Positions 1 through 48,615 of a stretch of 48,615 bases of DNA are shown one piece after another. Source of the DNA: a virus; the IMG/VR virus record IMGVR_UViG_3300044630_001938, positions 1 to 48,615 of that record; one strand, 5' to 3'. The notes under the pieces were generated by a model, which saw nothing but the letters and a program-made list of their open reading frames with translations, had not been told where the DNA came from and made no database searches. Made by a program: the position numbers and the translations under genes. Numbering within the stretch: the stretch's first letter is position 1; each line of letters starts with the position of its first letter.

Positions 1-178
1 CTACGCCGAACTCAAGGCCGAAGCCGAGCGGTATCGTCTGGCAAGCCTCCGTGTCGATGTGAGTGAACTACACGCACAGTTCAACCGAGCATTGTTCGAT
101 GATACTATTGCCGAGAACGCCCGCCTGAAGGCCGAGGTCGAGCGGCTGACCAAACTTCTCAATGAGCCAAAAGCGTAG
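1..178 (+). CDS. Coiled-coil protein, C-terminal part (continues from 48425)
   Basis: The frame is open from base 2 to a TAG at 176-178. Joining the last two bases of the window (aa) to base 1 (c) gives an Asn codon, and the frame then reads on as YAELKAEAERYRL. The full product would be 122 residues, 64 encoded at the right end and 58 here. It is rich in Leu, Glu, Lys and Arg in heptad spacing and ends with AENARLKAEVERLTK, the same motif found near its N-terminus. It follows the helicase loader with an ATGA overlap and precedes another small gene by a 17-nt overlap, so it belongs to the early operon. The coiled coil suggests oligomerisation or a role as partner of another early protein. No family is recognised. 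Confidence 0.75.
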   Translation, partial: YAELKAEAERYRLASLRVDVSELHAQFNRALFDDTIAENARLKAEVERLTKLLNEPKA

Positions 179-332
179 ACCCGAGATACTGAAGCCCAGC
201 CTCAAACTGCTGACGCCAGCCGAACAAAAAGTGCTGACCAGCGAGCAACTGAGGATTCAGGAAATGTGGAAGTCGTTGTACGCCAGAAACAAGTGGAAGC
301 CGCAAGAACCTGCAAAAAACTACAAAAAGTAG
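162..332 (+). CDS. Small basic hypothetical protein (56 aa)
   Basis: ATG at 162-164 overlaps the end of the preceding coiled-coil gene by 17 nt, and the frame closes with TAG at 330-332. The product is 56 residues, starts MSQKRRPEILKPSL and ends in a Lys/Tyr/Asn-rich tail. It has no hydrophobic segment and is strongly basic, so contact with nucleic acid is possible but not shown. The tight overlap and shared orientation place it in the early operon. Function unknown; the overlap and continuity of the operon are the main reasons to call it. Confidence 0.5.
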   Translation: MSQKRRPEILKPSLKLLTPAEQKVLTSEQLRIQEMWKSLYARNKWKPQEPAKNYKK

Positions 333-417
333 TTGCAACGACCTACAAAACCTATTCTTCTCTCTATCTCGTCCCTGTTATGCAGGGAATAACCGACAAC
401 AACCAACCAACACACGC
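333..417 (+). promoter_or_regulatory. Hairpin plus A/C-rich leader before the 418 gene
   Basis: Stem CCCTG (373-377) pairs with CAGGG (383-387) around a five-base loop. It is followed by about 30 bases of almost only A and C (accgacaacaaccaac and cacacgc) running up to the ATG at 418. No Shine-Dalgarno sequence is present. The same layout (hairpin or tRNA, then CACACA leader, then start codon) recurs before the genes at 705, 2076 and 45840. Confidence 0.5.
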
Positions 418-657
418 ATGAGCGAAATCAACATCAACGCCGTCAATGCTCGCATCGAGGACCTCGAAAAGGAAATCGCTGTCATCAAGGCCGAGAAGCA
501 GAACCTCACCGACCCCGTCATCAAGGGACTCGGCATCAAGTTCAGCGACCTCGACCTGAGCAAGGCCTCTGCTGTCATCCACCTCCACAACGCTGTCATC
601 CAGCGTCTGGAAGAACTGACGGCCAAGGTCGAGGCTCTCGAAGCCAAGGCCAAGTAA
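418..657 (+). CDS. Coiled-coil early protein (79 aa)
   Basis: The product is 79 residues with two predicted helical, heptad-like segments (about residues 8-30, IEDLEKEIAVIKAEK, and 60-79, RLEELTAKVEALEAKAK) joined by a short hydrophobic stretch. No signal peptide, membrane segment or catalytic motif is seen. The ATG is chosen because it directly follows the A/C-rich CACACGC leader typical of this phage's early genes. It lies alone between two hairpins, so its transcript segment may be processed. Function unknown; it may be a small structural or partner protein. Confidence 0.65.
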   Translation: MSEININAVNARIEDLEKEIAVIKAEKQNLTDPVIKGLGIKFSDLDLSKASAVIHLHNAVIQRLEELTAKVEALEAKAK

Positions 658-663
658 TCCATC

Positions 664-704
664 GGGGGAGAAAGGCCCCCACCAATTTCCACGCACACAC
701 ATAC
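664..704 (+). promoter_or_regulatory. Hairpin plus CACACA leader before the 705 gene
   Basis: GGGGG (664-668) pairs with CCCCC (676-680) across loop AGAAAGG, directly after the stop of the preceding gene. It is followed by TTTCCACGCACACACATAC and the ATG at 705. There is no T-tract, so it looks more like a stability or processing hairpin than a terminator. Confidence 0.5.
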
Positions 705-1022
705 ATGGACTCACCAAAAAACATCACCAAGCCATCCGAGCCCGACAAGCCTTACAACGGCTGGGCCAACTACGAAACCTACTGGACCGCCCATGTCATC
801 GCCAATGATGACAACCTCTACAGGCTCTGCAATGAACTGTACAAGGCTGGGTACACCTCTTGGGGCTCGCTCTCCAACGCCATGAAAATCTACGGCCACA
901 AGTGGCAGTCCAACTACACTGGACTGAACTACATCTCGTGGAAAAACCCGAAGGTCCGTGGCCCTGAGATGACCAAGTACCTCAAGGAACTTTTCACCAC
1001 CACCAACAATGACCAAAGATAA
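705..1022 (+). CDS. GWxNYETW-type small phage protein (105 aa)
   Basis: Residues 17-27 read YNGWANYETYW, close to the GW(S/T/A)NYETW signature of a widespread family of small phage proteins (the DUF7249-type group, from memory). This is followed by an N-D-rich stretch and LYRLCNELYK, also usual in that family. The length of 105 residues fits. No member has an assigned activity that I know of. It has no signal peptide or membrane segment. The 3' end overlaps the next gene by 14 nt, so the two are translationally linked. The start follows the CACACATAC leader. Confidence 0.7.
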   Translation: MDSPKNITKPSEPDKPYNGWANYETYWTAHVIANDDNLYRLCNELYKAGYTSWGSLSNAMKIYGHKWQSNYTGLNYISWKNPKVRGPEMTKYLKELFTTTNNDQR

Positions 1023-1227
1023 AACCCGCCCGTCGGAAGAAGAGCGGCTCGCCATGAGAACCCGTCCCAGACTCCTCTGGGTCAAGGTCCCTCCTGAGCA
1101 TGCCAAGCGTCTCTCCGAAACCGCCGAGAAAATCGGCATCTCCAGAGCAGACTACATGAGGCTCATCCTCATCAACCACGTCAACAACGACAGCCAGTCT
1201 TTCACCATCACCACCCAAACCAAATGA
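1009..1227 (+). CDS. Ribbon-helix-helix-like DNA-binding protein (72 aa)
   Basis: After a charged N-terminus, residues about 21-58 read as a strand (LLWVKVPPE) followed by two helices (HAKRLSETAEKIG and SRADYMRLILINHV). This is the layout of small ribbon-helix-helix (Arc/MetJ-type) proteins. Such proteins dimerise and bind operators through the strand. It lies between the GWxNYETW protein and the ERF recombinase with short overlaps on both sides (ATG at 1009 inside the previous gene; its stop overlaps the ATG at 1224). It may be an early-gene regulator. The assignment is by fold pattern only. Confidence 0.55.
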   Translation: MTKDKTRPSEEERLAMRTRPRLLWVKVPPEHAKRLSETAEKIGISRADYMRLILINHVNNDSQSFTITTQTK

Positions 1228-1967
1228 GCACCAACATCACGCCAGAATTCGCCAAGGCCTACGCCGAGGCGGTCAGCCGCACCCGTGACGTCGTAGCAGA
1301 CGCCACCAATCCGTTCCATAAGAACGCCTACGCCACCCTCGGGGCCCATATTTCGGCCACCAAGGCAATCTTCGCCCAGTACGGACTCGCCATCGTGCAG
1401 TTCCCTGTGTCGAACAGCGTCAATCGTGGCGAAGTCGGAGTCGAGACCATGGTCATCCATGAGTCTGGCGGTTACTTCTCCAGAACCATCCTCATGCCCG
1501 TCGCCGAAGGCGTGAAGGGTCAGGACGTCGGTTCGCTTATCTCCTATTTGAGGAGGTACGCCATAGCGTCCGTGGCAAATCTGGCCACCTCGGATGACGA
1601 CGCAGAAGCCGACAGGGAAGTCCGCACCGTCGCCGCTCCCAAACTCGTCCAACTGCCCAAGGTCGAGGCTCCCAAGCCCGTCTCCAAGCCGAAGGCCGAG
1701 CCCAAGCCCGAGCCTGTTGTCAATGACGACCCGAGCATCCTCGATGCCCTGAACACCGTCCTGCACTTCGGCAAGAACAAGGGCCAGACCCTTGGTCAAC
1801 TGCCCAAGAACTCGCTCGACTGGTACATCAAGGAATGGCAACCGAAGTCCTACAACGGCAAGCCCATCCCTGACGTGGACCTCGCACTCCGTGCCGCCCT
1901 CGACGCCATCCGTGACGTCCGTGGCTCGGCCAAGCCCGACGTCTCCAGCGACGACGTACCGTTCTAA
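1224..1967 (+). CDS. erf: ERF-family single-strand annealing protein with SSB-like C-terminal tip
   Basis: This is a 247-residue recombinase that anneals complementary single strands. Residues 29-60 (NPFHKNAYATLGAH onward) and 103-126 (GSLISYLRRYAIASVANLA followed by DDDAE) carry the hallmark ERF core, including the S-x-x-x-YxRRYA segment and acidic DDD. A Pro/Lys-rich linker (135-170) leads to residues 182-205, where FGKNKGQTLGQLP...LDWYIKEW matches the small FGK-x-KG domain found at the C-terminus of exonuclease-X-like and recombination proteins. The last five residues, DDVPF, resemble the acidic tip of SSB proteins that recruits repair proteins. It probably works with the RecE-like exonuclease at 46030 as a two-component recombinase. 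The ATG overlaps the previous stop. Confidence 0.88.
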   Translation: MSTNITPEFAKAYAEAVSRTRDVVADATNPFHKNAYATLGAHISATKAIFAQYGLAIVQFPVSNSVNRGEVGVETMVIHESGGYFSRTILMPVAEGVKGQDVGSLISYLRRYAIASVANLATSDDDAEADREVRTVAAPKLVQLPKVEAPKPVSKPKAEPKPEPVVNDDPSILDALNTVLHFGKNKGQTLGQLPKNSLDWYIKEWQPKSYNGKPIPDVDLALRAALDAIRDVRGSAKPDVSSDDVPF

Positions 1968-1975
1968 TCCACTTT

Positions 1976-2047
1976 GGCCTTATCGTTCAACGGATAGGAC
2001 AGGCGTTTCCTAAACGCTTAATCTAGGTTCGATTCCTAGTAGGGCCA
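1976..2047 (+). tRNA. tRNA-Arg (anticodon CCU)
   Basis: The element is 72 nt including the discriminator A. The acceptor stem is ggcctta/tagggcc with one G-T pair. The anticodon arm is ggcgt-TTCCTAA-acgct, placing CCT at positions 34-36. The T arm is ctagg-TTCGATT-cctag. CCA is not encoded after the discriminator (the sequence continues aacc). It would read AGG arginine codons, which are common in the phage's late genes. It sits between erf and the gene at 2076 in the early transcript and may double as a processing signal ahead of the next leader. Confidence 0.93.
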
Positions 2048-2075
2048 AACCTTTCCACCCAGCATACGCACACAC

Positions 2076-2522
2076 GTGAGCACACCAGAAAACAACACGC
2101 CTCAGCCCAACGCTGAAGGCATCACCCAGCAGAAGGCCTACTGGCCCAAGCAGAAGGGCCTCAAGCACCCTGACCGCAAGGTCAAGCGTCCGAGGCACGA
2201 CAAAGAACTGAAGAAACTCGTCGGGCACGTCAACGTGACCTGTGCGGTTTCCAAGGACATTGTCCGCCTCGTCGAGGAACAGTGCCTGCAAGACGGCATC
2301 ACCCGCTCGGACCTCCTCCGTGCCGCCCTCATCCGTGAGGTCGCCTTCAGGAAGTTCTGTCGGGAAAACGGTGCCTCGCCTCTGGCCGTCTCGCATCTGA
2401 CCCCTACGGGCCAGAAGCCCGAGAAGGTCGCCAAGGTGAAGGCCGTGAAGCCGCAGTTCGTTCAGGTGCCCAAGGAGACGCTCGACCAAATCTCGTTCGT
2501 CTTCAAGGCCCTCAACAACTAA
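2076..2522 (+). CDS. Basic RHH-like putative DNA-binding protein (148 aa, GTG start)
   Basis: The GTG at 2076 is chosen because it follows TTTCCACCCAGCATACGCAC plus ACAC, the same leader seen before ATG starts in this operon. The N-terminal 45 residues are polar and Lys/Arg-rich. Residues about 49-90 (VGHVNVTCAVSKDIVRLVEE, then GITRSDLLRAALIREV) look like a strand followed by two helices, as in ribbon-helix-helix or CopG-like DNA-binding proteins. The C-terminal part is Lys/Val/Pro-rich. It is the last gene of the early operon, directly before the terminator. A regulator is plausible; specificity is unknown. Confidence 0.6.
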   Translation: MSTPENNTPQPNAEGITQQKAYWPKQKGLKHPDRKVKRPRHDKELKKLVGHVNVTCAVSKDIVRLVEEQCLQDGITRSDLLRAALIREVAFRKFCRENGASPLAVSHLTPTGQKPEKVAKVKAVKPQFVQVPKETLDQISFVFKALNN

Positions 2523-2523
2523 C

Positions 2524-2548
2524 GTTAATAACGCCTGACGCTATTAAC
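2524..2548 (+). repeat. Inverted repeat after the last early gene
   Basis: GTTAATA (2524-2530) is the exact reverse complement of TATTAAC (2542-2548), with an 11-nt spacer. It starts two bases after the stop codon and lies just before the terminator. It could be a second RNA hairpin or an operator. Confidence 0.5.
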
Positions 2549-2550
2549 AC

Positions 2551-2573
2551 AGGGACCTTCGGGTCCCTTTTTT
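2551..2573 (+). terminator. Rho-independent terminator of the early operon
   Basis: Stem AGGGACC (2551-2557) pairs perfectly with GGTCCCT (2562-2568) around a TTCG tetraloop, followed by six T (2568-2573). This is a textbook intrinsic terminator for plus-strand transcription. Read from the minus strand the stem is preceded by six A but is not followed by a T-tract, so it should not terminate the late operon efficiently. Confidence 0.92.
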
Positions 2574-2588
2574 GTGCCCGTATAAGGC

Positions 2589-2605
2589 GGACCGATAGAC
2601 GGTCC
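2589..2605. repeat. Perfect hairpin between the convergent operons
   Basis: GGACCG (2589-2594) pairs with CGGTCC (2600-2605) around a five-base loop. It lies between the early terminator and the 3' end of the late operon, where minus-strand transcription should stop. It has no T-tract on either side, so its role is open. Confidence 0.4.
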
Positions 2606-2635
2606 ATTAAGGCTTGGCCACCTTACGACACATAC

Positions 2636-2704
2636 ATGAAGGCCACGACAGCCAACACGCAGATTACTGTGCTGGCTCGTCTTTCGGACGCAAGCGGCAT
2701 CTGA
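2636..2704 (+). CDS. Candidate 22-aa peptide behind a CACATAC leader
   Basis: ATG at 2636 follows CGACACATAC, the same leader as the confirmed early genes, and a hairpin lies upstream as in those cases. The frame encodes 22 residues (starts MKATTANTQITVLAR) and ends with TGA at 2702-2704. Against it: the strong terminator at 2551-2573 lies upstream, and the 3' half overlaps the end of the minus-strand lipoprotein gene. It may be a relic or a chance match. Confidence 0.2.
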   Translation: MKATTANTQITVLARLSDASGI

Positions 2705-3374
2705 CCTCCTTGTGTGTGTGCAGGCCAGCATACATGCCGTATGCCATGCCGAGCACCACGCACAATCCGAATGCCCACTTGAACCACCAAGACTCAATCA
2801 TGTCCTGTAGTACGAACGGTGTCGCCGCACATACAGACGATAGAATGAACATGGTGACCCCTGCCTTGAGTCCCTTGCCGATGAAAGTGTTGGCCACGAT
2901 AAACGCCGCACCAGCGAATCCGAACACCATGGCCATGAGCAGGAACTTCTCTACGACCTTGTCCCAATCCTTCTGCTTGGCCATGGCCTTCAGGCTTTCC
3001 TTGAGTTCGTTGTTCTCCTTGTCGATTTCGGCGATGCGGTTGGCCATTCTGGTCGTGTCCTCGTCGACTTTCTTGGCCTTGGCTTGCTCCGTCTCCAATG
3101 CCTTGGTGTTGGCCAGCGTGGCCTCGAACTTATTGACCTGCTCGGCTGTGGGCTTCTTGATTCCAGTCAGCCTAGTCTCGGTCAGGTCCAGCAGTGGCTT
3201 GCCCTTGCCTTCGACATGCTTCTTGGCCACGGAAACGGCGGCGGCTCCTTCACTGGCCTCGTGCTCGAGTTTATCGACGTAGGCGTCCCTGCCGTTGTCC
3301 TTCTGGACTACGACGGGGGCAGGCGGCGGCGTTGCGGCACACCCGCACAGCAATAGTACGATAAAGTACTTCAT
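2664..3374 (-). CDS. Spanin-like lipoprotein with three C-terminal membrane segments (236 aa)
   Basis: ATG at 3374 overlaps the holin stop (ATGA). The N-terminus MKYFIVLLLCGCAATPPPAP is a lipoprotein signal with the acceptor Cys at residue 12 (LCGC), followed by a Pro-rich stretch typical of outer-membrane spanins. Residues about 30-140 are charged and helical, likely a coiled coil across the periplasm. Three hydrophobic segments follow (about 144-164, 170-190, 197-217). An N-terminal lipid anchor plus C-terminal membrane anchor is the layout of unimolecular spanins, which fuse inner and outer membrane at the end of lysis. Known ones have a single C-terminal segment, so three is odd. It is the last gene of the late operon, after the holin. 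Longer upstream starts would lose the signal peptide. Confidence 0.6.
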   Translation of the reverse strand: MKYFIVLLLCGCAATPPPAPVVVQKDNGRDAYVDKLEHEASEGAAAVSVAKKHVEGKGKPLLDLTETRLTGIKKPTAEQVNKFEATLANTKALETEQAKAKKVDEDTTRMANRIAEIDKENNELKESLKAMAKQKDWDKVVEKFLLMAMVFGFAGAAFIVANTFIGKGLKAGVTMFILSSVCAATPFVLQDMIESWWFKWAFGLCVVLGMAYGMYAGLHTHKEVRCRLRPKDEPAQ

Positions 3375-3670
3375 GCCTTCAGTTTCTTTACCCTGTCCTG
3401 CAATAGTTTGAGCATCTCCTGCGAGAAGGCACCGATTATGCAATGGGTGCATGCCTCGTAGATTGGCTCGACTAGTCCATGTAAGGCAAAGTAACTGACT
3501 ACGCCAAGGATGCCGCCTGCGGCGATTCGTCGGACCCAAATTAGCAATGGGTATGACTCGTCGCTGATGAGCAATCGGCAGAGGGCACCGAGGGCACCAA
3601 GGACGGCGACAATCCATCCTCCGTCCTTCAGTTCCTCAAGCGTCTTAGTTAAGTTGGGTTCTGGGTTCAT
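3371..3670 (-). CDS. Holin-like small membrane protein (99 aa)
   Basis: The product is 99 residues, starting MNPEPNLTK at 3670 so that it overlaps the 3' end of the giant gene by 26 nt. Two hydrophobic segments are seen (about residues 18-36, GGWIVAVLGALGALCRLLI, and 49-68), followed by a charged C-terminal helix ending in KKLKA. Size, two membrane spans and basic tail fit a class II holin, which permeabilises the inner membrane at the time of lysis. Its position before a spanin-like lipoprotein supports this. The muralytic enzyme is not next to it; the candidate lies at 43976-44539. Confidence 0.65.
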   Translation of the reverse strand: MNPEPNLTKTLEELKDGGWIVAVLGALGALCRLLISDESYPLLIWVRRIAAGGILGVVSYFALHGLVEPIYEACTHCIIGAFSQEMLKLLQDRVKKLKA

Positions 3671-6600
3671 ACTGATTCTGGTTCTTGGCACCCTTTGCGT
3701 ACCATTTGTACATGTTGATGGCTTCCTTGGTCATGGTCTGGGGCGTATCCACTCCCCTTACGGACATGAACGGAATGCCTTGGACGATGGCCTTCTTGGC
3801 TTCTGCCATGTGGTTGGCCGTCGGGAACTTGGGCCTGATGACTAGCATGGGGCCAGTGAAGCCTGCCAGCCTGTGCATGCCTGCGGCAATCTGCTCGGGG
3901 CTGGCTCCAGCCCTTACGCCCATTGCGTGCAGTGCGGTGGCATGCTCCAGTGCGTTGTTGGTCGGGTCTTCTCCCATGTCAGGGCCGAAGATGCCATGTC
4001 TGGCCTCCTGCCTGTTCATGAGGTTAGTCTTCTCCAGCGGCAAAGTGCCAGCAGGTTGCATCTGCATGGTTCCGAACGAACTGCCGAACTTTTGGGCCAT
4101 GCCCGCCGAGCCTGCGACGCCAGCATTCTTTCCCATTCCCAGATACGGGGCTTGGACATCTTGCTTCATGGTGTCATTGGCCACTTGGAAGGCCTGAGAC
4201 TCGTTCTTGTTGGTGGCCATCATGAAGCCTTCCATGGCGTATCCTCCCATCTTGCCGAACGTCTTGAGGAAGTTGGACACGATGGGAACCGAGCCGAGGT
4301 ATTTGGCACTCTGGGCCGCACGTTCTTGTGCTTCGTCAAACGAGGCGATGTTCTCGGCCAGCACCTTGCCAGTCTTCTTGTCCGTCACGACATACTTGCC
4401 GTCCCTCATGCTGACGTCGGGAATCTCGAAGGCGTCATGGGAGACCTGATTGATGAGGGCGTCCTGCATGCCCGAGTAGTACAACTTGTTGTGCCACAGG
4501 GGGGCACCGTAGTTGGAAGCATAGCCATGGGTGCGTCCGATAGGCACGTTCATGATGACGCCCTGAGGCTTCTCGAAATGAGTGAAGATACGCTTGGCGA
4601 TGTCCTTGCCGTCGGTCATCCCCTCGATGGCCTTGATGGCCCTTTCCTTGGTCATGCGGCCACCACGGATTTCGGTGATTAATTTGTTGAGCGTCCTAAG
4701 TTCGTCGCTTCCGTACTTGTTGTCCCCGATAAGCACCATGTCCATGACGGCATCAATGGTGTTCTTTATGCCGCCGTTGCTGTCTCTGGTAATTTCTGGC
4801 AACTGGGCGATGATTTCATTGGCCGCCAGTCCCATGTGCGTCTTCAGGTTCTGGTTCGTGCCATTCCATTCCATGGTAGCCTGACCAGCCAAGAAGGCAT
4901 CAGGGAACTGGCCAGCATGCAGGGCTTCGATAAAGCCACCGTGTGTCTTCTGCTTCTTTGCTTCCTGTAAGACGTATCCTGCCGCAAGCAGATGACGCTT
5001 CTTCATGCTACTCGTGTTCATGGGGGCGATGATGCCTCCGCCGAGATTGAATAGCGTGACTATGTTGCTGTTGGAGGAGTAACGTGACCTGTGATGGCGT
5101 GCGTCCATGACGACAAGGGCGTCCTTTCTGGACTGCAATGCCCTCATGGCATACCAATTCGTCATGACCCCACGGTAAGCATTGTCCTCGCCGAGGGGGA
5201 TGGTGTCAGGGTAATCAAACTCCCCATCAGCCAAGGGGCCGAGTTTGGCCTTGAGTTCATTGTACCTAGTCTTGAGGCCATCAAGTTCAGGGTCTGGCGT
5301 GTGGCCTAGGTAGGTGGAGACGATGACAGGAGCGTTGTTCTCGAAAATCCTGCCCAGCATCGTCTTTGCGTGGCTAGGTGCGGAAATCCTGTTTCTCTCC
5401 ATCGGGGTGCTAGTTGAAGAGTCCAAGTCGACGTCCACGCCCCTGATAATCTTGAACACGCCGTCGCCAAGAATGTCCATGTCTTGGAGCGTAATCTTGT
5501 TGGGGTCGGCAATCGCCTTCCTCAGGACGTCAGCCCTTTCCTTGGTGACCGTAAAGGACGGAGTGTTTTCATTCGGCGGCTGTAGGCTCCTGTCAATCAT
5601 GTCGATGTAGGCGAGCGGCTCCATTCCTAGGATTGCGGCACGTGTCCTGAAGTCGAAGGCCACCTGCTGTGCAGGCGTCATCTCAAGGTACTTGAATCCC
5701 CTGAATCCAATCTTACGTGCAATCCTCCGTGCATTCTTATAAGCATCGGCAGGCCTGACCCTTCCAGCGGTAAGGCCAGAGGCTTCGGAAGCAAAACTGT
5801 CGAGTTTGATAGGAGTGAGAATGACTGGCTGTTTCGTCTTCATCATTACTTCTGGTTCGGCGGATTGGTAGTTGCCCTTTTCCGTGTGCAAGCCGCCACG
5901 CTTGTTCTTGTAATCGACGATTTGAGAACCTTCCATGTAGTACGCACGCTCCAGATAGGCCAATGCCCTGAGGGTGGTGCGTTGCCAGTTATTGAACAGA
6001 GAAACGTCCTGCCTGAATGAATGGCCTTCCGAGAACATCTCTGGCACTGCCCTCTCCACCCTACGCTTGAAATCGAGGACGCTATCAAGGGCCACTTTGT
6101 CGAAGTCCACTGGAGGCCTTCTCATTTCGTCAAAATCCAGTTCGTAATACTGACCCAGTTCGTCGAGCCTAGCCATGAACTCCTTGTTGAACTGCAATCC
6201 GAAGGTAGCGATGTAGGTTCCGAGAGAATGTACGTTCGTATTGGACGTGTACCTGTTCAGGTTCCTAGATGAGATGCCAGCAAGGCCGAGGATTTCATTG
6301 TTACCGAATCCGTACATCATCGAGTAGGCGTCGCCTTCAAGTGCCATCATGTTTCGGGACATGTCCTGATAGATGGCATCCCAGACCAAGTTATGGACGC
6401 TACCGTCGTAATTCTCGCCGAACACGACCTCTGGAACGTAATCTTCCTTGAGGCCGTACTGCTTCTGGGCCTCCTTGGAAATCTTGTGCTTGATTTCGTG
6501 GTTGAAAGTGACGCTGGTGTCCTTGTTGCTGTTGAGGTAATCCTGAGTAATCAGGTACCTGAACAAGGCCGTGCTATTGTCCCAATGATGCTGTGCGATT

Positions 6601-9600
6601 GCCTCATAGAGTGCATCCCTGTGCTTCGACTTGGTCGAATGGTTTATGTAGGCAAGCGGAGCAGAGACGTTTTCTTTTGCGGCCTCCTTTTCTTGAATGA
6701 GACGCTCGGTCTGCTTGAACTCAGAGACAAGCGACGTGGATGCCGCTTCCTCGAACGTCGAGCCAAGCATGGCATCCTTCTTGGGACCGAACGTAGAGCC
6801 CTGATAAGGGTCAGACTGGAGTTCCTCGATGCCAAGGACGGCGATGCTATCACGGCTGAGTTGAAGCGAACTGGCCACCTCAGCAATCGGTGCGTTGGCA
6901 CGATGGTATGCCGTGACGATGACGTCGCTATGTCGAGCGTGTCCTAGTTGCATTGTTCCAGACGGCGTGCTCTTGTGGCCGCTGTTGCGGGTGGCTTCCT
7001 TTGCCAACTGCCTCACGGACATGATTCTCTTGGCCGACTTGTGCTGCCTGAGGAGTGATTCCTTCCTGACGGGGTCAACCTCTGCTTCTGCTAGGGCCAT
7101 CAGGCTACTCACGTACGCATTGCCCTTCTGGGTCTCAAGGTCGGTGTAGAGAGTGTCCCATCTGTAGGAGCCGATTCCGCTGGTGTAGCCTGCGTAGTCG
7201 GGAACGGTGTCAATTGTGGACAAGCCGTACCTATTAGAATCGCCGCTGATAATCTGGTTCTCCACGCCAGCGAGGGTCACACGCCTAGGCGATTCGGCAG
7301 GCCTTTCAGCCGTGGTAGCCTTGAGCGAGAGACCCCAGTTCGAGATGTCGTTGAGCGTGGTGTCAGAACTCCTGAAGTCTGCGATGGCTAGGTCGAATCC
7401 TGCCACCCTAGCCGAAGCCTCGAGCCTAGCCCTAGCGAAGGCGTCATTGAACAGGTGCCTGTAGGTGGCCATGACAGGCTCCGTGATTGCGTCGAACGCC
7501 CTGAAGTTCGCTTCCACATCCGAAATGGCTTGGAACTTTCCGCTTGGCTGTAAGTGGCGAGGGTCTGAAGCGTTCTCGAGAAGGTCGGGGCGTGAGCCGA
7601 TTTTCTCAGCCCTGTCCTTTTCGTAGAACTGTTCGAGTGCCGCCTTGAGGGAGTCGTCGTGCATCTTACGGATGCTTGCGAGGTATGCGACCATCTCTCC
7701 CTTTTGGTCTTCTGGTGCGGTTTCGATTGCGGCTTCGATTGCCTTGAGGTGCCTGTTGCGTTCGGACAGCAACCTGCTTGCGGCGGACCTGATGGCCACG
7801 GTAGGCGAGTTGATGTTGGTCACATAAGGTGTGGTCGACTGCTCATGGCTTACCCTTCCAGTCGTCGGGTACATTGCCCAGATAAACTTGGCCACCTCTT
7901 CCTTGGAAATCTTGTGCTCTTTATTGTCGTAGAGGAACTCGGCCAATCCCAAGACACGCATTTCGGCCTTGGACACCTGATTCTCCATGAACATCTCGTA
8001 CCACTCGTTGCCAGTCGCAACGTCGACGGCCTTCTTTACTTTTTTAAGGGCACCAGACTTGTTCCTCTCCATCATCGGAACCAAGCCAGTCCTGAGGACG
8101 GAGAGGACCTTCGGTGCGAACTGGATGTAGGAACCGCCGACGGCGAACTGTAGGCCCTGCCTGATGTCGTGCTCGTAAACACCTACGTCGCCAACGGAAA
8201 GGTTGATTCTTTCCCTGCTAGGTGCCGTGCCAGTGACCGCTTCGGTCCTGAGTAGCATGTCCTGAACAGCCTTTGCTTCGGCACGGGTTGCGAACGTCTT
8301 GTCGATGTTGCCGACGTGATAGACGGAATCGGCGGTGAAGATTGGTTTGTCTTCGCCGTTGTAAGTGGCTGAGTCTTCGCTGACGAAATCGTCGGCAAAC
8401 CTCAAGCCGTTGTAGATGTTGGCCTTTCCGCTGGTGGTAGAATGGGCCATCTGCTTGTCCATATCCTCCAGCCTGAATTGACCTTCCCTGAAAAGTATGG
8501 AAGGAATCTCTGCTTCGATTCCGCCCTGAGCCACCCTGTCAGCATAGGCCTTGGCTTCTGCCTCGGTCCTGAATGAATTGACCTTTCTGGTCTTTACTGG
8601 GTTTCCAGCGGCATCGACGCCACTGACGACGTTGTGTCCTACAAGATAGCCGCTCTTGTCGCTCTTTCGGATGATGCTGACGTCGGCCTTGCTCTTGCCA
8701 TCCCATGCGTACCTTTGAAGGTGCGGGGAGTTGGGCATGATAAGGTCGATGACGGCGGACCTGTCTCCGTTGAGTGCTATGGAACGTTCGACATCTGGCA
8801 TGAAGTATCCGCCTTCAGAGGTGGACAGCCTTTCATGCAATTTGCCCAAATCTCCGAAGACATTAGGCATGAGCAGGCCATACCTGTTGATGGAGTTCTG
8901 CATGTGCTGGACGAGGTTTCCTGCATCAGAGCCTTCCGCCCTAAGGACAGGGTATCCTAGGTCCGAACGGCTTGTGGCGTTCGTCCTGTTGTCGACCTTC
9001 ATGGCGAGGAAGTTATCCACGGCGGACCTGACGTTCCTCAGTTCATTAGGCGTCAGATAGCCTTGAACATGGGGGCTTCCGTCAGCCAATGCGGAGGTAG
9101 AGCCCCTCTTGAAATCATCAGACTGCCATGCCCTAAGGTACCCCACCGCATTCAGGAGTATGCTGTTGTGCGTGACCTGAGTGTAGAACGCCGCTTGGAT
9201 GTCCTCCAGCGTGGCGTTTGCTGGCAGGATGACGGTGACATAGCCATCTTCTGGGCTGGCCATGGAATTCAATTCGGCCATGGCGACGACCCTGCTCACC
9301 TCTGCGTCGTCATTCTTGAACTCTGGGAACTCCATGACTTCGCTGTCCTGCATAATCCTCTGGTATGCATCGAAGACGGCATCGTTCTTGTTTCCGTATT
9401 TTGCTAGGTAACTCGCAGACATCTTCCTAGTGTTCACGCCGCCATAGACACGCTTAACTATGGCCTTGGCACCCGCTTCGTACTGAAGCCTTACGACGGG
9501 GTCGGTGAAGTCCATGTACGAAGCCGCACGGCGTCCTATGTCGGTCTTGCTCTTCTCATGGTAGAAACGCCTCAGGATAGAGAGCGGGGACATGGGGATT

Positions 9601-12600
9601 AAGGTGCCAGACTCTACATCCCATCCGAGCGTACGCCTGTGGGACATGCCCATAGCCGTGATGTATTCCGTTCCCTGAGAGGCGTCCAGATAGCCCCCTA
9701 TGTTGGTATCGGGTGAGATGTTCAGCATGATGCGTCCGTCTTCGAGACGCTTCCATGCGAAACCTAGGCTGGGCCTGTCTCTTTCGGACGTGCGGGAAGA
9801 GACGAACGACTGTCCGCTGAAAGCAATCGCAACAGGGTCCTGAAGATAGAAGGCTTCCGCCCTCTTTTCCTTGGAACTGACGCCGATGAAGGCACTGCTG
9901 ACACGCTTAGTGGACGTAAACCTTGCAGGCTGGACGGAAAGTTCCGTGGTGCCCATCTGCTCGGCGGCGGCGGCGAGCCTGTTGACCATGAGTTTCCTTC
10001 TGGCTACGGCACCGATGGGGTATTTCCTAGTCTGTAGCGACACAACGTTTCTCTTTTCGCCATTGCCGACGAAATGAGGAGCGATTGCACCTTGTTCTTC
10101 CCCTGTATGCTTGTACCAAGCGTCCTTTATGCCCGTCGCCATGCCGTCGTTATCAATTTGAAGGTACTCCGTCCTTGCCTCGTCGGTGTATTTTGCGATG
10201 GCGTCGTACAGGCTGATGGGCCCAGAGATGACGCTCACCCTATTGTTCACCCCCATGTTAATCTTACTACGAATGTCCGTTTGGCTGATTGAGGCCCTGC
10301 TCCTTTGCGTTCCCAATGCACTTCCAAAGCCAGCCTCCTGCATGTAGGTTTCGGTGGCGACTGAATCCACGTCAAAACCCTTGTCCTTAAGACGCCTGTA
10401 CGAAGGCATTGGCCTTGCGTAAACCAAGGAATCACTGTCTGCCACGTATTCACGGGACCTGTTTCTGACACGGCCAGAGGTGGAGTAAGGATGCCTATTC
10501 GGCAACCTAGTCTCTATCTCCTTAGCGGCGGCGAGTCCGAAGAAGACGCCACGCCACATGTCGACCTCAAGGGCGGATGCCCTGATTCGCTCGTGCATGT
10601 ACTTGTTGACGTCGGCACTCTTGCCCCTCGGAGAGTCCTTGGTGTAAAGTTGGCTGTCTCCGAAGGCGTCGTCGAATCCGTGGATGGCACCAAGTTCGTT
10701 GGCCTTGTTCAGCCTTTCCGCTCTTTCTGGGTGCTCCATCGCCAAGATGTGGGTGTTGAGCATGTTCATCCTAAGCACCACGCCGTCGACTACGCTGGCA
10801 CCAGAGCACTCGTAAATAAGCCTTTGGAGGTATCCAGAGTCTTGGCTGGCAATCCATTCGGTAAGTTTCTGATTGAACGCCGCCCTCTGTGCTGGGTCCC
10901 TCATGTCAGCGGTCTTGGCACTTTCGACCAGTTCGCTGAACTTCTCGGTCATCAGGCCCCCACGCTTGTGCATGACGGAAGTACCTTCAGTGACGGGGAA
11001 TCCGAGCGTATCATGAGCGAGCACGTAAGGTGCAAGCATGAGGCCCAAGACGCCGTGATTGAGTTTAGGACCGCTCAGGTACTTGTTCTTGGTCATCTCA
11101 GAGCCGCTGAAGATGCCGCCCGTCTGATAGTCCGAGTTTATCTGGTCACGCAGGTTGCTCGTGGCAAACTGGATGAGGTCTGTAGTTCCTTCGGCCATCA
11201 GGTCATGATACGACAGGAACATGTTGTGGCTTGCGTACATCTGTCCGCCCACGACTATCCAGACATTGTTGGGCATGACGGATGACAATCCAGCGGCCTC
11301 CTGACCATCGGGAGAAAGCCTTTCCAGATAGGACAGCATCACTGGGTTTTGCCTATTGGGAGACAGAACCATGGTGTCATTGTTCATCACTGCGGAACCA
11401 ATCAGGCCAGTGACTACGCCTTCGATGGAGTGTGCCGTGGTGTTTATGGCCCTAGCAACCTCCTGCGGCAGGCCCTGCTCGGAGCCGACATCAGGGAAGA
11501 TAGCCGACGTGGGCTGGTCTGGCTCGGCGATGGACAGGTCCAAGTCCACGAACGACTTGTCCTTGATGGTTATCAGGGAGGCACCTGCGACGATGGTTGA
11601 GGCGTTGTTGACGAACCTATGAGGCGTCATCACCTCGATGGGTGCGGTATTGTTGGGTAGCCTATACACCCCGTTCTTGTCGATAGCCACTCCGCCAAAT
11701 GCGTTTGCATGTGCGGCGAATGAGTCCAACTGCATTTCAAGGACGGAACTAATGTCCTTTTCTTCGGCTTTGGCCATTTCATACCTGCGGTCAAGACGCC
11801 CGATTATGTCCTCAAAGGCCGCATCTTGCGTAAGGCCTTCCTGCATGAGCCTATCGACCTCCCCGAGGACCTCACGGGAGTTCCACTCACTCTCAAGGAT
11901 GTTTTGTCTGGTTTCTCCAGCCTGAAGGCCCATGTGCATCCTCGTGACCCTTTCCTTCATGTCTCGGACGTTGTCCTTCCTGTTCTGAACTATTTCAACG
12001 TACGAACGCATCCTCCCCATCATTCCGCCGAAATCGCCTTCTGACCAGTTGCTATGCTGAATCCTGAACTGGTCCTGCAAGTCATGGAAACTTCCAGTAA
12101 GATAGTCGGACAAGCCCTTGCCTGTGTTGCGAGACGAGTCGTTGTATTCTTCTGCGGCAGTGAGGATGGTCCTTTCCTTCCTGTTCATGGCCATGGCAGG
12201 ACTCAACTCCAAGCCTAACTCACGCCTTGCCAATCCCTCCTGAGGAATGGTTCCAAACAGGAAATTGCCATGCAACATGTGTAGCGAGGGCATGAATCCC
12301 TGCACAGGGATAGGAACATTGGGCCTAAGCCTTTGGTTGTAGCCTCCAGATTCCCTAATGCTTGCGGCATGCGACGTTTCTCCGTAGATTCTTCCAAGTC
12401 CACGAATGGTGGATTCGGTTACGTTGATGGTGGAGTCGAATCCTCCAACCATGCCGTAAGTCTCGGTCTGGGTCGCCCTGCTACCAGAGTACTGGTCCAT
12501 GTAGGAAATTCTGAGTGCGGCGATTTCCACCTCTTCCATCATGGCCATCCAAAGTACCTTGGCTTTATTCGGGTCCTTCTTGTTCTGCTCGATGATGGAC

Positions 12601-15600
12601 TCGTAGGCCTTTTCCATGACTGGCTCCATCAGCACGGCCAGCCTAGAAAGCCTTTCATTCATGGCGTCCGCACGTTCTGATGCGATTTGCGGGTCCATGT
12701 TCATGCCATGTCCGACGATTCTCTGGTTTACGCCTTTGCTAATCCTTTCCCTGAATGCCTTGATGTCATCAAGAGGGATTCCAGCCTCTGCGGCGGCCTC
12801 AAACATGGGGGCCTCGAAAGAAATGTGGCCACCAGAAACCTTGAACCTGCCGTAAGTGTATTCCTTGTTTCCTCCAGCAAACGGAAGACTCCTGTTTCCG
12901 TTCCTGTTGACGAAGAGGATGTTCTTAACAGCCGACTTGGCCAACTGAGGATAAAGTTTAATAATCCTCATCTTCATCTCCTTGGTAATCGTCCTGCCCT
13001 CGACGTTCTTTGCCCTGTTGGTTCCGATGTTGGTTTCGGATACGTTGTACAACATCTCCAAGTCGGAGTGGTTGTACGCCATGAGGTTAAGCAGGTCGTT
13101 CTTGGTGAGGACCTTTTCTTGGTCTAGCCTGCCGACGATACTGTCAAGTAGCACTAGGTCTGCGGACTCCTTGCTGTATTCGCCGAGAAGCCCCTTGATT
13201 TCGCTTACCTTGAAGACGGGGGGAAATTCATCTCCAGCGACCTTGTCCATGACGGAGTTTCCAAGGCTGAGGATGTCTTCGCTTTCAATCTTGATGCCAG
13301 CAATTTCGGCTATCTCTCCGATGGTGTAGGTTCCGCTTTCTTTCTGGACGTTGTAGAGAGGATAGGCCGTGCGATTGACGCCTTCCTGCAAGGTGGTAGG
13401 CCTGAACTTCTTGGACAACCTAGCGACGGCGTCGTTGAAATCCCCAGAGACCACATAGTTTCCAGTCACGAGGGTCATCTTGCCGTCAACGACTTCCCAG
13501 CCCTTTTGGCTTACAAGGAACCTTCTGATGTTGGTGAATTCGGCGTTGGACTTGGCCAGCAGGAACCTTGATAGGGCGAACTTGCCGAGCAATGTGAATG
13601 CGTTGTTATCTGCGTAATCCTTGGACTCGCCGATGCCACCGATGGACATCATGACCGTCCTTACTGGACTCACATAGCCCTTATCAAAGGCATCAAACGA
13701 AGCAGTCTGCTTCTCCATGAGGCCTTTTGTCGTTTCCACCGTGGACGAATCCATGGCCTTTTGAATGATGCCCAGCACGGAGCCCTGAGGAAGGATGTCT
13801 TCCGTAAAGGTCCTCGGGCTCTTGGACAACTCTTCCTGCGTAAGCATACGCCTGCTCTCGGTCTCACGAGCCATCCTTTCGGACGGCGTCATGATGTAGT
13901 CCAAGTCTACGAAGTCCTCGAATGCCTGCCTGATGAGCAACTTACGCTGTTGCGGCGTAGCCTTTTCAATGGCGACGACGCTCCTGACGAGACCTAGGGC
14001 CGAGGTAGCCGCCCTGAAATCCACGTCGAAGTGCATGTTGGCGGAGTAACTCGGGTACTTGCTCCTGATTTCCTCTCTGACGGCCATCATCTCCTTGTAG
14101 GTGGTCAGGGCGTCATGAACGCTTTCCACGCCTTCCTGTGCTCTGTCCAATGCAAGCATCCTACGTGAAATGCCCTCATCCATCCTGCCTGCGTCAACCT
14201 CAGCGGCCACGAAGGCGGACAGGTTGCGGACGGCGGTCTTGAGAAGCGGCTTTGCGTTACTGCTAAGTTCCCTGAATACGGGCGAGTCCTTAGCCAATGC
14301 AATCCTGCTGGCCAAGGCGTTGACATCCTTGGTTGCGGTAATGTCGGCGTCGGACCAGATGGAGTTCTGCTTCATGGCCTTGCCGATAACATCGGCGTCG
14401 GCGAAGTTCGTCCTGACGCCAAGCAGGTTGGCGAAGTGGCCGATGGCGACCTCTTTGTTCAGGTTAAAGAAATGGCCGTGCTCGGAGTCCATGTTGGCCA
14501 TGTACTGTAGCACGTGCTGTGCTTCGTGCAGGACGATGGACGCCAAGGGATTCTGCTCGATGTGCTTGGCGGAAGCGGACTGTGGGTCGCTGAAGATGAG
14601 ACCTTCTGGGTCGTTCTTCATGTTCAGTTCCGAGTTGGCGAAAGACCTGACGCCGAGTTCGATGATGTGCTCTCCGTTGGGAAGGGTTACGGCGGAACCG
14701 CCATGGCCGTCCACCCACTTGACCCTGACGTCACGCATCTCAGGGTAGTAGTAGTACATGGACTCATGCCCGAACACCTTGCCGAGCGTCGTCTCCTTGC
14801 CGATTTGCTTGTGCCGAGGGATGTACTTCTCGGACTTGGGGTCAGCCGCCCTACGCTTGACCTCGAATGCGTAGTCGGAGAATGCCTGCTCTGCGTCGGG
14901 CATGCCAGCAAAGGGAAGCAGGTGTGCCTTGCCCTGCGATGCCGCAAGGTCTAGGTAGGCGTCGGCATCAGAGAACTCGAAGGCTAAGATGCTCCTGTTT
15001 CCGAACCTTATTTCCTTGGCAAGGCCAGTGCGGATTACTTCCTCACGCCTATTGGGCTTGAGTGCATCTACTCCGCCGATGGAGAAACTCCTGTTGTATG
15101 TCTGCTCTGAGGCGTCATGGAACTTCTTCTGACGGGCACGGCTTGCCTCGACACGCTTGGCGAGCGACCCCGCATCGTAGCCGAACAGCCTGTGGAACTG
15201 AGAGGAGGTGCCGTGCTGGTAATGAAGTTCAATCAGCGTAGTATCTCCGCCGACATCCCATAGCCCAGAGGCCATGGTGTTGTGGTCGGCGACTGCTTCG
15301 TGCCAATAAGCGGTGGAAGCGTTCTTGAGTTCTGCCTGATAGGCAGGCTTGGCCATGTTCTCAGGGGTGCCATACCTGCTCTTGAACCTAGCCTGAGCGG
15401 AGTTCTCGTCAGCCGCCAAGGCAAGTTTCCTGAACGAAATAGCACTTTCGAGCGAGGCTTGATTGCCAGAGTCTAGGGCGATGTCAAAGAGCCCCTGTGC
15501 GAGGGTCAGCGGGTTGTTGTCCTTTGCGAACTCAGTCCATACCTTGACCACGTGCTCGTCCGCACCACTCACGGAGGACACGAGCGTGTAAGAAAGGTCT

Positions 15601-18600
15601 TTTGCTATGTTAGGCAACTCGGACTTCCCGAACCTAGCACCAGTAACGTAGTCTACAATCGTGTTAGGCAGGGCGGAGAACTGCGGCAGGGGAGCCAGAC
15701 GCTTCGCCCTATTCTCCATGACGTTAGTCGGGGCCTCGGTGCCGCCCCTTACGGCGAGTCTGTTGCTTACGGAGATGTTAAAGACGATTCCTTCTCCAGT
15801 AGCGATGGAACTCTTGGAGCCTCCTTGGCCGACGCCTTCATACCTGATGGAGATGAAGTTACCCCTCCTAGAACTTTCGGCGATAGGGCTGATGCTTGGG
15901 ATTACCCTAGTTCCACCAGCACTGGCCCTAGGATTCGGGCCAGCCTTCATCATGCCAGACGGGTCAATGCCTTTCGCAAGGTACTGAAGGTCGGAGTACT
16001 CCTGATGGAGTGCGTGGTTGAAATAAGTCTTTGCCACGAAACTGACATCTCCACGCTGGGACTCTGGGAGGGAGTTCATGAACTTCTCGAAAGCCTTTGC
16101 ATGGACGGAGTAGTCCTTGTTGGCCGAGATGAACACGGACAGGCCGTCAGAGTTCTGAATGGGCACAGCCACCCCTTCTTTGTCGACCAAGTTCAACTGC
16201 CTAAGGGCTTCGACAACATTCTTGTTCCTAGACCACTGGCCGTTGAATGCACGGTCCAGCGTCTGGATTACCTTATTTGACGCATCTTGATTGTACTTGG
16301 ACTTGATGATTTCACCAAGCAGGTTCCTTATGTCTGCGTCGTTGCTGGAGTCCCTAATCTGCTCCCACTTGGGCTCTTTGGAATCCTCGCACCATTCATG
16401 TCTAGCGACCACGTCGTCGTATGCGGCCTTGTAGGTCTGTGGAAGTTCCTTGCCCTCGAGCCTAGGGTCGGAAAGCAACTTCCAGCCTTCCGCTACGGCC
16501 TGCTGGAACTGCCTGTTCTCTAGGTTAAGGCTATCGACCCTCTTGGTTACAGAGGAAGTAAGGAGGTTCCCGTCGTGATAGGAACGTGCAATCTTGCTCA
16601 GGTGCGATTCGAGCAGGTTGCTGAATACCTCTTCGGACTTCTGCCTAGACAAGCCATCAAAGAAGGTCTTGTCGAAAGTTATGACGGGAAGCATGTCGTA
16701 CATTTGACCTTCTACTTCCATCGGCGAACCTAGGTTTGCGAAGTCGACCTTCTTCCTATCGGGAGGCATGTCGTCTTCCCTAATCCTGATGCCTTCAAAG
16801 AACCTTTCTGGTAGCCCGTTGCTCAGTGCGTAAGCCTTGAACTTCTTCCTTTCGGATTCTGGGTAGAAATCCATGAGGCCCATTCCGTTGCCCCTCATGC
16901 GGGTGTCCGTAATCTTCCTTACGAATTCGTCTGGTCCGTTACGCTCAAGCGTAATGCCGACTCCATTCTCTGCCACTCCTTCGACGGACAGGTTGCCCCT
17001 AGCCTTCAGAATCTTGGACTGGTGGTAGTTAAGTTTGTCCTCTTGAATCCTCTTGAGCCTTTCGGGCCTGTTCATCTGCGACCACTGCTCGTCCGTAGGA
17101 AGGGCCAGCACGTCGGCGGCGTCCATGTCCTTCCTGAGGTGCTTTTGTGCCGCCTTGAATGCCTTGTCCTTGTCTACGTACCTGCCTACCAGTCCGCCAA
17201 AGGGGCTGAACACCTTCCAGCCGCTAGACTCGCTGTTACGTTCACGGATTACCCTGTAGCCCTGTCCGTTGCCGAACATGTTGGCCGAGATTTCCTCAAA
17301 GCCAGCCGTCGACAAGTTACGCCTGAGAGGCTCATAGGACCTGCCATTATGGTAGGGGAACGGTGCGGCGGAGAGTTTCTCGACGCCTACGAGGTTCTCC
17401 AACTTCAGGGAATGGATGGGGAAGTTGGGATTCTCGTGGCTACTGAAGTAACCCTCACGAGGCGGGTTGATGTACGATTCGTCCTTCCTCTTGCTGGCAC
17501 CGAACGTCTCATACATGATGTCCCTCACCTTTTCTGCATCAGCACCGAACTTGGTCCTGAAAAGGGTGGCCGAATCCACACGGGAGGACGGGTCCCTGAG
17601 GAAGTTAAGGAGGTATGCGTGGAAGTCCGCATTGAAGTCTCCTAGGTTGGTCCAGAGGGCTTTTACGTCTGGGCGGGACCAAGTCTTAATCTGCCTGCGG
17701 TGAACGGCAGTGTAGTCCATGACCGTGGCGGTGAAGCCGCCCCTAGGAGACCTTAGTCCCTTTCCGCTTCCGTCTGTGGTCCTGTAGTAGACCTTGAGTT
17801 CAAATGGAACGAACACCCTGTTCGTGGCAGGAACGTCGTCGCCAAAGATACGCCTGAAGATGTTTCCAGACACCGTGCGGTGGCTGTCGCCGATGTTGAT
17901 GGCGTAGACAAGGTTGCTGGTGGCGAATCCGCTGGACTCATACTGCATGTAGGTATCCCTGAAGACCTTGGCAACACGGCCAGATTCTGGGTCTAGGAAG
18001 CCGCCATCAACGAAGGCGTCGATGACCTCGTCCTTCATGGTGTAGACGTCAGCCGTCCTGTTGCCGTGCTCGTCGACGGTAATTTTGGGCTTAAGGTTGT
18101 CAGGGAGGGCGTCGATGACGTCGAACGCACCCTTGGCGTTATTGGAGGACATCTCGTTCCTCTCCTTCTCGCCCTTGAGGGTGGCACCATTGCCACTCAT
18201 GTTGAACAAGAACTCCTTGCGATGCTTCTTGGCGATGGCCAACTGCATCTCGGGAGACAACTTGCCGACAGGACCGTCGTTCGTGTTGCGAGCGGCTTGG
18301 ACCATGTTCTTCAGCAGGTTGTCCATCTCTGGCCATCTGTAGTAGACGCCGTCGTCGTAAACCATGGCTTGGACGGTGGGCGTTCCATCCTTGGTCAGGG
18401 GGCCTCCGTGCTTTGCCATGACGCCAGCAAGTTCCAATTCGGTCTGCATCCTAGCGAGACGCTCGGTGTACTTGCGTTCAAAGTACATCCTGAGGGGCTT
18501 TTCCTCTGGCGTCAGGACCAAGTCCTGTAAGTTGGTGTGAATGAACATGTTTTCGGCATGTCCAGAGACGAACTCCTCAAAGATGTACCTTAGGGGGGCC

Positions 18601-20858
18601 TGTCCGTAGCCTAGGTTGTTGGGCTTTTGCTTCTGGCTGGCGAAGGAATAGACCTTGGGGACCTGCTCTCCGTTGACGTCAATCGTCTGGTGGAAGGCCT
18701 CATAGCCAGCACCAGTGCCGACCTGATTGGCACGGAGTTCCCTCAGTGCTTCCTCGAAATACTTCACGCTACCTACGGTATCCTTGTCGCCATTGAAAAT
18801 CTGGTTGGCAATCTGCTGGTAGCCATCCCTCGTGTTGGCACCGCCCATTTCAAGTGCGGTCTCAAGTGAGTGACGCATGGCGGCCCTGTATGCCATCCTA
18901 GCGTCAGCCTCGACGCCGCCGTCCTTGCTGGTACCGAAGAACTCGGCAAGATGAGTTCCAATCTGTCCCCTCGTGCTGAGGTTCCAAATCATGAGGTGGC
19001 CTAGGGCTTCGTGTCCGAAGTCGGCAGGCCTGTACTTCTTGGGGTTAAGCCAGATGAAGGGAACGAACTCACCGCTGGCATCCTTGACCAGATTGAACTG
19101 ACCTCTTGCGGAGTCAGCGAGGTACCTCATCGGGTCCACCACGCCACGGGCGGCTAGGACCTTGGCCGCTTCCTCAAAGGGGGCGGCGGTGGCGATAATC
19201 TGCTTCTTCTGCTTTGCGTCTAGGCTGGTGTGAAGGTGCTGGATGTTGAACCTAGCATTGGCGGAGATGCGGGTAGACTTGCCCTTGTCTGCGTCAAGGA
19301 ACACAAGCCTAGCAAAATTAGCGAACTCTGGGCTGAACTGCTCGAGTTTCGGCATGAACTTCTCGTCGAAGTCCTTGATGTACCTCTCATGCTGGACGAG
19401 GCCATTGATGTTGCCCCACATGTGCCTTACGGCACCGCTGTAGCCACCCCAGACCATGCCCATGGCGGCACCACCGACGGCACCACGCTCCCTGTCGTTC
19501 ATGTAGCCAAGGCCTGCGAAGAAGGCGGCGTCCTTGTAGCCGTGCTTCAGGGCGGCGGTGGACATCTGAAGCATCGGGTCCACTACCACGTTCAAGAACT
19601 TGGCGGTGTTCTGAGCGGAACCGCTCATTAGTTTGTTGCCAGCGACACGCTCCAGCACGGACAAACCATTAATCTGCTCGGCGGCGACGACGCCGCTTGC
19701 GAGCATGCTTGCTTGCTCTCCGATTTCTCCAGCGATTTCAGCCGTGGTCCTGAGGCCGAGAGAGCCAAGGTAGCCAACGGTTTGCCTGACTTCGCCAGCA
19801 CCGATGTCGGCCATGCCGTTTACTGCGGCGGTGGCGGTCATGTTCCTAGCCTGAGCAGAGGACATGCCGCTTCTTGCGGCCACGGCGTCGATGTTCTTTC
19901 CGATGACGCTCTCCACCATGTTGGCAGGAATGGAGATGGCCTTTGAAAGGCCAGTAGCGACGGCACCAGTCGCCCTGAGGGCGGCACCAGCGGCGAGGGC
20001 ATCAAGCCTCTTGCCAGCCTCGGTGAAGGTGCCCATGACCTTGGCGTAGGTAGACTGCTTTGCGGCCTGAAAGGCCAGCCTCTCAGCACTCGTTGCACCT
20101 GCGGCGATAGCCAAACCTGCACTAGCACCGCCAGTAAAGGGTGCGGTCAGCAGGGAAGGAAGTTCTAGGCCAATGAAAGAGATTGCGTGGGCAATCTTGG
20201 GGTTGGAGAACGACCTGAGTTTCTGGGCGGTGGCCTCGGACATGTTGACGTACGGAAGCGTCTCGTACACCGACATGTCGCCCTGCATAATCTTGTAACT
20301 ATCCCAAAGGAACTTGCGGGTCTCGTTCCACTGCTGGGCTTCTTCTTCCCAGTTCTGTGAAACCTTTCCGCTCTTGATGGCCCTGATGGCCGACCTAAAT
20401 CCGAACAAAAGGGACGTAGGATTCTCCGACTCGCCAATCATGCCGTAAAGGTCCCTCACCGAGCGGACGACGCCTTCCGAGGCGGATGCGGCAATCGTCA
20501 AAGGGTTCCCTTTCTCTTCGACCAATCCCTCCATGAAGGTGAGGGGGACTTTTGCGATTTCGCCGCCGACCTCGGCGATTTGCTCCATCCAATTGACATG
20601 CCTGTTGTGCATGCCCTTGACCAACTTCTCCCAGTGTTGCTTGGCGTCGGACCTGCTTAGGTCGATGACCTTGTTGGGGTTGGCGGCGTACCACTCCGCC
20701 AAGTTGTCTTCTTCGGCGGTCTGCGGGATGCCGAACACGTCCTTCTTGGGCGAAGTCGGCTGAAGGCTCAACCTTCCGCCAGCCATACGCATGGCGTTTG
20801 CGTACTGGGCGGTCTTGTTGTAGTCTTCTTGGGGCGGGAGGAGGGGGTCGGATTCCAT
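3645..20858 (-). CDS. Giant polyvalent virion protein (5737 aa)
   Basis: This gene covers 17.2 kb. The start overlaps the previous stop (GAGTAATGGAATC). The first ~550 residues contain Gly/Ala-rich hydrophobic stretches (near 226-255 and 457-475) that could enter membranes. HEALGH at 616-621 fits an HExxGH zincin. Residues 1925-2125 match the phage polyvalent block that starts FSIGG, contains a YPEMRDVRV strand and ends in an H-E-x-Q-H zinc site (HEAQH, 2111-2115). Around W4286 lies the W...E...G...FL...ISKEE module, followed by GHARHSD and EELQSD (4678-4683), the usual order in large phage and plasmid polyvalent proteins. Small beta-beta-alpha repeats occur near 1213, 4069, 4178 and 5487. 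Its place after the tail and internal proteins suggests it is packaged and injected. No RNA polymerase or Walker motif was found. Podophages of the Bcep22 type also carry proteins of over 4000 residues. Confidence 0.8.
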   Translation of the reverse strand: MESDPLLPPQEDYNKTAQYANAMRMAGGRLSLQPTSPKKDVFGIPQTAEEDNLAEWYAANPNKVIDLSRSDAKQHWEKLVKGMHNRHVNWMEQIAEVGGEIAKVPLTFMEGLVEEKGNPLTIAASASEGVVRSVRDLYGMIGESENPTSLLFGFRSAIRAIKSGKVSQNWEEEAQQWNETRKFLWDSYKIMQGDMSVYETLPYVNMSEATAQKLRSFSNPKIAHAISFIGLELPSLLTAPFTGGASAGLAIAAGATSAERLAFQAAKQSTYAKVMGTFTEAGKRLDALAAGAALRATGAVATGLSKAISIPANMVESVIGKNIDAVAARSGMSSAQARNMTATAAVNGMADIGAGEVRQTVGYLGSLGLRTTAEIAGEIGEQASMLASGVVAAEQINGLSVLERVAGNKLMSGSAQNTAKFLNVVVDPMLQMSTAALKHGYKDAAFFAGLGYMNDRERGAVGGAAMGMVWGGYSGAVRHMWGNINGLVQHERYIKDFDEKFMPKLEQFSPEFANFARLVFLDADKGKSTRISANARFNIQHLHTSLDAKQKKQIIATAAPFEEAAKVLAARGVVDPMRYLADSARGQFNLVKDASGEFVPFIWLNPKKYRPADFGHEALGHLMIWNLSTRGQIGTHLAEFFGTSKDGGVEADARMAYRAAMRHSLETALEMGGANTRDGYQQIANQIFNGDKDTVGSVKYFEEALRELRANQVGTGAGYEAFHQTIDVNGEQVPKVYSFASQKQKPNNLGYGQAPLRYIFEEFVSGHAENMFIHTNLQDLVLTPEEKPLRMYFERKYTERLARMQTELELAGVMAKHGGPLTKDGTPTVQAMVYDDGVYYRWPEMDNLLKNMVQAARNTNDGPVGKLSPEMQLAIAKKHRKEFLFNMSGNGATLKGEKERNEMSSNNAKGAFDVIDALPDNLKPKITVDEHGNRTADVYTMKDEVIDAFVDGGFLDPESGRVAKVFRDTYMQYESSGFATSNLVYAINIGDSHRTVSGNIFRRIFGDDVPATNRVFVPFELKVYYRTTDGSGKGLRSPRGGFTATVMDYTAVHRRQIKTWSRPDVKALWTNLGDFNADFHAYLLNFLRDPSSRVDSATLFRTKFGADAEKVRDIMYETFGASKRKDESYINPPREGYFSSHENPNFPIHSLKLENLVGVEKLSAAPFPYHNGRSYEPLRRNLSTAGFEEISANMFGNGQGYRVIRERNSESSGWKVFSPFGGLVGRYVDKDKAFKAAQKHLRKDMDAADVLALPTDEQWSQMNRPERLKRIQEDKLNYHQSKILKARGNLSVEGVAENGVGITLERNGPDEFVRKITDTRMRGNGMGLMDFYPESERKKFKAYALSNGLPERFFEGIRIREDDMPPDRKKVDFANLGSPMEVEGQMYDMLPVITFDKTFFDGLSRQKSEEVFSNLLESHLSKIARSYHDGNLLTSSVTKRVDSLNLENRQFQQAVAEGWKLLSDPRLEGKELPQTYKAAYDDVVARHEWCEDSKEPKWEQIRDSSNDADIRNLLGEIIKSKYNQDASNKVIQTLDRAFNGQWSRNKNVVEALRQLNLVDKEGVAVPIQNSDGLSVFISANKDYSVHAKAFEKFMNSLPESQRGDVSFVAKTYFNHALHQEYSDLQYLAKGIDPSGMMKAGPNPRASAGGTRVIPSISPIAESSRRGNFISIRYEGVGQGGSKSSIATGEGIVFNISVSNRLAVRGGTEAPTNVMENRAKRLAPLPQFSALPNTIVDYVTGARFGKSELPNIAKDLSYTLVSSVSGADEHVVKVWTEFAKDNNPLTLAQGLFDIALDSGNQASLESAISFRKLALAADENSAQARFKSRYGTPENMAKPAYQAELKNASTAYWHEAVADHNTMASGLWDVGGDTTLIELHYQHGTSSQFHRLFGYDAGSLAKRVEASRARQKKFHDASEQTYNRSFSIGGVDALKPNRREEVIRTGLAKEIRFGNRSILAFEFSDADAYLDLAASQGKAHLLPFAGMPDAEQAFSDYAFEVKRRAADPKSEKYIPRHKQIGKETTLGKVFGHESMYYYYPEMRDVRVKWVDGHGGSAVTLPNGEHIIELGVRSFANSELNMKNDPEGLIFSDPQSASAKHIEQNPLASIVLHEAQHVLQYMANMDSEHGHFFNLNKEVAIGHFANLLGVRTNFADADVIGKAMKQNSIWSDADITATKDVNALASRIALAKDSPVFRELSSNAKPLLKTAVRNLSAFVAAEVDAGRMDEGISRRMLALDRAQEGVESVHDALTTYKEMMAVREEIRSKYPSYSANMHFDVDFRAATSALGLVRSVVAIEKATPQQRKLLIRQAFEDFVDLDYIMTPSERMARETESRRMLTQEELSKSPRTFTEDILPQGSVLGIIQKAMDSSTVETTKGLMEKQTASFDAFDKGYVSPVRTVMMSIGGIGESKDYADNNAFTLLGKFALSRFLLAKSNAEFTNIRRFLVSQKGWEVVDGKMTLVTGNYVVSGDFNDAVARLSKKFRPTTLQEGVNRTAYPLYNVQKESGTYTIGEIAEIAGIKIESEDILSLGNSVMDKVAGDEFPPVFKVSEIKGLLGEYSKESADLVLLDSIVGRLDQEKVLTKNDLLNLMAYNHSDLEMLYNVSETNIGTNRAKNVEGRTITKEMKMRIIKLYPQLAKSAVKNILFVNRNGNRSLPFAGGNKEYTYGRFKVSGGHISFEAPMFEAAAEAGIPLDDIKAFRERISKGVNQRIVGHGMNMDPQIASERADAMNERLSRLAVLMEPVMEKAYESIIEQNKKDPNKAKVLWMAMMEEVEIAALRISYMDQYSGSRATQTETYGMVGGFDSTINVTESTIRGLGRIYGETSHAASIRESGGYNQRLRPNVPIPVQGFMPSLHMLHGNFLFGTIPQEGLARRELGLELSPAMAMNRKERTILTAAEEYNDSSRNTGKGLSDYLTGSFHDLQDQFRIQHSNWSEGDFGGMMGRMRSYVEIVQNRKDNVRDMKERVTRMHMGLQAGETRQNILESEWNSREVLGEVDRLMQEGLTQDAAFEDIIGRLDRRYEMAKAEEKDISSVLEMQLDSFAAHANAFGGVAIDKNGVYRLPNNTAPIEVMTPHRFVNNASTIVAGASLITIKDKSFVDLDLSIAEPDQPTSAIFPDVGSEQGLPQEVARAINTTAHSIEGVVTGLIGSAVMNNDTMVLSPNRQNPVMLSYLERLSPDGQEAAGLSSVMPNNVWIVVGGQMYASHNMFLSYHDLMAEGTTDLIQFATSNLRDQINSDYQTGGIFSGSEMTKNKYLSGPKLNHGVLGLMLAPYVLAHDTLGFPVTEGTSVMHKRGGLMTEKFSELVESAKTADMRDPAQRAAFNQKLTEWIASQDSGYLQRLIYECSGASVVDGVVLRMNMLNTHILAMEHPERAERLNKANELGAIHGFDDAFGDSQLYTKDSPRGKSADVNKYMHERIRASALEVDMWRGVFFGLAAAKEIETRLPNRHPYSTSGRVRNRSREYVADSDSLVYARPMPSYRRLKDKGFDVDSVATETYMQEAGFGSALGTQRSRASISQTDIRSKINMGVNNRVSVISGPISLYDAIAKYTDEARTEYLQIDNDGMATGIKDAWYKHTGEEQGAIAPHFVGNGEKRNVVSLQTRKYPIGAVARRKLMVNRLAAAAEQMGTTELSVQPARFTSTKRVSSAFIGVSSKEKRAEAFYLQDPVAIAFSGQSFVSSRTSERDRPSLGFAWKRLEDGRIMLNISPDTNIGGYLDASQGTEYITAMGMSHRRTLGWDVESGTLIPMSPLSILRRFYHEKSKTDIGRRAASYMDFTDPVVRLQYEAGAKAIVKRVYGGVNTRKMSASYLAKYGNKNDAVFDAYQRIMQDSEVMEFPEFKNDDAEVSRVVAMAELNSMASPEDGYVTVILPANATLEDIQAAFYTQVTHNSILLNAVGYLRAWQSDDFKRGSTSALADGSPHVQGYLTPNELRNVRSAVDNFLAMKVDNRTNATSRSDLGYPVLRAEGSDAGNLVQHMQNSINRYGLLMPNVFGDLGKLHERLSTSEGGYFMPDVERSIALNGDRSAVIDLIMPNSPHLQRYAWDGKSKADVSIIRKSDKSGYLVGHNVVSGVDAAGNPVKTRKVNSFRTEAEAKAYADRVAQGGIEAEIPSILFREGQFRLEDMDKQMAHSTTSGKANIYNGLRFADDFVSEDSATYNGEDKPIFTADSVYHVGNIDKTFATRAEAKAVQDMLLRTEAVTGTAPSRERINLSVGDVGVYEHDIRQGLQFAVGGSYIQFAPKVLSVLRTGLVPMMERNKSGALKKVKKAVDVATGNEWYEMFMENQVSKAEMRVLGLAEFLYDNKEHKISKEEVAKFIWAMYPTTGRVSHEQSTTPYVTNINSPTVAIRSAASRLLSERNRHLKAIEAAIETAPEDQKGEMVAYLASIRKMHDDSLKAALEQFYEKDRAEKIGSRPDLLENASDPRHLQPSGKFQAISDVEANFRAFDAITEPVMATYRHLFNDAFARARLEASARVAGFDLAIADFRSSDTTLNDISNWGLSLKATTAERPAESPRRVTLAGVENQIISGDSNRYGLSTIDTVPDYAGYTSGIGSYRWDTLYTDLETQKGNAYVSSLMALAEAEVDPVRKESLLRQHKSAKRIMSVRQLAKEATRNSGHKSTPSGTMQLGHARHSDVIVTAYHRANAPIAEVASSLQLSRDSIAVLGIEELQSDPYQGSTFGPKKDAMLGSTFEEAASTSLVSEFKQTERLIQEKEAAKENVSAPLAYINHSTKSKHRDALYEAIAQHHWDNSTALFRYLITQDYLNSNKDTSVTFNHEIKHKISKEAQKQYGLKEDYVPEVVFGENYDGSVHNLVWDAIYQDMSRNMMALEGDAYSMMYGFGNNEILGLAGISSRNLNRYTSNTNVHSLGTYIATFGLQFNKEFMARLDELGQYYELDFDEMRRPPVDFDKVALDSVLDFKRRVERAVPEMFSEGHSFRQDVSLFNNWQRTTLRALAYLERAYYMEGSQIVDYKNKRGGLHTEKGNYQSAEPEVMMKTKQPVILTPIKLDSFASEASGLTAGRVRPADAYKNARRIARKIGFRGFKYLEMTPAQQVAFDFRTRAAILGMEPLAYIDMIDRSLQPPNENTPSFTVTKERADVLRKAIADPNKITLQDMDILGDGVFKIIRGVDVDLDSSTSTPMERNRISAPSHAKTMLGRIFENNAPVIVSTYLGHTPDPELDGLKTRYNELKAKLGPLADGEFDYPDTIPLGEDNAYRGVMTNWYAMRALQSRKDALVVMDARHHRSRYSSNSNIVTLFNLGGGIIAPMNTSSMKKRHLLAAGYVLQEAKKQKTHGGFIEALHAGQFPDAFLAGQATMEWNGTNQNLKTHMGLAANEIIAQLPEITRDSNGGIKNTIDAVMDMVLIGDNKYGSDELRTLNKLITEIRGGRMTKERAIKAIEGMTDGKDIAKRIFTHFEKPQGVIMNVPIGRTHGYASNYGAPLWHNKLYYSGMQDALINQVSHDAFEIPDVSMRDGKYVVTDKKTGKVLAENIASFDEAQERAAQSAKYLGSVPIVSNFLKTFGKMGGYAMEGFMMATNKNESQAFQVANDTMKQDVQAPYLGMGKNAGVAGSAGMAQKFGSSFGTMQMQPAGTLPLEKTNLMNRQEARHGIFGPDMGEDPTNNALEHATALHAMGVRAGASPEQIAAGMHRLAGFTGPMLVIRPKFPTANHMAEAKKAIVQGIPFMSVRGVDTPQTMTKEAINMYKWYAKGAKNQNQYEPRTQLN

Positions 20859-21811
20859 TACTCGAGAGTGGTGCTGTTATTTTCCCAAACTTGTTGCTGA
20901 GGGCTGTCTCCACCCTCTTCGTCTTCCATGAGGAAGTCCACACCGTTTGCGTTAGCCGCACTCCTGAGTTTATCTTTAGCCATAGTCCTCACCTGCTTGA
21001 TGAGGGCAGTCTCGTTACCCTTGAACCTAGTGAACCAACTGGACGCACGCTGAGGCGTCATGGACAAGGCCATGGCCAAGTCCCTGTCGGAGGTGTTTCC
21101 TCCGATGCCACGGGTGCCGCTCATGACCTTCATGAAGTTCATGGCGATGCTGGCTTCGAGTGCCCTAGCCTCAGAGGAGGCTTCGCTGTAGCCGAATCCA
21201 GTAAGGAGTGCGTTCTTTTTGTAGATTTGCTCGAGTTTGGTAAGGTTTCCGAACAGGGTCTGAGAGTCGGACATCAGGCCCCTGAAGGCGTCTGCGGCCT
21301 CGTCGCCCCCCTTGAATGGGACATTGGTCACGCCGTATCGTGCGGCGTAGGCATGTACTGGTAGTTCCCTGACGCCCTGAGGGGTTGAGACCTGCCTGCT
21401 ACCTTTGGGGATAATCTTGAAGGTGGCACGCTTGACCTTGTCTGGGTTCTTTTCGTCAACTCCGTCCGTAAAGTCGAACGACTCGTACATCTGGAACACG
21501 TTCCTGCCCGTCTTGGAACCAGTAAGAGCCGCCGCCGCACCTACGTCATCCACGGCATTGGCATAGAATTCAGCATCTCGGGCGAACACGGAGGGCTCCT
21601 CTGGGGCCTTTTGGCTTCCGCCGCCTCCGCCCATGGTCTGACCCCCAGCACGCTTCTTACTGGCGAACAAGGGTGCCGCTTCCATGAGAGGGTTGTAGCC
21701 AGCCTGTTTTGCGGCCATGGCCCTCTCTGGGTAGTAATAACCCTCCTTGCCAGCCTGACCAAGGATGTCCTGAGGACCGACCCCAAACTGGTCGTCGTAT
21801 CCAGATTCCAT
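20858..21811 (-). CDS. Putative internal virion protein (317 aa)
   Basis: Starts MESGYDDQFGVGPQD. The first ~75 residues are Gly/Ala-rich and disordered (a GGGGG run near 56-60). The middle is mixed alpha/beta, and the C-terminal third is helical and ends in an acidic, Gln/Asn-rich tail. It has no recognised family. It overlaps both neighbours with TAATG stop/start junctions and lies directly before the giant gene, within the block that in short-tailed phages encodes internal core or ejection proteins. A role as partner of the giant protein during ejection is an inference from position. Confidence 0.5.
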   Translation of the reverse strand: MESGYDDQFGVGPQDILGQAGKEGYYYPERAMAAKQAGYNPLMEAAPLFASKKRAGGQTMGGGGGSQKAPEEPSVFARDAEFYANAVDDVGAAAALTGSKTGRNVFQMYESFDFTDGVDEKNPDKVKRATFKIIPKGSRQVSTPQGVRELPVHAYAARYGVTNVPFKGGDEAADAFRGLMSDSQTLFGNLTKLEQIYKKNALLTGFGYSEASSEARALEASIAMNFMKVMSGTRGIGGNTSDRDLAMALSMTPQRASSWFTRFKGNETALIKQVRTMAKDKLRSAANANGVDFLMEDEEGGDSPQQQVWENNSTTLE

Positions 21812-22611
21812 TACTCGTCGTCTCCCTCGTACTCGTACTGAAGTGCGGTGTAATTAGTTTCCTTGTCCTTGCCCTTGGTCGGCGTAATGACAACGACACG
21901 CCGAGAGCCCTCTCCAACTCTCGCAACCCCCGGAAGCACATAGGGTTCCGAAGCGGCCTGCTTCATCATTTCCTCGTCTCCGACGGCGGCAAGTTGGTCG
22001 ATAAGTTTCTGGTGAAGGGCGGAAGCCTTGGACGGGTCCTCCATCACGGCACGACGCATCTGCTTGTACTTTTCCATGCCGATTCCCTGAATGGCCGTCT
22101 TGACCCATTGGGAGTTCTTGGAGTTCATCTCCAGAAGGGCAGGCGTAAACCTCTTGGAGCCGCCAAGTTTCTCCTTCTGGTATTTCTCACGGACCTTAAA
22201 TGCGTCTTCATCCCTCATGCCAGTCTTGACGCCACGCTCGTCACGGGCTGGCTCGGTGCCAGCAATCATGTTGTAGCCGAGCAGGCCAGCACCGCCGAGG
22301 CCAACGCCCTGTGCGGCCATGCCAGCACCAGTCAGTTCCCTGTAGCCCCCAGATGCTGGGATTCCGCTCTGGATGATTCCCTGTTCATACTGCTTCTTCT
22401 GCTTGTTATATACCATGCCCTTTCTTTCAGGACGGCCAGCATTCTGGAATTTCAGGGGGCCACGAGTGCGAACACCCATGCCACTCGCAATGTCTTCAGT
22501 CCAAGAGCCAGGATTTAGGGCAGAGCCCTTGATTCTTTCTCCAAGGGTTCTTCCACCCTTGCCCATTAGAAGGCCCTTGAGGCCTCTTGCGGCTTTGTAT
22601 ACGAGTCCCAT
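21811..22611 (-). CDS. Putative internal virion protein (266 aa)
   Basis: Starts MGLVYKAARGLKGLLMGKGG, a basic amphipathic N-terminus that could associate with membranes. A Gly/Ala-rich hydrophobic stretch lies near residues 95-115 (GAGMAAQGVGLGGAGLLGYN), followed by charged helices and an acidic C-terminus. The start is preceded by ACTAAC, and the upstream stop is only 7 nt away. It overlaps the next gene (TAATG). No family is recognised. Mixed hydrophobic and charged layout and location fit an ejection protein. Confidence 0.5.
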   Translation of the reverse strand: MGLVYKAARGLKGLLMGKGGRTLGERIKGSALNPGSWTEDIASGMGVRTRGPLKFQNAGRPERKGMVYNKQKKQYEQGIIQSGIPASGGYRELTGAGMAAQGVGLGGAGLLGYNMIAGTEPARDERGVKTGMRDEDAFKVREKYQKEKLGGSKRFTPALLEMNSKNSQWVKTAIQGIGMEKYKQMRRAVMEDPSKASALHQKLIDQLAAVGDEEMMKQAASEPYVLPGVARVGEGSRRVVVITPTKGKDKETNYTALQYEYEGDDE

Positions 22612-22617
22612 GTTAGT

Positions 22618-24288
22618 TTAGATTTGGTTTCCGAAAGGAATGTTGGGGTATTGGTATCCCTGACCCTGAACCCTTTGCTTAGGACGCTTCATCAACGGCC
22701 TAATAGGCATTCCTTGAAGCGACGTTCGGGCCGCAACGTCTAGCGGAGGAGGCATGACGCCTGCTTCAGTCCTGTTGATGCGACTCGGGTCCATCTGCAT
22801 CGGGAGTTGGCCCATGTTCCTTACGGCGGCGGCAGGGTCGAAGCCGCTGTTGTCTGCGGTTTGCAGGAATGGGTTCATGCTATACCTCTTCCTAATAGCA
22901 TCTTCTACAGAATCCAATGGCATCGGACGCATACGCAAGCGGCTCGTGTCGGAACCTCCTGCCCAGCGGGAGGATGGAATGGCATTTTCGGTGCTTGGTG
23001 CGTGTCCAGCAGAAGGGTCACGTCCAAGGTCATTTACCGCATTACCCTTGGTCCAATGCAGGAAGTCGGGGCTTGCGTATTGTTGGGCCGAGACGTTCTG
23101 GAGCGTGTTATCGTTAAGGGAGTTGGCCCTTACACGGGCACGGTGTGCCACATCCTCTGGCTTTGTGGAATTTGCAAAATCTCTGGCTCGAATTCCTTGG
23201 GCGATAGCGTCATTCGCATACTTCTGTGCATTGTACGTCTGCATGCTCGCTCCTTCTGGGTCCATCTGCTCCCTAATGAATGACAAATCCATCAGTTCTG
23301 GGTCATACTCACCCTCTAGTCGGGTAACAAGACTGCGAACATTGCTGGCGGCCTGCTGCTCTGGGGTCATTCCAACGTCGCTGAGAGGCTCGACCTTGGG
23401 TGCGTTCGGGTTCATTCCGCTCTGGTCGTAGGCGTTTCGGCTATCCCAGAGGTTTTCGTTCACATCCATGTACTCGCCAGTCAGTTGATTGTCTCCGACC
23501 CAGTTTCCTCCTTTAGCAAAAAGTTTCTGGCGTGCGGCTTCACTAGCCCTCATGCCAGCGTCCGAGTTGGGGTCTAGGTAGGCATACTTTCCAGCCTTAA
23601 GGTTCCTAGCCATGGCATCATTGTGCCCACCACGCTGTAATGCGGCTTCAAACGAGGCCTGACGGCCAGCGGCGGTGTTCAGGTCATAGCCATAAGTTTT
23701 CCTGTACGATTCCCTGAGGCCCTGCTCTATCTCATTGTCAGCCTCGTATGCGAGACGGCCACCCCTAGACCTGATGTAATCGGCCTGCTGTTCGGCGATG
23801 GACTTCTGGGGCGGAGGGATTGTGGCGTTGGCTTTTACGTCTGCGGGGCCGACTGGCTTCTTGGTCGCCGCCTTTTTTTCGGCTTCAACCTTAACTTCTG
23901 CGTCAGTCTTGGGAAGGATAGGGCCTCCAGCCTTTTCTTTTGCGGCGGTAGCAATGCTAGCGGCTTCTGGGGTGGCAAATCCGCTGTTGTTGATGAACGC
24001 AGTATACGCCTGATTCTGTTTTACTGGGTCAGAATAATTCGGCCTTATGTATTGGTCGAAGAAACTCTGGGCACGCTTCTGGTATCCAGCGTTTTGCCTA
24101 AGGCTGAGTGGGGCAATCGGAAACAGTTTAGTCTGCTTGTCGATGTCTCCCTCGTCTTCTGCCTCCTGATACTTGAGAAGCCAGTCAATTCCTTGCTCGT
24201 CGGCACGTCCGATGCCAAGTTTGTTGAAATCTTCAACCGTTCCAGACCAACGGTCATTGTACTTAGAAATAAATTCTTCGTAGGTCAT
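22618..24288 (-). CDS. Putative internal virion protein (556 aa)
   Basis: The start MTYEEFISKYNDRW at 24288 is preferred over the ATG at 24330, because it lies one base after the previous stop (TGAaATG), like other junctions in this operon. The protein is polar, rich in Ala, Asn, Gln, Asp and Arg. A Lys/Ala/Pro-rich linker (about 130-165) separates an N-terminal helical part from a long low-complexity central part. No transmembrane segment or enzyme motif is seen. It is likely a structural or internal core protein, given its place between the tail nozzle and the giant protein. Confidence 0.5.
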   Translation of the reverse strand: MTYEEFISKYNDRWSGTVEDFNKLGIGRADEQGIDWLLKYQEAEDEGDIDKQTKLFPIAPLSLRQNAGYQKRAQSFFDQYIRPNYSDPVKQNQAYTAFINNSGFATPEAASIATAAKEKAGGPILPKTDAEVKVEAEKKAATKKPVGPADVKANATIPPPQKSIAEQQADYIRSRGGRLAYEADNEIEQGLRESYRKTYGYDLNTAAGRQASFEAALQRGGHNDAMARNLKAGKYAYLDPNSDAGMRASEAARQKLFAKGGNWVGDNQLTGEYMDVNENLWDSRNAYDQSGMNPNAPKVEPLSDVGMTPEQQAASNVRSLVTRLEGEYDPELMDLSFIREQMDPEGASMQTYNAQKYANDAIAQGIRARDFANSTKPEDVAHRARVRANSLNDNTLQNVSAQQYASPDFLHWTKGNAVNDLGRDPSAGHAPSTENAIPSSRWAGGSDTSRLRMRPMPLDSVEDAIRKRYSMNPFLQTADNSGFDPAAAVRNMGQLPMQMDPSRINRTEAGVMPPPLDVAARTSLQGMPIRPLMKRPKQRVQGQGYQYPNIPFGNQI

Positions 24289-24289
24289 T

Positions 24290-25099
24290 TCAGTACCCTC
24301 GTGCTGGGTATTTCTCTTCTGCGTTGGCATTTGGCATCACGGGACGCTTTTGGCCTCCCATAATGTAATCGTTGATACCCTTCCAGTAGCCCTGACTGTC
24401 GTCAAACTCGTCTAGGTTGTTAACGAAAGGCTTAAGTGCTGTGCTTTTAGACAAGGCGTCATCCGAATTAAGCGGATACATGTCTCTAGGTAGAATTCTT
24501 GCACCAAGGTGTACGTCTGGGTCTGAACCGCGTTGCTTCATTAATAGCCTTTGTTTGATGTCGTTTCGAGCATTTCTGACATAATTAACATTCATGTTCA
24601 TGACGTCACGCCTTCCGCCAAGTCCGAATAAGCCTGTGTGTTCAGGAATGGGGCTAATTATGTTTCCTGCAAGAACCGCAGGATGCGGAATTCCAGCGAC
24701 GCTAGTCTTGACCAACTCTCCCCTCGCACCGCTTTGCGAGTCTACGCCGCCCCTCATGAGCCACTCCCTTGCTTCTTCTTCTGTAATTTGGTCTTCGCCT
24801 TCTCCGACGATTCCTTCTTTTCTGAGAGATGCCAAGTGGTCGGTGGCCAAATCTTCGTCATTCATGCCGAATGCCGAGTAAAGCAGGTCCGTCAGGTAAC
24901 TAACGCCCATCCTTTTGGTGCCAGCCCATTTAGTCTTTCCAGTCCAAAGGCTGTGGTCGGGCGGAGGCGAAGTTCCAGCGGGTCCTGCGTTGGCGGCGGG
25001 GGAAGGGTAAGAATTTCCGACGGCACCGCCCTGTGCAGGCTGGGGTGCGGGGGTGCCCATTGGCTGGGGCTTGGGGTAAGAATTACCTACTTTTGCCAT
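24290..25099 (-). CDS. Putative internal virion protein (269 aa) with repeated N-terminal motif
   Basis: The N-terminal 50 residues are Pro/Gly/Ala-rich and repeat VGNSYP (VGNSYPKPQP and VGNSYPSPAAN), a flexible tail. The rest is mixed and polar with no recognised domain. Its start is preceded by the A-rich leader CTAAACATAAC, without Shine-Dalgarno. It ends one base before the next start. Disordered tails of this kind are common in proteins packaged inside podovirus heads; function otherwise unknown. Confidence 0.5.
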   Translation of the reverse strand: MAKVGNSYPKPQPMGTPAPQPAQGGAVGNSYPSPAANAGPAGTSPPPDHSLWTGKTKWAGTKRMGVSYLTDLLYSAFGMNDEDLATDHLASLRKEGIVGEGEDQITEEEAREWLMRGGVDSQSGARGELVKTSVAGIPHPAVLAGNIISPIPEHTGLFGLGGRRDVMNMNVNYVRNARNDIKQRLLMKQRGSDPDVHLGARILPRDMYPLNSDDALSKSTALKPFVNNLDEFDDSQGYWKGINDYIMGGQKRPVMPNANAEEKYPARGY

Positions 25100-25122
25100 G
25101 TTATGTTTAGTTTGGTTATGAA

Positions 25123-25722
25123 TTATTCGCCGTCACCCTCGTCGCCGTCGTCGTCGTACTCGCTGTCGGGTCCGCTACGCTTCGGATACTTGCGGGTTTT
25201 CTGGTTCTTAGGGTCGCCACCTCGGTATTGGACGGCGAGACTGCCAAGGGTGCCTTGGCTGATTGGATTGTTGATGTCGTACTCCTCGATGTAGTCGAGG
25301 TACCCCTTGTCGGCGGCGAGTCCACCACGCTTGCGGTTGGACAGCATGTCAATCGTACGCTTGGCCTGCTTGAACTCAGGACTGTTGGGGTCGTAACTCT
25401 GGAGGACGTTGTTGGCCCAGTCCATCATGGCCGCTTCACGGCCACCAAGCATCTCCGAGGCGTCTGCCATGTCCTGTTCGCCCTTTTGTGAATTGGCATC
25501 GGAGAGCATCTGTGCCTCAAAGTCTTTGATGGCTAGGGTCCTTGCGAGAAGGTCTGCTTCGCCCTGACGCATAGACAGACGCCTGCTAACTCCCGATAGG
25601 CCTTGCTGGGCTATGCCCTGAGCCATGCCCTGAACGCCCTGAAGCGGCGAGTATTGCTGGCCTAGTGCGGCTTCAAGGGTGTCCCTGTTTCCCCTGTAGT
25701 CTCCGAGAGATAGTTGTTGCAT
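25123..25722 (-). CDS. Late virion-associated protein (199 aa)
   Basis: The start MQQLSLGDYRGNRD at 25722 is chosen because it lies directly after the preceding stop (TAAcATG). A longer frame to 25767 would overlap that gene. The protein is largely helical, Gln/Ala-rich in the first half (RLSMRQGEADLLARTLAIK) and ends in an acidic tail of Asp/Glu/Gly (EYDDDGDEGDGE). No family is recognised. Its helical, Ala/Gln-rich character resembles internal core proteins such as T7 gp14 only in general terms. Confidence 0.5.
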   Translation of the reverse strand: MQQLSLGDYRGNRDTLEAALGQQYSPLQGVQGMAQGIAQQGLSGVSRRLSMRQGEADLLARTLAIKDFEAQMLSDANSQKGEQDMADASEMLGGREAAMMDWANNVLQSYDPNSPEFKQAKRTIDMLSNRKRGGLAADKGYLDYIEEYDINNPISQGTLGSLAVQYRGGDPKNQKTRKYPKRSGPDSEYDDDGDEGDGE

Positions 25723-25723
25723 G

Positions 25724-26407
25724 TTAAGTGGCTTGTGCGGCGGCACCCTGAGCACGGAGCGAGGCAAACATGACTACTTCGTCTACTGGGGTCGGGTTAG
25801 TGCCAAGATTAGGCTGGGCGTTGACAAGGTACGAGGCGGCGGCTTGAGACTGACGAATCTGCTGTGAGCGAATGGAGCCAGCGGAGTGGGCCTCTACGGC
25901 AGAAGAACATGCATCCGCCACCAACTGGGATTCGACAGGGACGACCAGCGGCATGCCAGAAGTGGCCTGATACGTGATGCCCATCAACCCCTGTGCCAGC
26001 CTAGCGGCGGCTTCATGAATCATGAGTTGCCTGTCTTGGGTGGCCAAGTTTCCGTACAAATCAACGCTGGAATGGCCACCACCCATGGCGGCACTCATGC
26101 CAGAAAGAAACTGGCTGTATGCGACATTCGGAGTGGTTATGGTGCTACCATAGACATCCGTCTTAATCAGGTTGAGTAGCGTCGTGAACTCAGTTCTTGC
26201 GTTGTTAGCAAGCGTGCCAGAAACATCGGTGTACCTATTTTTGAGTACGGTGCCAACTCCGAGTTCAGCCGCCGCCCAATCTCCGCTCGGGTCTACGATG
26301 TCTTTTAGGAGTGCTGAGGTGTACTCCAACTCATCCTTAGGGTCACGTGTCTTGAACGTGAACCCAGCACCTGTATAGTCAGCGTATGGCTTGGCGGGGT
26401 AGGGCAT
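25724..26407 (-). CDS. Late virion-associated protein (227 aa)
   Basis: Starts MPYPAKPYADYTGAGF, with a TAATG overlap with the tail-nozzle gene. The protein is Ala/Ser/Thr-rich and mostly helical, with long stretches of small residues (about 150-227). No signal peptide, membrane span or enzyme motif is clear. It is the first gene after the nozzle protein, the place of the internal-protein block in T7-like maps. Function is inferred from position only. Confidence 0.5.
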   Translation of the reverse strand: MPYPAKPYADYTGAGFTFKTRDPKDELEYTSALLKDIVDPSGDWAAAELGVGTVLKNRYTDVSGTLANNARTEFTTLLNLIKTDVYGSTITTPNVAYSQFLSGMSAAMGGGHSSVDLYGNLATQDRQLMIHEAAARLAQGLMGITYQATSGMPLVVPVESQLVADACSSAVEAHSAGSIRSQQIRQSQAAASYLVNAQPNLGTNPTPVDEVVMFASLRAQGAAAQAT

Positions 26408-27831
26408 TAGAAGACGTTAAAGATGGAGCGTCCAGCGATACTGCCGTCCACTGTGCACGAATAGAATAGGGGTCGTCCTGACTTTACAACGACTTCCAGC
26501 ATAGCCCCGACGGACTTTTTCCCAGCCAAAGCACGCCGAACCGCATGGCCTACGTTGCCGTTAAGTTGGTCGAGCATCATCCTTCCGTCTGGATTGATTG
26601 GGTTGAAGTAAAACTCGACCTGAGCAGGGCCTTTTGTGTTTAGGGTCAGGGTGCAAGCGTCGTAACGCTTCTCAAAGTCTGTCCTAAAGTTGTAATTACG
26701 GGTCTTGAACGAGGACTCGAATGAAATTCCGTTGTCGTCGTTGCCGTTTTCCAGTTGGTAGACGTCTCCGTCCTTGCCAACGGCCCACAGGCATACGACG
26801 CCGCTTGAGTTTCTGGCCGTCATGATGGACTTGAACTCAGTTGGGTAAGTGTCGACAGACTCGAACATACTGGGCAAAAGCGGGTTTATGACCAGAATTC
26901 TGTCCATAGCGTAATTTGTCTGGTTTGGCAGAAGGAGGTAATACCTGCCCATAAAGGCCACCCCGACGGCCTTTTGCATTTCGGCGGCGGGGACGTTTTG
27001 CAGGACATCTTCGATTGGGTTAGAAACGGGTCCCTGCCCCTCTATGAAGCCCTTCCCTGCGTCGATGGCGTAGATGCCGTCATGGCCAAGGTAGAAAATT
27101 TGGCCTGCTACCTCGGCGACGCTGTCCTTGGCGAGGATGCCCTCTTGCGAGGTCAGGAGATTGACCTTGTGGAAGTGGTCCGCCGACGGCTTGCCTGCTT
27201 CGAGGCTCATGGACGGAAGTCCGAACGTCACTTCATACACTGAGCGTGTGCCGAACGCATAAAGTTTACGGGCGGCGTTGGAGTAGTGAATCGCCTGCAC
27301 CTTGTCGTAGGTTCCTTGGATGAGCGACACCGTATCCCCGTTGAAAGGCTGGAGTCCGCCGAAAAGGGTAAGCCAGATTTGGTCGTTTTTAGCGTAGGCC
27401 AGACGGCCAAGCACGTTCGTGCATGCCGTGAAGTCGAACTCTCCGCTCCAAATCGGAGCGTTAGATGCTTCGACTGTTGCCAGCGTCTGATAGCCTTGTC
27501 CCCTGATTTGGCGATAAGGCCTAGAGCCATTGGGCACGATTTGCATGCCTGCTGGGTTGGTGGTGCAATACCTGCTCAGGATGCCGTTCTTCCAGACGTA
27601 AATGAAGTCCGTGTTGGAGCCACACGACGATGCGGCGTACTGTGCGTCTCCGACAACCACGTCATTGTGGACACGCAGGGAGCCTTGTCGTGGGGTAAGC
27701 ACGCCCTCGACGATACGCACGTTCTTGCATTCGGTCAGGATGCCCTTTTGCGGGTCTAGGCTGGCGGAGTTCGGGTAGGAAGAGAAGCCACCGAAGGCGA
27801 CTTCTCCATCTTGTTGGTATTCTCTAGGCAT
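26407..27831 (-). CDS. Tail nozzle / tail tubular B-like beta-propeller protein (474 aa)
   Basis: The first 50 residues contain ECKNVRIVEGVLTPRQGS, close to the NVxIxxGxLxxRPG signature of podovirus tail tubular B or stabilisation proteins. Residues about 235-262 (EGILAKDSVAEVAGQIFYLGHDGIY in segments) match the G-x-x-x-x-SVxxxGxxxxFLGxDGIY blade repeat of the same family. The rest is beta-rich. In this family six copies form the nozzle at the distal end of the short tail. The start overlaps the previous gene by 8 nt and the end overlaps the next (TAATG). The family assignment is by motif recognition and position. Confidence 0.7.
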   Translation of the reverse strand: MPREYQQDGEVAFGGFSSYPNSASLDPQKGILTECKNVRIVEGVLTPRQGSLRVHNDVVVGDAQYAASSCGSNTDFIYVWKNGILSRYCTTNPAGMQIVPNGSRPYRQIRGQGYQTLATVEASNAPIWSGEFDFTACTNVLGRLAYAKNDQIWLTLFGGLQPFNGDTVSLIQGTYDKVQAIHYSNAARKLYAFGTRSVYEVTFGLPSMSLEAGKPSADHFHKVNLLTSQEGILAKDSVAEVAGQIFYLGHDGIYAIDAGKGFIEGQGPVSNPIEDVLQNVPAAEMQKAVGVAFMGRYYLLLPNQTNYAMDRILVINPLLPSMFESVDTYPTEFKSIMTARNSSGVVCLWAVGKDGDVYQLENGNDDNGISFESSFKTRNYNFRTDFEKRYDACTLTLNTKGPAQVEFYFNPINPDGRMMLDQLNGNVGHAVRRALAGKKSVGAMLEVVVKSGRPLFYSCTVDGSIAGRSIFNVF

Positions 27832-29434
27832 TGGTGATGGATTCTATCCAGAAGTCTTTGATGTAGGTTACCTTGCCGTCAAAAGACGGGATTTCAATGT
27901 CGTAAGCGTCGGTCCACTCTTCGCCGATGGTTTTGGTCACATAGACGACGCTTTCAAACTCGGAGGTGGTGAAGATTGGCCTAACCATGGTGCCGTAGTA
28001 GGCCCAGTGCATGCTTCCCAGTTCATTCGGGAAGGGGCAATTGTGGTTCTCAAAGTAGCGGATGCCCCTGCCAGCCGTGTAGCCCCTGTCCCCAGAGCGG
28101 CCATGGCCATATCCCTTCAGTTTGCAGTTCCTGTACTGGGTGGTCGGTGACTGCTGTTCTAGGTTTTCGTATGGGGGCACGGCACTCTTGAGGTTAGCCC
28201 TGTAAATCTTGATGCCAAAAGTGATTTGCTTGCCAGCGGGGCCACAGCATGTCGGGTCTGGCCTATACTCGCACTTGATTTTCCACCTAGACTTGACGTC
28301 GTAGTTGCTTCGAGTGTCGAACGGGTAGTCAAATTCGTATGACTTATACTCAGTCCATTCGGGGATGGTGTAAGACCAAGGCACTTCATACGCTTCTACA
28401 CGGGCCCTTGGCACCCAGTAGGTGTCGTCTATGCCGTCTTGGTCTTCGTCGCTCCAGTAGGGAGGGTGGTTGGGAAGGTGTGCGTAATCGCCTTCGTCTG
28501 GCGGCTGGGAGATGACGTACTCCTCAAAGAAGTACATGTAATAAGTATAAGTCCCGCTGAAAGTCTGCTCTGGGTGAACGATTCCAGTGCCGTCGGTAAT
28601 TGTCCAAGGACCCCACTCGGGTTTGTTGATTTTGAAACTAAAGTCATACCAAATCCTAGTATGGGTAGTGAGGCCCTCGTATCCGCCTCCGTTAGGAAAG
28701 TCTGACAATTCCACCATGGACTTGTACCAAGGGCAGATGAAAGACGTCTGGGTAGGGCATGCCTGAGGCTCGTACGGCTCTACCTCTGGGTCTTCGTACT
28801 CGGTATCATCCTTCCAGCGTGGGTAGATTGGCTCCTCGCCGCCCTGATTGTCGGCATACAGTGACGTCTGCTGGAACGGCTGAAGAGAGTTACGCAGTTC
28901 TGCACAGTAAAGGTCGAACAAGTTTTGTGCTTCAGCCCTAGCGGAGTTCTCGTCATAGGTCTCTGGGGTGGTTCCGTTGACGCTGTTCCAGTCTTCAGGA
29001 TGGCCTTCGTCGATATTCTCGAAGTCGTAAGTGTAAACAAGGTAGTCTATTACGCACTCCGCTGGCTCAAGCCATACGGTCATCCACGAAGGAAGATTGT
29101 CCACAAAATCCTCCTGATAATTGCACAGGACCTCCTTGGTCGAAGTCGTTACGTCATATGGTTCAGACCCCCCTTGTAGGGTCCCTTGAACGACTAGAAG
29201 CAGTTGCTTGGGAAAATTGGCGTAGTAATGGTGCGTCGCCTTAAGGACGGACGTCTCATGCCTTCTGAAGATGTCGAACATGGAGCCACTGCTCATGTGC
29301 TCGTGCCACCTCAGTTTGTGCCTGTCCTCTTCCTCTACGGCCACAGTCCTACTTCCGTCTGGAAATTCTTTTCCTTCAGTCTGGACCGTTCCAAGTTCAC
29401 AGATTAGCCCTACGATTCTGTGGGGCAGGGCCAT
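27824..29434 (-). CDS. Tail structural protein (536 aa)
   Basis: The product is rich in Tyr, Trp, Pro, Glu and Asp, with many short aromatic strands and no long helix, suggesting an all-beta extracellular protein. Cysteines cluster around residues 385-390 (DPTCCGPAGK) and near the C-terminus. Acidic linkers (EYEDPEVEPYEPQ) separate segments. It lies between another tail protein and the nozzle gene, with tight overlaps on both sides (TAATG at 29434; 8 nt at 27831). It could be a tail-fibre, tail-appendage or receptor-binding component. No family recognised. Confidence 0.5.
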   Translation of the reverse strand: MALPHRIVGLICELGTVQTEGKEFPDGSRTVAVEEEDRHKLRWHEHMSSGSMFDIFRRHETSVLKATHHYYANFPKQLLLVVQGTLQGGSEPYDVTTSTKEVLCNYQEDFVDNLPSWMTVWLEPAECVIDYLVYTYDFENIDEGHPEDWNSVNGTTPETYDENSARAEAQNLFDLYCAELRNSLQPFQQTSLYADNQGGEEPIYPRWKDDTEYEDPEVEPYEPQACPTQTSFICPWYKSMVELSDFPNGGGYEGLTTHTRIWYDFSFKINKPEWGPWTITDGTGIVHPEQTFSGTYTYYMYFFEEYVISQPPDEGDYAHLPNHPPYWSDEDQDGIDDTYWVPRARVEAYEVPWSYTIPEWTEYKSYEFDYPFDTRSNYDVKSRWKIKCEYRPDPTCCGPAGKQITFGIKIYRANLKSAVPPYENLEQQSPTTQYRNCKLKGYGHGRSGDRGYTAGRGIRYFENHNCPFPNELGSMHWAYYGTMVRPIFTTSEFESVVYVTKTIGEEWTDAYDIEIPSFDGKVTYIKDFWIESITNA

Positions 29435-30375
29435 TAGATTTGAGAGTACCAGTATTGGGCAGTGTCATCTCCGCACTTGAAACGCTCAAGCCATAGGGAA
29501 TTCCTCAGGTACTGGTGGATTGTGGTCTTGTATGTGCCGTCTGGGGGTACGTTGGGGACGTGGACAATCCTTCCGACTCTCAGCCAAGCCTCGGTTTCGC
29601 TGGTAGAACCACCACTGCCCACTGAAATGGAGGGAGATGGGTAGGTCTGTAGCCAGACTTCAACATTCCCAAGGCCGTGGCTGGCAAGTCCAGCGACTTG
29701 GTTGTTTACCGTGCCCTCCATTACGGAGAACGTTTCGACTTGAGGGTTCTCGTTCCTGACAATCTGAAACGGGTGATACCCAGTTTGGTCATTGTTGCCG
29801 TCTCCGCCTGTCACGACACCTCCAATAGCGGATACGTCGCTCTTCCAAATCTGTCTGACGGTTGTTCCGTTGTTTATATAGGCTATGACTATGTCGTCTT
29901 TCTCGATGTCCCCAGCCTCCACCGCAGAAATGAACCATTTCTTGACGTTATCCTCCTCGATTGGGTGCAGGATGATGTACTCATGCGTCGGGCCGCTTCT
30001 TGGCCATGAAACATAGCCATTTTCGCCAACAGACGTGGTGTCGCTCAGTGACGCCCTGCCACGTGAAGCACCATTGACGCCGCCCTTGTAGTAGATTCTG
30101 GCGGAGTTTGTCTGCACTTGGTAGGAGTAATACGCCAACTCCACCTTATTGTACCTTTGTGCCTTTTGCAGTCCACGCTGGCTAATCTTGTTTAGGTTCG
30201 CTGGCCAAGAAGTCTGGGGGCTGGTGCCGTTGTTCTCAATGGAGTCTGGGTCATAGACCCTTCCAACATGGCACAGAATCGCGTTCTTGTTGGCTATCTC
30301 AACCTGAAATGGGTAGTGCTTCTCCGAGCCAGACGTCCTGACCCTCAGAGATGTCCGTTTGGTCGGGTGAAACAT
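29434..30375 (-). CDS. Tail structural protein (313 aa)
   Basis: Starts MFHPTKRTSLRVRTSG, five bases after the stop of the repeat protein. The sequence is beta-rich with Gly/Ser/Asn turns (VTGGDGNNDQTG; SVGSGGSTSETEAW), no cysteine-rich or membrane segment, and a C-terminus with aromatic residues. Such composition fits an outer tail protein. It is coupled to the next gene by TAATG. No domain recognised; assignment rests on position between known head-tail and nozzle genes. Confidence 0.5.
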   Translation of the reverse strand: MFHPTKRTSLRVRTSGSEKHYPFQVEIANKNAILCHVGRVYDPDSIENNGTSPQTSWPANLNKISQRGLQKAQRYNKVELAYYSYQVQTNSARIYYKGGVNGASRGRASLSDTTSVGENGYVSWPRSGPTHEYIILHPIEEDNVKKWFISAVEAGDIEKDDIVIAYINNGTTVRQIWKSDVSAIGGVVTGGDGNNDQTGYHPFQIVRNENPQVETFSVMEGTVNNQVAGLASHGLGNVEVWLQTYPSPSISVGSGGSTSETEAWLRVGRIVHVPNVPPDGTYKTTIHQYLRNSLWLERFKCGDDTAQYWYSQI

Positions 30376-30380
30376 GTGCC

Positions 30381-31466
30381 TTACGAAGAGGTGTAGTAAC
30401 CGCCGTTACCGTCCGAATTGTAGTAGGTGTACGTCCAGTTGCCCCACTCATCAGAGTACGAATCGGAATAGAACGTGTAGCCGTAAGGCTCGTATGAAGT
30501 GCTTCCGCTCCAATAAGTGCCGCCAGAGCCATCGTGGTACTCCGTATTGGAGTATGAGCCGTTGGCGTAATTGTTTCCGTTGATGTAAATGTAGTTAGTT
30601 CCGCTAGAGCCATTGCCAGTCGTCGTTCCAGCAGACGGGTAGGGGTTGTATTCGCCACCTGTGGACTCGGTGTATGTGCCACCAGAACCATTGTGGTACC
30701 AATTATAGCCGTCGTAATTGGTGATGTAAGTTCCAGAAGAAGTGTAGCCGCTACTTCCAGAGCCGCCACTAATTCCCCCCATTCCATCAGATAAAAGTTC
30801 GTTGTAATAGTAGCCAGAAGCGTAATCAGTTCCGCCTACGTTGACATAGTAATTACCCGAAACGCTTCCTACGACATAGCCTTGGTAATGGTAAACTACG
30901 TTGACCAGTTCAGTCGTGTAGCCTCCGTTCCCGTCGTGTCTGTACTGCCTTTCTGCGTTACCTACGGCGTAGTTAGTGCCATTGTAATCAGAAAATACTT
31001 GTGCGGAATCGGTGTAGAAAACCCCAGAACTAGAGTAAGTCGGATTAGTGGATTGCTCCGTCAAGCCGCCATACCCGTCATGAATCAACCTGATAGAGCG
31101 GGTTCCGTTCACAAAGTCAGTCCCGCCTACATTAACAAAAGTAGACTCATTCCTAATGTTGTAAAGGGCAACAGTACCAAACGGCTTGTAGACGACGTTA
31201 AAGGCCATTGTCCAATCAACGAATTCTCCGCCTTGTCCGTCGGCCAAGACGTTAACGGAGCAGTCCTGACTCAAATAACTGACGGATTGCAATGAGCCTT
31301 CTATCATGAATTCCCCTTCAGCAAGCAGACCGCCTACACGGGTGACATTGTTTTCCACCCTGAGCACGGTTCCGTACGCAGGAAAACTTGGCCCCTCCGA
31401 CATACCGTTAAGGGTGCTGTCGTTGCGGCGTGGTCCGCCCAACCTACCGTCACCCTTGAAAGGCAT
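30381..31466 (-). CDS. Gly/Tyr/Ser-rich repeat protein, probable tail fibre or adhesin (361 aa)
   Basis: After about 60 non-repetitive residues the protein becomes a chain of roughly 50-residue units, each ending in DGxGG or NGxGG (at about residues 76, 130, 178, 227, 259, 312 and 352). Several begin with NVGGTD(Y/F) (about 112, 209). The repeats are rich in Tyr, Ser, Asn and Gly and lack helices, as in beta-structured fibre shafts. The start overlaps the previous stop (TAATG). The spacing varies from about 32 to 54 residues, suggesting unit gain and loss. It is a good candidate for a host-range protein, though an additional decoration role cannot be excluded. Confidence 0.55.
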   Translation of the reverse strand: MPFKGDGRLGGPRRNDSTLNGMSEGPSFPAYGTVLRVENNVTRVGGLLAEGEFMIEGSLQSVSYLSQDCSVNVLADGQGGEFVDWTMAFNVVYKPFGTVALYNIRNESTFVNVGGTDFVNGTRSIRLIHDGYGGLTEQSTNPTYSSSGVFYTDSAQVFSDYNGTNYAVGNAERQYRHDGNGGYTTELVNVVYHYQGYVVGSVSGNYYVNVGGTDYASGYYYNELLSDGMGGISGGSGSSGYTSSGTYITNYDGYNWYHNGSGGTYTESTGGEYNPYPSAGTTTGNGSSGTNYIYINGNNYANGSYSNTEYHDGSGGTYWSGSTSYEPYGYTFYSDSYSDEWGNWTYTYYNSDGNGGYYTSS

Positions 31467-31759
31467 TAGGACTCGAAGTAGTAGACGTAACCTTCGCCGA
31501 TGGCCCAGAACTCGCCGTTGTAGCCGTTGAGTTCAAAAGAACCGCCATCGTGCTTGTTAGCGTTCTTTTCGTGGGCAAGGTTAATAGGGTCGCCAGCACC
31601 ATCAGGCTGGAGATACATGCCGAGGATGGCCAAGTCAGACGTATTGACGACGCCGAACACCCTGCGGGAGCGGCAGGCGTCCAAAACCTTGGCTTTGGAG
31701 GCGTTGTTGAAGGTCTTAACGTTGACCCTCGGGATTTGATAGGGGAGGTCTTTGCTCAT
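31466..31759 (-). CDS. Small late structural protein (97 aa)
   Basis: Starts MSKDLPYQIPRVNVKTFNN, two bases after the adaptor stop (TAAaATG), and ends in a TAATG overlap with the repeat protein. Its C-terminal half (GGSFELNGYNGEFWAIGEGYVYYFES) is beta-rich and aromatic, resembling the repeat style of the following gene. No membrane span. Likely a small tail or connector component; family not recognised. Confidence 0.5.
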   Translation of the reverse strand: MSKDLPYQIPRVNVKTFNNASKAKVLDACRSRRVFGVVNTSDLAILGMYLQPDGAGDPINLAHEKNANKHDGGSFELNGYNGEFWAIGEGYVYYFES

Positions 31760-31760
31760 T

Positions 31761-32507
31761 TTAGTAGTTTCTGAAGTTTATCGGCCTCGTCGAGCCCTGC
31801 TGACGGAGCGTTTGGTCGAGTGCTTGGTCGAGGGCTTTTGCGTAATCGGCTTCCGCCGCCTGTGCGGCTTCGAGTTCGCTCGTGGAGCGGCGATAGTCGG
31901 CGTGGACTCCGTGGATAAGGGCGTTGGCGAAGAGTTTTGGGATTGAGATTCGGGTCCAAGAACCAATCGTAGGAATCGAACCAGTGCCAGACGGAGTTGT
32001 GCCAGTGTAGACATAGAAGTCACCCTGCACGGGATAGCCAGCGACAGGAGTCAGGGAGCCGCTTTCGCTCCCAGCGTCGTAGTAAACCTGAGCATTGGGC
32101 CTGTAAGAGGTGCTGGTGCTCCAAGCATCGCCATAAAGCCTAGGGGATTCCTTGCGGCTCTCTACCCAGACGTTGCTGATTGTCCTGTCACGGAGGTTGA
32201 TGGCGTCCCCTACGAGGTCGAAGTCCTTTTGGGTGGCCGTCTTGGACATAGGGTCCTTGTCCCAGATGGTCAGGACCTGCCCGATAGTTGGGTCGAAGGT
32301 AACGACACGCCTTTCGTTGGTAAAAGCGACAGGGCAAAAGGTCAGTGTCTTGAGGTCGGTCCACTCGTTGGTCTCCCAGATGGTCCTAAGCCTCATGGAG
32401 GCAAGGTCTCGGACCATGGCAAACCTCTCGGGGGTGGTCAGGTTCCTGTCCAGACCGCAGATTTGCAGGCTGGCATGCAGGATGTCGCTGAAGTTTACTG
32501 AACGCAT
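31761..32507 (-). CDS. Head-tail adaptor / tail tubular A-like protein with a CBM5/12-like insertion (248 aa)
   Basis: The start MRSVNFSDILHASLQICG at 32507 forms a TAATG junction with the upstream gene; the longer frame from 32576 would overlap it. The N-terminal ~125 residues and the C-terminal helices (LFANALIHGVHADYRRS onward) fit a head-tail adaptor of the tail tubular A type by position and helical layout. Between them, about residues 128-185, the pattern W-STS-YRPNAQVYY...DFYVYTG...P..GSW resembles the small carbohydrate-binding module 5/12 fold (Y.p.a.V.y...Y......p......W). Such insertions may bind cell-surface sugars or decorate the neck. Adaptor role is inferred from synteny. Confidence 0.55.
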   Translation of the reverse strand: MRSVNFSDILHASLQICGLDRNLTTPERFAMVRDLASMRLRTIWETNEWTDLKTLTFCPVAFTNERRVVTFDPTIGQVLTIWDKDPMSKTATQKDFDLVGDAINLRDRTISNVWVESRKESPRLYGDAWSTSTSYRPNAQVYYDAGSESGSLTPVAGYPVQGDFYVYTGTTPSGTGSIPTIGSWTRISIPKLFANALIHGVHADYRRSTSELEAAQAAEADYAKALDQALDQTLRQQGSTRPINFRNY

Positions 32508-32857
32508 TAAGAAAGGGAACGGCCGAAGCCGTCGACGAGGAGGGTGGTTTTCTCCGCTTTGGAGTTCACCCTGCACTCTGGGTTGTCACGAAGGAAGTTC
32601 TTCATGAAGCCGTTGTCCCGCCAGCAAGCGTATCCCAGTCTCTGTCCCCAGTAATGGTAGGACTCCTCTGGGATACGTGCAGTCATTTGGCCAAGACCAT
32701 CAACATGGCGGTGTTGAAGTTGATTCAGTTGACCCAGAGCCTTCTTGGTGGCTTCGGCCTGAGCCTTACGGAGGCTCCATCCCGTCCGAAACTCCTCAAG
32801 CATGGGCTTGAGAAGGTCGTCGGGGATGGACTCATGGATGGACTGAATGCCAGCCAT
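32507..32857 (-). CDS. Small head or connector protein (116 aa)
   Basis: Encodes 116 residues, starting MAGIQSIHESIPDDLLKPML. The N-terminal two thirds are helical (LRKAQAEATKKALGQLNQL), and the C-terminal third is mixed with a hydrophobic LLVDGFGRSLS end. It lies 12 nt after the capsid gene and overlaps the adaptor by TAATG. Proteins in this slot are often head-completion or connector factors. Function is inferred from position. Confidence 0.5.
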   Translation of the reverse strand: MAGIQSIHESIPDDLLKPMLEEFRTGWSLRKAQAEATKKALGQLNQLQHRHVDGLGQMTARIPEESYHYWGQRLGYACWRDNGFMKNFLRDNPECRVNSKAEKTTLLVDGFGRSLS

Positions 32858-32869
32858 GACCTCGTAGGA

Positions 32870-34276
32870 TTACGACAGGTTGGAGCGATAGTCCAGCATG
32901 CCGAACGTCAGGGGGCTGTGGACCAGCAGAGCGGCCATAGCCTCCATCATGCGGCGGGGACCGCCACCGTTTTCGGTCAGTTCCCTGACCTGAGCGATGT
33001 TGCCACCGTAGCGGACTTCGAGCATGTCCCACGGGATGATAAAGCCCTTGGACTTGGCGTTGTCGGCGTGCAGGTTGGCACGGGTCTTAGCCAGAGCGAA
33101 GGCGGCATTCCTGTCGGCTTCGGAGGACGTAGCGGCGGCGATGACGAGGTTGTTAGCCGTCAGGGCACCCTGCTGGGCTGCAATCATCGTAGCCTTGGCG
33201 GCGGCGAGGCCACCATTGCCGACGGTGATGACGCCAGCGGTGTTGCCGTCGCCAGTCTGAGCCTTGACTCGGTTGTCCTCGGTGGAGGTGATACCGTCGT
33301 ACAGTTTGAACTTCTTAACGCCACCTTCGGTGTACTCGACGATGGTGTACGGATTGACGCCAGCATGGAGGAACTGGGTCGGGATGAGTGCCAACTTACC
33401 GAAGTCGCCCTCGAAGTAGTCGACGGACGCCTTGATGGTGTCGGCGGACGCATCACGGGTGGAACGGATGCCAGTGGACGAGGACGGACCAGCGGGGGCA
33501 CGGGTCGTGTAGACGAGTTCCGTGAACTGACGCTTGAGTTTGGTACCGACAACGGCTTCGTGGTTCTTGAACTGGCCAGTCTGCTCGTAGACGGAGGTCA
33601 TGAGGTCCTGAACGGTGTTCTCGTTAAGGGTCTCGACCAGCGTGCCCGTGCCGACGATGGACGACTCAGGGGTGCAGAAGTCTTCGTTGATGGTGCGGAT
33701 GTCCTGATTCTGGACGCCGTACTTGTCGTTGTTCTTGGGGGCAATCGCCCTGTCCTTCTTAATCCAAGCCGTGAGGCATCGGGTGCGGTAGGGGGTGATG
33801 CCGTCGTCGATAGCAGGCATGATGTCCGAGGTGAAGGTGATTTCCATCGAACGCTTGAGGTCGATGGTGGCCTTCGCCAACTGACGGGACAGTTCATCCT
33901 TCACACCAGCGAGGTTGAGGATGTCCTGAGTCAGGTTGGACACATGCACCGCACGGCGGAACAGGTGGATGTTGTTTTCCACTTCGGTGCGGTACCCGAT
34001 GGTGTACTGCTTGAAGTCGGAGTTGGTGCTCGGGTTCGTCGGGTCGACGTCCTTGCCATCAAGGATGCCGAGTTCGACGGACGGCTCGGGGTTGCGGTCG
34101 ACCTGCCAGCGGAACGTGGTATTTCCAGGCTTGGAGCCACGCTTCGCCATGGAGGAGATGGGGGTCTCCTTGGCGTCGACGTTGGTGATGAGGTCGGACA
34201 GTTCTTCACGGATACCGATACGGGCACCCTTGAGAGGACGGTCATTCTGGAACTGGGACTCGAATAGAGAAGCCAT
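32870..34276 (-). CDS. Major capsid protein, SU10/DUF5309 family (468 aa)
   Basis: After a short N-terminus, residues 22-60 read REELSDLITNVDAKETPISS followed by MAKRGSKPGNTTFRWQVDRN. This is the well-conserved start of the SU10 (formerly DUF5309) major capsid family, in which a (R/E)EDLxDxIxxxxPxETPFxS motif precedes an FxWxxD strand. These proteins have the HK97 fold. The length is larger than the ~300-350 usual for the family, so residues after about 330 (Ala-rich, AALTANNLVIAAATSSEAD) are probably an extra domain. It is directly preceded by the scaffold gene. The start lies behind AAACCCAAAATCATCATCAAC-type A/C-rich sequence without Shine-Dalgarno. Confidence 0.87.
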   Translation of the reverse strand: MASLFESQFQNDRPLKGARIGIREELSDLITNVDAKETPISSMAKRGSKPGNTTFRWQVDRNPEPSVELGILDGKDVDPTNPSTNSDFKQYTIGYRTEVENNIHLFRRAVHVSNLTQDILNLAGVKDELSRQLAKATIDLKRSMEITFTSDIMPAIDDGITPYRTRCLTAWIKKDRAIAPKNNDKYGVQNQDIRTINEDFCTPESSIVGTGTLVETLNENTVQDLMTSVYEQTGQFKNHEAVVGTKLKRQFTELVYTTRAPAGPSSSTGIRSTRDASADTIKASVDYFEGDFGKLALIPTQFLHAGVNPYTIVEYTEGGVKKFKLYDGITSTEDNRVKAQTGDGNTAGVITVGNGGLAAAKATMIAAQQGALTANNLVIAAATSSEADRNAAFALAKTRANLHADNAKSKGFIIPWDMLEVRYGGNIAQVRELTENGGGPRRMMEAMAALLVHSPLTFGMLDYRSNLS

Positions 34277-34298
34277 GTTGATGATGATTTTGGGTTTC

Positions 34299-35279
34299 TC
34301 AGATGAACTTGTTTCGGAACACGTCGCTCAAATCGTCGAGTGAGGAAGACTGCCTGTAACGGACTTCTGCCTGCTTGGCCTTCACGACGTCGGGCTTTTT
34401 GGCCTGAGGCGGCGGGAGAGACGAGTTGGTCGGCTGGACGGGCACCCTCTGCTGGGCAGGATTACCCGTACGGGCGGCCTGCTTCTGCTGATGGTAGGAC
34501 ACCATGCCAGAGGCAAGGTGAGCGGCATAGATTTCGTAGTCGGGGAACTTGGTGACTTCAGGAACCGCTTCGACGAAGCGTTTGGCCATGATGGCTCGCT
34601 TGTCGGTAGGGTCATTGAGCCACGGGAATTCCTTTCGAGCGGCGGCTTTGAACTGCTTGCTCTTCTCCACGTAGTCCATCTGCTTCGGCAGGTAATCCTC
34701 GGTGGCACGGATAGCGTTGACCTTAGCCTTCGCAATCTGCTCCTTGTCGATGGGTTCTTTGCCGTCTTCGTAGTATCCGTCAGGGTAGCGTTCGCAAAAC
34801 AGGCGGATTTCCTTTTGTCGCTCGTACTCGGCCTCGATTTTATCCTCCGTATCCAGTTTGCCGAATGGATTGTTGGCATTCTGGGGAGTGGCCTGACGAC
34901 GCTTGAGCGAATCAAGTTCTTCCTCTAGTTTCTTTGCACGCTCCTCAGCCTCTTTCCGCTGGGCGGTCAACTTAGAGATACGCTTGATGACGCCCTTGGG
35001 CGTATTTTGCGGCTCTTCAGTCTCCTGCTCTTGCGATTCTGCTTCGGGTTCTTCGGTTGCGACTTCGGACGCATCTGAAACGTCCTCATCCACCGCTTCC
35101 TCAGGTTCAACAGCCTGAGGTTCTGCTTCCTGCTGACCGTCAGCGAGGGCTCGCCCAAAGAATTGGGAGAGTTTTTCATCATCGGCGAGGTCGGTACGCT
35201 CGCTCTGTTGGGCCATGAGCGGATTAATCTCGGGCTCAAGTCCGAGAGGTTCGGTGTTATCCGTGTTATTTGGGTCCAT
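34299..35279 (-). CDS. Scaffolding protein (326 aa)
   Basis: Highly acidic N-terminal 95 residues (Glu/Ala/Pro/Gln repeats such as EPEAESQEQETEEP) are followed by a coiled coil (about 100-132, KLTAQRKEAEERAKKLEEEL) and a long helical, charged C-terminal part ending in basic RYRQSSSLDDLSDVFRNKF. This is the usual layout of a phage scaffold, which fills the procapsid and leaves before DNA packaging. It lies between portal and major capsid genes, the standard place. No internal protease domain is seen. Confidence 0.8.
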   Translation of the reverse strand: MDPNNTDNTEPLGLEPEINPLMAQQSERTDLADDEKLSQFFGRALADGQQEAEPQAVEPEEAVDEDVSDASEVATEEPEAESQEQETEEPQNTPKGVIKRISKLTAQRKEAEERAKKLEEELDSLKRRQATPQNANNPFGKLDTEDKIEAEYERQKEIRLFCERYPDGYYEDGKEPIDKEQIAKAKVNAIRATEDYLPKQMDYVEKSKQFKAAARKEFPWLNDPTDKRAIMAKRFVEAVPEVTKFPDYEIYAAHLASGMVSYHQQKQAARTGNPAQQRVPVQPTNSSLPPPQAKKPDVVKAKQAEVRYRQSSSLDDLSDVFRNKFI

Positions 35280-35355
35280 AGTCAGCGTTACTTAGCACGC
35301 AGAAGTAGTCGAAAGGTTGTACGTTTAGGGTCGGACGCAAGGAGTAGCGTGTTCG
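35280..35355. other. Short gap before the scaffold gene, no gene seen
   Basis: These 76 nt form the largest break within the packaging and head genes. No frame of useful length and no convincing promoter are visible. The minus-strand gene downstream starts at 35279. It may hold an untranslated leader or internal promoter for the capsid genes. Confidence 0.4.
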
Positions 35356-35625
35356 TCAGCCGTTTTGGTTGGGATTGGCCTGCTTTCCTTCCCTGACCTT
35401 CATCATGTAGTCCCTGTTAGCCTGAAAAAGACGGAGCAGGTCGTTGAAAGCGGCAACCCTGCCGCTGTAGAACGCCCTCTCCTCTCCGACGGTCTTTGCC
35501 TCCATGACCCTGATGAGGTCATTTTGGAAATTCTCGTCAGTAATGACCAACACGGCCTTGTACAGGGCGTCTGCGTCGGTGTTGGTGTACCCGAATGCTC
35601 GGGTGTTAGTGTCGATTTCAGACAT
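35356..35625 (-). CDS. Small late protein between portal and scaffold (89 aa)
   Basis: Encodes 89 residues, starting MSEIDTNTRAFGYTNTDAD. The central part is helical (ALYKAVLVITDENFQNDLIRV) and the C-terminus is polar (REGKQANPNQNG). It follows the portal stop after 3 nt. No membrane span or known motif. Possibly a head accessory protein. Confidence 0.5.
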   Translation of the reverse strand: MSEIDTNTRAFGYTNTDADALYKAVLVITDENFQNDLIRVMEAKTVGEERAFYSGRVAAFNDLLRLFQANRDYMMKVREGKQANPNQNG

Positions 35626-35628
35626 AAA

Positions 35629-37878
35629 TTACAGCATGCCTCCCATTTGGAGCGGAGAAGGCACTCCGCCCATTCCCTGCTGAGGCTGAGGAGCGGCCTG
35701 CTGGGGTGCGGCTTGCTGTTCCTGCATGGCTTCGCCCATTTCTTGCTGAATCTGCTCCGATGCAGGCGACACGCCGATGCGTCCGATGGTCTTGTTCTTC
35801 TGCTGTTCCACCGACATCTGGAGATTCTTGGAATAGTTCTCGAGCAGAATCTGGAAGATGCGGTCTCCCTGAGCCGCCTGAGCGGCCTTCGGGTTCTTCT
35901 GGAGGATTTCCTGAAGGTACTGCATCTTGGATTCGGCGGCGGGGTCGTTTTCGACGTACAGAGCCTCGTTTCCGAGCATCATCATGCCGACATCGTTGAT
36001 GACGTCCTTGTACAACTTCTGGGAAGCCGTGGTCTGGTCGATGACCAGTTCCCTTGCGGCGTCTGGCGAGATTGCCTCGATGACCAGTTTGACCAGTTTG
36101 TTCCTGTCGATGACGCCACCGCTGTCCAGAGGCACGACAGTCTCCACGATAGCCTTCAGTTTCTCCATGACGAACTCAGGGTCAGTGTCACGTACGTCAA
36201 AGCGTACGTTGAAGTCATACTGACTGTGGATGTCGGACATGTTCTGCTTGAGCGGAGCACCTGTGATGCGGGTGACCTCTTCTTCTGGCATGAACTGAAG
36301 GCACAGGGAGAAGAGTTGCTTGTAGACTTGGGTCCAGAACCCGAGCCAGTTGTTGACCTGCAACTGCTGGGCCATTCGCACCTTATTTGGGTCAATGGTT
36401 TCTCCGACGATGAAGCCGTAGAAGTTGCCGAGGTTGGTTTCAATCTGCTGGATGATGCTGATTGCGTACTCAGCCTTACCCTGCGGAGGCTCCATCCAAG
36501 TGTAGTCGTCTTTGGTGGAAACTGGAAGCACTTGCCCCGGAGCAATCCTGTTCAATGCACCGACTCTCTTGACCACTTTCACGGGCGGCATGATTTCAAG
36601 GGCGGTCCTGTCACGGAACGCATCGTGCTGTGCCTTGACCTCATCCTGCTCGGTCTTGGAAATCTCAGGAATGCCTCGGCTTTCAGTGACCTGACGTCGG
36701 GTCATCTCAAATCTGATGGCCACGAACGGATATTCTCCGTGTGCGTAGTTGAGCATGTCCTGAATGGCGTAGGTGCCGTTTCCGACGTGCGGCGAGAACA
36801 CGGTGTAGTAGATGGAGGCGATGTCATTCTCGTCCAACTGCCTGTAGTAGGCCCAGACCACCTCGATGAGGTTGTCCCCACGCTGGATGTTCGAGTTGAG
36901 CATCGTGGTGGTGGGGATAAGGTTCGGGTCGTTGAAGTAGAAATGGTTTCCAGAGGTCTTGACGGCCGCCTCAATGAACTCAGGGTCCCATCCAGCGTTC
37001 TTCTGCATTGAGCGTAGTTCGACCTCGGTCATGAACTGCCTTCGGAAGATGACACGGGCGGACTGAAGGTCCGACGTTTCGGGCGGGAAGCATACCTCGT
37101 CGAAGGGCTTTAGGGCCGTGACACGGGGAAGGTTCTTCTGGATGTAGATTTCCTCGAGTTCGCCCTGACCTTCGTCACGCATCTTGACCACGAATTTGCG
37201 GATGTCCTTCTGCTTCATCTGCGGGAGCACCTGCTTGCAAAGTTCGATGGCGTAGTCCTCTTTCTGCGGGTTCTGAATGGCGGCGATGAGTTCTTGGGTC
37301 TGGCCTCCAGTGCCCATGGCTTGCTCCTGTTGCTGTACGGCGTACAGTTCGTCCATGGTCATGGTCTGACGCCTGATTCCAATCTGCCTATCCCACGTAA
37401 TTTGGGCACAGGACCAGCCATAGGTGAGCATGTAGTCGGCGATGAGTTCGGCTTCACGCTGAACCTCGGCCTTCAACTTGGTCTCCACGAGCCAACGCAT
37501 GAGGTTGGTGGCGGAGGAAGCGGCCATTGCGTCATTAACCTCTGTGCCGCCGACCTTCAGGGTAGAGGCGTTGTAGGAGGTCATGAGCATCGCCTTTTGG
37601 TCACGGATGAGCCTGTCGACAAGGCGGACACGCACGTCCGACGCACCCTCGAACGGGAATGCGGGGTCGCCCTCAGGACGGGCCCAAGAGTGCTTTTTGC
37701 CGTCGTCGGTCTGGCCAGCCCAGCGAGCGTAGCGGACGTCGTCCGCCCAAGACATCTTGGAGACCATGGTGCCATGGTATGCTGAACGCTCGTACTCCTC
37801 TAGGAGCGTGTTGATGTCTGGCTTACGCTCGTGGTAGGCCAGAGGGTCGGAGCCGACCTGATTATGCTTTTGCTTCAT
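35629..37878 (-). CDS. Portal protein (749 aa)
   Basis: The 749 residues match the general form of podovirus portals. An N-terminal region contains WADDVRYARWAGQTDDGKKH, then FPFEGASDVRVRLVDRLI, then alternating beta and helical segments, and a Gln/Pro/Met-rich C-terminal tail (QQAAPQQAAPQPQQ). Portals of this type form the twelve-subunit ring at one vertex, through which DNA passes. It lies between terminase and scaffold. The start overlaps the end of the small HTH gene by 17 nt. Confidence 0.82.
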   Translation of the reverse strand: MKQKHNQVGSDPLAYHERKPDINTLLEEYERSAYHGTMVSKMSWADDVRYARWAGQTDDGKKHSWARPEGDPAFPFEGASDVRVRLVDRLIRDQKAMLMTSYNASTLKVGGTEVNDAMAASSATNLMRWLVETKLKAEVQREAELIADYMLTYGWSCAQITWDRQIGIRRQTMTMDELYAVQQQEQAMGTGGQTQELIAAIQNPQKEDYAIELCKQVLPQMKQKDIRKFVVKMRDEGQGELEEIYIQKNLPRVTALKPFDEVCFPPETSDLQSARVIFRRQFMTEVELRSMQKNAGWDPEFIEAAVKTSGNHFYFNDPNLIPTTTMLNSNIQRGDNLIEVVWAYYRQLDENDIASIYYTVFSPHVGNGTYAIQDMLNYAHGEYPFVAIRFEMTRRQVTESRGIPEISKTEQDEVKAQHDAFRDRTALEIMPPVKVVKRVGALNRIAPGQVLPVSTKDDYTWMEPPQGKAEYAISIIQQIETNLGNFYGFIVGETIDPNKVRMAQQLQVNNWLGFWTQVYKQLFSLCLQFMPEEEVTRITGAPLKQNMSDIHSQYDFNVRFDVRDTDPEFVMEKLKAIVETVVPLDSGGVIDRNKLVKLVIEAISPDAARELVIDQTTASQKLYKDVINDVGMMMLGNEALYVENDPAAESKMQYLQEILQKNPKAAQAAQGDRIFQILLENYSKNLQMSVEQQKNKTIGRIGVSPASEQIQQEMGEAMQEQQAAPQQAAPQPQQGMGGVPSPLQMGGML

Positions 37879-38068
37879 TTACGGGAGGGGTGGAATTGAG
37901 TTTGAGGAAAGATTCGATGTCGTCTCGGTAGAACATGTGCTGTTTGCCTTGGGTGGTGAAGACCCTGAGTGCACCTTGCCTGCGTAGGCGGATTAGCGTG
38001 GTCTTGGATAGGCCATAGTGCCTTGCGGCTTCGGCCAGCCTCATGAGCGGTGGGATTTTGGTGGTCAT
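37862..38068 (-). CDS. Small HTH (excisionase/MerR-like, HTH_17) protein (68 aa)
   Basis: Residues 8-55 read LMRLAEAARHYGLSKTTLIRLR followed by GALRVFTTQGKQHMFYRDDIESFL. This is the HTH_17 pattern: a helix-turn-helix, a wing and then the (Y/F)R.xDIExxL end. It binds DNA. It lies between terminase large subunit (1-nt gap, TGAaATG) and portal (17-nt overlap). This position is unusual for an excisionase and no integrase is present. It could serve as the small terminase DNA-recognition subunit or as a late regulator; I cannot decide. Confidence 0.7.
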   Translation of the reverse strand: MTTKIPPLMRLAEAARHYGLSKTTLIRLRRQGALRVFTTQGKQHMFYRDDIESFLKLNSTPPVNEAKA

Positions 38069-38069
38069 T

Positions 38070-39698
38070 TCAGTAAGAGCCTCCTCCGAATGCCCTGTAG
38101 GCGTCGGTGCCGCCGTAGTCGGGTTGCATCACGGCTATGTACCTGAGTGCGTCGATAGGGTCCTTACTGGAGCCCTTTTCGCCGTCGATGCCAGTCCATT
38201 CACGGAGGCACCACATCAGGTTCTTGCAGTCTTCGGAGATAAAAAGTTTCGGCTGGTTGACGGCGGAGATAGGCTGGTTCTGGTCATAGGAGAACCAGTC
38301 GTTGATGACGGCGACGCCCTCTTCTAGCCTGAGTCCAGCGGAAGGAGTGAAGTACATGGCCAACGGCTCTTCATCCAGCAACTGTAGCAGGGTGGTGCCA
38401 CCCTCTTTGTTGATTACTGGCGAGCCAGCGGCACGGGGGTCGATGTAACGCTCGGCTATCTCCTCCCCGTCTTCGAGCGTGAGAATGTGCTCCTTGATTT
38501 CGGTAAGACCCATGCCAGCACCCTGCTTTTGTGCTGGGCCAGCACGACCATCGGCTTTTTCGGAAGGCAGGGCCCACTCGCCCATGCTGATGTCTGGCCA
38601 CTCCCTGTAGACAAACTTGTTGCCAAATTCGTCTATGCGTAGCCACACCATGAACCAATTTCGAGCCCCCGCAGGGTCCACGGCCATGTAATTGGTACCC
38701 TCCTCTGGGATTTGGTCCGCTGGGATGATGTTAGGCTCTCCGAACCTCGGGAACTGCGAGCCTGCGAGTGACTCCGCCCAGCCGTATGCACGGATTTTGA
38801 CTTCATAAGGTCCACGACCCCTAAGTGCTAACTTGATTTGTTCAAAGGGGGAGTATCTATTCAGGATTGAATGAAACCAGATTACATTGGCCGAACCCTT
38901 GCTGCATTCTGCAACGTAGGGCATGTGCCCCTTAGGGATGCTTGGGACATTTTGTGTATCGGGCAGAAGGTCCGCATGAAGCGTCTTTTTAATGCGGCAC
39001 CCAGCGACGTAGTCCTTGACGACAGGCGTGAAGCCAGTGATGGGCGTGAAGGTGAGAATCATCTTACCCGAGCGGGTGACAAGACGGTACCTTAAGGTCT
39101 CAATCCAGTCCTGAGGCACGAGTTCGTCGCACCAGATTAGGTCTGGTTCGCCACCTTCGATGACTTTCTTCTCCTGACCGTAGTTCATGAAGAAGCACTG
39201 AGAGCGATTAGGCAGAACGAACGTTGCGTCAGTAAATCCGTTCTTCTGGGAGTACTGGATGTTGGTGACTTTGGTCTTCTTGGCCGTTTTGTACTCTGGA
39301 GGCATGTATTTCCAGATGACTGCCTGTTGCATCTGGATGGAAGTCTGCGAAGTCGTGTGTAAGCACCAAATTCTGGAGTTTGGTCGACTGCACAGAAGTT
39401 GCATCACCCTCTTTGCGGCGTATTCCGTCTTGCCAGCACGATTTCCGCCCATGATGAGCAGTTCGTTGCCAGACATGAGCAGTTTGTCGGCCTCAGCCCA
39501 ACTGTCGGGCTCGTAGCCGTGCCTGTAGGGGTCGTTCTGTTCGGCCTGAATCTTCTCTTCACGCCGTTTTAGGACTTCAGCGGCTCCTTCGGAGCCTAAG
39601 GTCCTAGCCAGTTGAACGATTTCGTCCTCTGACGGCAGGTGGATGATGGGATGCTTGGTCAACTGCATCCCAGCCACGGTTATTTGGTCCGTGCTCAT
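38070..39698 (-). CDS. terL: Terminase large subunit (542 aa)
   Basis: The ATPase domain shows Walker A GGNRAGKT (residues 84-91) and Walker B DLIWCDE (186-192) with the catalytic Glu next to the Asp. The C-terminal nuclease part starts near MAVDPAGARNWF, giving the first acidic residue of the RNase H-like site. Terminase translocates DNA into the procapsid and cuts it. The start overlaps the previous gene (ATGA) and is preceded by GGAGGAGGATGATGA. That is Shine-Dalgarno-like, but it encodes the acidic end of the upstream protein. A partner small subunit is not obvious next to it. Confidence 0.92.
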   Translation of the reverse strand: MSTDQITVAGMQLTKHPIIHLPSEDEIVQLARTLGSEGAAEVLKRREEKIQAEQNDPYRHGYEPDSWAEADKLLMSGNELLIMGGNRAGKTEYAAKRVMQLLCSRPNSRIWCLHTTSQTSIQMQQAVIWKYMPPEYKTAKKTKVTNIQYSQKNGFTDATFVLPNRSQCFFMNYGQEKKVIEGGEPDLIWCDELVPQDWIETLRYRLVTRSGKMILTFTPITGFTPVVKDYVAGCRIKKTLHADLLPDTQNVPSIPKGHMPYVAECSKGSANVIWFHSILNRYSPFEQIKLALRGRGPYEVKIRAYGWAESLAGSQFPRFGEPNIIPADQIPEEGTNYMAVDPAGARNWFMVWLRIDEFGNKFVYREWPDISMGEWALPSEKADGRAGPAQKQGAGMGLTEIKEHILTLEDGEEIAERYIDPRAAGSPVINKEGGTTLLQLLDEEPLAMYFTPSAGLRLEEGVAVINDWFSYDQNQPISAVNQPKLFISEDCKNLMWCLREWTGIDGEKGSSKDPIDALRYIAVMQPDYGGTDAYRAFGGGSY

Positions 39699-40435
39699 TC
39701 ATCATCCTCCTCCTCCTCGGTGTATGAAGTGGTGGCACCAGCCGAATCCCACTGCTGAATCTCCATGATGGGGAAGGCACCCTCCCACCTCATGGGCTGA
39801 ATCCTGATGGCACCGCCGTGGAATCCAGTGCCGAACAGGCCGTACTGCGGAATGAAGTGTTTGGCCGACGCCACCGCCGCCCTAAAAAACCCATTACGGA
39901 ACACCTGCGGGTTATAACTCTTGAACGTAGGGTCTCCACGTCCGTAGGACGAAATTTTTTTGGAACGGCGGATTCCAGACTTCGCACCTCCCCCAGAGAG
40001 GTCTCTCTGGGTAGGCATTTGCTCAGTCTGAGAAATTGAAGAAGGACCCCAACTACGCTCGATTGACTCCTTGGAGCCGAAGTCATTGAGAGTAACCCTT
40101 GCCGCACGTCCGTCAGCGGAAAGGTTGGAGTCCAAGTCCATGGACTTCTTGGCGGACTCAGCCGTGCCAAACCTAGAGAGTTTAGACGGGTCAGAGAGGT
40201 TGGAGTTCAGGTCCAGAGACGCACGAGCAGACTCTGGGGTGCCGAACTTGGACCTGCGAGCGTCGTTTGCGGCGTTCGTTGCGGCCAGCCTGCTCGTTTC
40301 GGTGAGCATCCCGTTGTTGTCACGGGAAAACGACGACTTGAACAACGCATCCCTGCGTTGCTGAAGGTCCGTACGTGTAGGGTCAAGGTTCGGATTCCCC
40401 CGACCCTGCACGTACGTATCCTTGTCGTCGGCCAT
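39695..40435 (-). CDS. Repeat-containing late protein upstream of terL (246 aa)
   Basis: Residues 64-70, 89-95 and 119-125 are FGTPESA, FGTAESA and FGSKESI, the core of three degenerate units of 25-30 residues. Each of the first two is followed by S-(L/M)-D-L-(N/D)-SNLS. The C-terminal part is Gly/Phe/Arg-rich and ends in EEEEDDE. There is no membrane span. The repeats may be short binding motifs displayed on a flexible chain. It is directly joined to the small membrane peptide gene (TAAATG) and to terL (ATGA). Family unknown. Confidence 0.55.
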   Translation of the reverse strand: MADDKDTYVQGRGNPNLDPTRTDLQQRRDALFKSSFSRDNNGMLTETSRLAATNAANDARRSKFGTPESARASLDLNSNLSDPSKLSRFGTAESAKKSMDLDSNLSADGRAARVTLNDFGSKESIERSWGPSSISQTEQMPTQRDLSGGGAKSGIRRSKKISSYGRGDPTFKSYNPQVFRNGFFRAAVASAKHFIPQYGLFGTGFHGGAIRIQPMRWEGAFPIMEIQQWDSAGATTSYTEEEEDDE

Positions 40436-40540
40436 TTAGCCTACGATGCTGTACCAGATGGCCTTAAGCCTGTCGCTGTAGCGAGCACCTACATACACGC
40501 CACCGAGGAAGCAGATGGCAGAAGCAATGAGGGTAATCAT
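40436..40540 (-). CDS. Single-pass membrane peptide (34 aa)
   Basis: ATG at 40540 overlaps the previous stop (ATGA) and the TAA directly precedes the next ATG. The 34 residues begin with a hydrophobic helix (MITLIASAICFLGGVYVGA) and end with a basic/aromatic tail (RYSDRLKAIWYSIVG). An inner-membrane anchor with cytoplasmic tail is likely. The perfect fit between neighbours supports it as a real gene. It could affect lysis or superinfection, but nothing shows which. Confidence 0.6.
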   Translation of the reverse strand: MITLIASAICFLGGVYVGARYSDRLKAIWYSIVG

Positions 40541-41271
40541 CGGCTGGACCTTTTGTCTTTAAAGTACTGCGAGGCGGCGTAACCGCCTGCGGCGGCGGCG
40601 ATGGTGCGACGACCCGCACGGACCTGCTTGTCGGTGTAGCCCCTGTCGATTTTCCTGAACATCTGGCCAGACTTGTAGTCATCGGAAATGGACCTGACGT
40701 CGGCACCGAACTCCTTGGCGGACTTGGGCATGACCTCAGAAACGCTGGGGGTCCTCCTGACGGGCCTGCTGGACGTCATCCTGTCACGGCGAGGGCGGAC
40801 GCTTTCATCACGGAACTTGATGTTGTTGCCCATCCTGTCACGGCGAGGACCCTTGGTAAGGTCGATTCGCTTGGCATTCGTCATGTAACTCGGGCGGTCC
40901 TTGACGTGCTGGTCGACCTGAGTCTTGGGATAGATGGTGCGGGACTCACGGCTGGCCTGATAGGCACGCTGTTTGCGTTCGAGTTCCGTGAGGCCCTTCT
41001 TGGTCCTCATCGGCCTCATCTTGTTCAAGGCGGCGGAAGAGGCGTTTCGGACATTGCGTCCGATTTCACCCGAGACGGTGCGTTCGACACTAGATGCCTG
41101 ACGGACCATGTTGGCCACCCTGTCGGCGGCGTAGTTGGCGGTCTTGATGCCTTGGTTGGCGGTCTTTACGACGCCACGAAGTGCATGGTACTTGGCCTTT
41201 CGACCAAGGATGCCGCCAGCCATTTCGGCGACCTTACGGGCACCAGTGATTGCGATTTTCAGTTTACTCAT
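40537..41271 (-). CDS. Very basic late protein (244 aa)
   Basis: Encodes a Lys/Arg-rich protein without acidic domains. It has a helical N-terminal half (KIAITGARKVAEMAGG, then repeated Ala/Asn/Lys helices), a central strongly basic part with two PRRDRM copies (near residues 143 and 161), and an Ala/Gly hydrophobic stretch near the end (TIAAAAGGYAASQYF). Nucleic-acid binding is likely. It lies upstream of the terminase with ATGA linkage to the membrane peptide. It may be an internal head protein or help DNA packaging; no family recognised. Confidence 0.5.
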   Translation of the reverse strand: MSKLKIAITGARKVAEMAGGILGRKAKYHALRGVVKTANQGIKTANYAADRVANMVRQASSVERTVSGEIGRNVRNASSAALNKMRPMRTKKGLTELERKQRAYQASRESRTIYPKTQVDQHVKDRPSYMTNAKRIDLTKGPRRDRMGNNIKFRDESVRPRRDRMTSSRPVRRTPSVSEVMPKSAKEFGADVRSISDDYKSGQMFRKIDRGYTDKQVRAGRRTIAAAAGGYAASQYFKDKRSSR

Positions 41272-41276
41272 GAAAA

Positions 41277-41618
41277 TTACGGATTGTAAGAGCGGGTCTT
41301 GTAATTCTTGAAGCCCTTCTTGCCGTAGGAGTCGAGGATGGCCTTCTTGGCACCAGTGCCTCCGCCAGAAAGCCTGACGTTCGGGCTCGTACGCAATGCC
41401 TCCTTGGAGACGATGGTTCCGTATTTGTAGGAGCCAGACATCTTGAAGGACTTGTGGAAGTTACGCTCCTGCATGTCCTGACCCTTGAAGGAGACACGCT
41501 TCGGCTTGACGGCTTCAGCGACCTCCGAATCTTGGACGAACCTCTTCGGACGGACTTTTTTCATTGCGGCGGTGCGGAACTTGCGTCCGACGTTCACAAT
41601 ATGTTTCATCATGCCCAT
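41277..41618 (-). CDS. Basic late protein (113 aa)
   Basis: Starts MGMMKHIVNVGRKFRTAAMKK; any of the first three Met codons could be used. The whole protein is Lys/Arg/Gly/Ser-rich (RPKRF, KPKRVSFKGQ, KKGFKNYKTRSYNP) and lacks hydrophobic segments. It lies 5 nt before the other basic protein gene and may act with it. DNA or RNA binding is inferred from charge only. Confidence 0.5.
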   Translation of the reverse strand: MGMMKHIVNVGRKFRTAAMKKVRPKRFVQDSEVAEAVKPKRVSFKGQDMQERNFHKSFKMSGSYKYGTIVSKEALRTSPNVRLSGGGTGAKKAILDSYGKKGFKNYKTRSYNP

Positions 41619-41641
41619 GGCTTTTTGTTAGGCGACGGCGG

Positions 41642-41683
41642 TTAGCACCGCTTGCCACCTTTCTTCTTGGTGTTCTTCTTCAT
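41642..41683 (-). CDS. Candidate 13-aa Lys-rich peptide
   Basis: ATG at 41683 overlaps the stop of the upstream gene (ATGA), like many junctions here. The frame encodes MKKNTKKKGGKRC and ends with TAA at 41642-41644. Seven of 13 residues are basic and the last is Cys. The junction style is the only reason to list it. It could also be a leader that carries ribosomes to the next gene. Confidence 0.35.
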   Translation of the reverse strand: MKKNTKKKGGKRC

Positions 41684-42174
41684 TGTGGTTGAGAATTTCT
41701 CTTAAGCAAAGTGTTCAATCGGAGGATTGAAGTGGGGCGATGCTCGCAATACCAGCGTCCGCCACGATACTTAACTATGACGGGCATCTTCGGTTTGAAC
41801 GGCCTTGAGTCGAAAACGTTGCAGAACACCGTCTTTCCGCTCTCTGTCTTGACCAGCATCACTCGGTGATTGGGGTAATCGGCCCTCAATACGTCGGCCT
41901 TCTCCATCACCTCTGGGTCTGCGGCGGCTGGCTCCATCACCTTGGTGTCGATGCCGTCGCTATGGACTTCAATGAGGCCGAACTTCTCCACGACGGCCTT
42001 CCAGCCGACTTCGGTGAAAGCGATGGGGCAGGTCTTCAAGGGACGTTTGCCCTGAGGCATGCGTTCCCAATGTTCACCCTCGGTGAGGGAATTCCTGAAA
42101 ATGACCAATTCGTCCTTGGGGACCCCAAAACGCTCGATGACGTCAGATTCCTTCCATTGGACGAAATCACTCAT
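41680..42174 (-). CDS. Putative winged-helix-type protein (164 aa)
   Basis: Residues about 10-60 (VIERFGVPKDELVIFRNSL, then EGEHWERM, later IAFTEVGWKAVV) resemble phage DNA-binding domains in which a helix-turn-helix is followed by GxHW and an (Y/F)TxxG strand, as in KilA/AntA-like N-terminal modules. The C-terminal part (about 100-155) is beta-rich with basic and aromatic residues. It is coupled to rusA by ATGA and to the small Lys-rich frame. It could be a terminase small subunit candidate or regulator; neither is proved. Confidence 0.45.
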   Translation of the reverse strand: MSDFVQWKESDVIERFGVPKDELVIFRNSLTEGEHWERMPQGKRPLKTCPIAFTEVGWKAVVEKFGLIEVHSDGIDTKVMEPAAADPEVMEKADVLRADYPNHRVMLVKTESGKTVFCNVFDSRPFKPKMPVIVKYRGGRWYCEHRPTSILRLNTLLKRNSQPQ

Positions 42175-42656
42175 TGTGACAGATGCTCGATAACCGCCCC
42201 CATAAGCGTGGAATCAATGTGTTCGGCCCGTTTCACCCAAACACCCAAAAACGGCTTATCCGTGCGAAACTTCATAATCTTGCCGAAAACGACCTGACAG
42301 TCGTCATGCCAGAATCCGCAGTTAGTCAGCGAATCGCACACGGCCTTGGCCAAGTTGTCGAAATCGGGCCGAGTGTCCATGTGGACGGTCTTGCCCTTGT
42401 CGGCCAAAGTGTTCGGAAAACCGAAATACAGCGTCAACTCCAGCGGTCCCGTGTAAGGCTTGTCTGGGCGGTGCTTGGACGCCTTCAGTTCAAATTCCTT
42501 CATCCACGCCTTGATGGCCGACTTCGTCGTCTTGCCGACGAACATGCGGTTGTCCTTGGTCTTCAGGATTCGCAGGTCGGACTGGTGAGTCGTCTTGATG
42601 GGGACGATGTCCACGATGAACTTACGTTCAAAATAGTTGGGGACGTTGTCAGCCAT
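42171..42656 (-). CDS. rusA: RusA-like Holliday junction resolvase (161 aa)
   Basis: The motif RPDFDNLAKAVCDSL (residues 97-111) followed by FWHDDCQVV (115-123) and Lys126/Lys129 is diagnostic of RusA. Asp98, Asp100, Lys104 and Asp118/119 correspond to the metal site and catalytic Lys. The enzyme cuts four-way junctions in pairs and would resolve recombination or replication branches before packaging. The start at 42656 is chosen over 42683 so that the inverted repeat at 42659-42694 stays outside the gene. It is the first gene of the late minus-strand block and is linked to the next by ATGA. Confidence 0.88.
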   Translation of the reverse strand: MADNVPNYFERKFIVDIVPIKTTHQSDLRILKTKDNRMFVGKTTKSAIKAWMKEFELKASKHRPDKPYTGPLELTLYFGFPNTLADKGKTVHMDTRPDFDNLAKAVCDSLTNCGFWHDDCQVVFGKIMKFRTDKPFLGVWVKRAEHIDSTLMGAVIEHLSQ

Positions 42657-42695
42657 TGGTTGACAGTTGTTCCCATCATCCACAGGTTGTCAACA
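42657..42695. promoter_or_regulatory. Divergent control region with inverted repeat
   Basis: GTTGACA (42659-42665) is the exact reverse complement of TGTCAAC (42688-42694). Each arm holds a TTGACA-like -35 hexamer, one pointing each way, between the diverging rusA and HTH genes. Proper -10 boxes are not clear, and transcripts would be almost leaderless. It is a good operator candidate for the HTH protein encoded on the plus side. Confidence 0.45.
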
Positions 42696-43328
42696 ATGGA
42701 CAACGAGAGACTTGATACCAACCCCTCATCCAACCACACGGGCAAGAGGGTCAGCAAGGAGCGGAGGGCACAGGTGGAGGAACTGCTCAGGTCGGGCGTT
42801 CCCATCCTCGACGTGGCCAAGACGGTCCGCATGTCTCCCAACAATGTCATGGCCATCAAGCGGGACATGCCAGAGACCACTGGACTCAAGGACGAGTTCA
42901 AGGCTACGACGGTCCGCAACCTCAAGGCCTTCGTCCAGAGGGCGTCCCAAAAACTGGTCGATGAGTTGGACTCCCTCCACGTCAGCCAAATCCCCATCGC
43001 CATGGGTATCAGCATCGACAAGATAAACGCCTTGCAGGACCAGCCTCAGGCGGTGGTTGAGCATAGGTTCAGTATCAGCCATGATGCCCTCGACAAACTG
43101 CTCAAGGCCAAGGGTCAGGGGGTAAGGGTAGACGACAAGGGGGTCATTGACCTTGAGGTCGCACAGCCTAAGCCAGAATCCACCCAGAACTTCCTCGATT
43201 GGGCTAAGGACCCTAAGGATTTTTTGAACAAAACGGTAGTACCTGACTATCCGTCACACGAATCCCCCATTCCCGACGTTCGACCCCCCCCGCCCCCTTC
43301 TAATCATGAGGATGAGGGTGAGGATTAG
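42696..43328 (+). CDS. HTH DNA-binding protein, regulator or small-terminase candidate (210 aa)
   Basis: The start MDNERLDTN directly follows the inverted repeat. Residues 18-55 (VSKERRAQVEELLRSG then PILDVAKTVRMSPNNVMAIKRD) form a helix-turn-helix. A long helix (about 65-92, TVRNLKAFVQRASQKLVDEL) and IPIAMGISIDKINALQDQPQ follow, a pattern I associate with phage HTH proteins that oligomerise. The C-terminus is Pro-rich (PDVRPPPPPSNHEDEGED). It is the only plus-strand gene between 2.5 and 44.6 kb apart from shadows. It could repress its own and the rusA promoter, or be the missing small terminase subunit. Confidence 0.65.
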   Translation: MDNERLDTNPSSNHTGKRVSKERRAQVEELLRSGVPILDVAKTVRMSPNNVMAIKRDMPETTGLKDEFKATTVRNLKAFVQRASQKLVDELDSLHVSQIPIAMGISIDKINALQDQPQAVVEHRFSISHDALDKLLKAKGQGVRVDDKGVIDLEVAQPKPESTQNFLDWAKDPKDFLNKTVVPDYPSHESPIPDVRPPPPPSNHEDEGED

Positions 43329-43554
43329 ATTTCGCACAACATGAATTATGTCTAGTCGAGGGTGATACATGAGCCAATCACACACGATTAGCGGGTCAAA
43401 GCGGTGAGGTGACGTCTGGGGGGCTTGACATAGGGGGCTATGTTTAAAGAGTTACCATGCCTCGCACGTCGGGTTAGATACACCTAACTCGATTCACCCT
43501 CTAGGATTGGCTAGGAAGGCAGATGACTAGGCCAAGGCCATGATACCATGTGCC
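43329..43554. other. Convergent intergenic region with hairpin, no gene seen
   Basis: These 226 nt separate the 3' ends of the plus HTH gene and the minus nuclease gene. GGGTTAG (43471-43477) pairs with CTAACTC (43484-43490) around a six-base loop with one G-T pair, but no T-tract follows, so a terminator is only possible. CTAGG occurs several times between 43498 and 43565. No frame over 20 codons is convincing. Confidence 0.45.
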
Positions 43555-44043
43555 TCAGGTGCTAGGTCCTCTGGTGGCAAACGGTAAGGTCCTACAGGCT
43601 ATCTTCCACAGGTTAGGGATAGGCACGAGTATGACCTTGGCGGCATTGTCATCGCCGCCTGATACGAGCCTACAGCCATAGGCATCTGGGTTGGCATGTG
43701 CGGCCCTGAGATAGTCCTTCAAGTCTTGGGTCGGCAAGACGAGTGCCATCGCTGGCACGTCGCCCAGCCTGAAGATGTGAACCCAAAAATCGGCCGATGT
43801 AACAGCGATGCCTGACTTACGTCCACGGCACTCGTACTCGAATACGGCATTACCTGTGGTGGCCCAAGTATCACGCTCGGTCTTCACCTCGACCTTGGCT
43901 TGGTCCGTGCCCAGCCATGTGAGCCAGTTCTCACCTGCTTGGCCGTACTGTAAGTCTATGTCGAACTTGGCTCGGTCAGAGCCAGAGGAGCGGGATGCCT
44001 GTACTTCGGAGTGATTCATGATGTGCGTAGAGTAAGTTCTCAT
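43555..44043 (-). CDS. PD-(D/E)xK-family nuclease (162 aa)
   Basis: Residues 28-54 hold Asp28/Asp30 and then VEVKTE (51-56), giving the E-x-K core. TGNAVFEYECRG (63-74) and SGIAVTSADFW (77-87) are also typical of the phage PD-(D/E)xK group with (V/E)EVKxD...TGNxFxEYExxGxxSGI. This fold includes junction resolvases and restriction-like nucleases. It overlaps the lysozyme gene by up to 68 nt; a start at 44019 (MNHSEV) would shorten the overlap. Substrate unknown. It might process replication intermediates or degrade host DNA. Confidence 0.78.
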   Translation of the reverse strand: MRTYSTHIMNHSEVQASRSSGSDRAKFDIDLQYGQAGENWLTWLGTDQAKVEVKTERDTWATTGNAVFEYECRGRKSGIAVTSADFWVHIFRLGDVPAMALVLPTQDLKDYLRAAHANPDAYGCRLVSGGDDNAAKVILVPIPNLWKIACRTLPFATRGPST

Positions 44044-44539
44044 ACCTCATGCCTGTGGCCATCTTGCGTCGGGCCATGGAATAGGCATAACCTACAGAGG
44101 TGAGCGGCTTCCATGGGGCCTTGGCATTGTATGGGCATACCACGGCTGGCTCGTAAGGACTGATGACGTGCTTGATGTCCGTCATGTGCCCTATCTTGTT
44201 CAGTATGCTTGGGCCCAGTGAGTAGCATGCATACAGCAAGGCTGGGCTGGGCGGTGCCCTGTGATGTACCCTGAAGCGTGAGACTATCTTCAACAGGAAC
44301 GTAGTTGCGTACTCACGTGCTATGTGTGGGTCATATGCACTGTGATACGGGTGCACAGGCAAGCCATCACGTTGCCTCATGTCGCTGATGTCATTCCACG
44401 CACTCTGGTGTATCTGAAATGCACCAATGGCTGGGCCATCAGGATGGCCGACGTCGCCCTTGGCCTTGGGGTCATCCCCTGACTCAATGAGTGCGAGTGC
44501 ATGAGCCAATGCTCGCTGGTCTGTGTATACTGTGTGCAT
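43976..44539 (-). CDS. Lysozyme/transglycosylase-like endolysin (187 aa)
   Basis: The segment ALALIESGDDPKAKGDVG (14-31) followed by AIGAFQIHQSAWND (37-50) matches the soluble lytic transglycosylase or goose-type lysozyme core, I-E-S-G-x(n)-G-D-x-G...G-x-x-Q-I-H. Glu19 is the likely catalytic acid. Residues about 88-115 contain ALLYACYSLG, the later helix of this fold. It should cut peptidoglycan glycan strands, at lysis or at entry. The start at 44539 (MHTVYTDQ) is preferred. A start at 44581 shares bases with the divergent gene's ATG and would add 14 residues. No signal peptide. It lies far from the holin. Confidence 0.75.
   Translation of the reverse strand: MHTVYTDQRALAHALALIESGDDPKAKGDVGHPDGPAIGAFQIHQSAWNDISDMRQRDGLPVHPYHSAYDPHIAREYATTFLLKIVSRFRVHHRAPPSPALLYACYSLGPSILNKIGHMTDIKHVISPYEPAVVCPYNAKAPWKPLTSVGYAYSMARRKMATGMRYENLLYAHHESLRSTGIPLLWL
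44522..44531 (+). promoter_or_regulatory. Possible extended -10 promoter for the 44580 gene
   Basis: TGTGTATACT contains the -10 hexamer TATACT with an upstream TG. It lies about 50 nt before the ATG at 44580. The -35 region is weak. The site is within the 5' end of the divergent lysozyme gene. Confidence 0.3.
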
Positions 44540-44579
44540 TGGCTTGCCCTTGCTAATACGTATGTGAATGGTGGGAGTC

Positions 44580-45047
44580 ATGGCAATCAAACGTACTGGC
44601 AAGGGCAAGGCCAAGAGTAAGGCAAAGCAGGCCAACCCGCTTAAGCGGAAGTATGGCGAGAGCGGTGTCGAGGCCTTCATCGAACACCAGAAAAGAATTA
44701 ATGAGGAACAGGTCAACAACATGATGATGCTCGAGCCACGTGATTGGTGTGACTACGCATGCGTTGGAGTGGCAGAGGACAACATGGGGTCACTACGTTG
44801 CGTGTATGACCTCAACATACTGGAGCATGCATATGCACTCATGTATGCGTATGAAGAGTTCGGATACGAGAGTATCGAGAAACTCATTACACATGCTACG
44901 CCTGAACAGTTCGACATGGCTCAGGAGTGGGTATCGTACAATACGCTACGTGCTGTGCCGCACATGGGACCTAATTCACCCCTCTTCGTACGCTCCCACG
45001 ACCCCAAAAAGTGGCAGACAGGCCAAGAATGGGCCATTGGCTGGTAA
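44580..45047 (+). CDS. Early hypothetical protein with Lys-rich N-terminus (155 aa)
   Basis: The start MAIKRTGKGKAKSKAKQ at 44580 is preferred; an ATG at 44568 would add four residues. The first 30 residues are strongly basic, followed by a helix (GVEAFIEHQKRINEEQVNNMMM) and a mixed region with two Cys (DWCDYACVG), then helices rich in Tyr/Glu (LEHAYALMYAYEEFGYESI) and a C-terminus with WQTGQEWAIGW. No family recognised. A basic tail plus compact domain suggests nucleic-acid contact. It is the first gene of the plus-strand early block. Confidence 0.6.
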   Translation: MAIKRTGKGKAKSKAKQANPLKRKYGESGVEAFIEHQKRINEEQVNNMMMLEPRDWCDYACVGVAEDNMGSLRCVYDLNILEHAYALMYAYEEFGYESIEKLITHATPEQFDMAQEWVSYNTLRAVPHMGPNSPLFVRSHDPKKWQTGQEWAIGW

Positions 45048-45091
45048 ATTGATTTCGTTGTACATCAACGACTTACAACTATCTATCTACG

Positions 45092-45119
45092 GACGCTTGA
45101 CGTAGAACTACAAAGCGTC
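45092..45119 (+). repeat. Nested hairpin downstream of the 44580 gene
   Basis: GACGCT (45092-45097) pairs with AGCGTC (45114-45119), and inside it GTAG pairs with CTAC. It lies 45 nt after the stop and precedes a second hairpin. It may stabilise the transcript or be part of a terminator pair. Confidence 0.4.
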
Positions 45120-45129
45120 ATGTTGAATG

Positions 45130-45157
45130 CATGGTGATTAACGCACCATGTTCTTTA
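45130..45157 (+). terminator. Possible terminator before the tRNA cluster
   Basis: CATGGTG (45130-45136) pairs perfectly with CACCATG (45144-45150) around a seven-base loop, followed by TTCTTT. The T-run is imperfect. It could end transcription of the 44580 gene or serve as a processing site before the tRNAs. Confidence 0.4.
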
Positions 45158-45166
45158 ACAATCTTC

Positions 45167-45241
45167 GGGTGAGTCTAGCGACTATGTAAGGCATTAGAGG
45201 CCACGACACATACAGGGGTGCAATTCCCCAATCATCCACCA
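45167..45241 (+). pseudogene. Degenerate tRNA-like element with CCA
   Basis: The size (72 nt to the discriminator, then CCA) and acceptor arms (gggtgag/atcatcc, six of seven pairs) are tRNA-like, and the T arm region aggggTGCAATTcccca is close to its neighbours. No convincing anticodon stem can be formed at the right place and the T loop is changed, so it is probably a decayed third tRNA. It shares TCCACCAATT at its 3' end with both tRNA-Ala genes. Confidence 0.4.
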
Positions 45242-45245
45242 ATTT

Positions 45246-45320
45246 GGGGGCTTAGTGATAATGGTAGCACAAGCGGTTTGCATCCGCTGGGTAGGGGTTC
45301 GATTCCCCTAGCCTCCACCA
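45246..45320 (+). tRNA. tRNA-Ala (anticodon UGC)
   Basis: Acceptor stem gggggct/agcctcc with one G-T pair, anticodon arm agcgg-TTTGCAT-ccgct with TGC at 34-36, T arm agggg-TTCGATT-cccct, and an encoded CCA (45318-45320). All arms are well formed. It probably reads GCA and other alanine codons. Confidence 0.92.
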
Positions 45321-45324
45321 ATTT

Positions 45325-45398
45325 GGGGACTTAGTACAATGGCAGTACACTCGGATGGCATCCGTGTGATGAGGGTTCGATTCCCTTAGTCTCCACCA
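45325..45398 (+). tRNA. tRNA-Ala (anticodon GGC)
   Basis: Acceptor stem ggggact/agtctcc, anticodon arm ctcgg-ATGGCAT-ccgtg with GGC at 34-36 and a T-T mismatch in the stem, T arm agggTTCGATTccct, and encoded CCA (45396-45398). Base 32 is A, which is unusual. It starts four bases after the previous tRNA and is clearly a diverged copy of it. Function is likely but the mismatch lowers certainty. Confidence 0.8.
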
Positions 45399-45656
45399 AT
45401 TACCCACGCATGAATGTCGGCCACTGGCTGGTCCGAAGTACATGTGATAAGAGGCAAGTCTAGTTGGCTTGCTGGGGTTCAAATTGGGCCACACTTGCAG
45501 ATAGGGCAGTTCTCCAATCACAGAGCACTAGAACGCTCGCCCTCTGGCATTACAGGCCCATCAATTTGCAGGTCTTGAAGCGAGTCTGGTTGTATTCTCG
45601 CCAAAGTTAAATGGGGGTCATGTCCCTGCCTGCATCCAATTCCACCCACACATACA
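45399..45656. other. Intergenic region after the tRNAs
   Basis: No confident gene is seen in these 258 nt. A 17-codon frame at 45410-45463 starts after CCACCAATTACCCACGC, which resembles the early leader, but is too short to trust. TGTATTCT near 45589 resembles a -10 box without a good -35. The end (TTCCACCCACACATACA) is the leader of the 45657 gene. Confidence 0.4.
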
Positions 45657-45755
45657 ATGAATAAAGCACAAATCGGCACCCTCTGGGTTGTCGCCCTCGT
45701 AATCGACACGGCTATTCTCGTAGCCCTCTGCGTGACCGTCGGCCTCATCTGGTAA
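45657..45755 (+). CDS. Single-pass membrane peptide (32 aa)
   Basis: The ATG follows TTCCACCCACACATACA, the early leader of this phage. The product is almost wholly one hydrophobic helix (about residues 8-31, WVVALVIDTAILVALCVTVG and LIW) with a short MNKAQIGT start. It should insert in the inner membrane. It precedes a TTCG-loop hairpin and the RecE-like operon part. Early membrane peptides in phages often block superinfection or affect the host envelope; here this is only a possibility. Confidence 0.6.
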   Translation: MNKAQIGTLWVVALVIDTAILVALCVTVGLIW

Positions 45756-45760
45756 ATGCC

Positions 45761-45776
45761 AGCCCCTTCGGGGGCT
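45761..45776 (+). promoter_or_regulatory. UUCG-loop hairpin between small early genes
   Basis: AGCCCC (45761-45766) pairs with GGGGCT (45771-45776) around TTCG. Only a poor T-run follows, so a leaky terminator or RNA-stability hairpin is likely. The A/C-rich leader TTTCACCACACACAC and the ATG at 45840 lie downstream. Confidence 0.5.
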
Positions 45777-45839
45777 TCACTTTCCTTCAATACACTTGAC
45801 CGACGCCCTCAAAGGGGCACAACCTTTCACCACACACAC

Positions 45840-46061
45840 ATGAAACACGATAGCAAACAACGTCACCCAGAGGTGAAGCGTATGCTCCAGTGTGCTCGCA
45901 TGGCTCATTACCTGAGCGTCGAGTACAGCCAGAGCACCAGCCCTGATGCTCCCTTCCTTGCCAACAGCATGCGGGACGTCAGAGACGCCTCCCTCAACGC
46001 CCTCCAGCAACTCTCCCAACAACACAGAAATGAAACATTACGACCCATCGACCCTCGCTGA
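45840..46061 (+). CDS. Small helical early protein (73 aa)
   Basis: The ATG at 45840 follows CACCACACACAC; the longer frame from 45756 would include the hairpin. The product starts MKHDSKQRHPEVKRMLQCA and is helical and charged (MRDVRDASLNALQQLSQQH), without membrane span. Its 3' end overlaps the RecE-like gene by 32 nt, so it is co-translated with it. Function unknown. Confidence 0.55.
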   Translation: MKHDSKQRHPEVKRMLQCARMAHYLSVEYSQSTSPDAPFLANSMRDVRDASLNALQQLSQQHRNETLRPIDPR

Positions 46062-46878
46062 TTTCAAGTTCGAGTTCGTCGCATCTGAAATCATCCACGG
46101 CCTCGAGGAAGCCAAGTACCGCTCCCTCGACTGCCTCAATCAGTCCACGCTGAAGAAGGCCTTGGCCGTCTCGCCGTTCCACGCCGACTGGCTCAGGTCC
46201 AACCCTGACAGGACGCCTGCCATGGCATTCGGCTCGGCCCTGCACACCTTCGTGCTCGAGCCTGAGAACTTCCCTGAACTGTACGCAGTCGCACCCGTGT
46301 GTGACCGCAGGACCACGCAGGGCAAGGCCACGTGGAATGACTTCATCGCAGACATCGGACACCGTGAGCCCATCAAGGCTGAGGACTATGAGGACATGCA
46401 GGCCATGAAGGCCAGCGTGGGCAATCTGTTCCAAAGCAAGCACGGCAAGACGCACGTCGAGTCCGCCTTCATCAGCGAAATCCTCGTGACCGAGGGTGAG
46501 TTCAAGGGCAAGCGTGTACGCCTCAAGGGCAAACTCGATTGCTACCATGAGCATGAGGACCATGCAGTCATCAAGGACCTGAAGACCGTCGCTGACATCA
46601 GCAACGTAGGCGGTGCCTCGTACCATTCCAACTGGGCCATGCAGAGCGGCCTGTACAGGGACGCCCTCGAGTTCGCTATCCGCAAGCCTGCCTCGTTCAT
46701 CTACGTATGCGTGGGCAAGGACAAGCCGTTCGACAGCCGTGTGTTCCAGTGCTCCAAGGAGATGCTGGCCAAGGGCTCGCTCGAATACGGACGTGCCATC
46801 CACATGTGGCTCTCTTGGGAAGCCCTCGGCAAGCCCAACACCGCAACCTTCCTCGGGGTGCAGGAACTCAATGGCTAA
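46030..46878 (+). CDS. RecE-like exonuclease, PD-(D/E)xK / DUF3799 family (282 aa)
   Basis: Residues 35-80 (CLNQSTLKKALAVSPFHADW, then MAFGSALHTFVLEPE) match the N-terminal helices of the DUF3799 exonuclease VIII-like family. The catalytic part has LD at 169-170, DLK at 183-185 and QSGLY at 205-209, the D...(D/E)xK...QxxxY order of these nucleases. It degrades one strand from double-strand ends to give 3' single strands for annealing. With the ERF protein at 1224 it makes a RecET-like pair, although the two genes lie at opposite ends of the early operon. The start at 46030 is preferred; it lacks a Shine-Dalgarno. The last bases overlap the ATG of the initiator gene. Confidence 0.85.
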   Translation: MKHYDPSTLADFKFEFVASEIIHGLEEAKYRSLDCLNQSTLKKALAVSPFHADWLRSNPDRTPAMAFGSALHTFVLEPENFPELYAVAPVCDRRTTQGKATWNDFIADIGHREPIKAEDYEDMQAMKASVGNLFQSKHGKTHVESAFISEILVTEGEFKGKRVRLKGKLDCYHEHEDHAVIKDLKTVADISNVGGASYHSNWAMQSGLYRDALEFAIRKPASFIYVCVGKDKPFDSRVFQCSKEMLAKGSLEYGRAIHMWLSWEALGKPNTATFLGVQELNG

Positions 46879-47530
46879 GGACTTCGAGTTCAAGGGAGTC
46901 TGGATTCCGTCACGTGTGTTCACCGACGCACGGCTGACGCAGTCCGACAAGTTCCTGTTCGGGGTGATTCACATCCTGTGCAATGAGCGTGGGTGCTTCG
47001 CCACACGTGAGAGCCTGTCCGAGTACATGAGCCAGTCCGTACGCAACACCCAGTACAGCATCAGTCGCCTGATGGACTGCGGGTACGTACGCAGGGACGA
47101 GGACGGCACCCTCTGGGACATCATCAGCCACACCCTCGACAGGGGTGAAAAACCTTTCACGGGAGGGGTGAAGAATTCTTCATCTCACCCCCGAAGAAAT
47201 TTTCACCCAGATAGTAATAAGGGAAAGGAACAAGATGAAGTAAAGGCACCTGAGGTGCTGGTAGAGGATACCTTCATCCGTACCGACAAGGCTTTGAGCA
47301 AGGCATGGGACAAGTGGCTTGAGCACCGCAGGTCCAAGCGTTGGTCCACGACCAATACCTACATCGCCAACTGGAACAGCGTATTCGAGGGCTGGGGGTC
47401 CATCAAGGCCGTCCAAGCAATCGAACAAAGCCTCCTGCAAGGCTGGCAGGGGCTGTTTGAACCCAAGATGGGTGCCAGCCCTAGGGCACAGGCTCCCAAG
47501 GGCGACCAAGACCACGCCAAAGGCTTCTAA
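46871..47530 (+). CDS. Replication initiator protein with winged-helix domain (219 aa)
   Basis: Residues 9-75 (VWIPSRVFTDARLTQSDKF onward, with RESLSEYMSQSVRNTQYSI and a RRDEDG wing) form the winged-helix/HTH_36 fold of phage and plasmid replication initiators (lambda O, RepA-like). A polar linker (about 92-135) is encoded by the repeat-rich DNA at 47142-47208. The C-terminal part contains a helix motif AWDKWLEHRRS...TYIANWNSVFEGWG, common at the end of phage replication proteins that bind the helicase loader. Next genes are a coiled-coil protein and a DnaC-like loader, as in O/P systems. The ATG overlaps the RecE-like stop. Confidence 0.8.
   Translation: MAKDFEFKGVWIPSRVFTDARLTQSDKFLFGVIHILCNERGCFATRESLSEYMSQSVRNTQYSISRLMDCGYVRRDEDGTLWDIISHTLDRGEKPFTGGVKNSSSHPRRNFHPDSNKGKEQDEVKAPEVLVEDTFIRTDKALSKAWDKWLEHRRSKRWSTTNTYIANWNSVFEGWGSIKAVQAIEQSLLQGWQGLFEPKMGASPRAQAPKGDQDHAKGF
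47142..47208 (+). repeat. Candidate replication origin: GGGTGA boxes in the initiator gene
   Basis: Five GTGA-type boxes lie in alternating directions: GGGGTGAAA (47142), CTTTCAC (47154), GGGGTGAA (47165), TCACCCC (47185) and TTTTCACCC (47200). A perfect 14-bp palindrome TGAAGAATTCTTCA is at 47169-47182. An AT-richer stretch (AGATAGTAATAAGGG) follows. Iterons inside the linker part of an initiator gene are the design of lambdoid origins. Confidence 0.6.
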
Positions 47531-47535
47531 CCACC

Positions 47536-47757
47536 ATGAGCAACGAACAACAATGGACCAGCCTCGAGGGCAAGACCCCCGAGGAACTCAAACAAATCAT
47601 CCACACCCTGCGTGGCGAGGTGAGCAAACTGCGTACGGAGCGGAACGAGCAGGCCGAAGACATGGCCAAGCACGTCCAACGCTTCCACGAACTGCGGGAG
47701 AGTTTCGCCATGCTGAGTCAGCAGGTGAACGACCTCGTAAAGCGTAAGAAGTCATGA
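47536..47757 (+). CDS. Coiled-coil early protein (73 aa)
   Basis: Starts MSNEQQWTSLEGKTPEELKQ. Residues 16-70 form a long charged heptad coil (IIHTLRGEVSKLRTERNEQ, later SQQVNDLVKRKK). It lies between initiator and helicase loader with ATGA overlap to the latter, so it may bridge the two or regulate loading. No family recognised. Confidence 0.6.
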   Translation: MSNEQQWTSLEGKTPEELKQIIHTLRGEVSKLRTERNEQAEDMAKHVQRFHELRESFAMLSQQVNDLVKRKKS

Positions 47758-48428
47758 GCCCTCCTCTCTGCCGCAACTTCAACTGCAACAACACGTGCCA
47801 CGTGCGTGAGTACGGCGAGGACGGCGTAGCAATCTACGAGACCCTCTGCACTCCCTGCATGGTGCACTGGAACAAGATGGTGCTGTCCGTGGGCATGCCC
47901 AAGAAGCCCAAGCCCGAGACTCCCATGCCTGAACTGTTCTCTGATACCGAAACCGAACGCCTTGGCATGCTTGAGCGTGTCGCACAGGAATGGCGTCCTG
48001 TGGGCAGGGGCCTGCTGATTCACGGCACCACACGTAAGGGTAAAACCCGTACGGCATGGTACATCGCCAACAGGCTGTGGAATGAGGACAACTTCAAGTA
48101 CAAGTATCTCTTCCTTACCATGTTTGAACTCGAGGCACGCATCGCATCGTCGTGGGGCAACAGCACGTGGGACAAGACCATGCTCCACATGACCAACGTC
48201 CCGCTGTTGTTCCTTGATGACATGGGCAAGGAGAAGATGACTGACCGCATGGCATCGTGCCTGTTCGCACTCGTCGACCAGCGTACCATGCACAAGCGTC
48301 CTACGATTATCACTACGAACCTGACAGGTGAGACTCTGTTAGAGAGATTCCACGACAAGGAAACTGGTGCGGCGTTCGTCGCACGTCTCAAGGACGAGGA
48401 CCTGTTTGAAAGGGTGGCCGCACGATGA
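47754..48428 (+). CDS. DnaC/IstB-like helicase loader with N-terminal zinc site (224 aa)
   Basis: The AAA+ core shows Walker A GTTRKGKT (91-98), Walker B LLFLDD (151-156) and sensor-1 TIITTN (184-189), as in DnaC/DnaI/IstB loaders. Before it, Cys6, Cys11, Cys15, Cys32 and Cys35 could form a zinc finger, which may touch DNA or helicase. Loaders of this kind open the hexameric helicase onto origin DNA. No helicase gene is found, so host DnaB is the probable client. It follows the initiator and coiled-coil genes and overlaps the next gene (ATGA). The Arg-finger near RLKDEDLFERV cannot be assigned safely. Confidence 0.85.
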   Translation: MSPPLCRNFNCNNTCHVREYGEDGVAIYETLCTPCMVHWNKMVLSVGMPKKPKPETPMPELFSDTETERLGMLERVAQEWRPVGRGLLIHGTTRKGKTRTAWYIANRLWNEDNFKYKYLFLTMFELEARIASSWGNSTWDKTMLHMTNVPLLFLDDMGKEKMTDRMASCLFALVDQRTMHKRPTIITTNLTGETLLERFHDKETGAAFVARLKDEDLFERVAAR

Positions 48429-48615
48429 AACCCGTGTCACTAGAAGTCACGATGATGAAACGCATTGGTGAACTGCTGGCCGAGAACGCCCGCCTCAAGG
48501 CCGAGGTCGAGCGGCTGACAAAGGCCATTGATTTGACTATCATCGACCTTGATGAACGCCACGAAAGACAAGACCTTCGGGCTTGGGAGTTTGCTGAACT
48601 TCTACGAAAGGCCAA
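48425..48615 (+). CDS. Coiled-coil protein, N-terminal part (continues at base 1)
   Basis: Starts MKPVSLEVTMMKRIGELL with ATGA overlap to the loader gene, and is open to the end of the window. Residues 19-33 are AENARLKAEVERLTK, repeated at 101-115 in the part encoded at bases 110-153. The next codon is completed by base 1. Charged helices (DERHERQDLRAWEFAELL) fill the middle. The whole protein is 122 residues. Role unknown; its place next to the helicase loader suggests a replication accessory. Confidence 0.75.
   Translation, partial: MKPVSLEVTMMKRIGELLAENARLKAEVERLTKAIDLTIIDLDERHERQDLRAWEFAELLRKA

Follow-up and report, generated by a model that had tools for sequence, protein, structure and literature searches.

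Why a phage should commit so much of its genome to one protein, and what such a protein does for it, is the question posed by the 48,615-nt stretch of viral DNA considered here (the window), which is a whole IMG/VR record. The gene concerned is on the minus strand, with its ATG at 20858 and its stop at 3645, and its 5,737 codons include no internal stop, something expected by chance with a probability of about 10^-120. Its GC content by codon position (0.54/0.41/0.70) is like that of neighboring genes. The open reading frame described in an earlier note, which did not give the strand, is real, and its product is most probably carried inside the virion of a LUZ24-like short-tailed phage, to be ejected as loosely folded subdomains and to deliver domains to the host.

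Three relatives, G001, G002 and G005, read continuously across both ends of the window, where about 350 nt are without counterpart in them, and the gene order of G002 is a circular permutation of that in the window. Given this continuity over its ends, the window is a genome of 48.6 kb, circularly permuted and close to complete, and the giant's share of 35.4% holds, which bears out the earlier figure of 35%. The giant protein was searched for tandem repeats and internal self-similarity and neither was found, so it is not a repeated fiber, the outcome that the earlier note had named as fatal to its own interpretation.

The late operon runs on the minus strand from the terminase large subunit (TerL) gene through those for portal, a scaffold-like protein, capsid, adaptor and stopper to a block whose last two genes are the giant and one of lysis type. 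Its features are:

38070..39698, minus strand: terminase large subunit (TerL), 31% identical to Phage C75C1 and 79-98% within the clade
35629..37878, minus strand: portal protein, 27% identical to Phage C75C1
32870..34276, minus strand: SU10-type major capsid protein (match 4.8e-35)
31761..32576, minus strand: SU10-type adaptor (match 3.5e-6)
26407..27831, minus strand: head-closure Hc3-like (P22 gp10 type) stopper (phrog_578, 4e-7), a short-tailed-phage marker
20858..25767, minus strand: five genes upstream of the giant (20858-21811, 21811-22611, 22618-24330, 24290-25099 and 25123-25767), whose products, 1,636 aa with no Cys, are proposed to be co-ejected
3645..20858, minus strand: giant gene, 5,737 aa, ~630 kDa, 2 Cys, frame intact in relatives

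The giant is the next-to-last gene of the virion operon, after the capsid, stopper and tail genes, and the largest of a six-gene, almost Cys-free block with which the virion module ends. Its start codon overlaps the stop of the upstream gene at 20858. Among named phages the nearest is C75C1, by both TerL and portal, together with, for TerL, Bruynoghevirus LUZ24 (about 26%). These affinities and the gene types of the late operon indicate a short-tailed phage that is distantly LUZ24-like. No tail-tube gene was recognized among the virion genes, and a TerL scan of genome contigs confirmed no host.

Other genes of the window merit mention. The product of the gene after the giant, 2664-3617, reads from an internal Met MKYFIVLLLCGCAATPP, which is lipobox-like, and continues with a coiled coil and hydrophobic segments; it has a weak PHROG hemolysin match (7e-4) and is possibly a lysis protein of the spanin/holin type. 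Upstream of TerL, at 39695-41618, are three more Cys-free genes (39695-40435, 40537-41271 and 41277-41618; 603 aa), perhaps for additional internal virion proteins, and the product of the middle one is only 30-37% identical between phages with TerL 93-98% identical. The three tRNA genes (1975-2048, 45246-45320 and 45325-45398) are for Arg (CCT) and, adjacent to each other, Ala (TGC and GGC). A small replication and recombination set (45946-46878, 1224-1967, 47754-48428 and 42171-42683), in which no polymerase was recognized, comprises an exonuclease VIII-like gene (PHROG 2e-40) and genes judged by eye to be ERF-like, DnaC-like and RusA-like.

The giant is not peculiar to one record. Direct scans of IMG/VR gave six contigs with recognizable giants, and a TerL scan of the same collection gave 52 contigs with TerL 79-98% identical, many of them near 48-50 kb. 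Of 20 clade records tested with two giant blocks, 16 matched one and 17 the other, and the giant is present in every near-complete clade member examined, in genomes of 48-52 kb. Complete giant frames in relatives are of 5,615-6,436 aa and occupy 35-39% of the record. Two relatives span the whole giant, at 46-49% identity (5,715 and 5,749 aa), and have the frame intact, as do three others whose giant is cut by contig ends. Identity to the window protein ranges from 17 to 71% across the clade, and dN/dS is 0.08-0.18 for closer pairs, pointing to a protein under purifying selection yet fast-evolving. Where giant identity is down to 17-21%, TerL is still near 80% identical. Ejection proteins diverge rapidly relative to portal (PMC8954989), a pattern that the giant's fast divergence against a conserved TerL parallels; the contrast is unusually steep, which could come from very rapid evolution or from ancient exchanges of the terminase module. 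A tblastn search of 50,697 phage records with the giant and its distant members found no cultured relative.

In one relative, G019 (L115), the giant is present as two ORFs, of 2,367 and 3,293 aa, with an ATGA overlap at 8079-8091. The junction is just after the HExxH region and a Shine-Dalgarno-like GAGAAGAGG is upstream; the split may be genuine or due to an assembly error of one base, and none of the conclusions depends on it.

Alignment of relatives reveals a mosaic in which conserved blocks alternate with hypervariable linkers (1260-1900, 2600-3600, 3800-4000 and 4700-5150). The strong blocks are at 100-500, 800-1260, 1900-2150 and parts of 2300-2600 in the N-terminal half, and at 3700-3750, 4000-4340, 4600-4700, 5200-5300 and 5400-5550 in the C-terminal half; residues 1101-1150 are 56% identical even to distant members. 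Helix-turn-helix (HTH) DNA-binding domains are appended at the C-terminus in G009 (L104), where the HTH_28 match of 9.7e-9 is over the Pfam cut-off, and, with weaker matches, in G016 (L112) and G022 (L118), and are lacking in the window. The parts of the chain are:

19419..20201, minus strand: residues 220-480, Gly/Ala/Ser-rich (41%), semi-hydrophobic helices
17079..19406, minus strand: residues 485-1260, the clade's most conserved block, predicted fold matching phage polyvalent models
18996..19013, minus strand: residues 616-621, HEALGH (HExxxH), with H616, E617 and H621 at least 90% conserved
13824..15161, minus strand: residues 1900-2345, metallopeptidase-like region, strands and then an HExxH helix in the AF2 model
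14514..14528, minus strand: residues 2111-2115, HEAQH, invariant in near relatives
10059..13061, minus strand: residues 2600-3600, fast-evolving, unrecognized
7779..8891, minus strand: residues 3990-4360, conserved block GYFxPDxER..., unrecognized
6759..7061, minus strand: residues 4600-4700, EELQSD module, with invariant H4628, H4640, R4642 and EExQSDxxQ
3648..4661, minus strand: residues 5400-5737, conserved C-terminus GYxxNYGxPxW

Several of the modules that the earlier note had picked out are recognizable here, others less so. Its EELQSD module, at 4678-4683, is invariant in near relatives and kept clade-wide, and one of its metallopeptidase-like sites, the HExxH at 2111-2115, is as described. 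The clade consensus of the latter is LHE[IV]QHAIQxxE, of which the H, E, Q and H are kept by all members aligned there. Distant members carry a Glu at +10, the presumed third zinc ligand; it is replaced in the window's lineage, which has an invariant Glu at +15, and so the peptidase may be inactive in that lineage. The proposal of two metallopeptidase sites is not supported, since in addition to this loss the site at 616 is HExxxH, a spacing that does not put the two His one helical turn apart, and for that reason it is not called a peptidase. The N-terminus had been thought membrane-prone, but it has semi-hydrophobic helices only, as in N4 vRNAP and T7 gp16. No classical transmembrane segment was found in the giant, the highest 19-residue Kyte-Doolittle mean being 1.28 (residues 222-240). 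Residues 220-480, with a conserved motif GLGYxN...WGGxSGxxRH at 449-479, are nevertheless a possible membrane- or ejectosome-contact segment. A W-type module could not be identified in the giant. Within the stretch for which the earlier note could name no motif (2200-4000), residues 2600-4000 are indeed unrecognized; they are mostly the giant's fastest-evolving part and might hold new folds.

Library searches were largely empty. Tiled against Pfam and PHROGs, the window giant gave nothing significant; 12-13 relatives were scanned as well, and the giant family is absent from both libraries; no catalytic domain was recognized with Pfam, PHROGs or PADLOC (the last on the second half of the chain), and among effector domains SNF2, MTase, ART, RNAP, lysozyme and PBECR went without match in the giant. 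Matches to YopH_N (0.002), SprT-like (0.12) and Thioredoxin_8 (0.29), being under cut-offs and not common to relatives, are regarded as due to chance; that to SprT-like falls on the HEAQH helix. PDB sequence profiles had no match to the giant, and HMMs of its blocks found nothing among T7, N4, LUZ24, C75C1 and BcepIL02 proteins.

Fold comparison was more informative. The AF2 model of 485-1260 (pLDDT 75, pTM 0.66, 16 sequences) matches BFVD models from uncultured Caudovirales phages with E values of 5e-17 to 3e-11 at 14-19% identity, several of them named 'Large polyvalent protein associated domain' or 'ART-PolyVal-like'. Their TM-scores are 0.19-0.38, so that a polyvalent relationship is supported though the superposition is not tight; low TM-scores are expected for long multi-domain chains. 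The region 1900-2345 (pLDDT 78, pTM 0.76) is predicted to have strands ahead of its HExxH helix, which is the arrangement given for the polyvalent MPTase, in which a three-stranded sheet precedes the HExxH helix and a second helix with Glu (PMC5512222). PDB fold searches, with Foldseek for 1900-2345, gave nothing significant for either model; the comparison with viral models covered 485-1260.

The EELQSD module also extends beyond the clade. The pattern EE[ILV]QSDW.Q is in at least 120 other viral contigs of IMG/VR, where by our own estimate well under one chance match is expected. In 80 independent phage ORFs with EEIQSD, H...PN[IV]LAH.R usually stands ahead of the motif, and in the window GHARHSDVIVTAYHRA precedes EELQSD. 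A clade profile that includes the motif matches 77 of the 80 proteins, a result to be discounted because the motif was used to pick them; a motif-free profile, of the region upstream, gives 28 weak matches, 23 of them directly upstream of the motif. The giant accordingly shares with polyvalent proteins a single chain made of different conserved modules (the blocks between hypervariable linkers and, in some relatives, the appended HTH domains) and modules common to other members (the 485-1260 fold and the EExQSD motif). The lack of a named effector domain, a common but not obligatory feature, lowers the claim to membership without excluding it.

The clearest link to ejection is what the chain avoids. 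From the genome's other virion genes 54 Cys would be expected in the giant, which has 2 in 5,737 residues (Poisson P about 5e-21), and the five upstream genes have none in 1,636 (P about 2e-7). Clade giants together have 79 in 132,424 residues (0.060%). Known podovirus ejection proteins are similar. T7 gp15 and gp16 have none (0/747 and 0/1,318), nor do P22 gp7, gp16 and gp20, SU10 gp21-gp24, N4 gp51, gp52 and vRNAP gp50 (0/2,342 in its N-terminal part), crAss001 gp46 and the part of gp47 available, BcepIL02 gp70 (0/4,667), LUZ24 gp50-53 and the large C75C1 proteins. The 80 EEIQSD ORFs have 18 Cys in 94,846 residues (0.019%) and 69 have none at all, while the other ORFs of their loci average 0.855%; in 62 of 66 pairs it is the EEIQSD ORF that has the smaller share (Wilcoxon 4e-12). 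Large proteins that are not ejected do have Cys: it is present in TerL and stopper of both the window and P22, and in fibers and spikes (N4 gp65 11, SU10 gp17 9, P22 gp9 8, lambda J 11); this phage's replication proteins, the ERF-like one excepted, are not depleted. The absence of Cys is a correlate of ejection proteins and not their definition, as T7 gp14 has one (1/196), P1 DarB, a virion antirestriction protein, has 9 in 2,255 and P1 DarA 1 in 639; nor is it exclusive to ejected proteins, given the P22 scaffold (0/303) and the lambda tape measure gpH (0/853). For N4-like vRNAPs, Cys absence has been suggested to serve passage through tail and periplasm (PMC3715699, PMC5795418). The extension to polyvalent proteins, to P22, T7 and SU10 ejection proteins, and to the present clade is calculated here and was not found in the literature searched.

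The giant's genomic slot is that of LUZ24 gp50 (1,055 aa), T7 gp14-16, N4 gp50-52 and BcepIL02 gp70, and comparison with each is instructive. LUZ24 and C75C1, the nearest phages by TerL/portal and synteny, have in this place large Cys-free proteins (LUZ24 gp50-gp53; C75C1 2,769, 375 and 1,343 aa), but these are the products of separate genes and have no detectable homology to the giant. N4 vRNAP gp50, which is ejected through a narrow tail (PMC12633501), is, like the giant, huge, with an HExxH, a Gly/Ala-rich N-terminus and small Cys-free neighbors, gp51 and gp52. The giant, however, is 1.6 times as long, an RNAP domain has no Pfam or PHROG match in it, and HMM comparison with gp50, over the first 2,342 residues of the latter, showed no similarity. 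The DarB-like giants of Bcep22-like phages (BcepIL02 gp70, JC1 gp69), of 4.5-4.7 thousand residues and about 22% of the genome, also close the virion module and have one HExxH, and for JC1 gp69 (4,515 aa, a relative of BcepIL02 gp70) 51 unique peptides came from CsCl-purified virions (PMC9144972). They are DarB-like methylase/helicase proteins, in contrast to the window giant, in which no DNA methylase or SNF2 helicase domain was found, which has no HMM similarity to BcepIL02 gp70, and which is larger in a smaller genome. With the phage polyvalent proteins (Iyer et al. 2017, PMC5512222) it has in common a multi-domain chain of great size encoded next to virion genes, an HExxH site of possible MPTase type and, by fold, models matched by 485-1260; it differs in that none of their named SNF2, MTase, ART, RNAP and lysozyme domains is recognized, in being longer than any polyvalent protein met in these searches and in being without sequence relatives in cultured phages.

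How such a protein might work is suggested by these systems. Starting from the observed gene, its position, clade-wide conservation, Cys avoidance, motif residues and polyvalent fold match, we infer its co-transcription and, by analogy with T7, N4 and Bcep22-like phages, its packaging, ejection, cleavage and targets. It would work in the manner of N4 vRNAP, T7 gp16 and the DarB-like giants, though with other modules of polyvalent type, most of them unrecognized. The giant would be the largest of six co-transcribed ejection proteins, packed in a few copies inside the capsid, and would exit through the narrow passage of portal and tail, either ahead of the DNA or together with it. It would do so as loosely folded subdomains, a route proposed for N4 vRNAP (PMC12633501). 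Its N-terminal segment and five small Cys-free partners might serve envelope crossing, so that its domains would reach the envelope and cytoplasm of the host as infection begins. The HExxH domain may free modules by self-cleavage, as polyvalent proteins have been suggested to do (PMC5512222). The targets of the EE.QSD module and of the C-terminal part may be the incoming DNA or early host defenses. That LHE[IV]QHAIQ and EE.QSD are kept in members only 17-20% identical fits putative active or binding sites.

The earlier suggestion of a polyvalent, probably injected protein is therefore supported by the 485-1260 fold, the clade-wide HExxH and EE.QSD, the place behind the tail genes, where the virion module ends, and the Cys signature. 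Its idea that several enzymes are delivered in one chain is conjectural, no catalytic domain having been recognized by Pfam, PHROGs or PADLOC. Counting against the reading as an injected polyvalent protein are the want of detected sequence homology to any known ejection protein tested, the lack of a Pfam, PHROG or PADLOC catalytic domain and of significant PDB fold matches, the replaced third zinc ligand in the window's lineage, and the exceptions to the Cys rule, namely depletion in P22 scaffold and lambda tape measure and the 9 Cys of P1 DarB. Some of this would suit a structural ejectosome scaffold and nothing more, a trans-envelope conduit, like T7 gp15 and gp16 without enzymes, in which the motifs are remnants and no effector reaches the cytoplasm. 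The Gly/Ala-rich N-terminal helices like those of N4 vRNAP and T7 gp16, the absence of a recognizable catalytic domain and the replaced third ligand of the peptidase all agree with it. It is nonetheless rather unlikely, as the HExxH and EExQSD residues do not vary even where identity elsewhere drops to 17-20%, the fold of 485-1260 is similar to that of polyvalent effectors and some members have HTH domains appended.

It is improbable that the giant is made early or in mid-infection for use inside the cell and has no place in the virion. Polyvalent domains are also known outside virions (PMC5512222), but the gene is coupled to the late virion operon by the start-stop overlap at 20858, and Cys depletion has no evident reason in the cytosol, replication proteins other than the ERF-like one being free of it. 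Its size and the tail genes nearby could bring to mind an extracellular tail or adsorption protein, a giant fiber or depolymerase. The want of repeats, predictions that are alpha/beta and helical globular with no beta-helix, the polyvalent fold matches and the near lack of Cys, which the tested fibers and spikes carry, make that very improbable indeed. A tape-measure protein of a long-tailed phage is scarcely credible even though such proteins are long and can, like lambda gpH, be Cys-free. The virion genes point to a short tail (P22-like stopper, SU10-type adaptor and capsid), no tail-tube gene was recognized, the annotated relatives of TerL and portal are podoviruses, and with tape measure length at about 0.15 nm per residue 5,737 residues would specify a tail close to 0.9 µm.

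The reading of the giant as an ejected internal virion protein thus places it in a known kind, the giant ejected polyvalent protein, of which this clade's chain is extreme. What is new is the combination of no recognizable catalytic domain, no cultured sequence relatives and 5.6-6.4 thousand residues in genomes of 48-52 kb. A more tentative thought is that it is a one-gene, self-processing carrier, in which the clade has merged into one ~630-710 kDa chain what in other podoviruses is spread over several ejection proteins, and in which blocks 485-1260, 3990-4360, 4600-4700 and 5400-5737 would be new effector folds at work during the first minutes of infection. As known podovirus ejection proteins and the 80 EEIQSD proteins are nearly without Cys, ejected proteins could be forecast from sequence. 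Cys content, a point made in the papers found for N4-like vRNAPs only (PMC3715699, PMC5795418), would then be a cheap predictor, and here forecasts five further genes. The giant sharpens the question raised by N4 vRNAP (3,500 residues) of how a chain exceeding the tail channel exits the head and works in the cell. Its conserved blocks, for which there is no solved structure, are good targets for the discovery of early-infection effectors, and a phage that spends more than a third of its genome on one protein must gain greatly from it.
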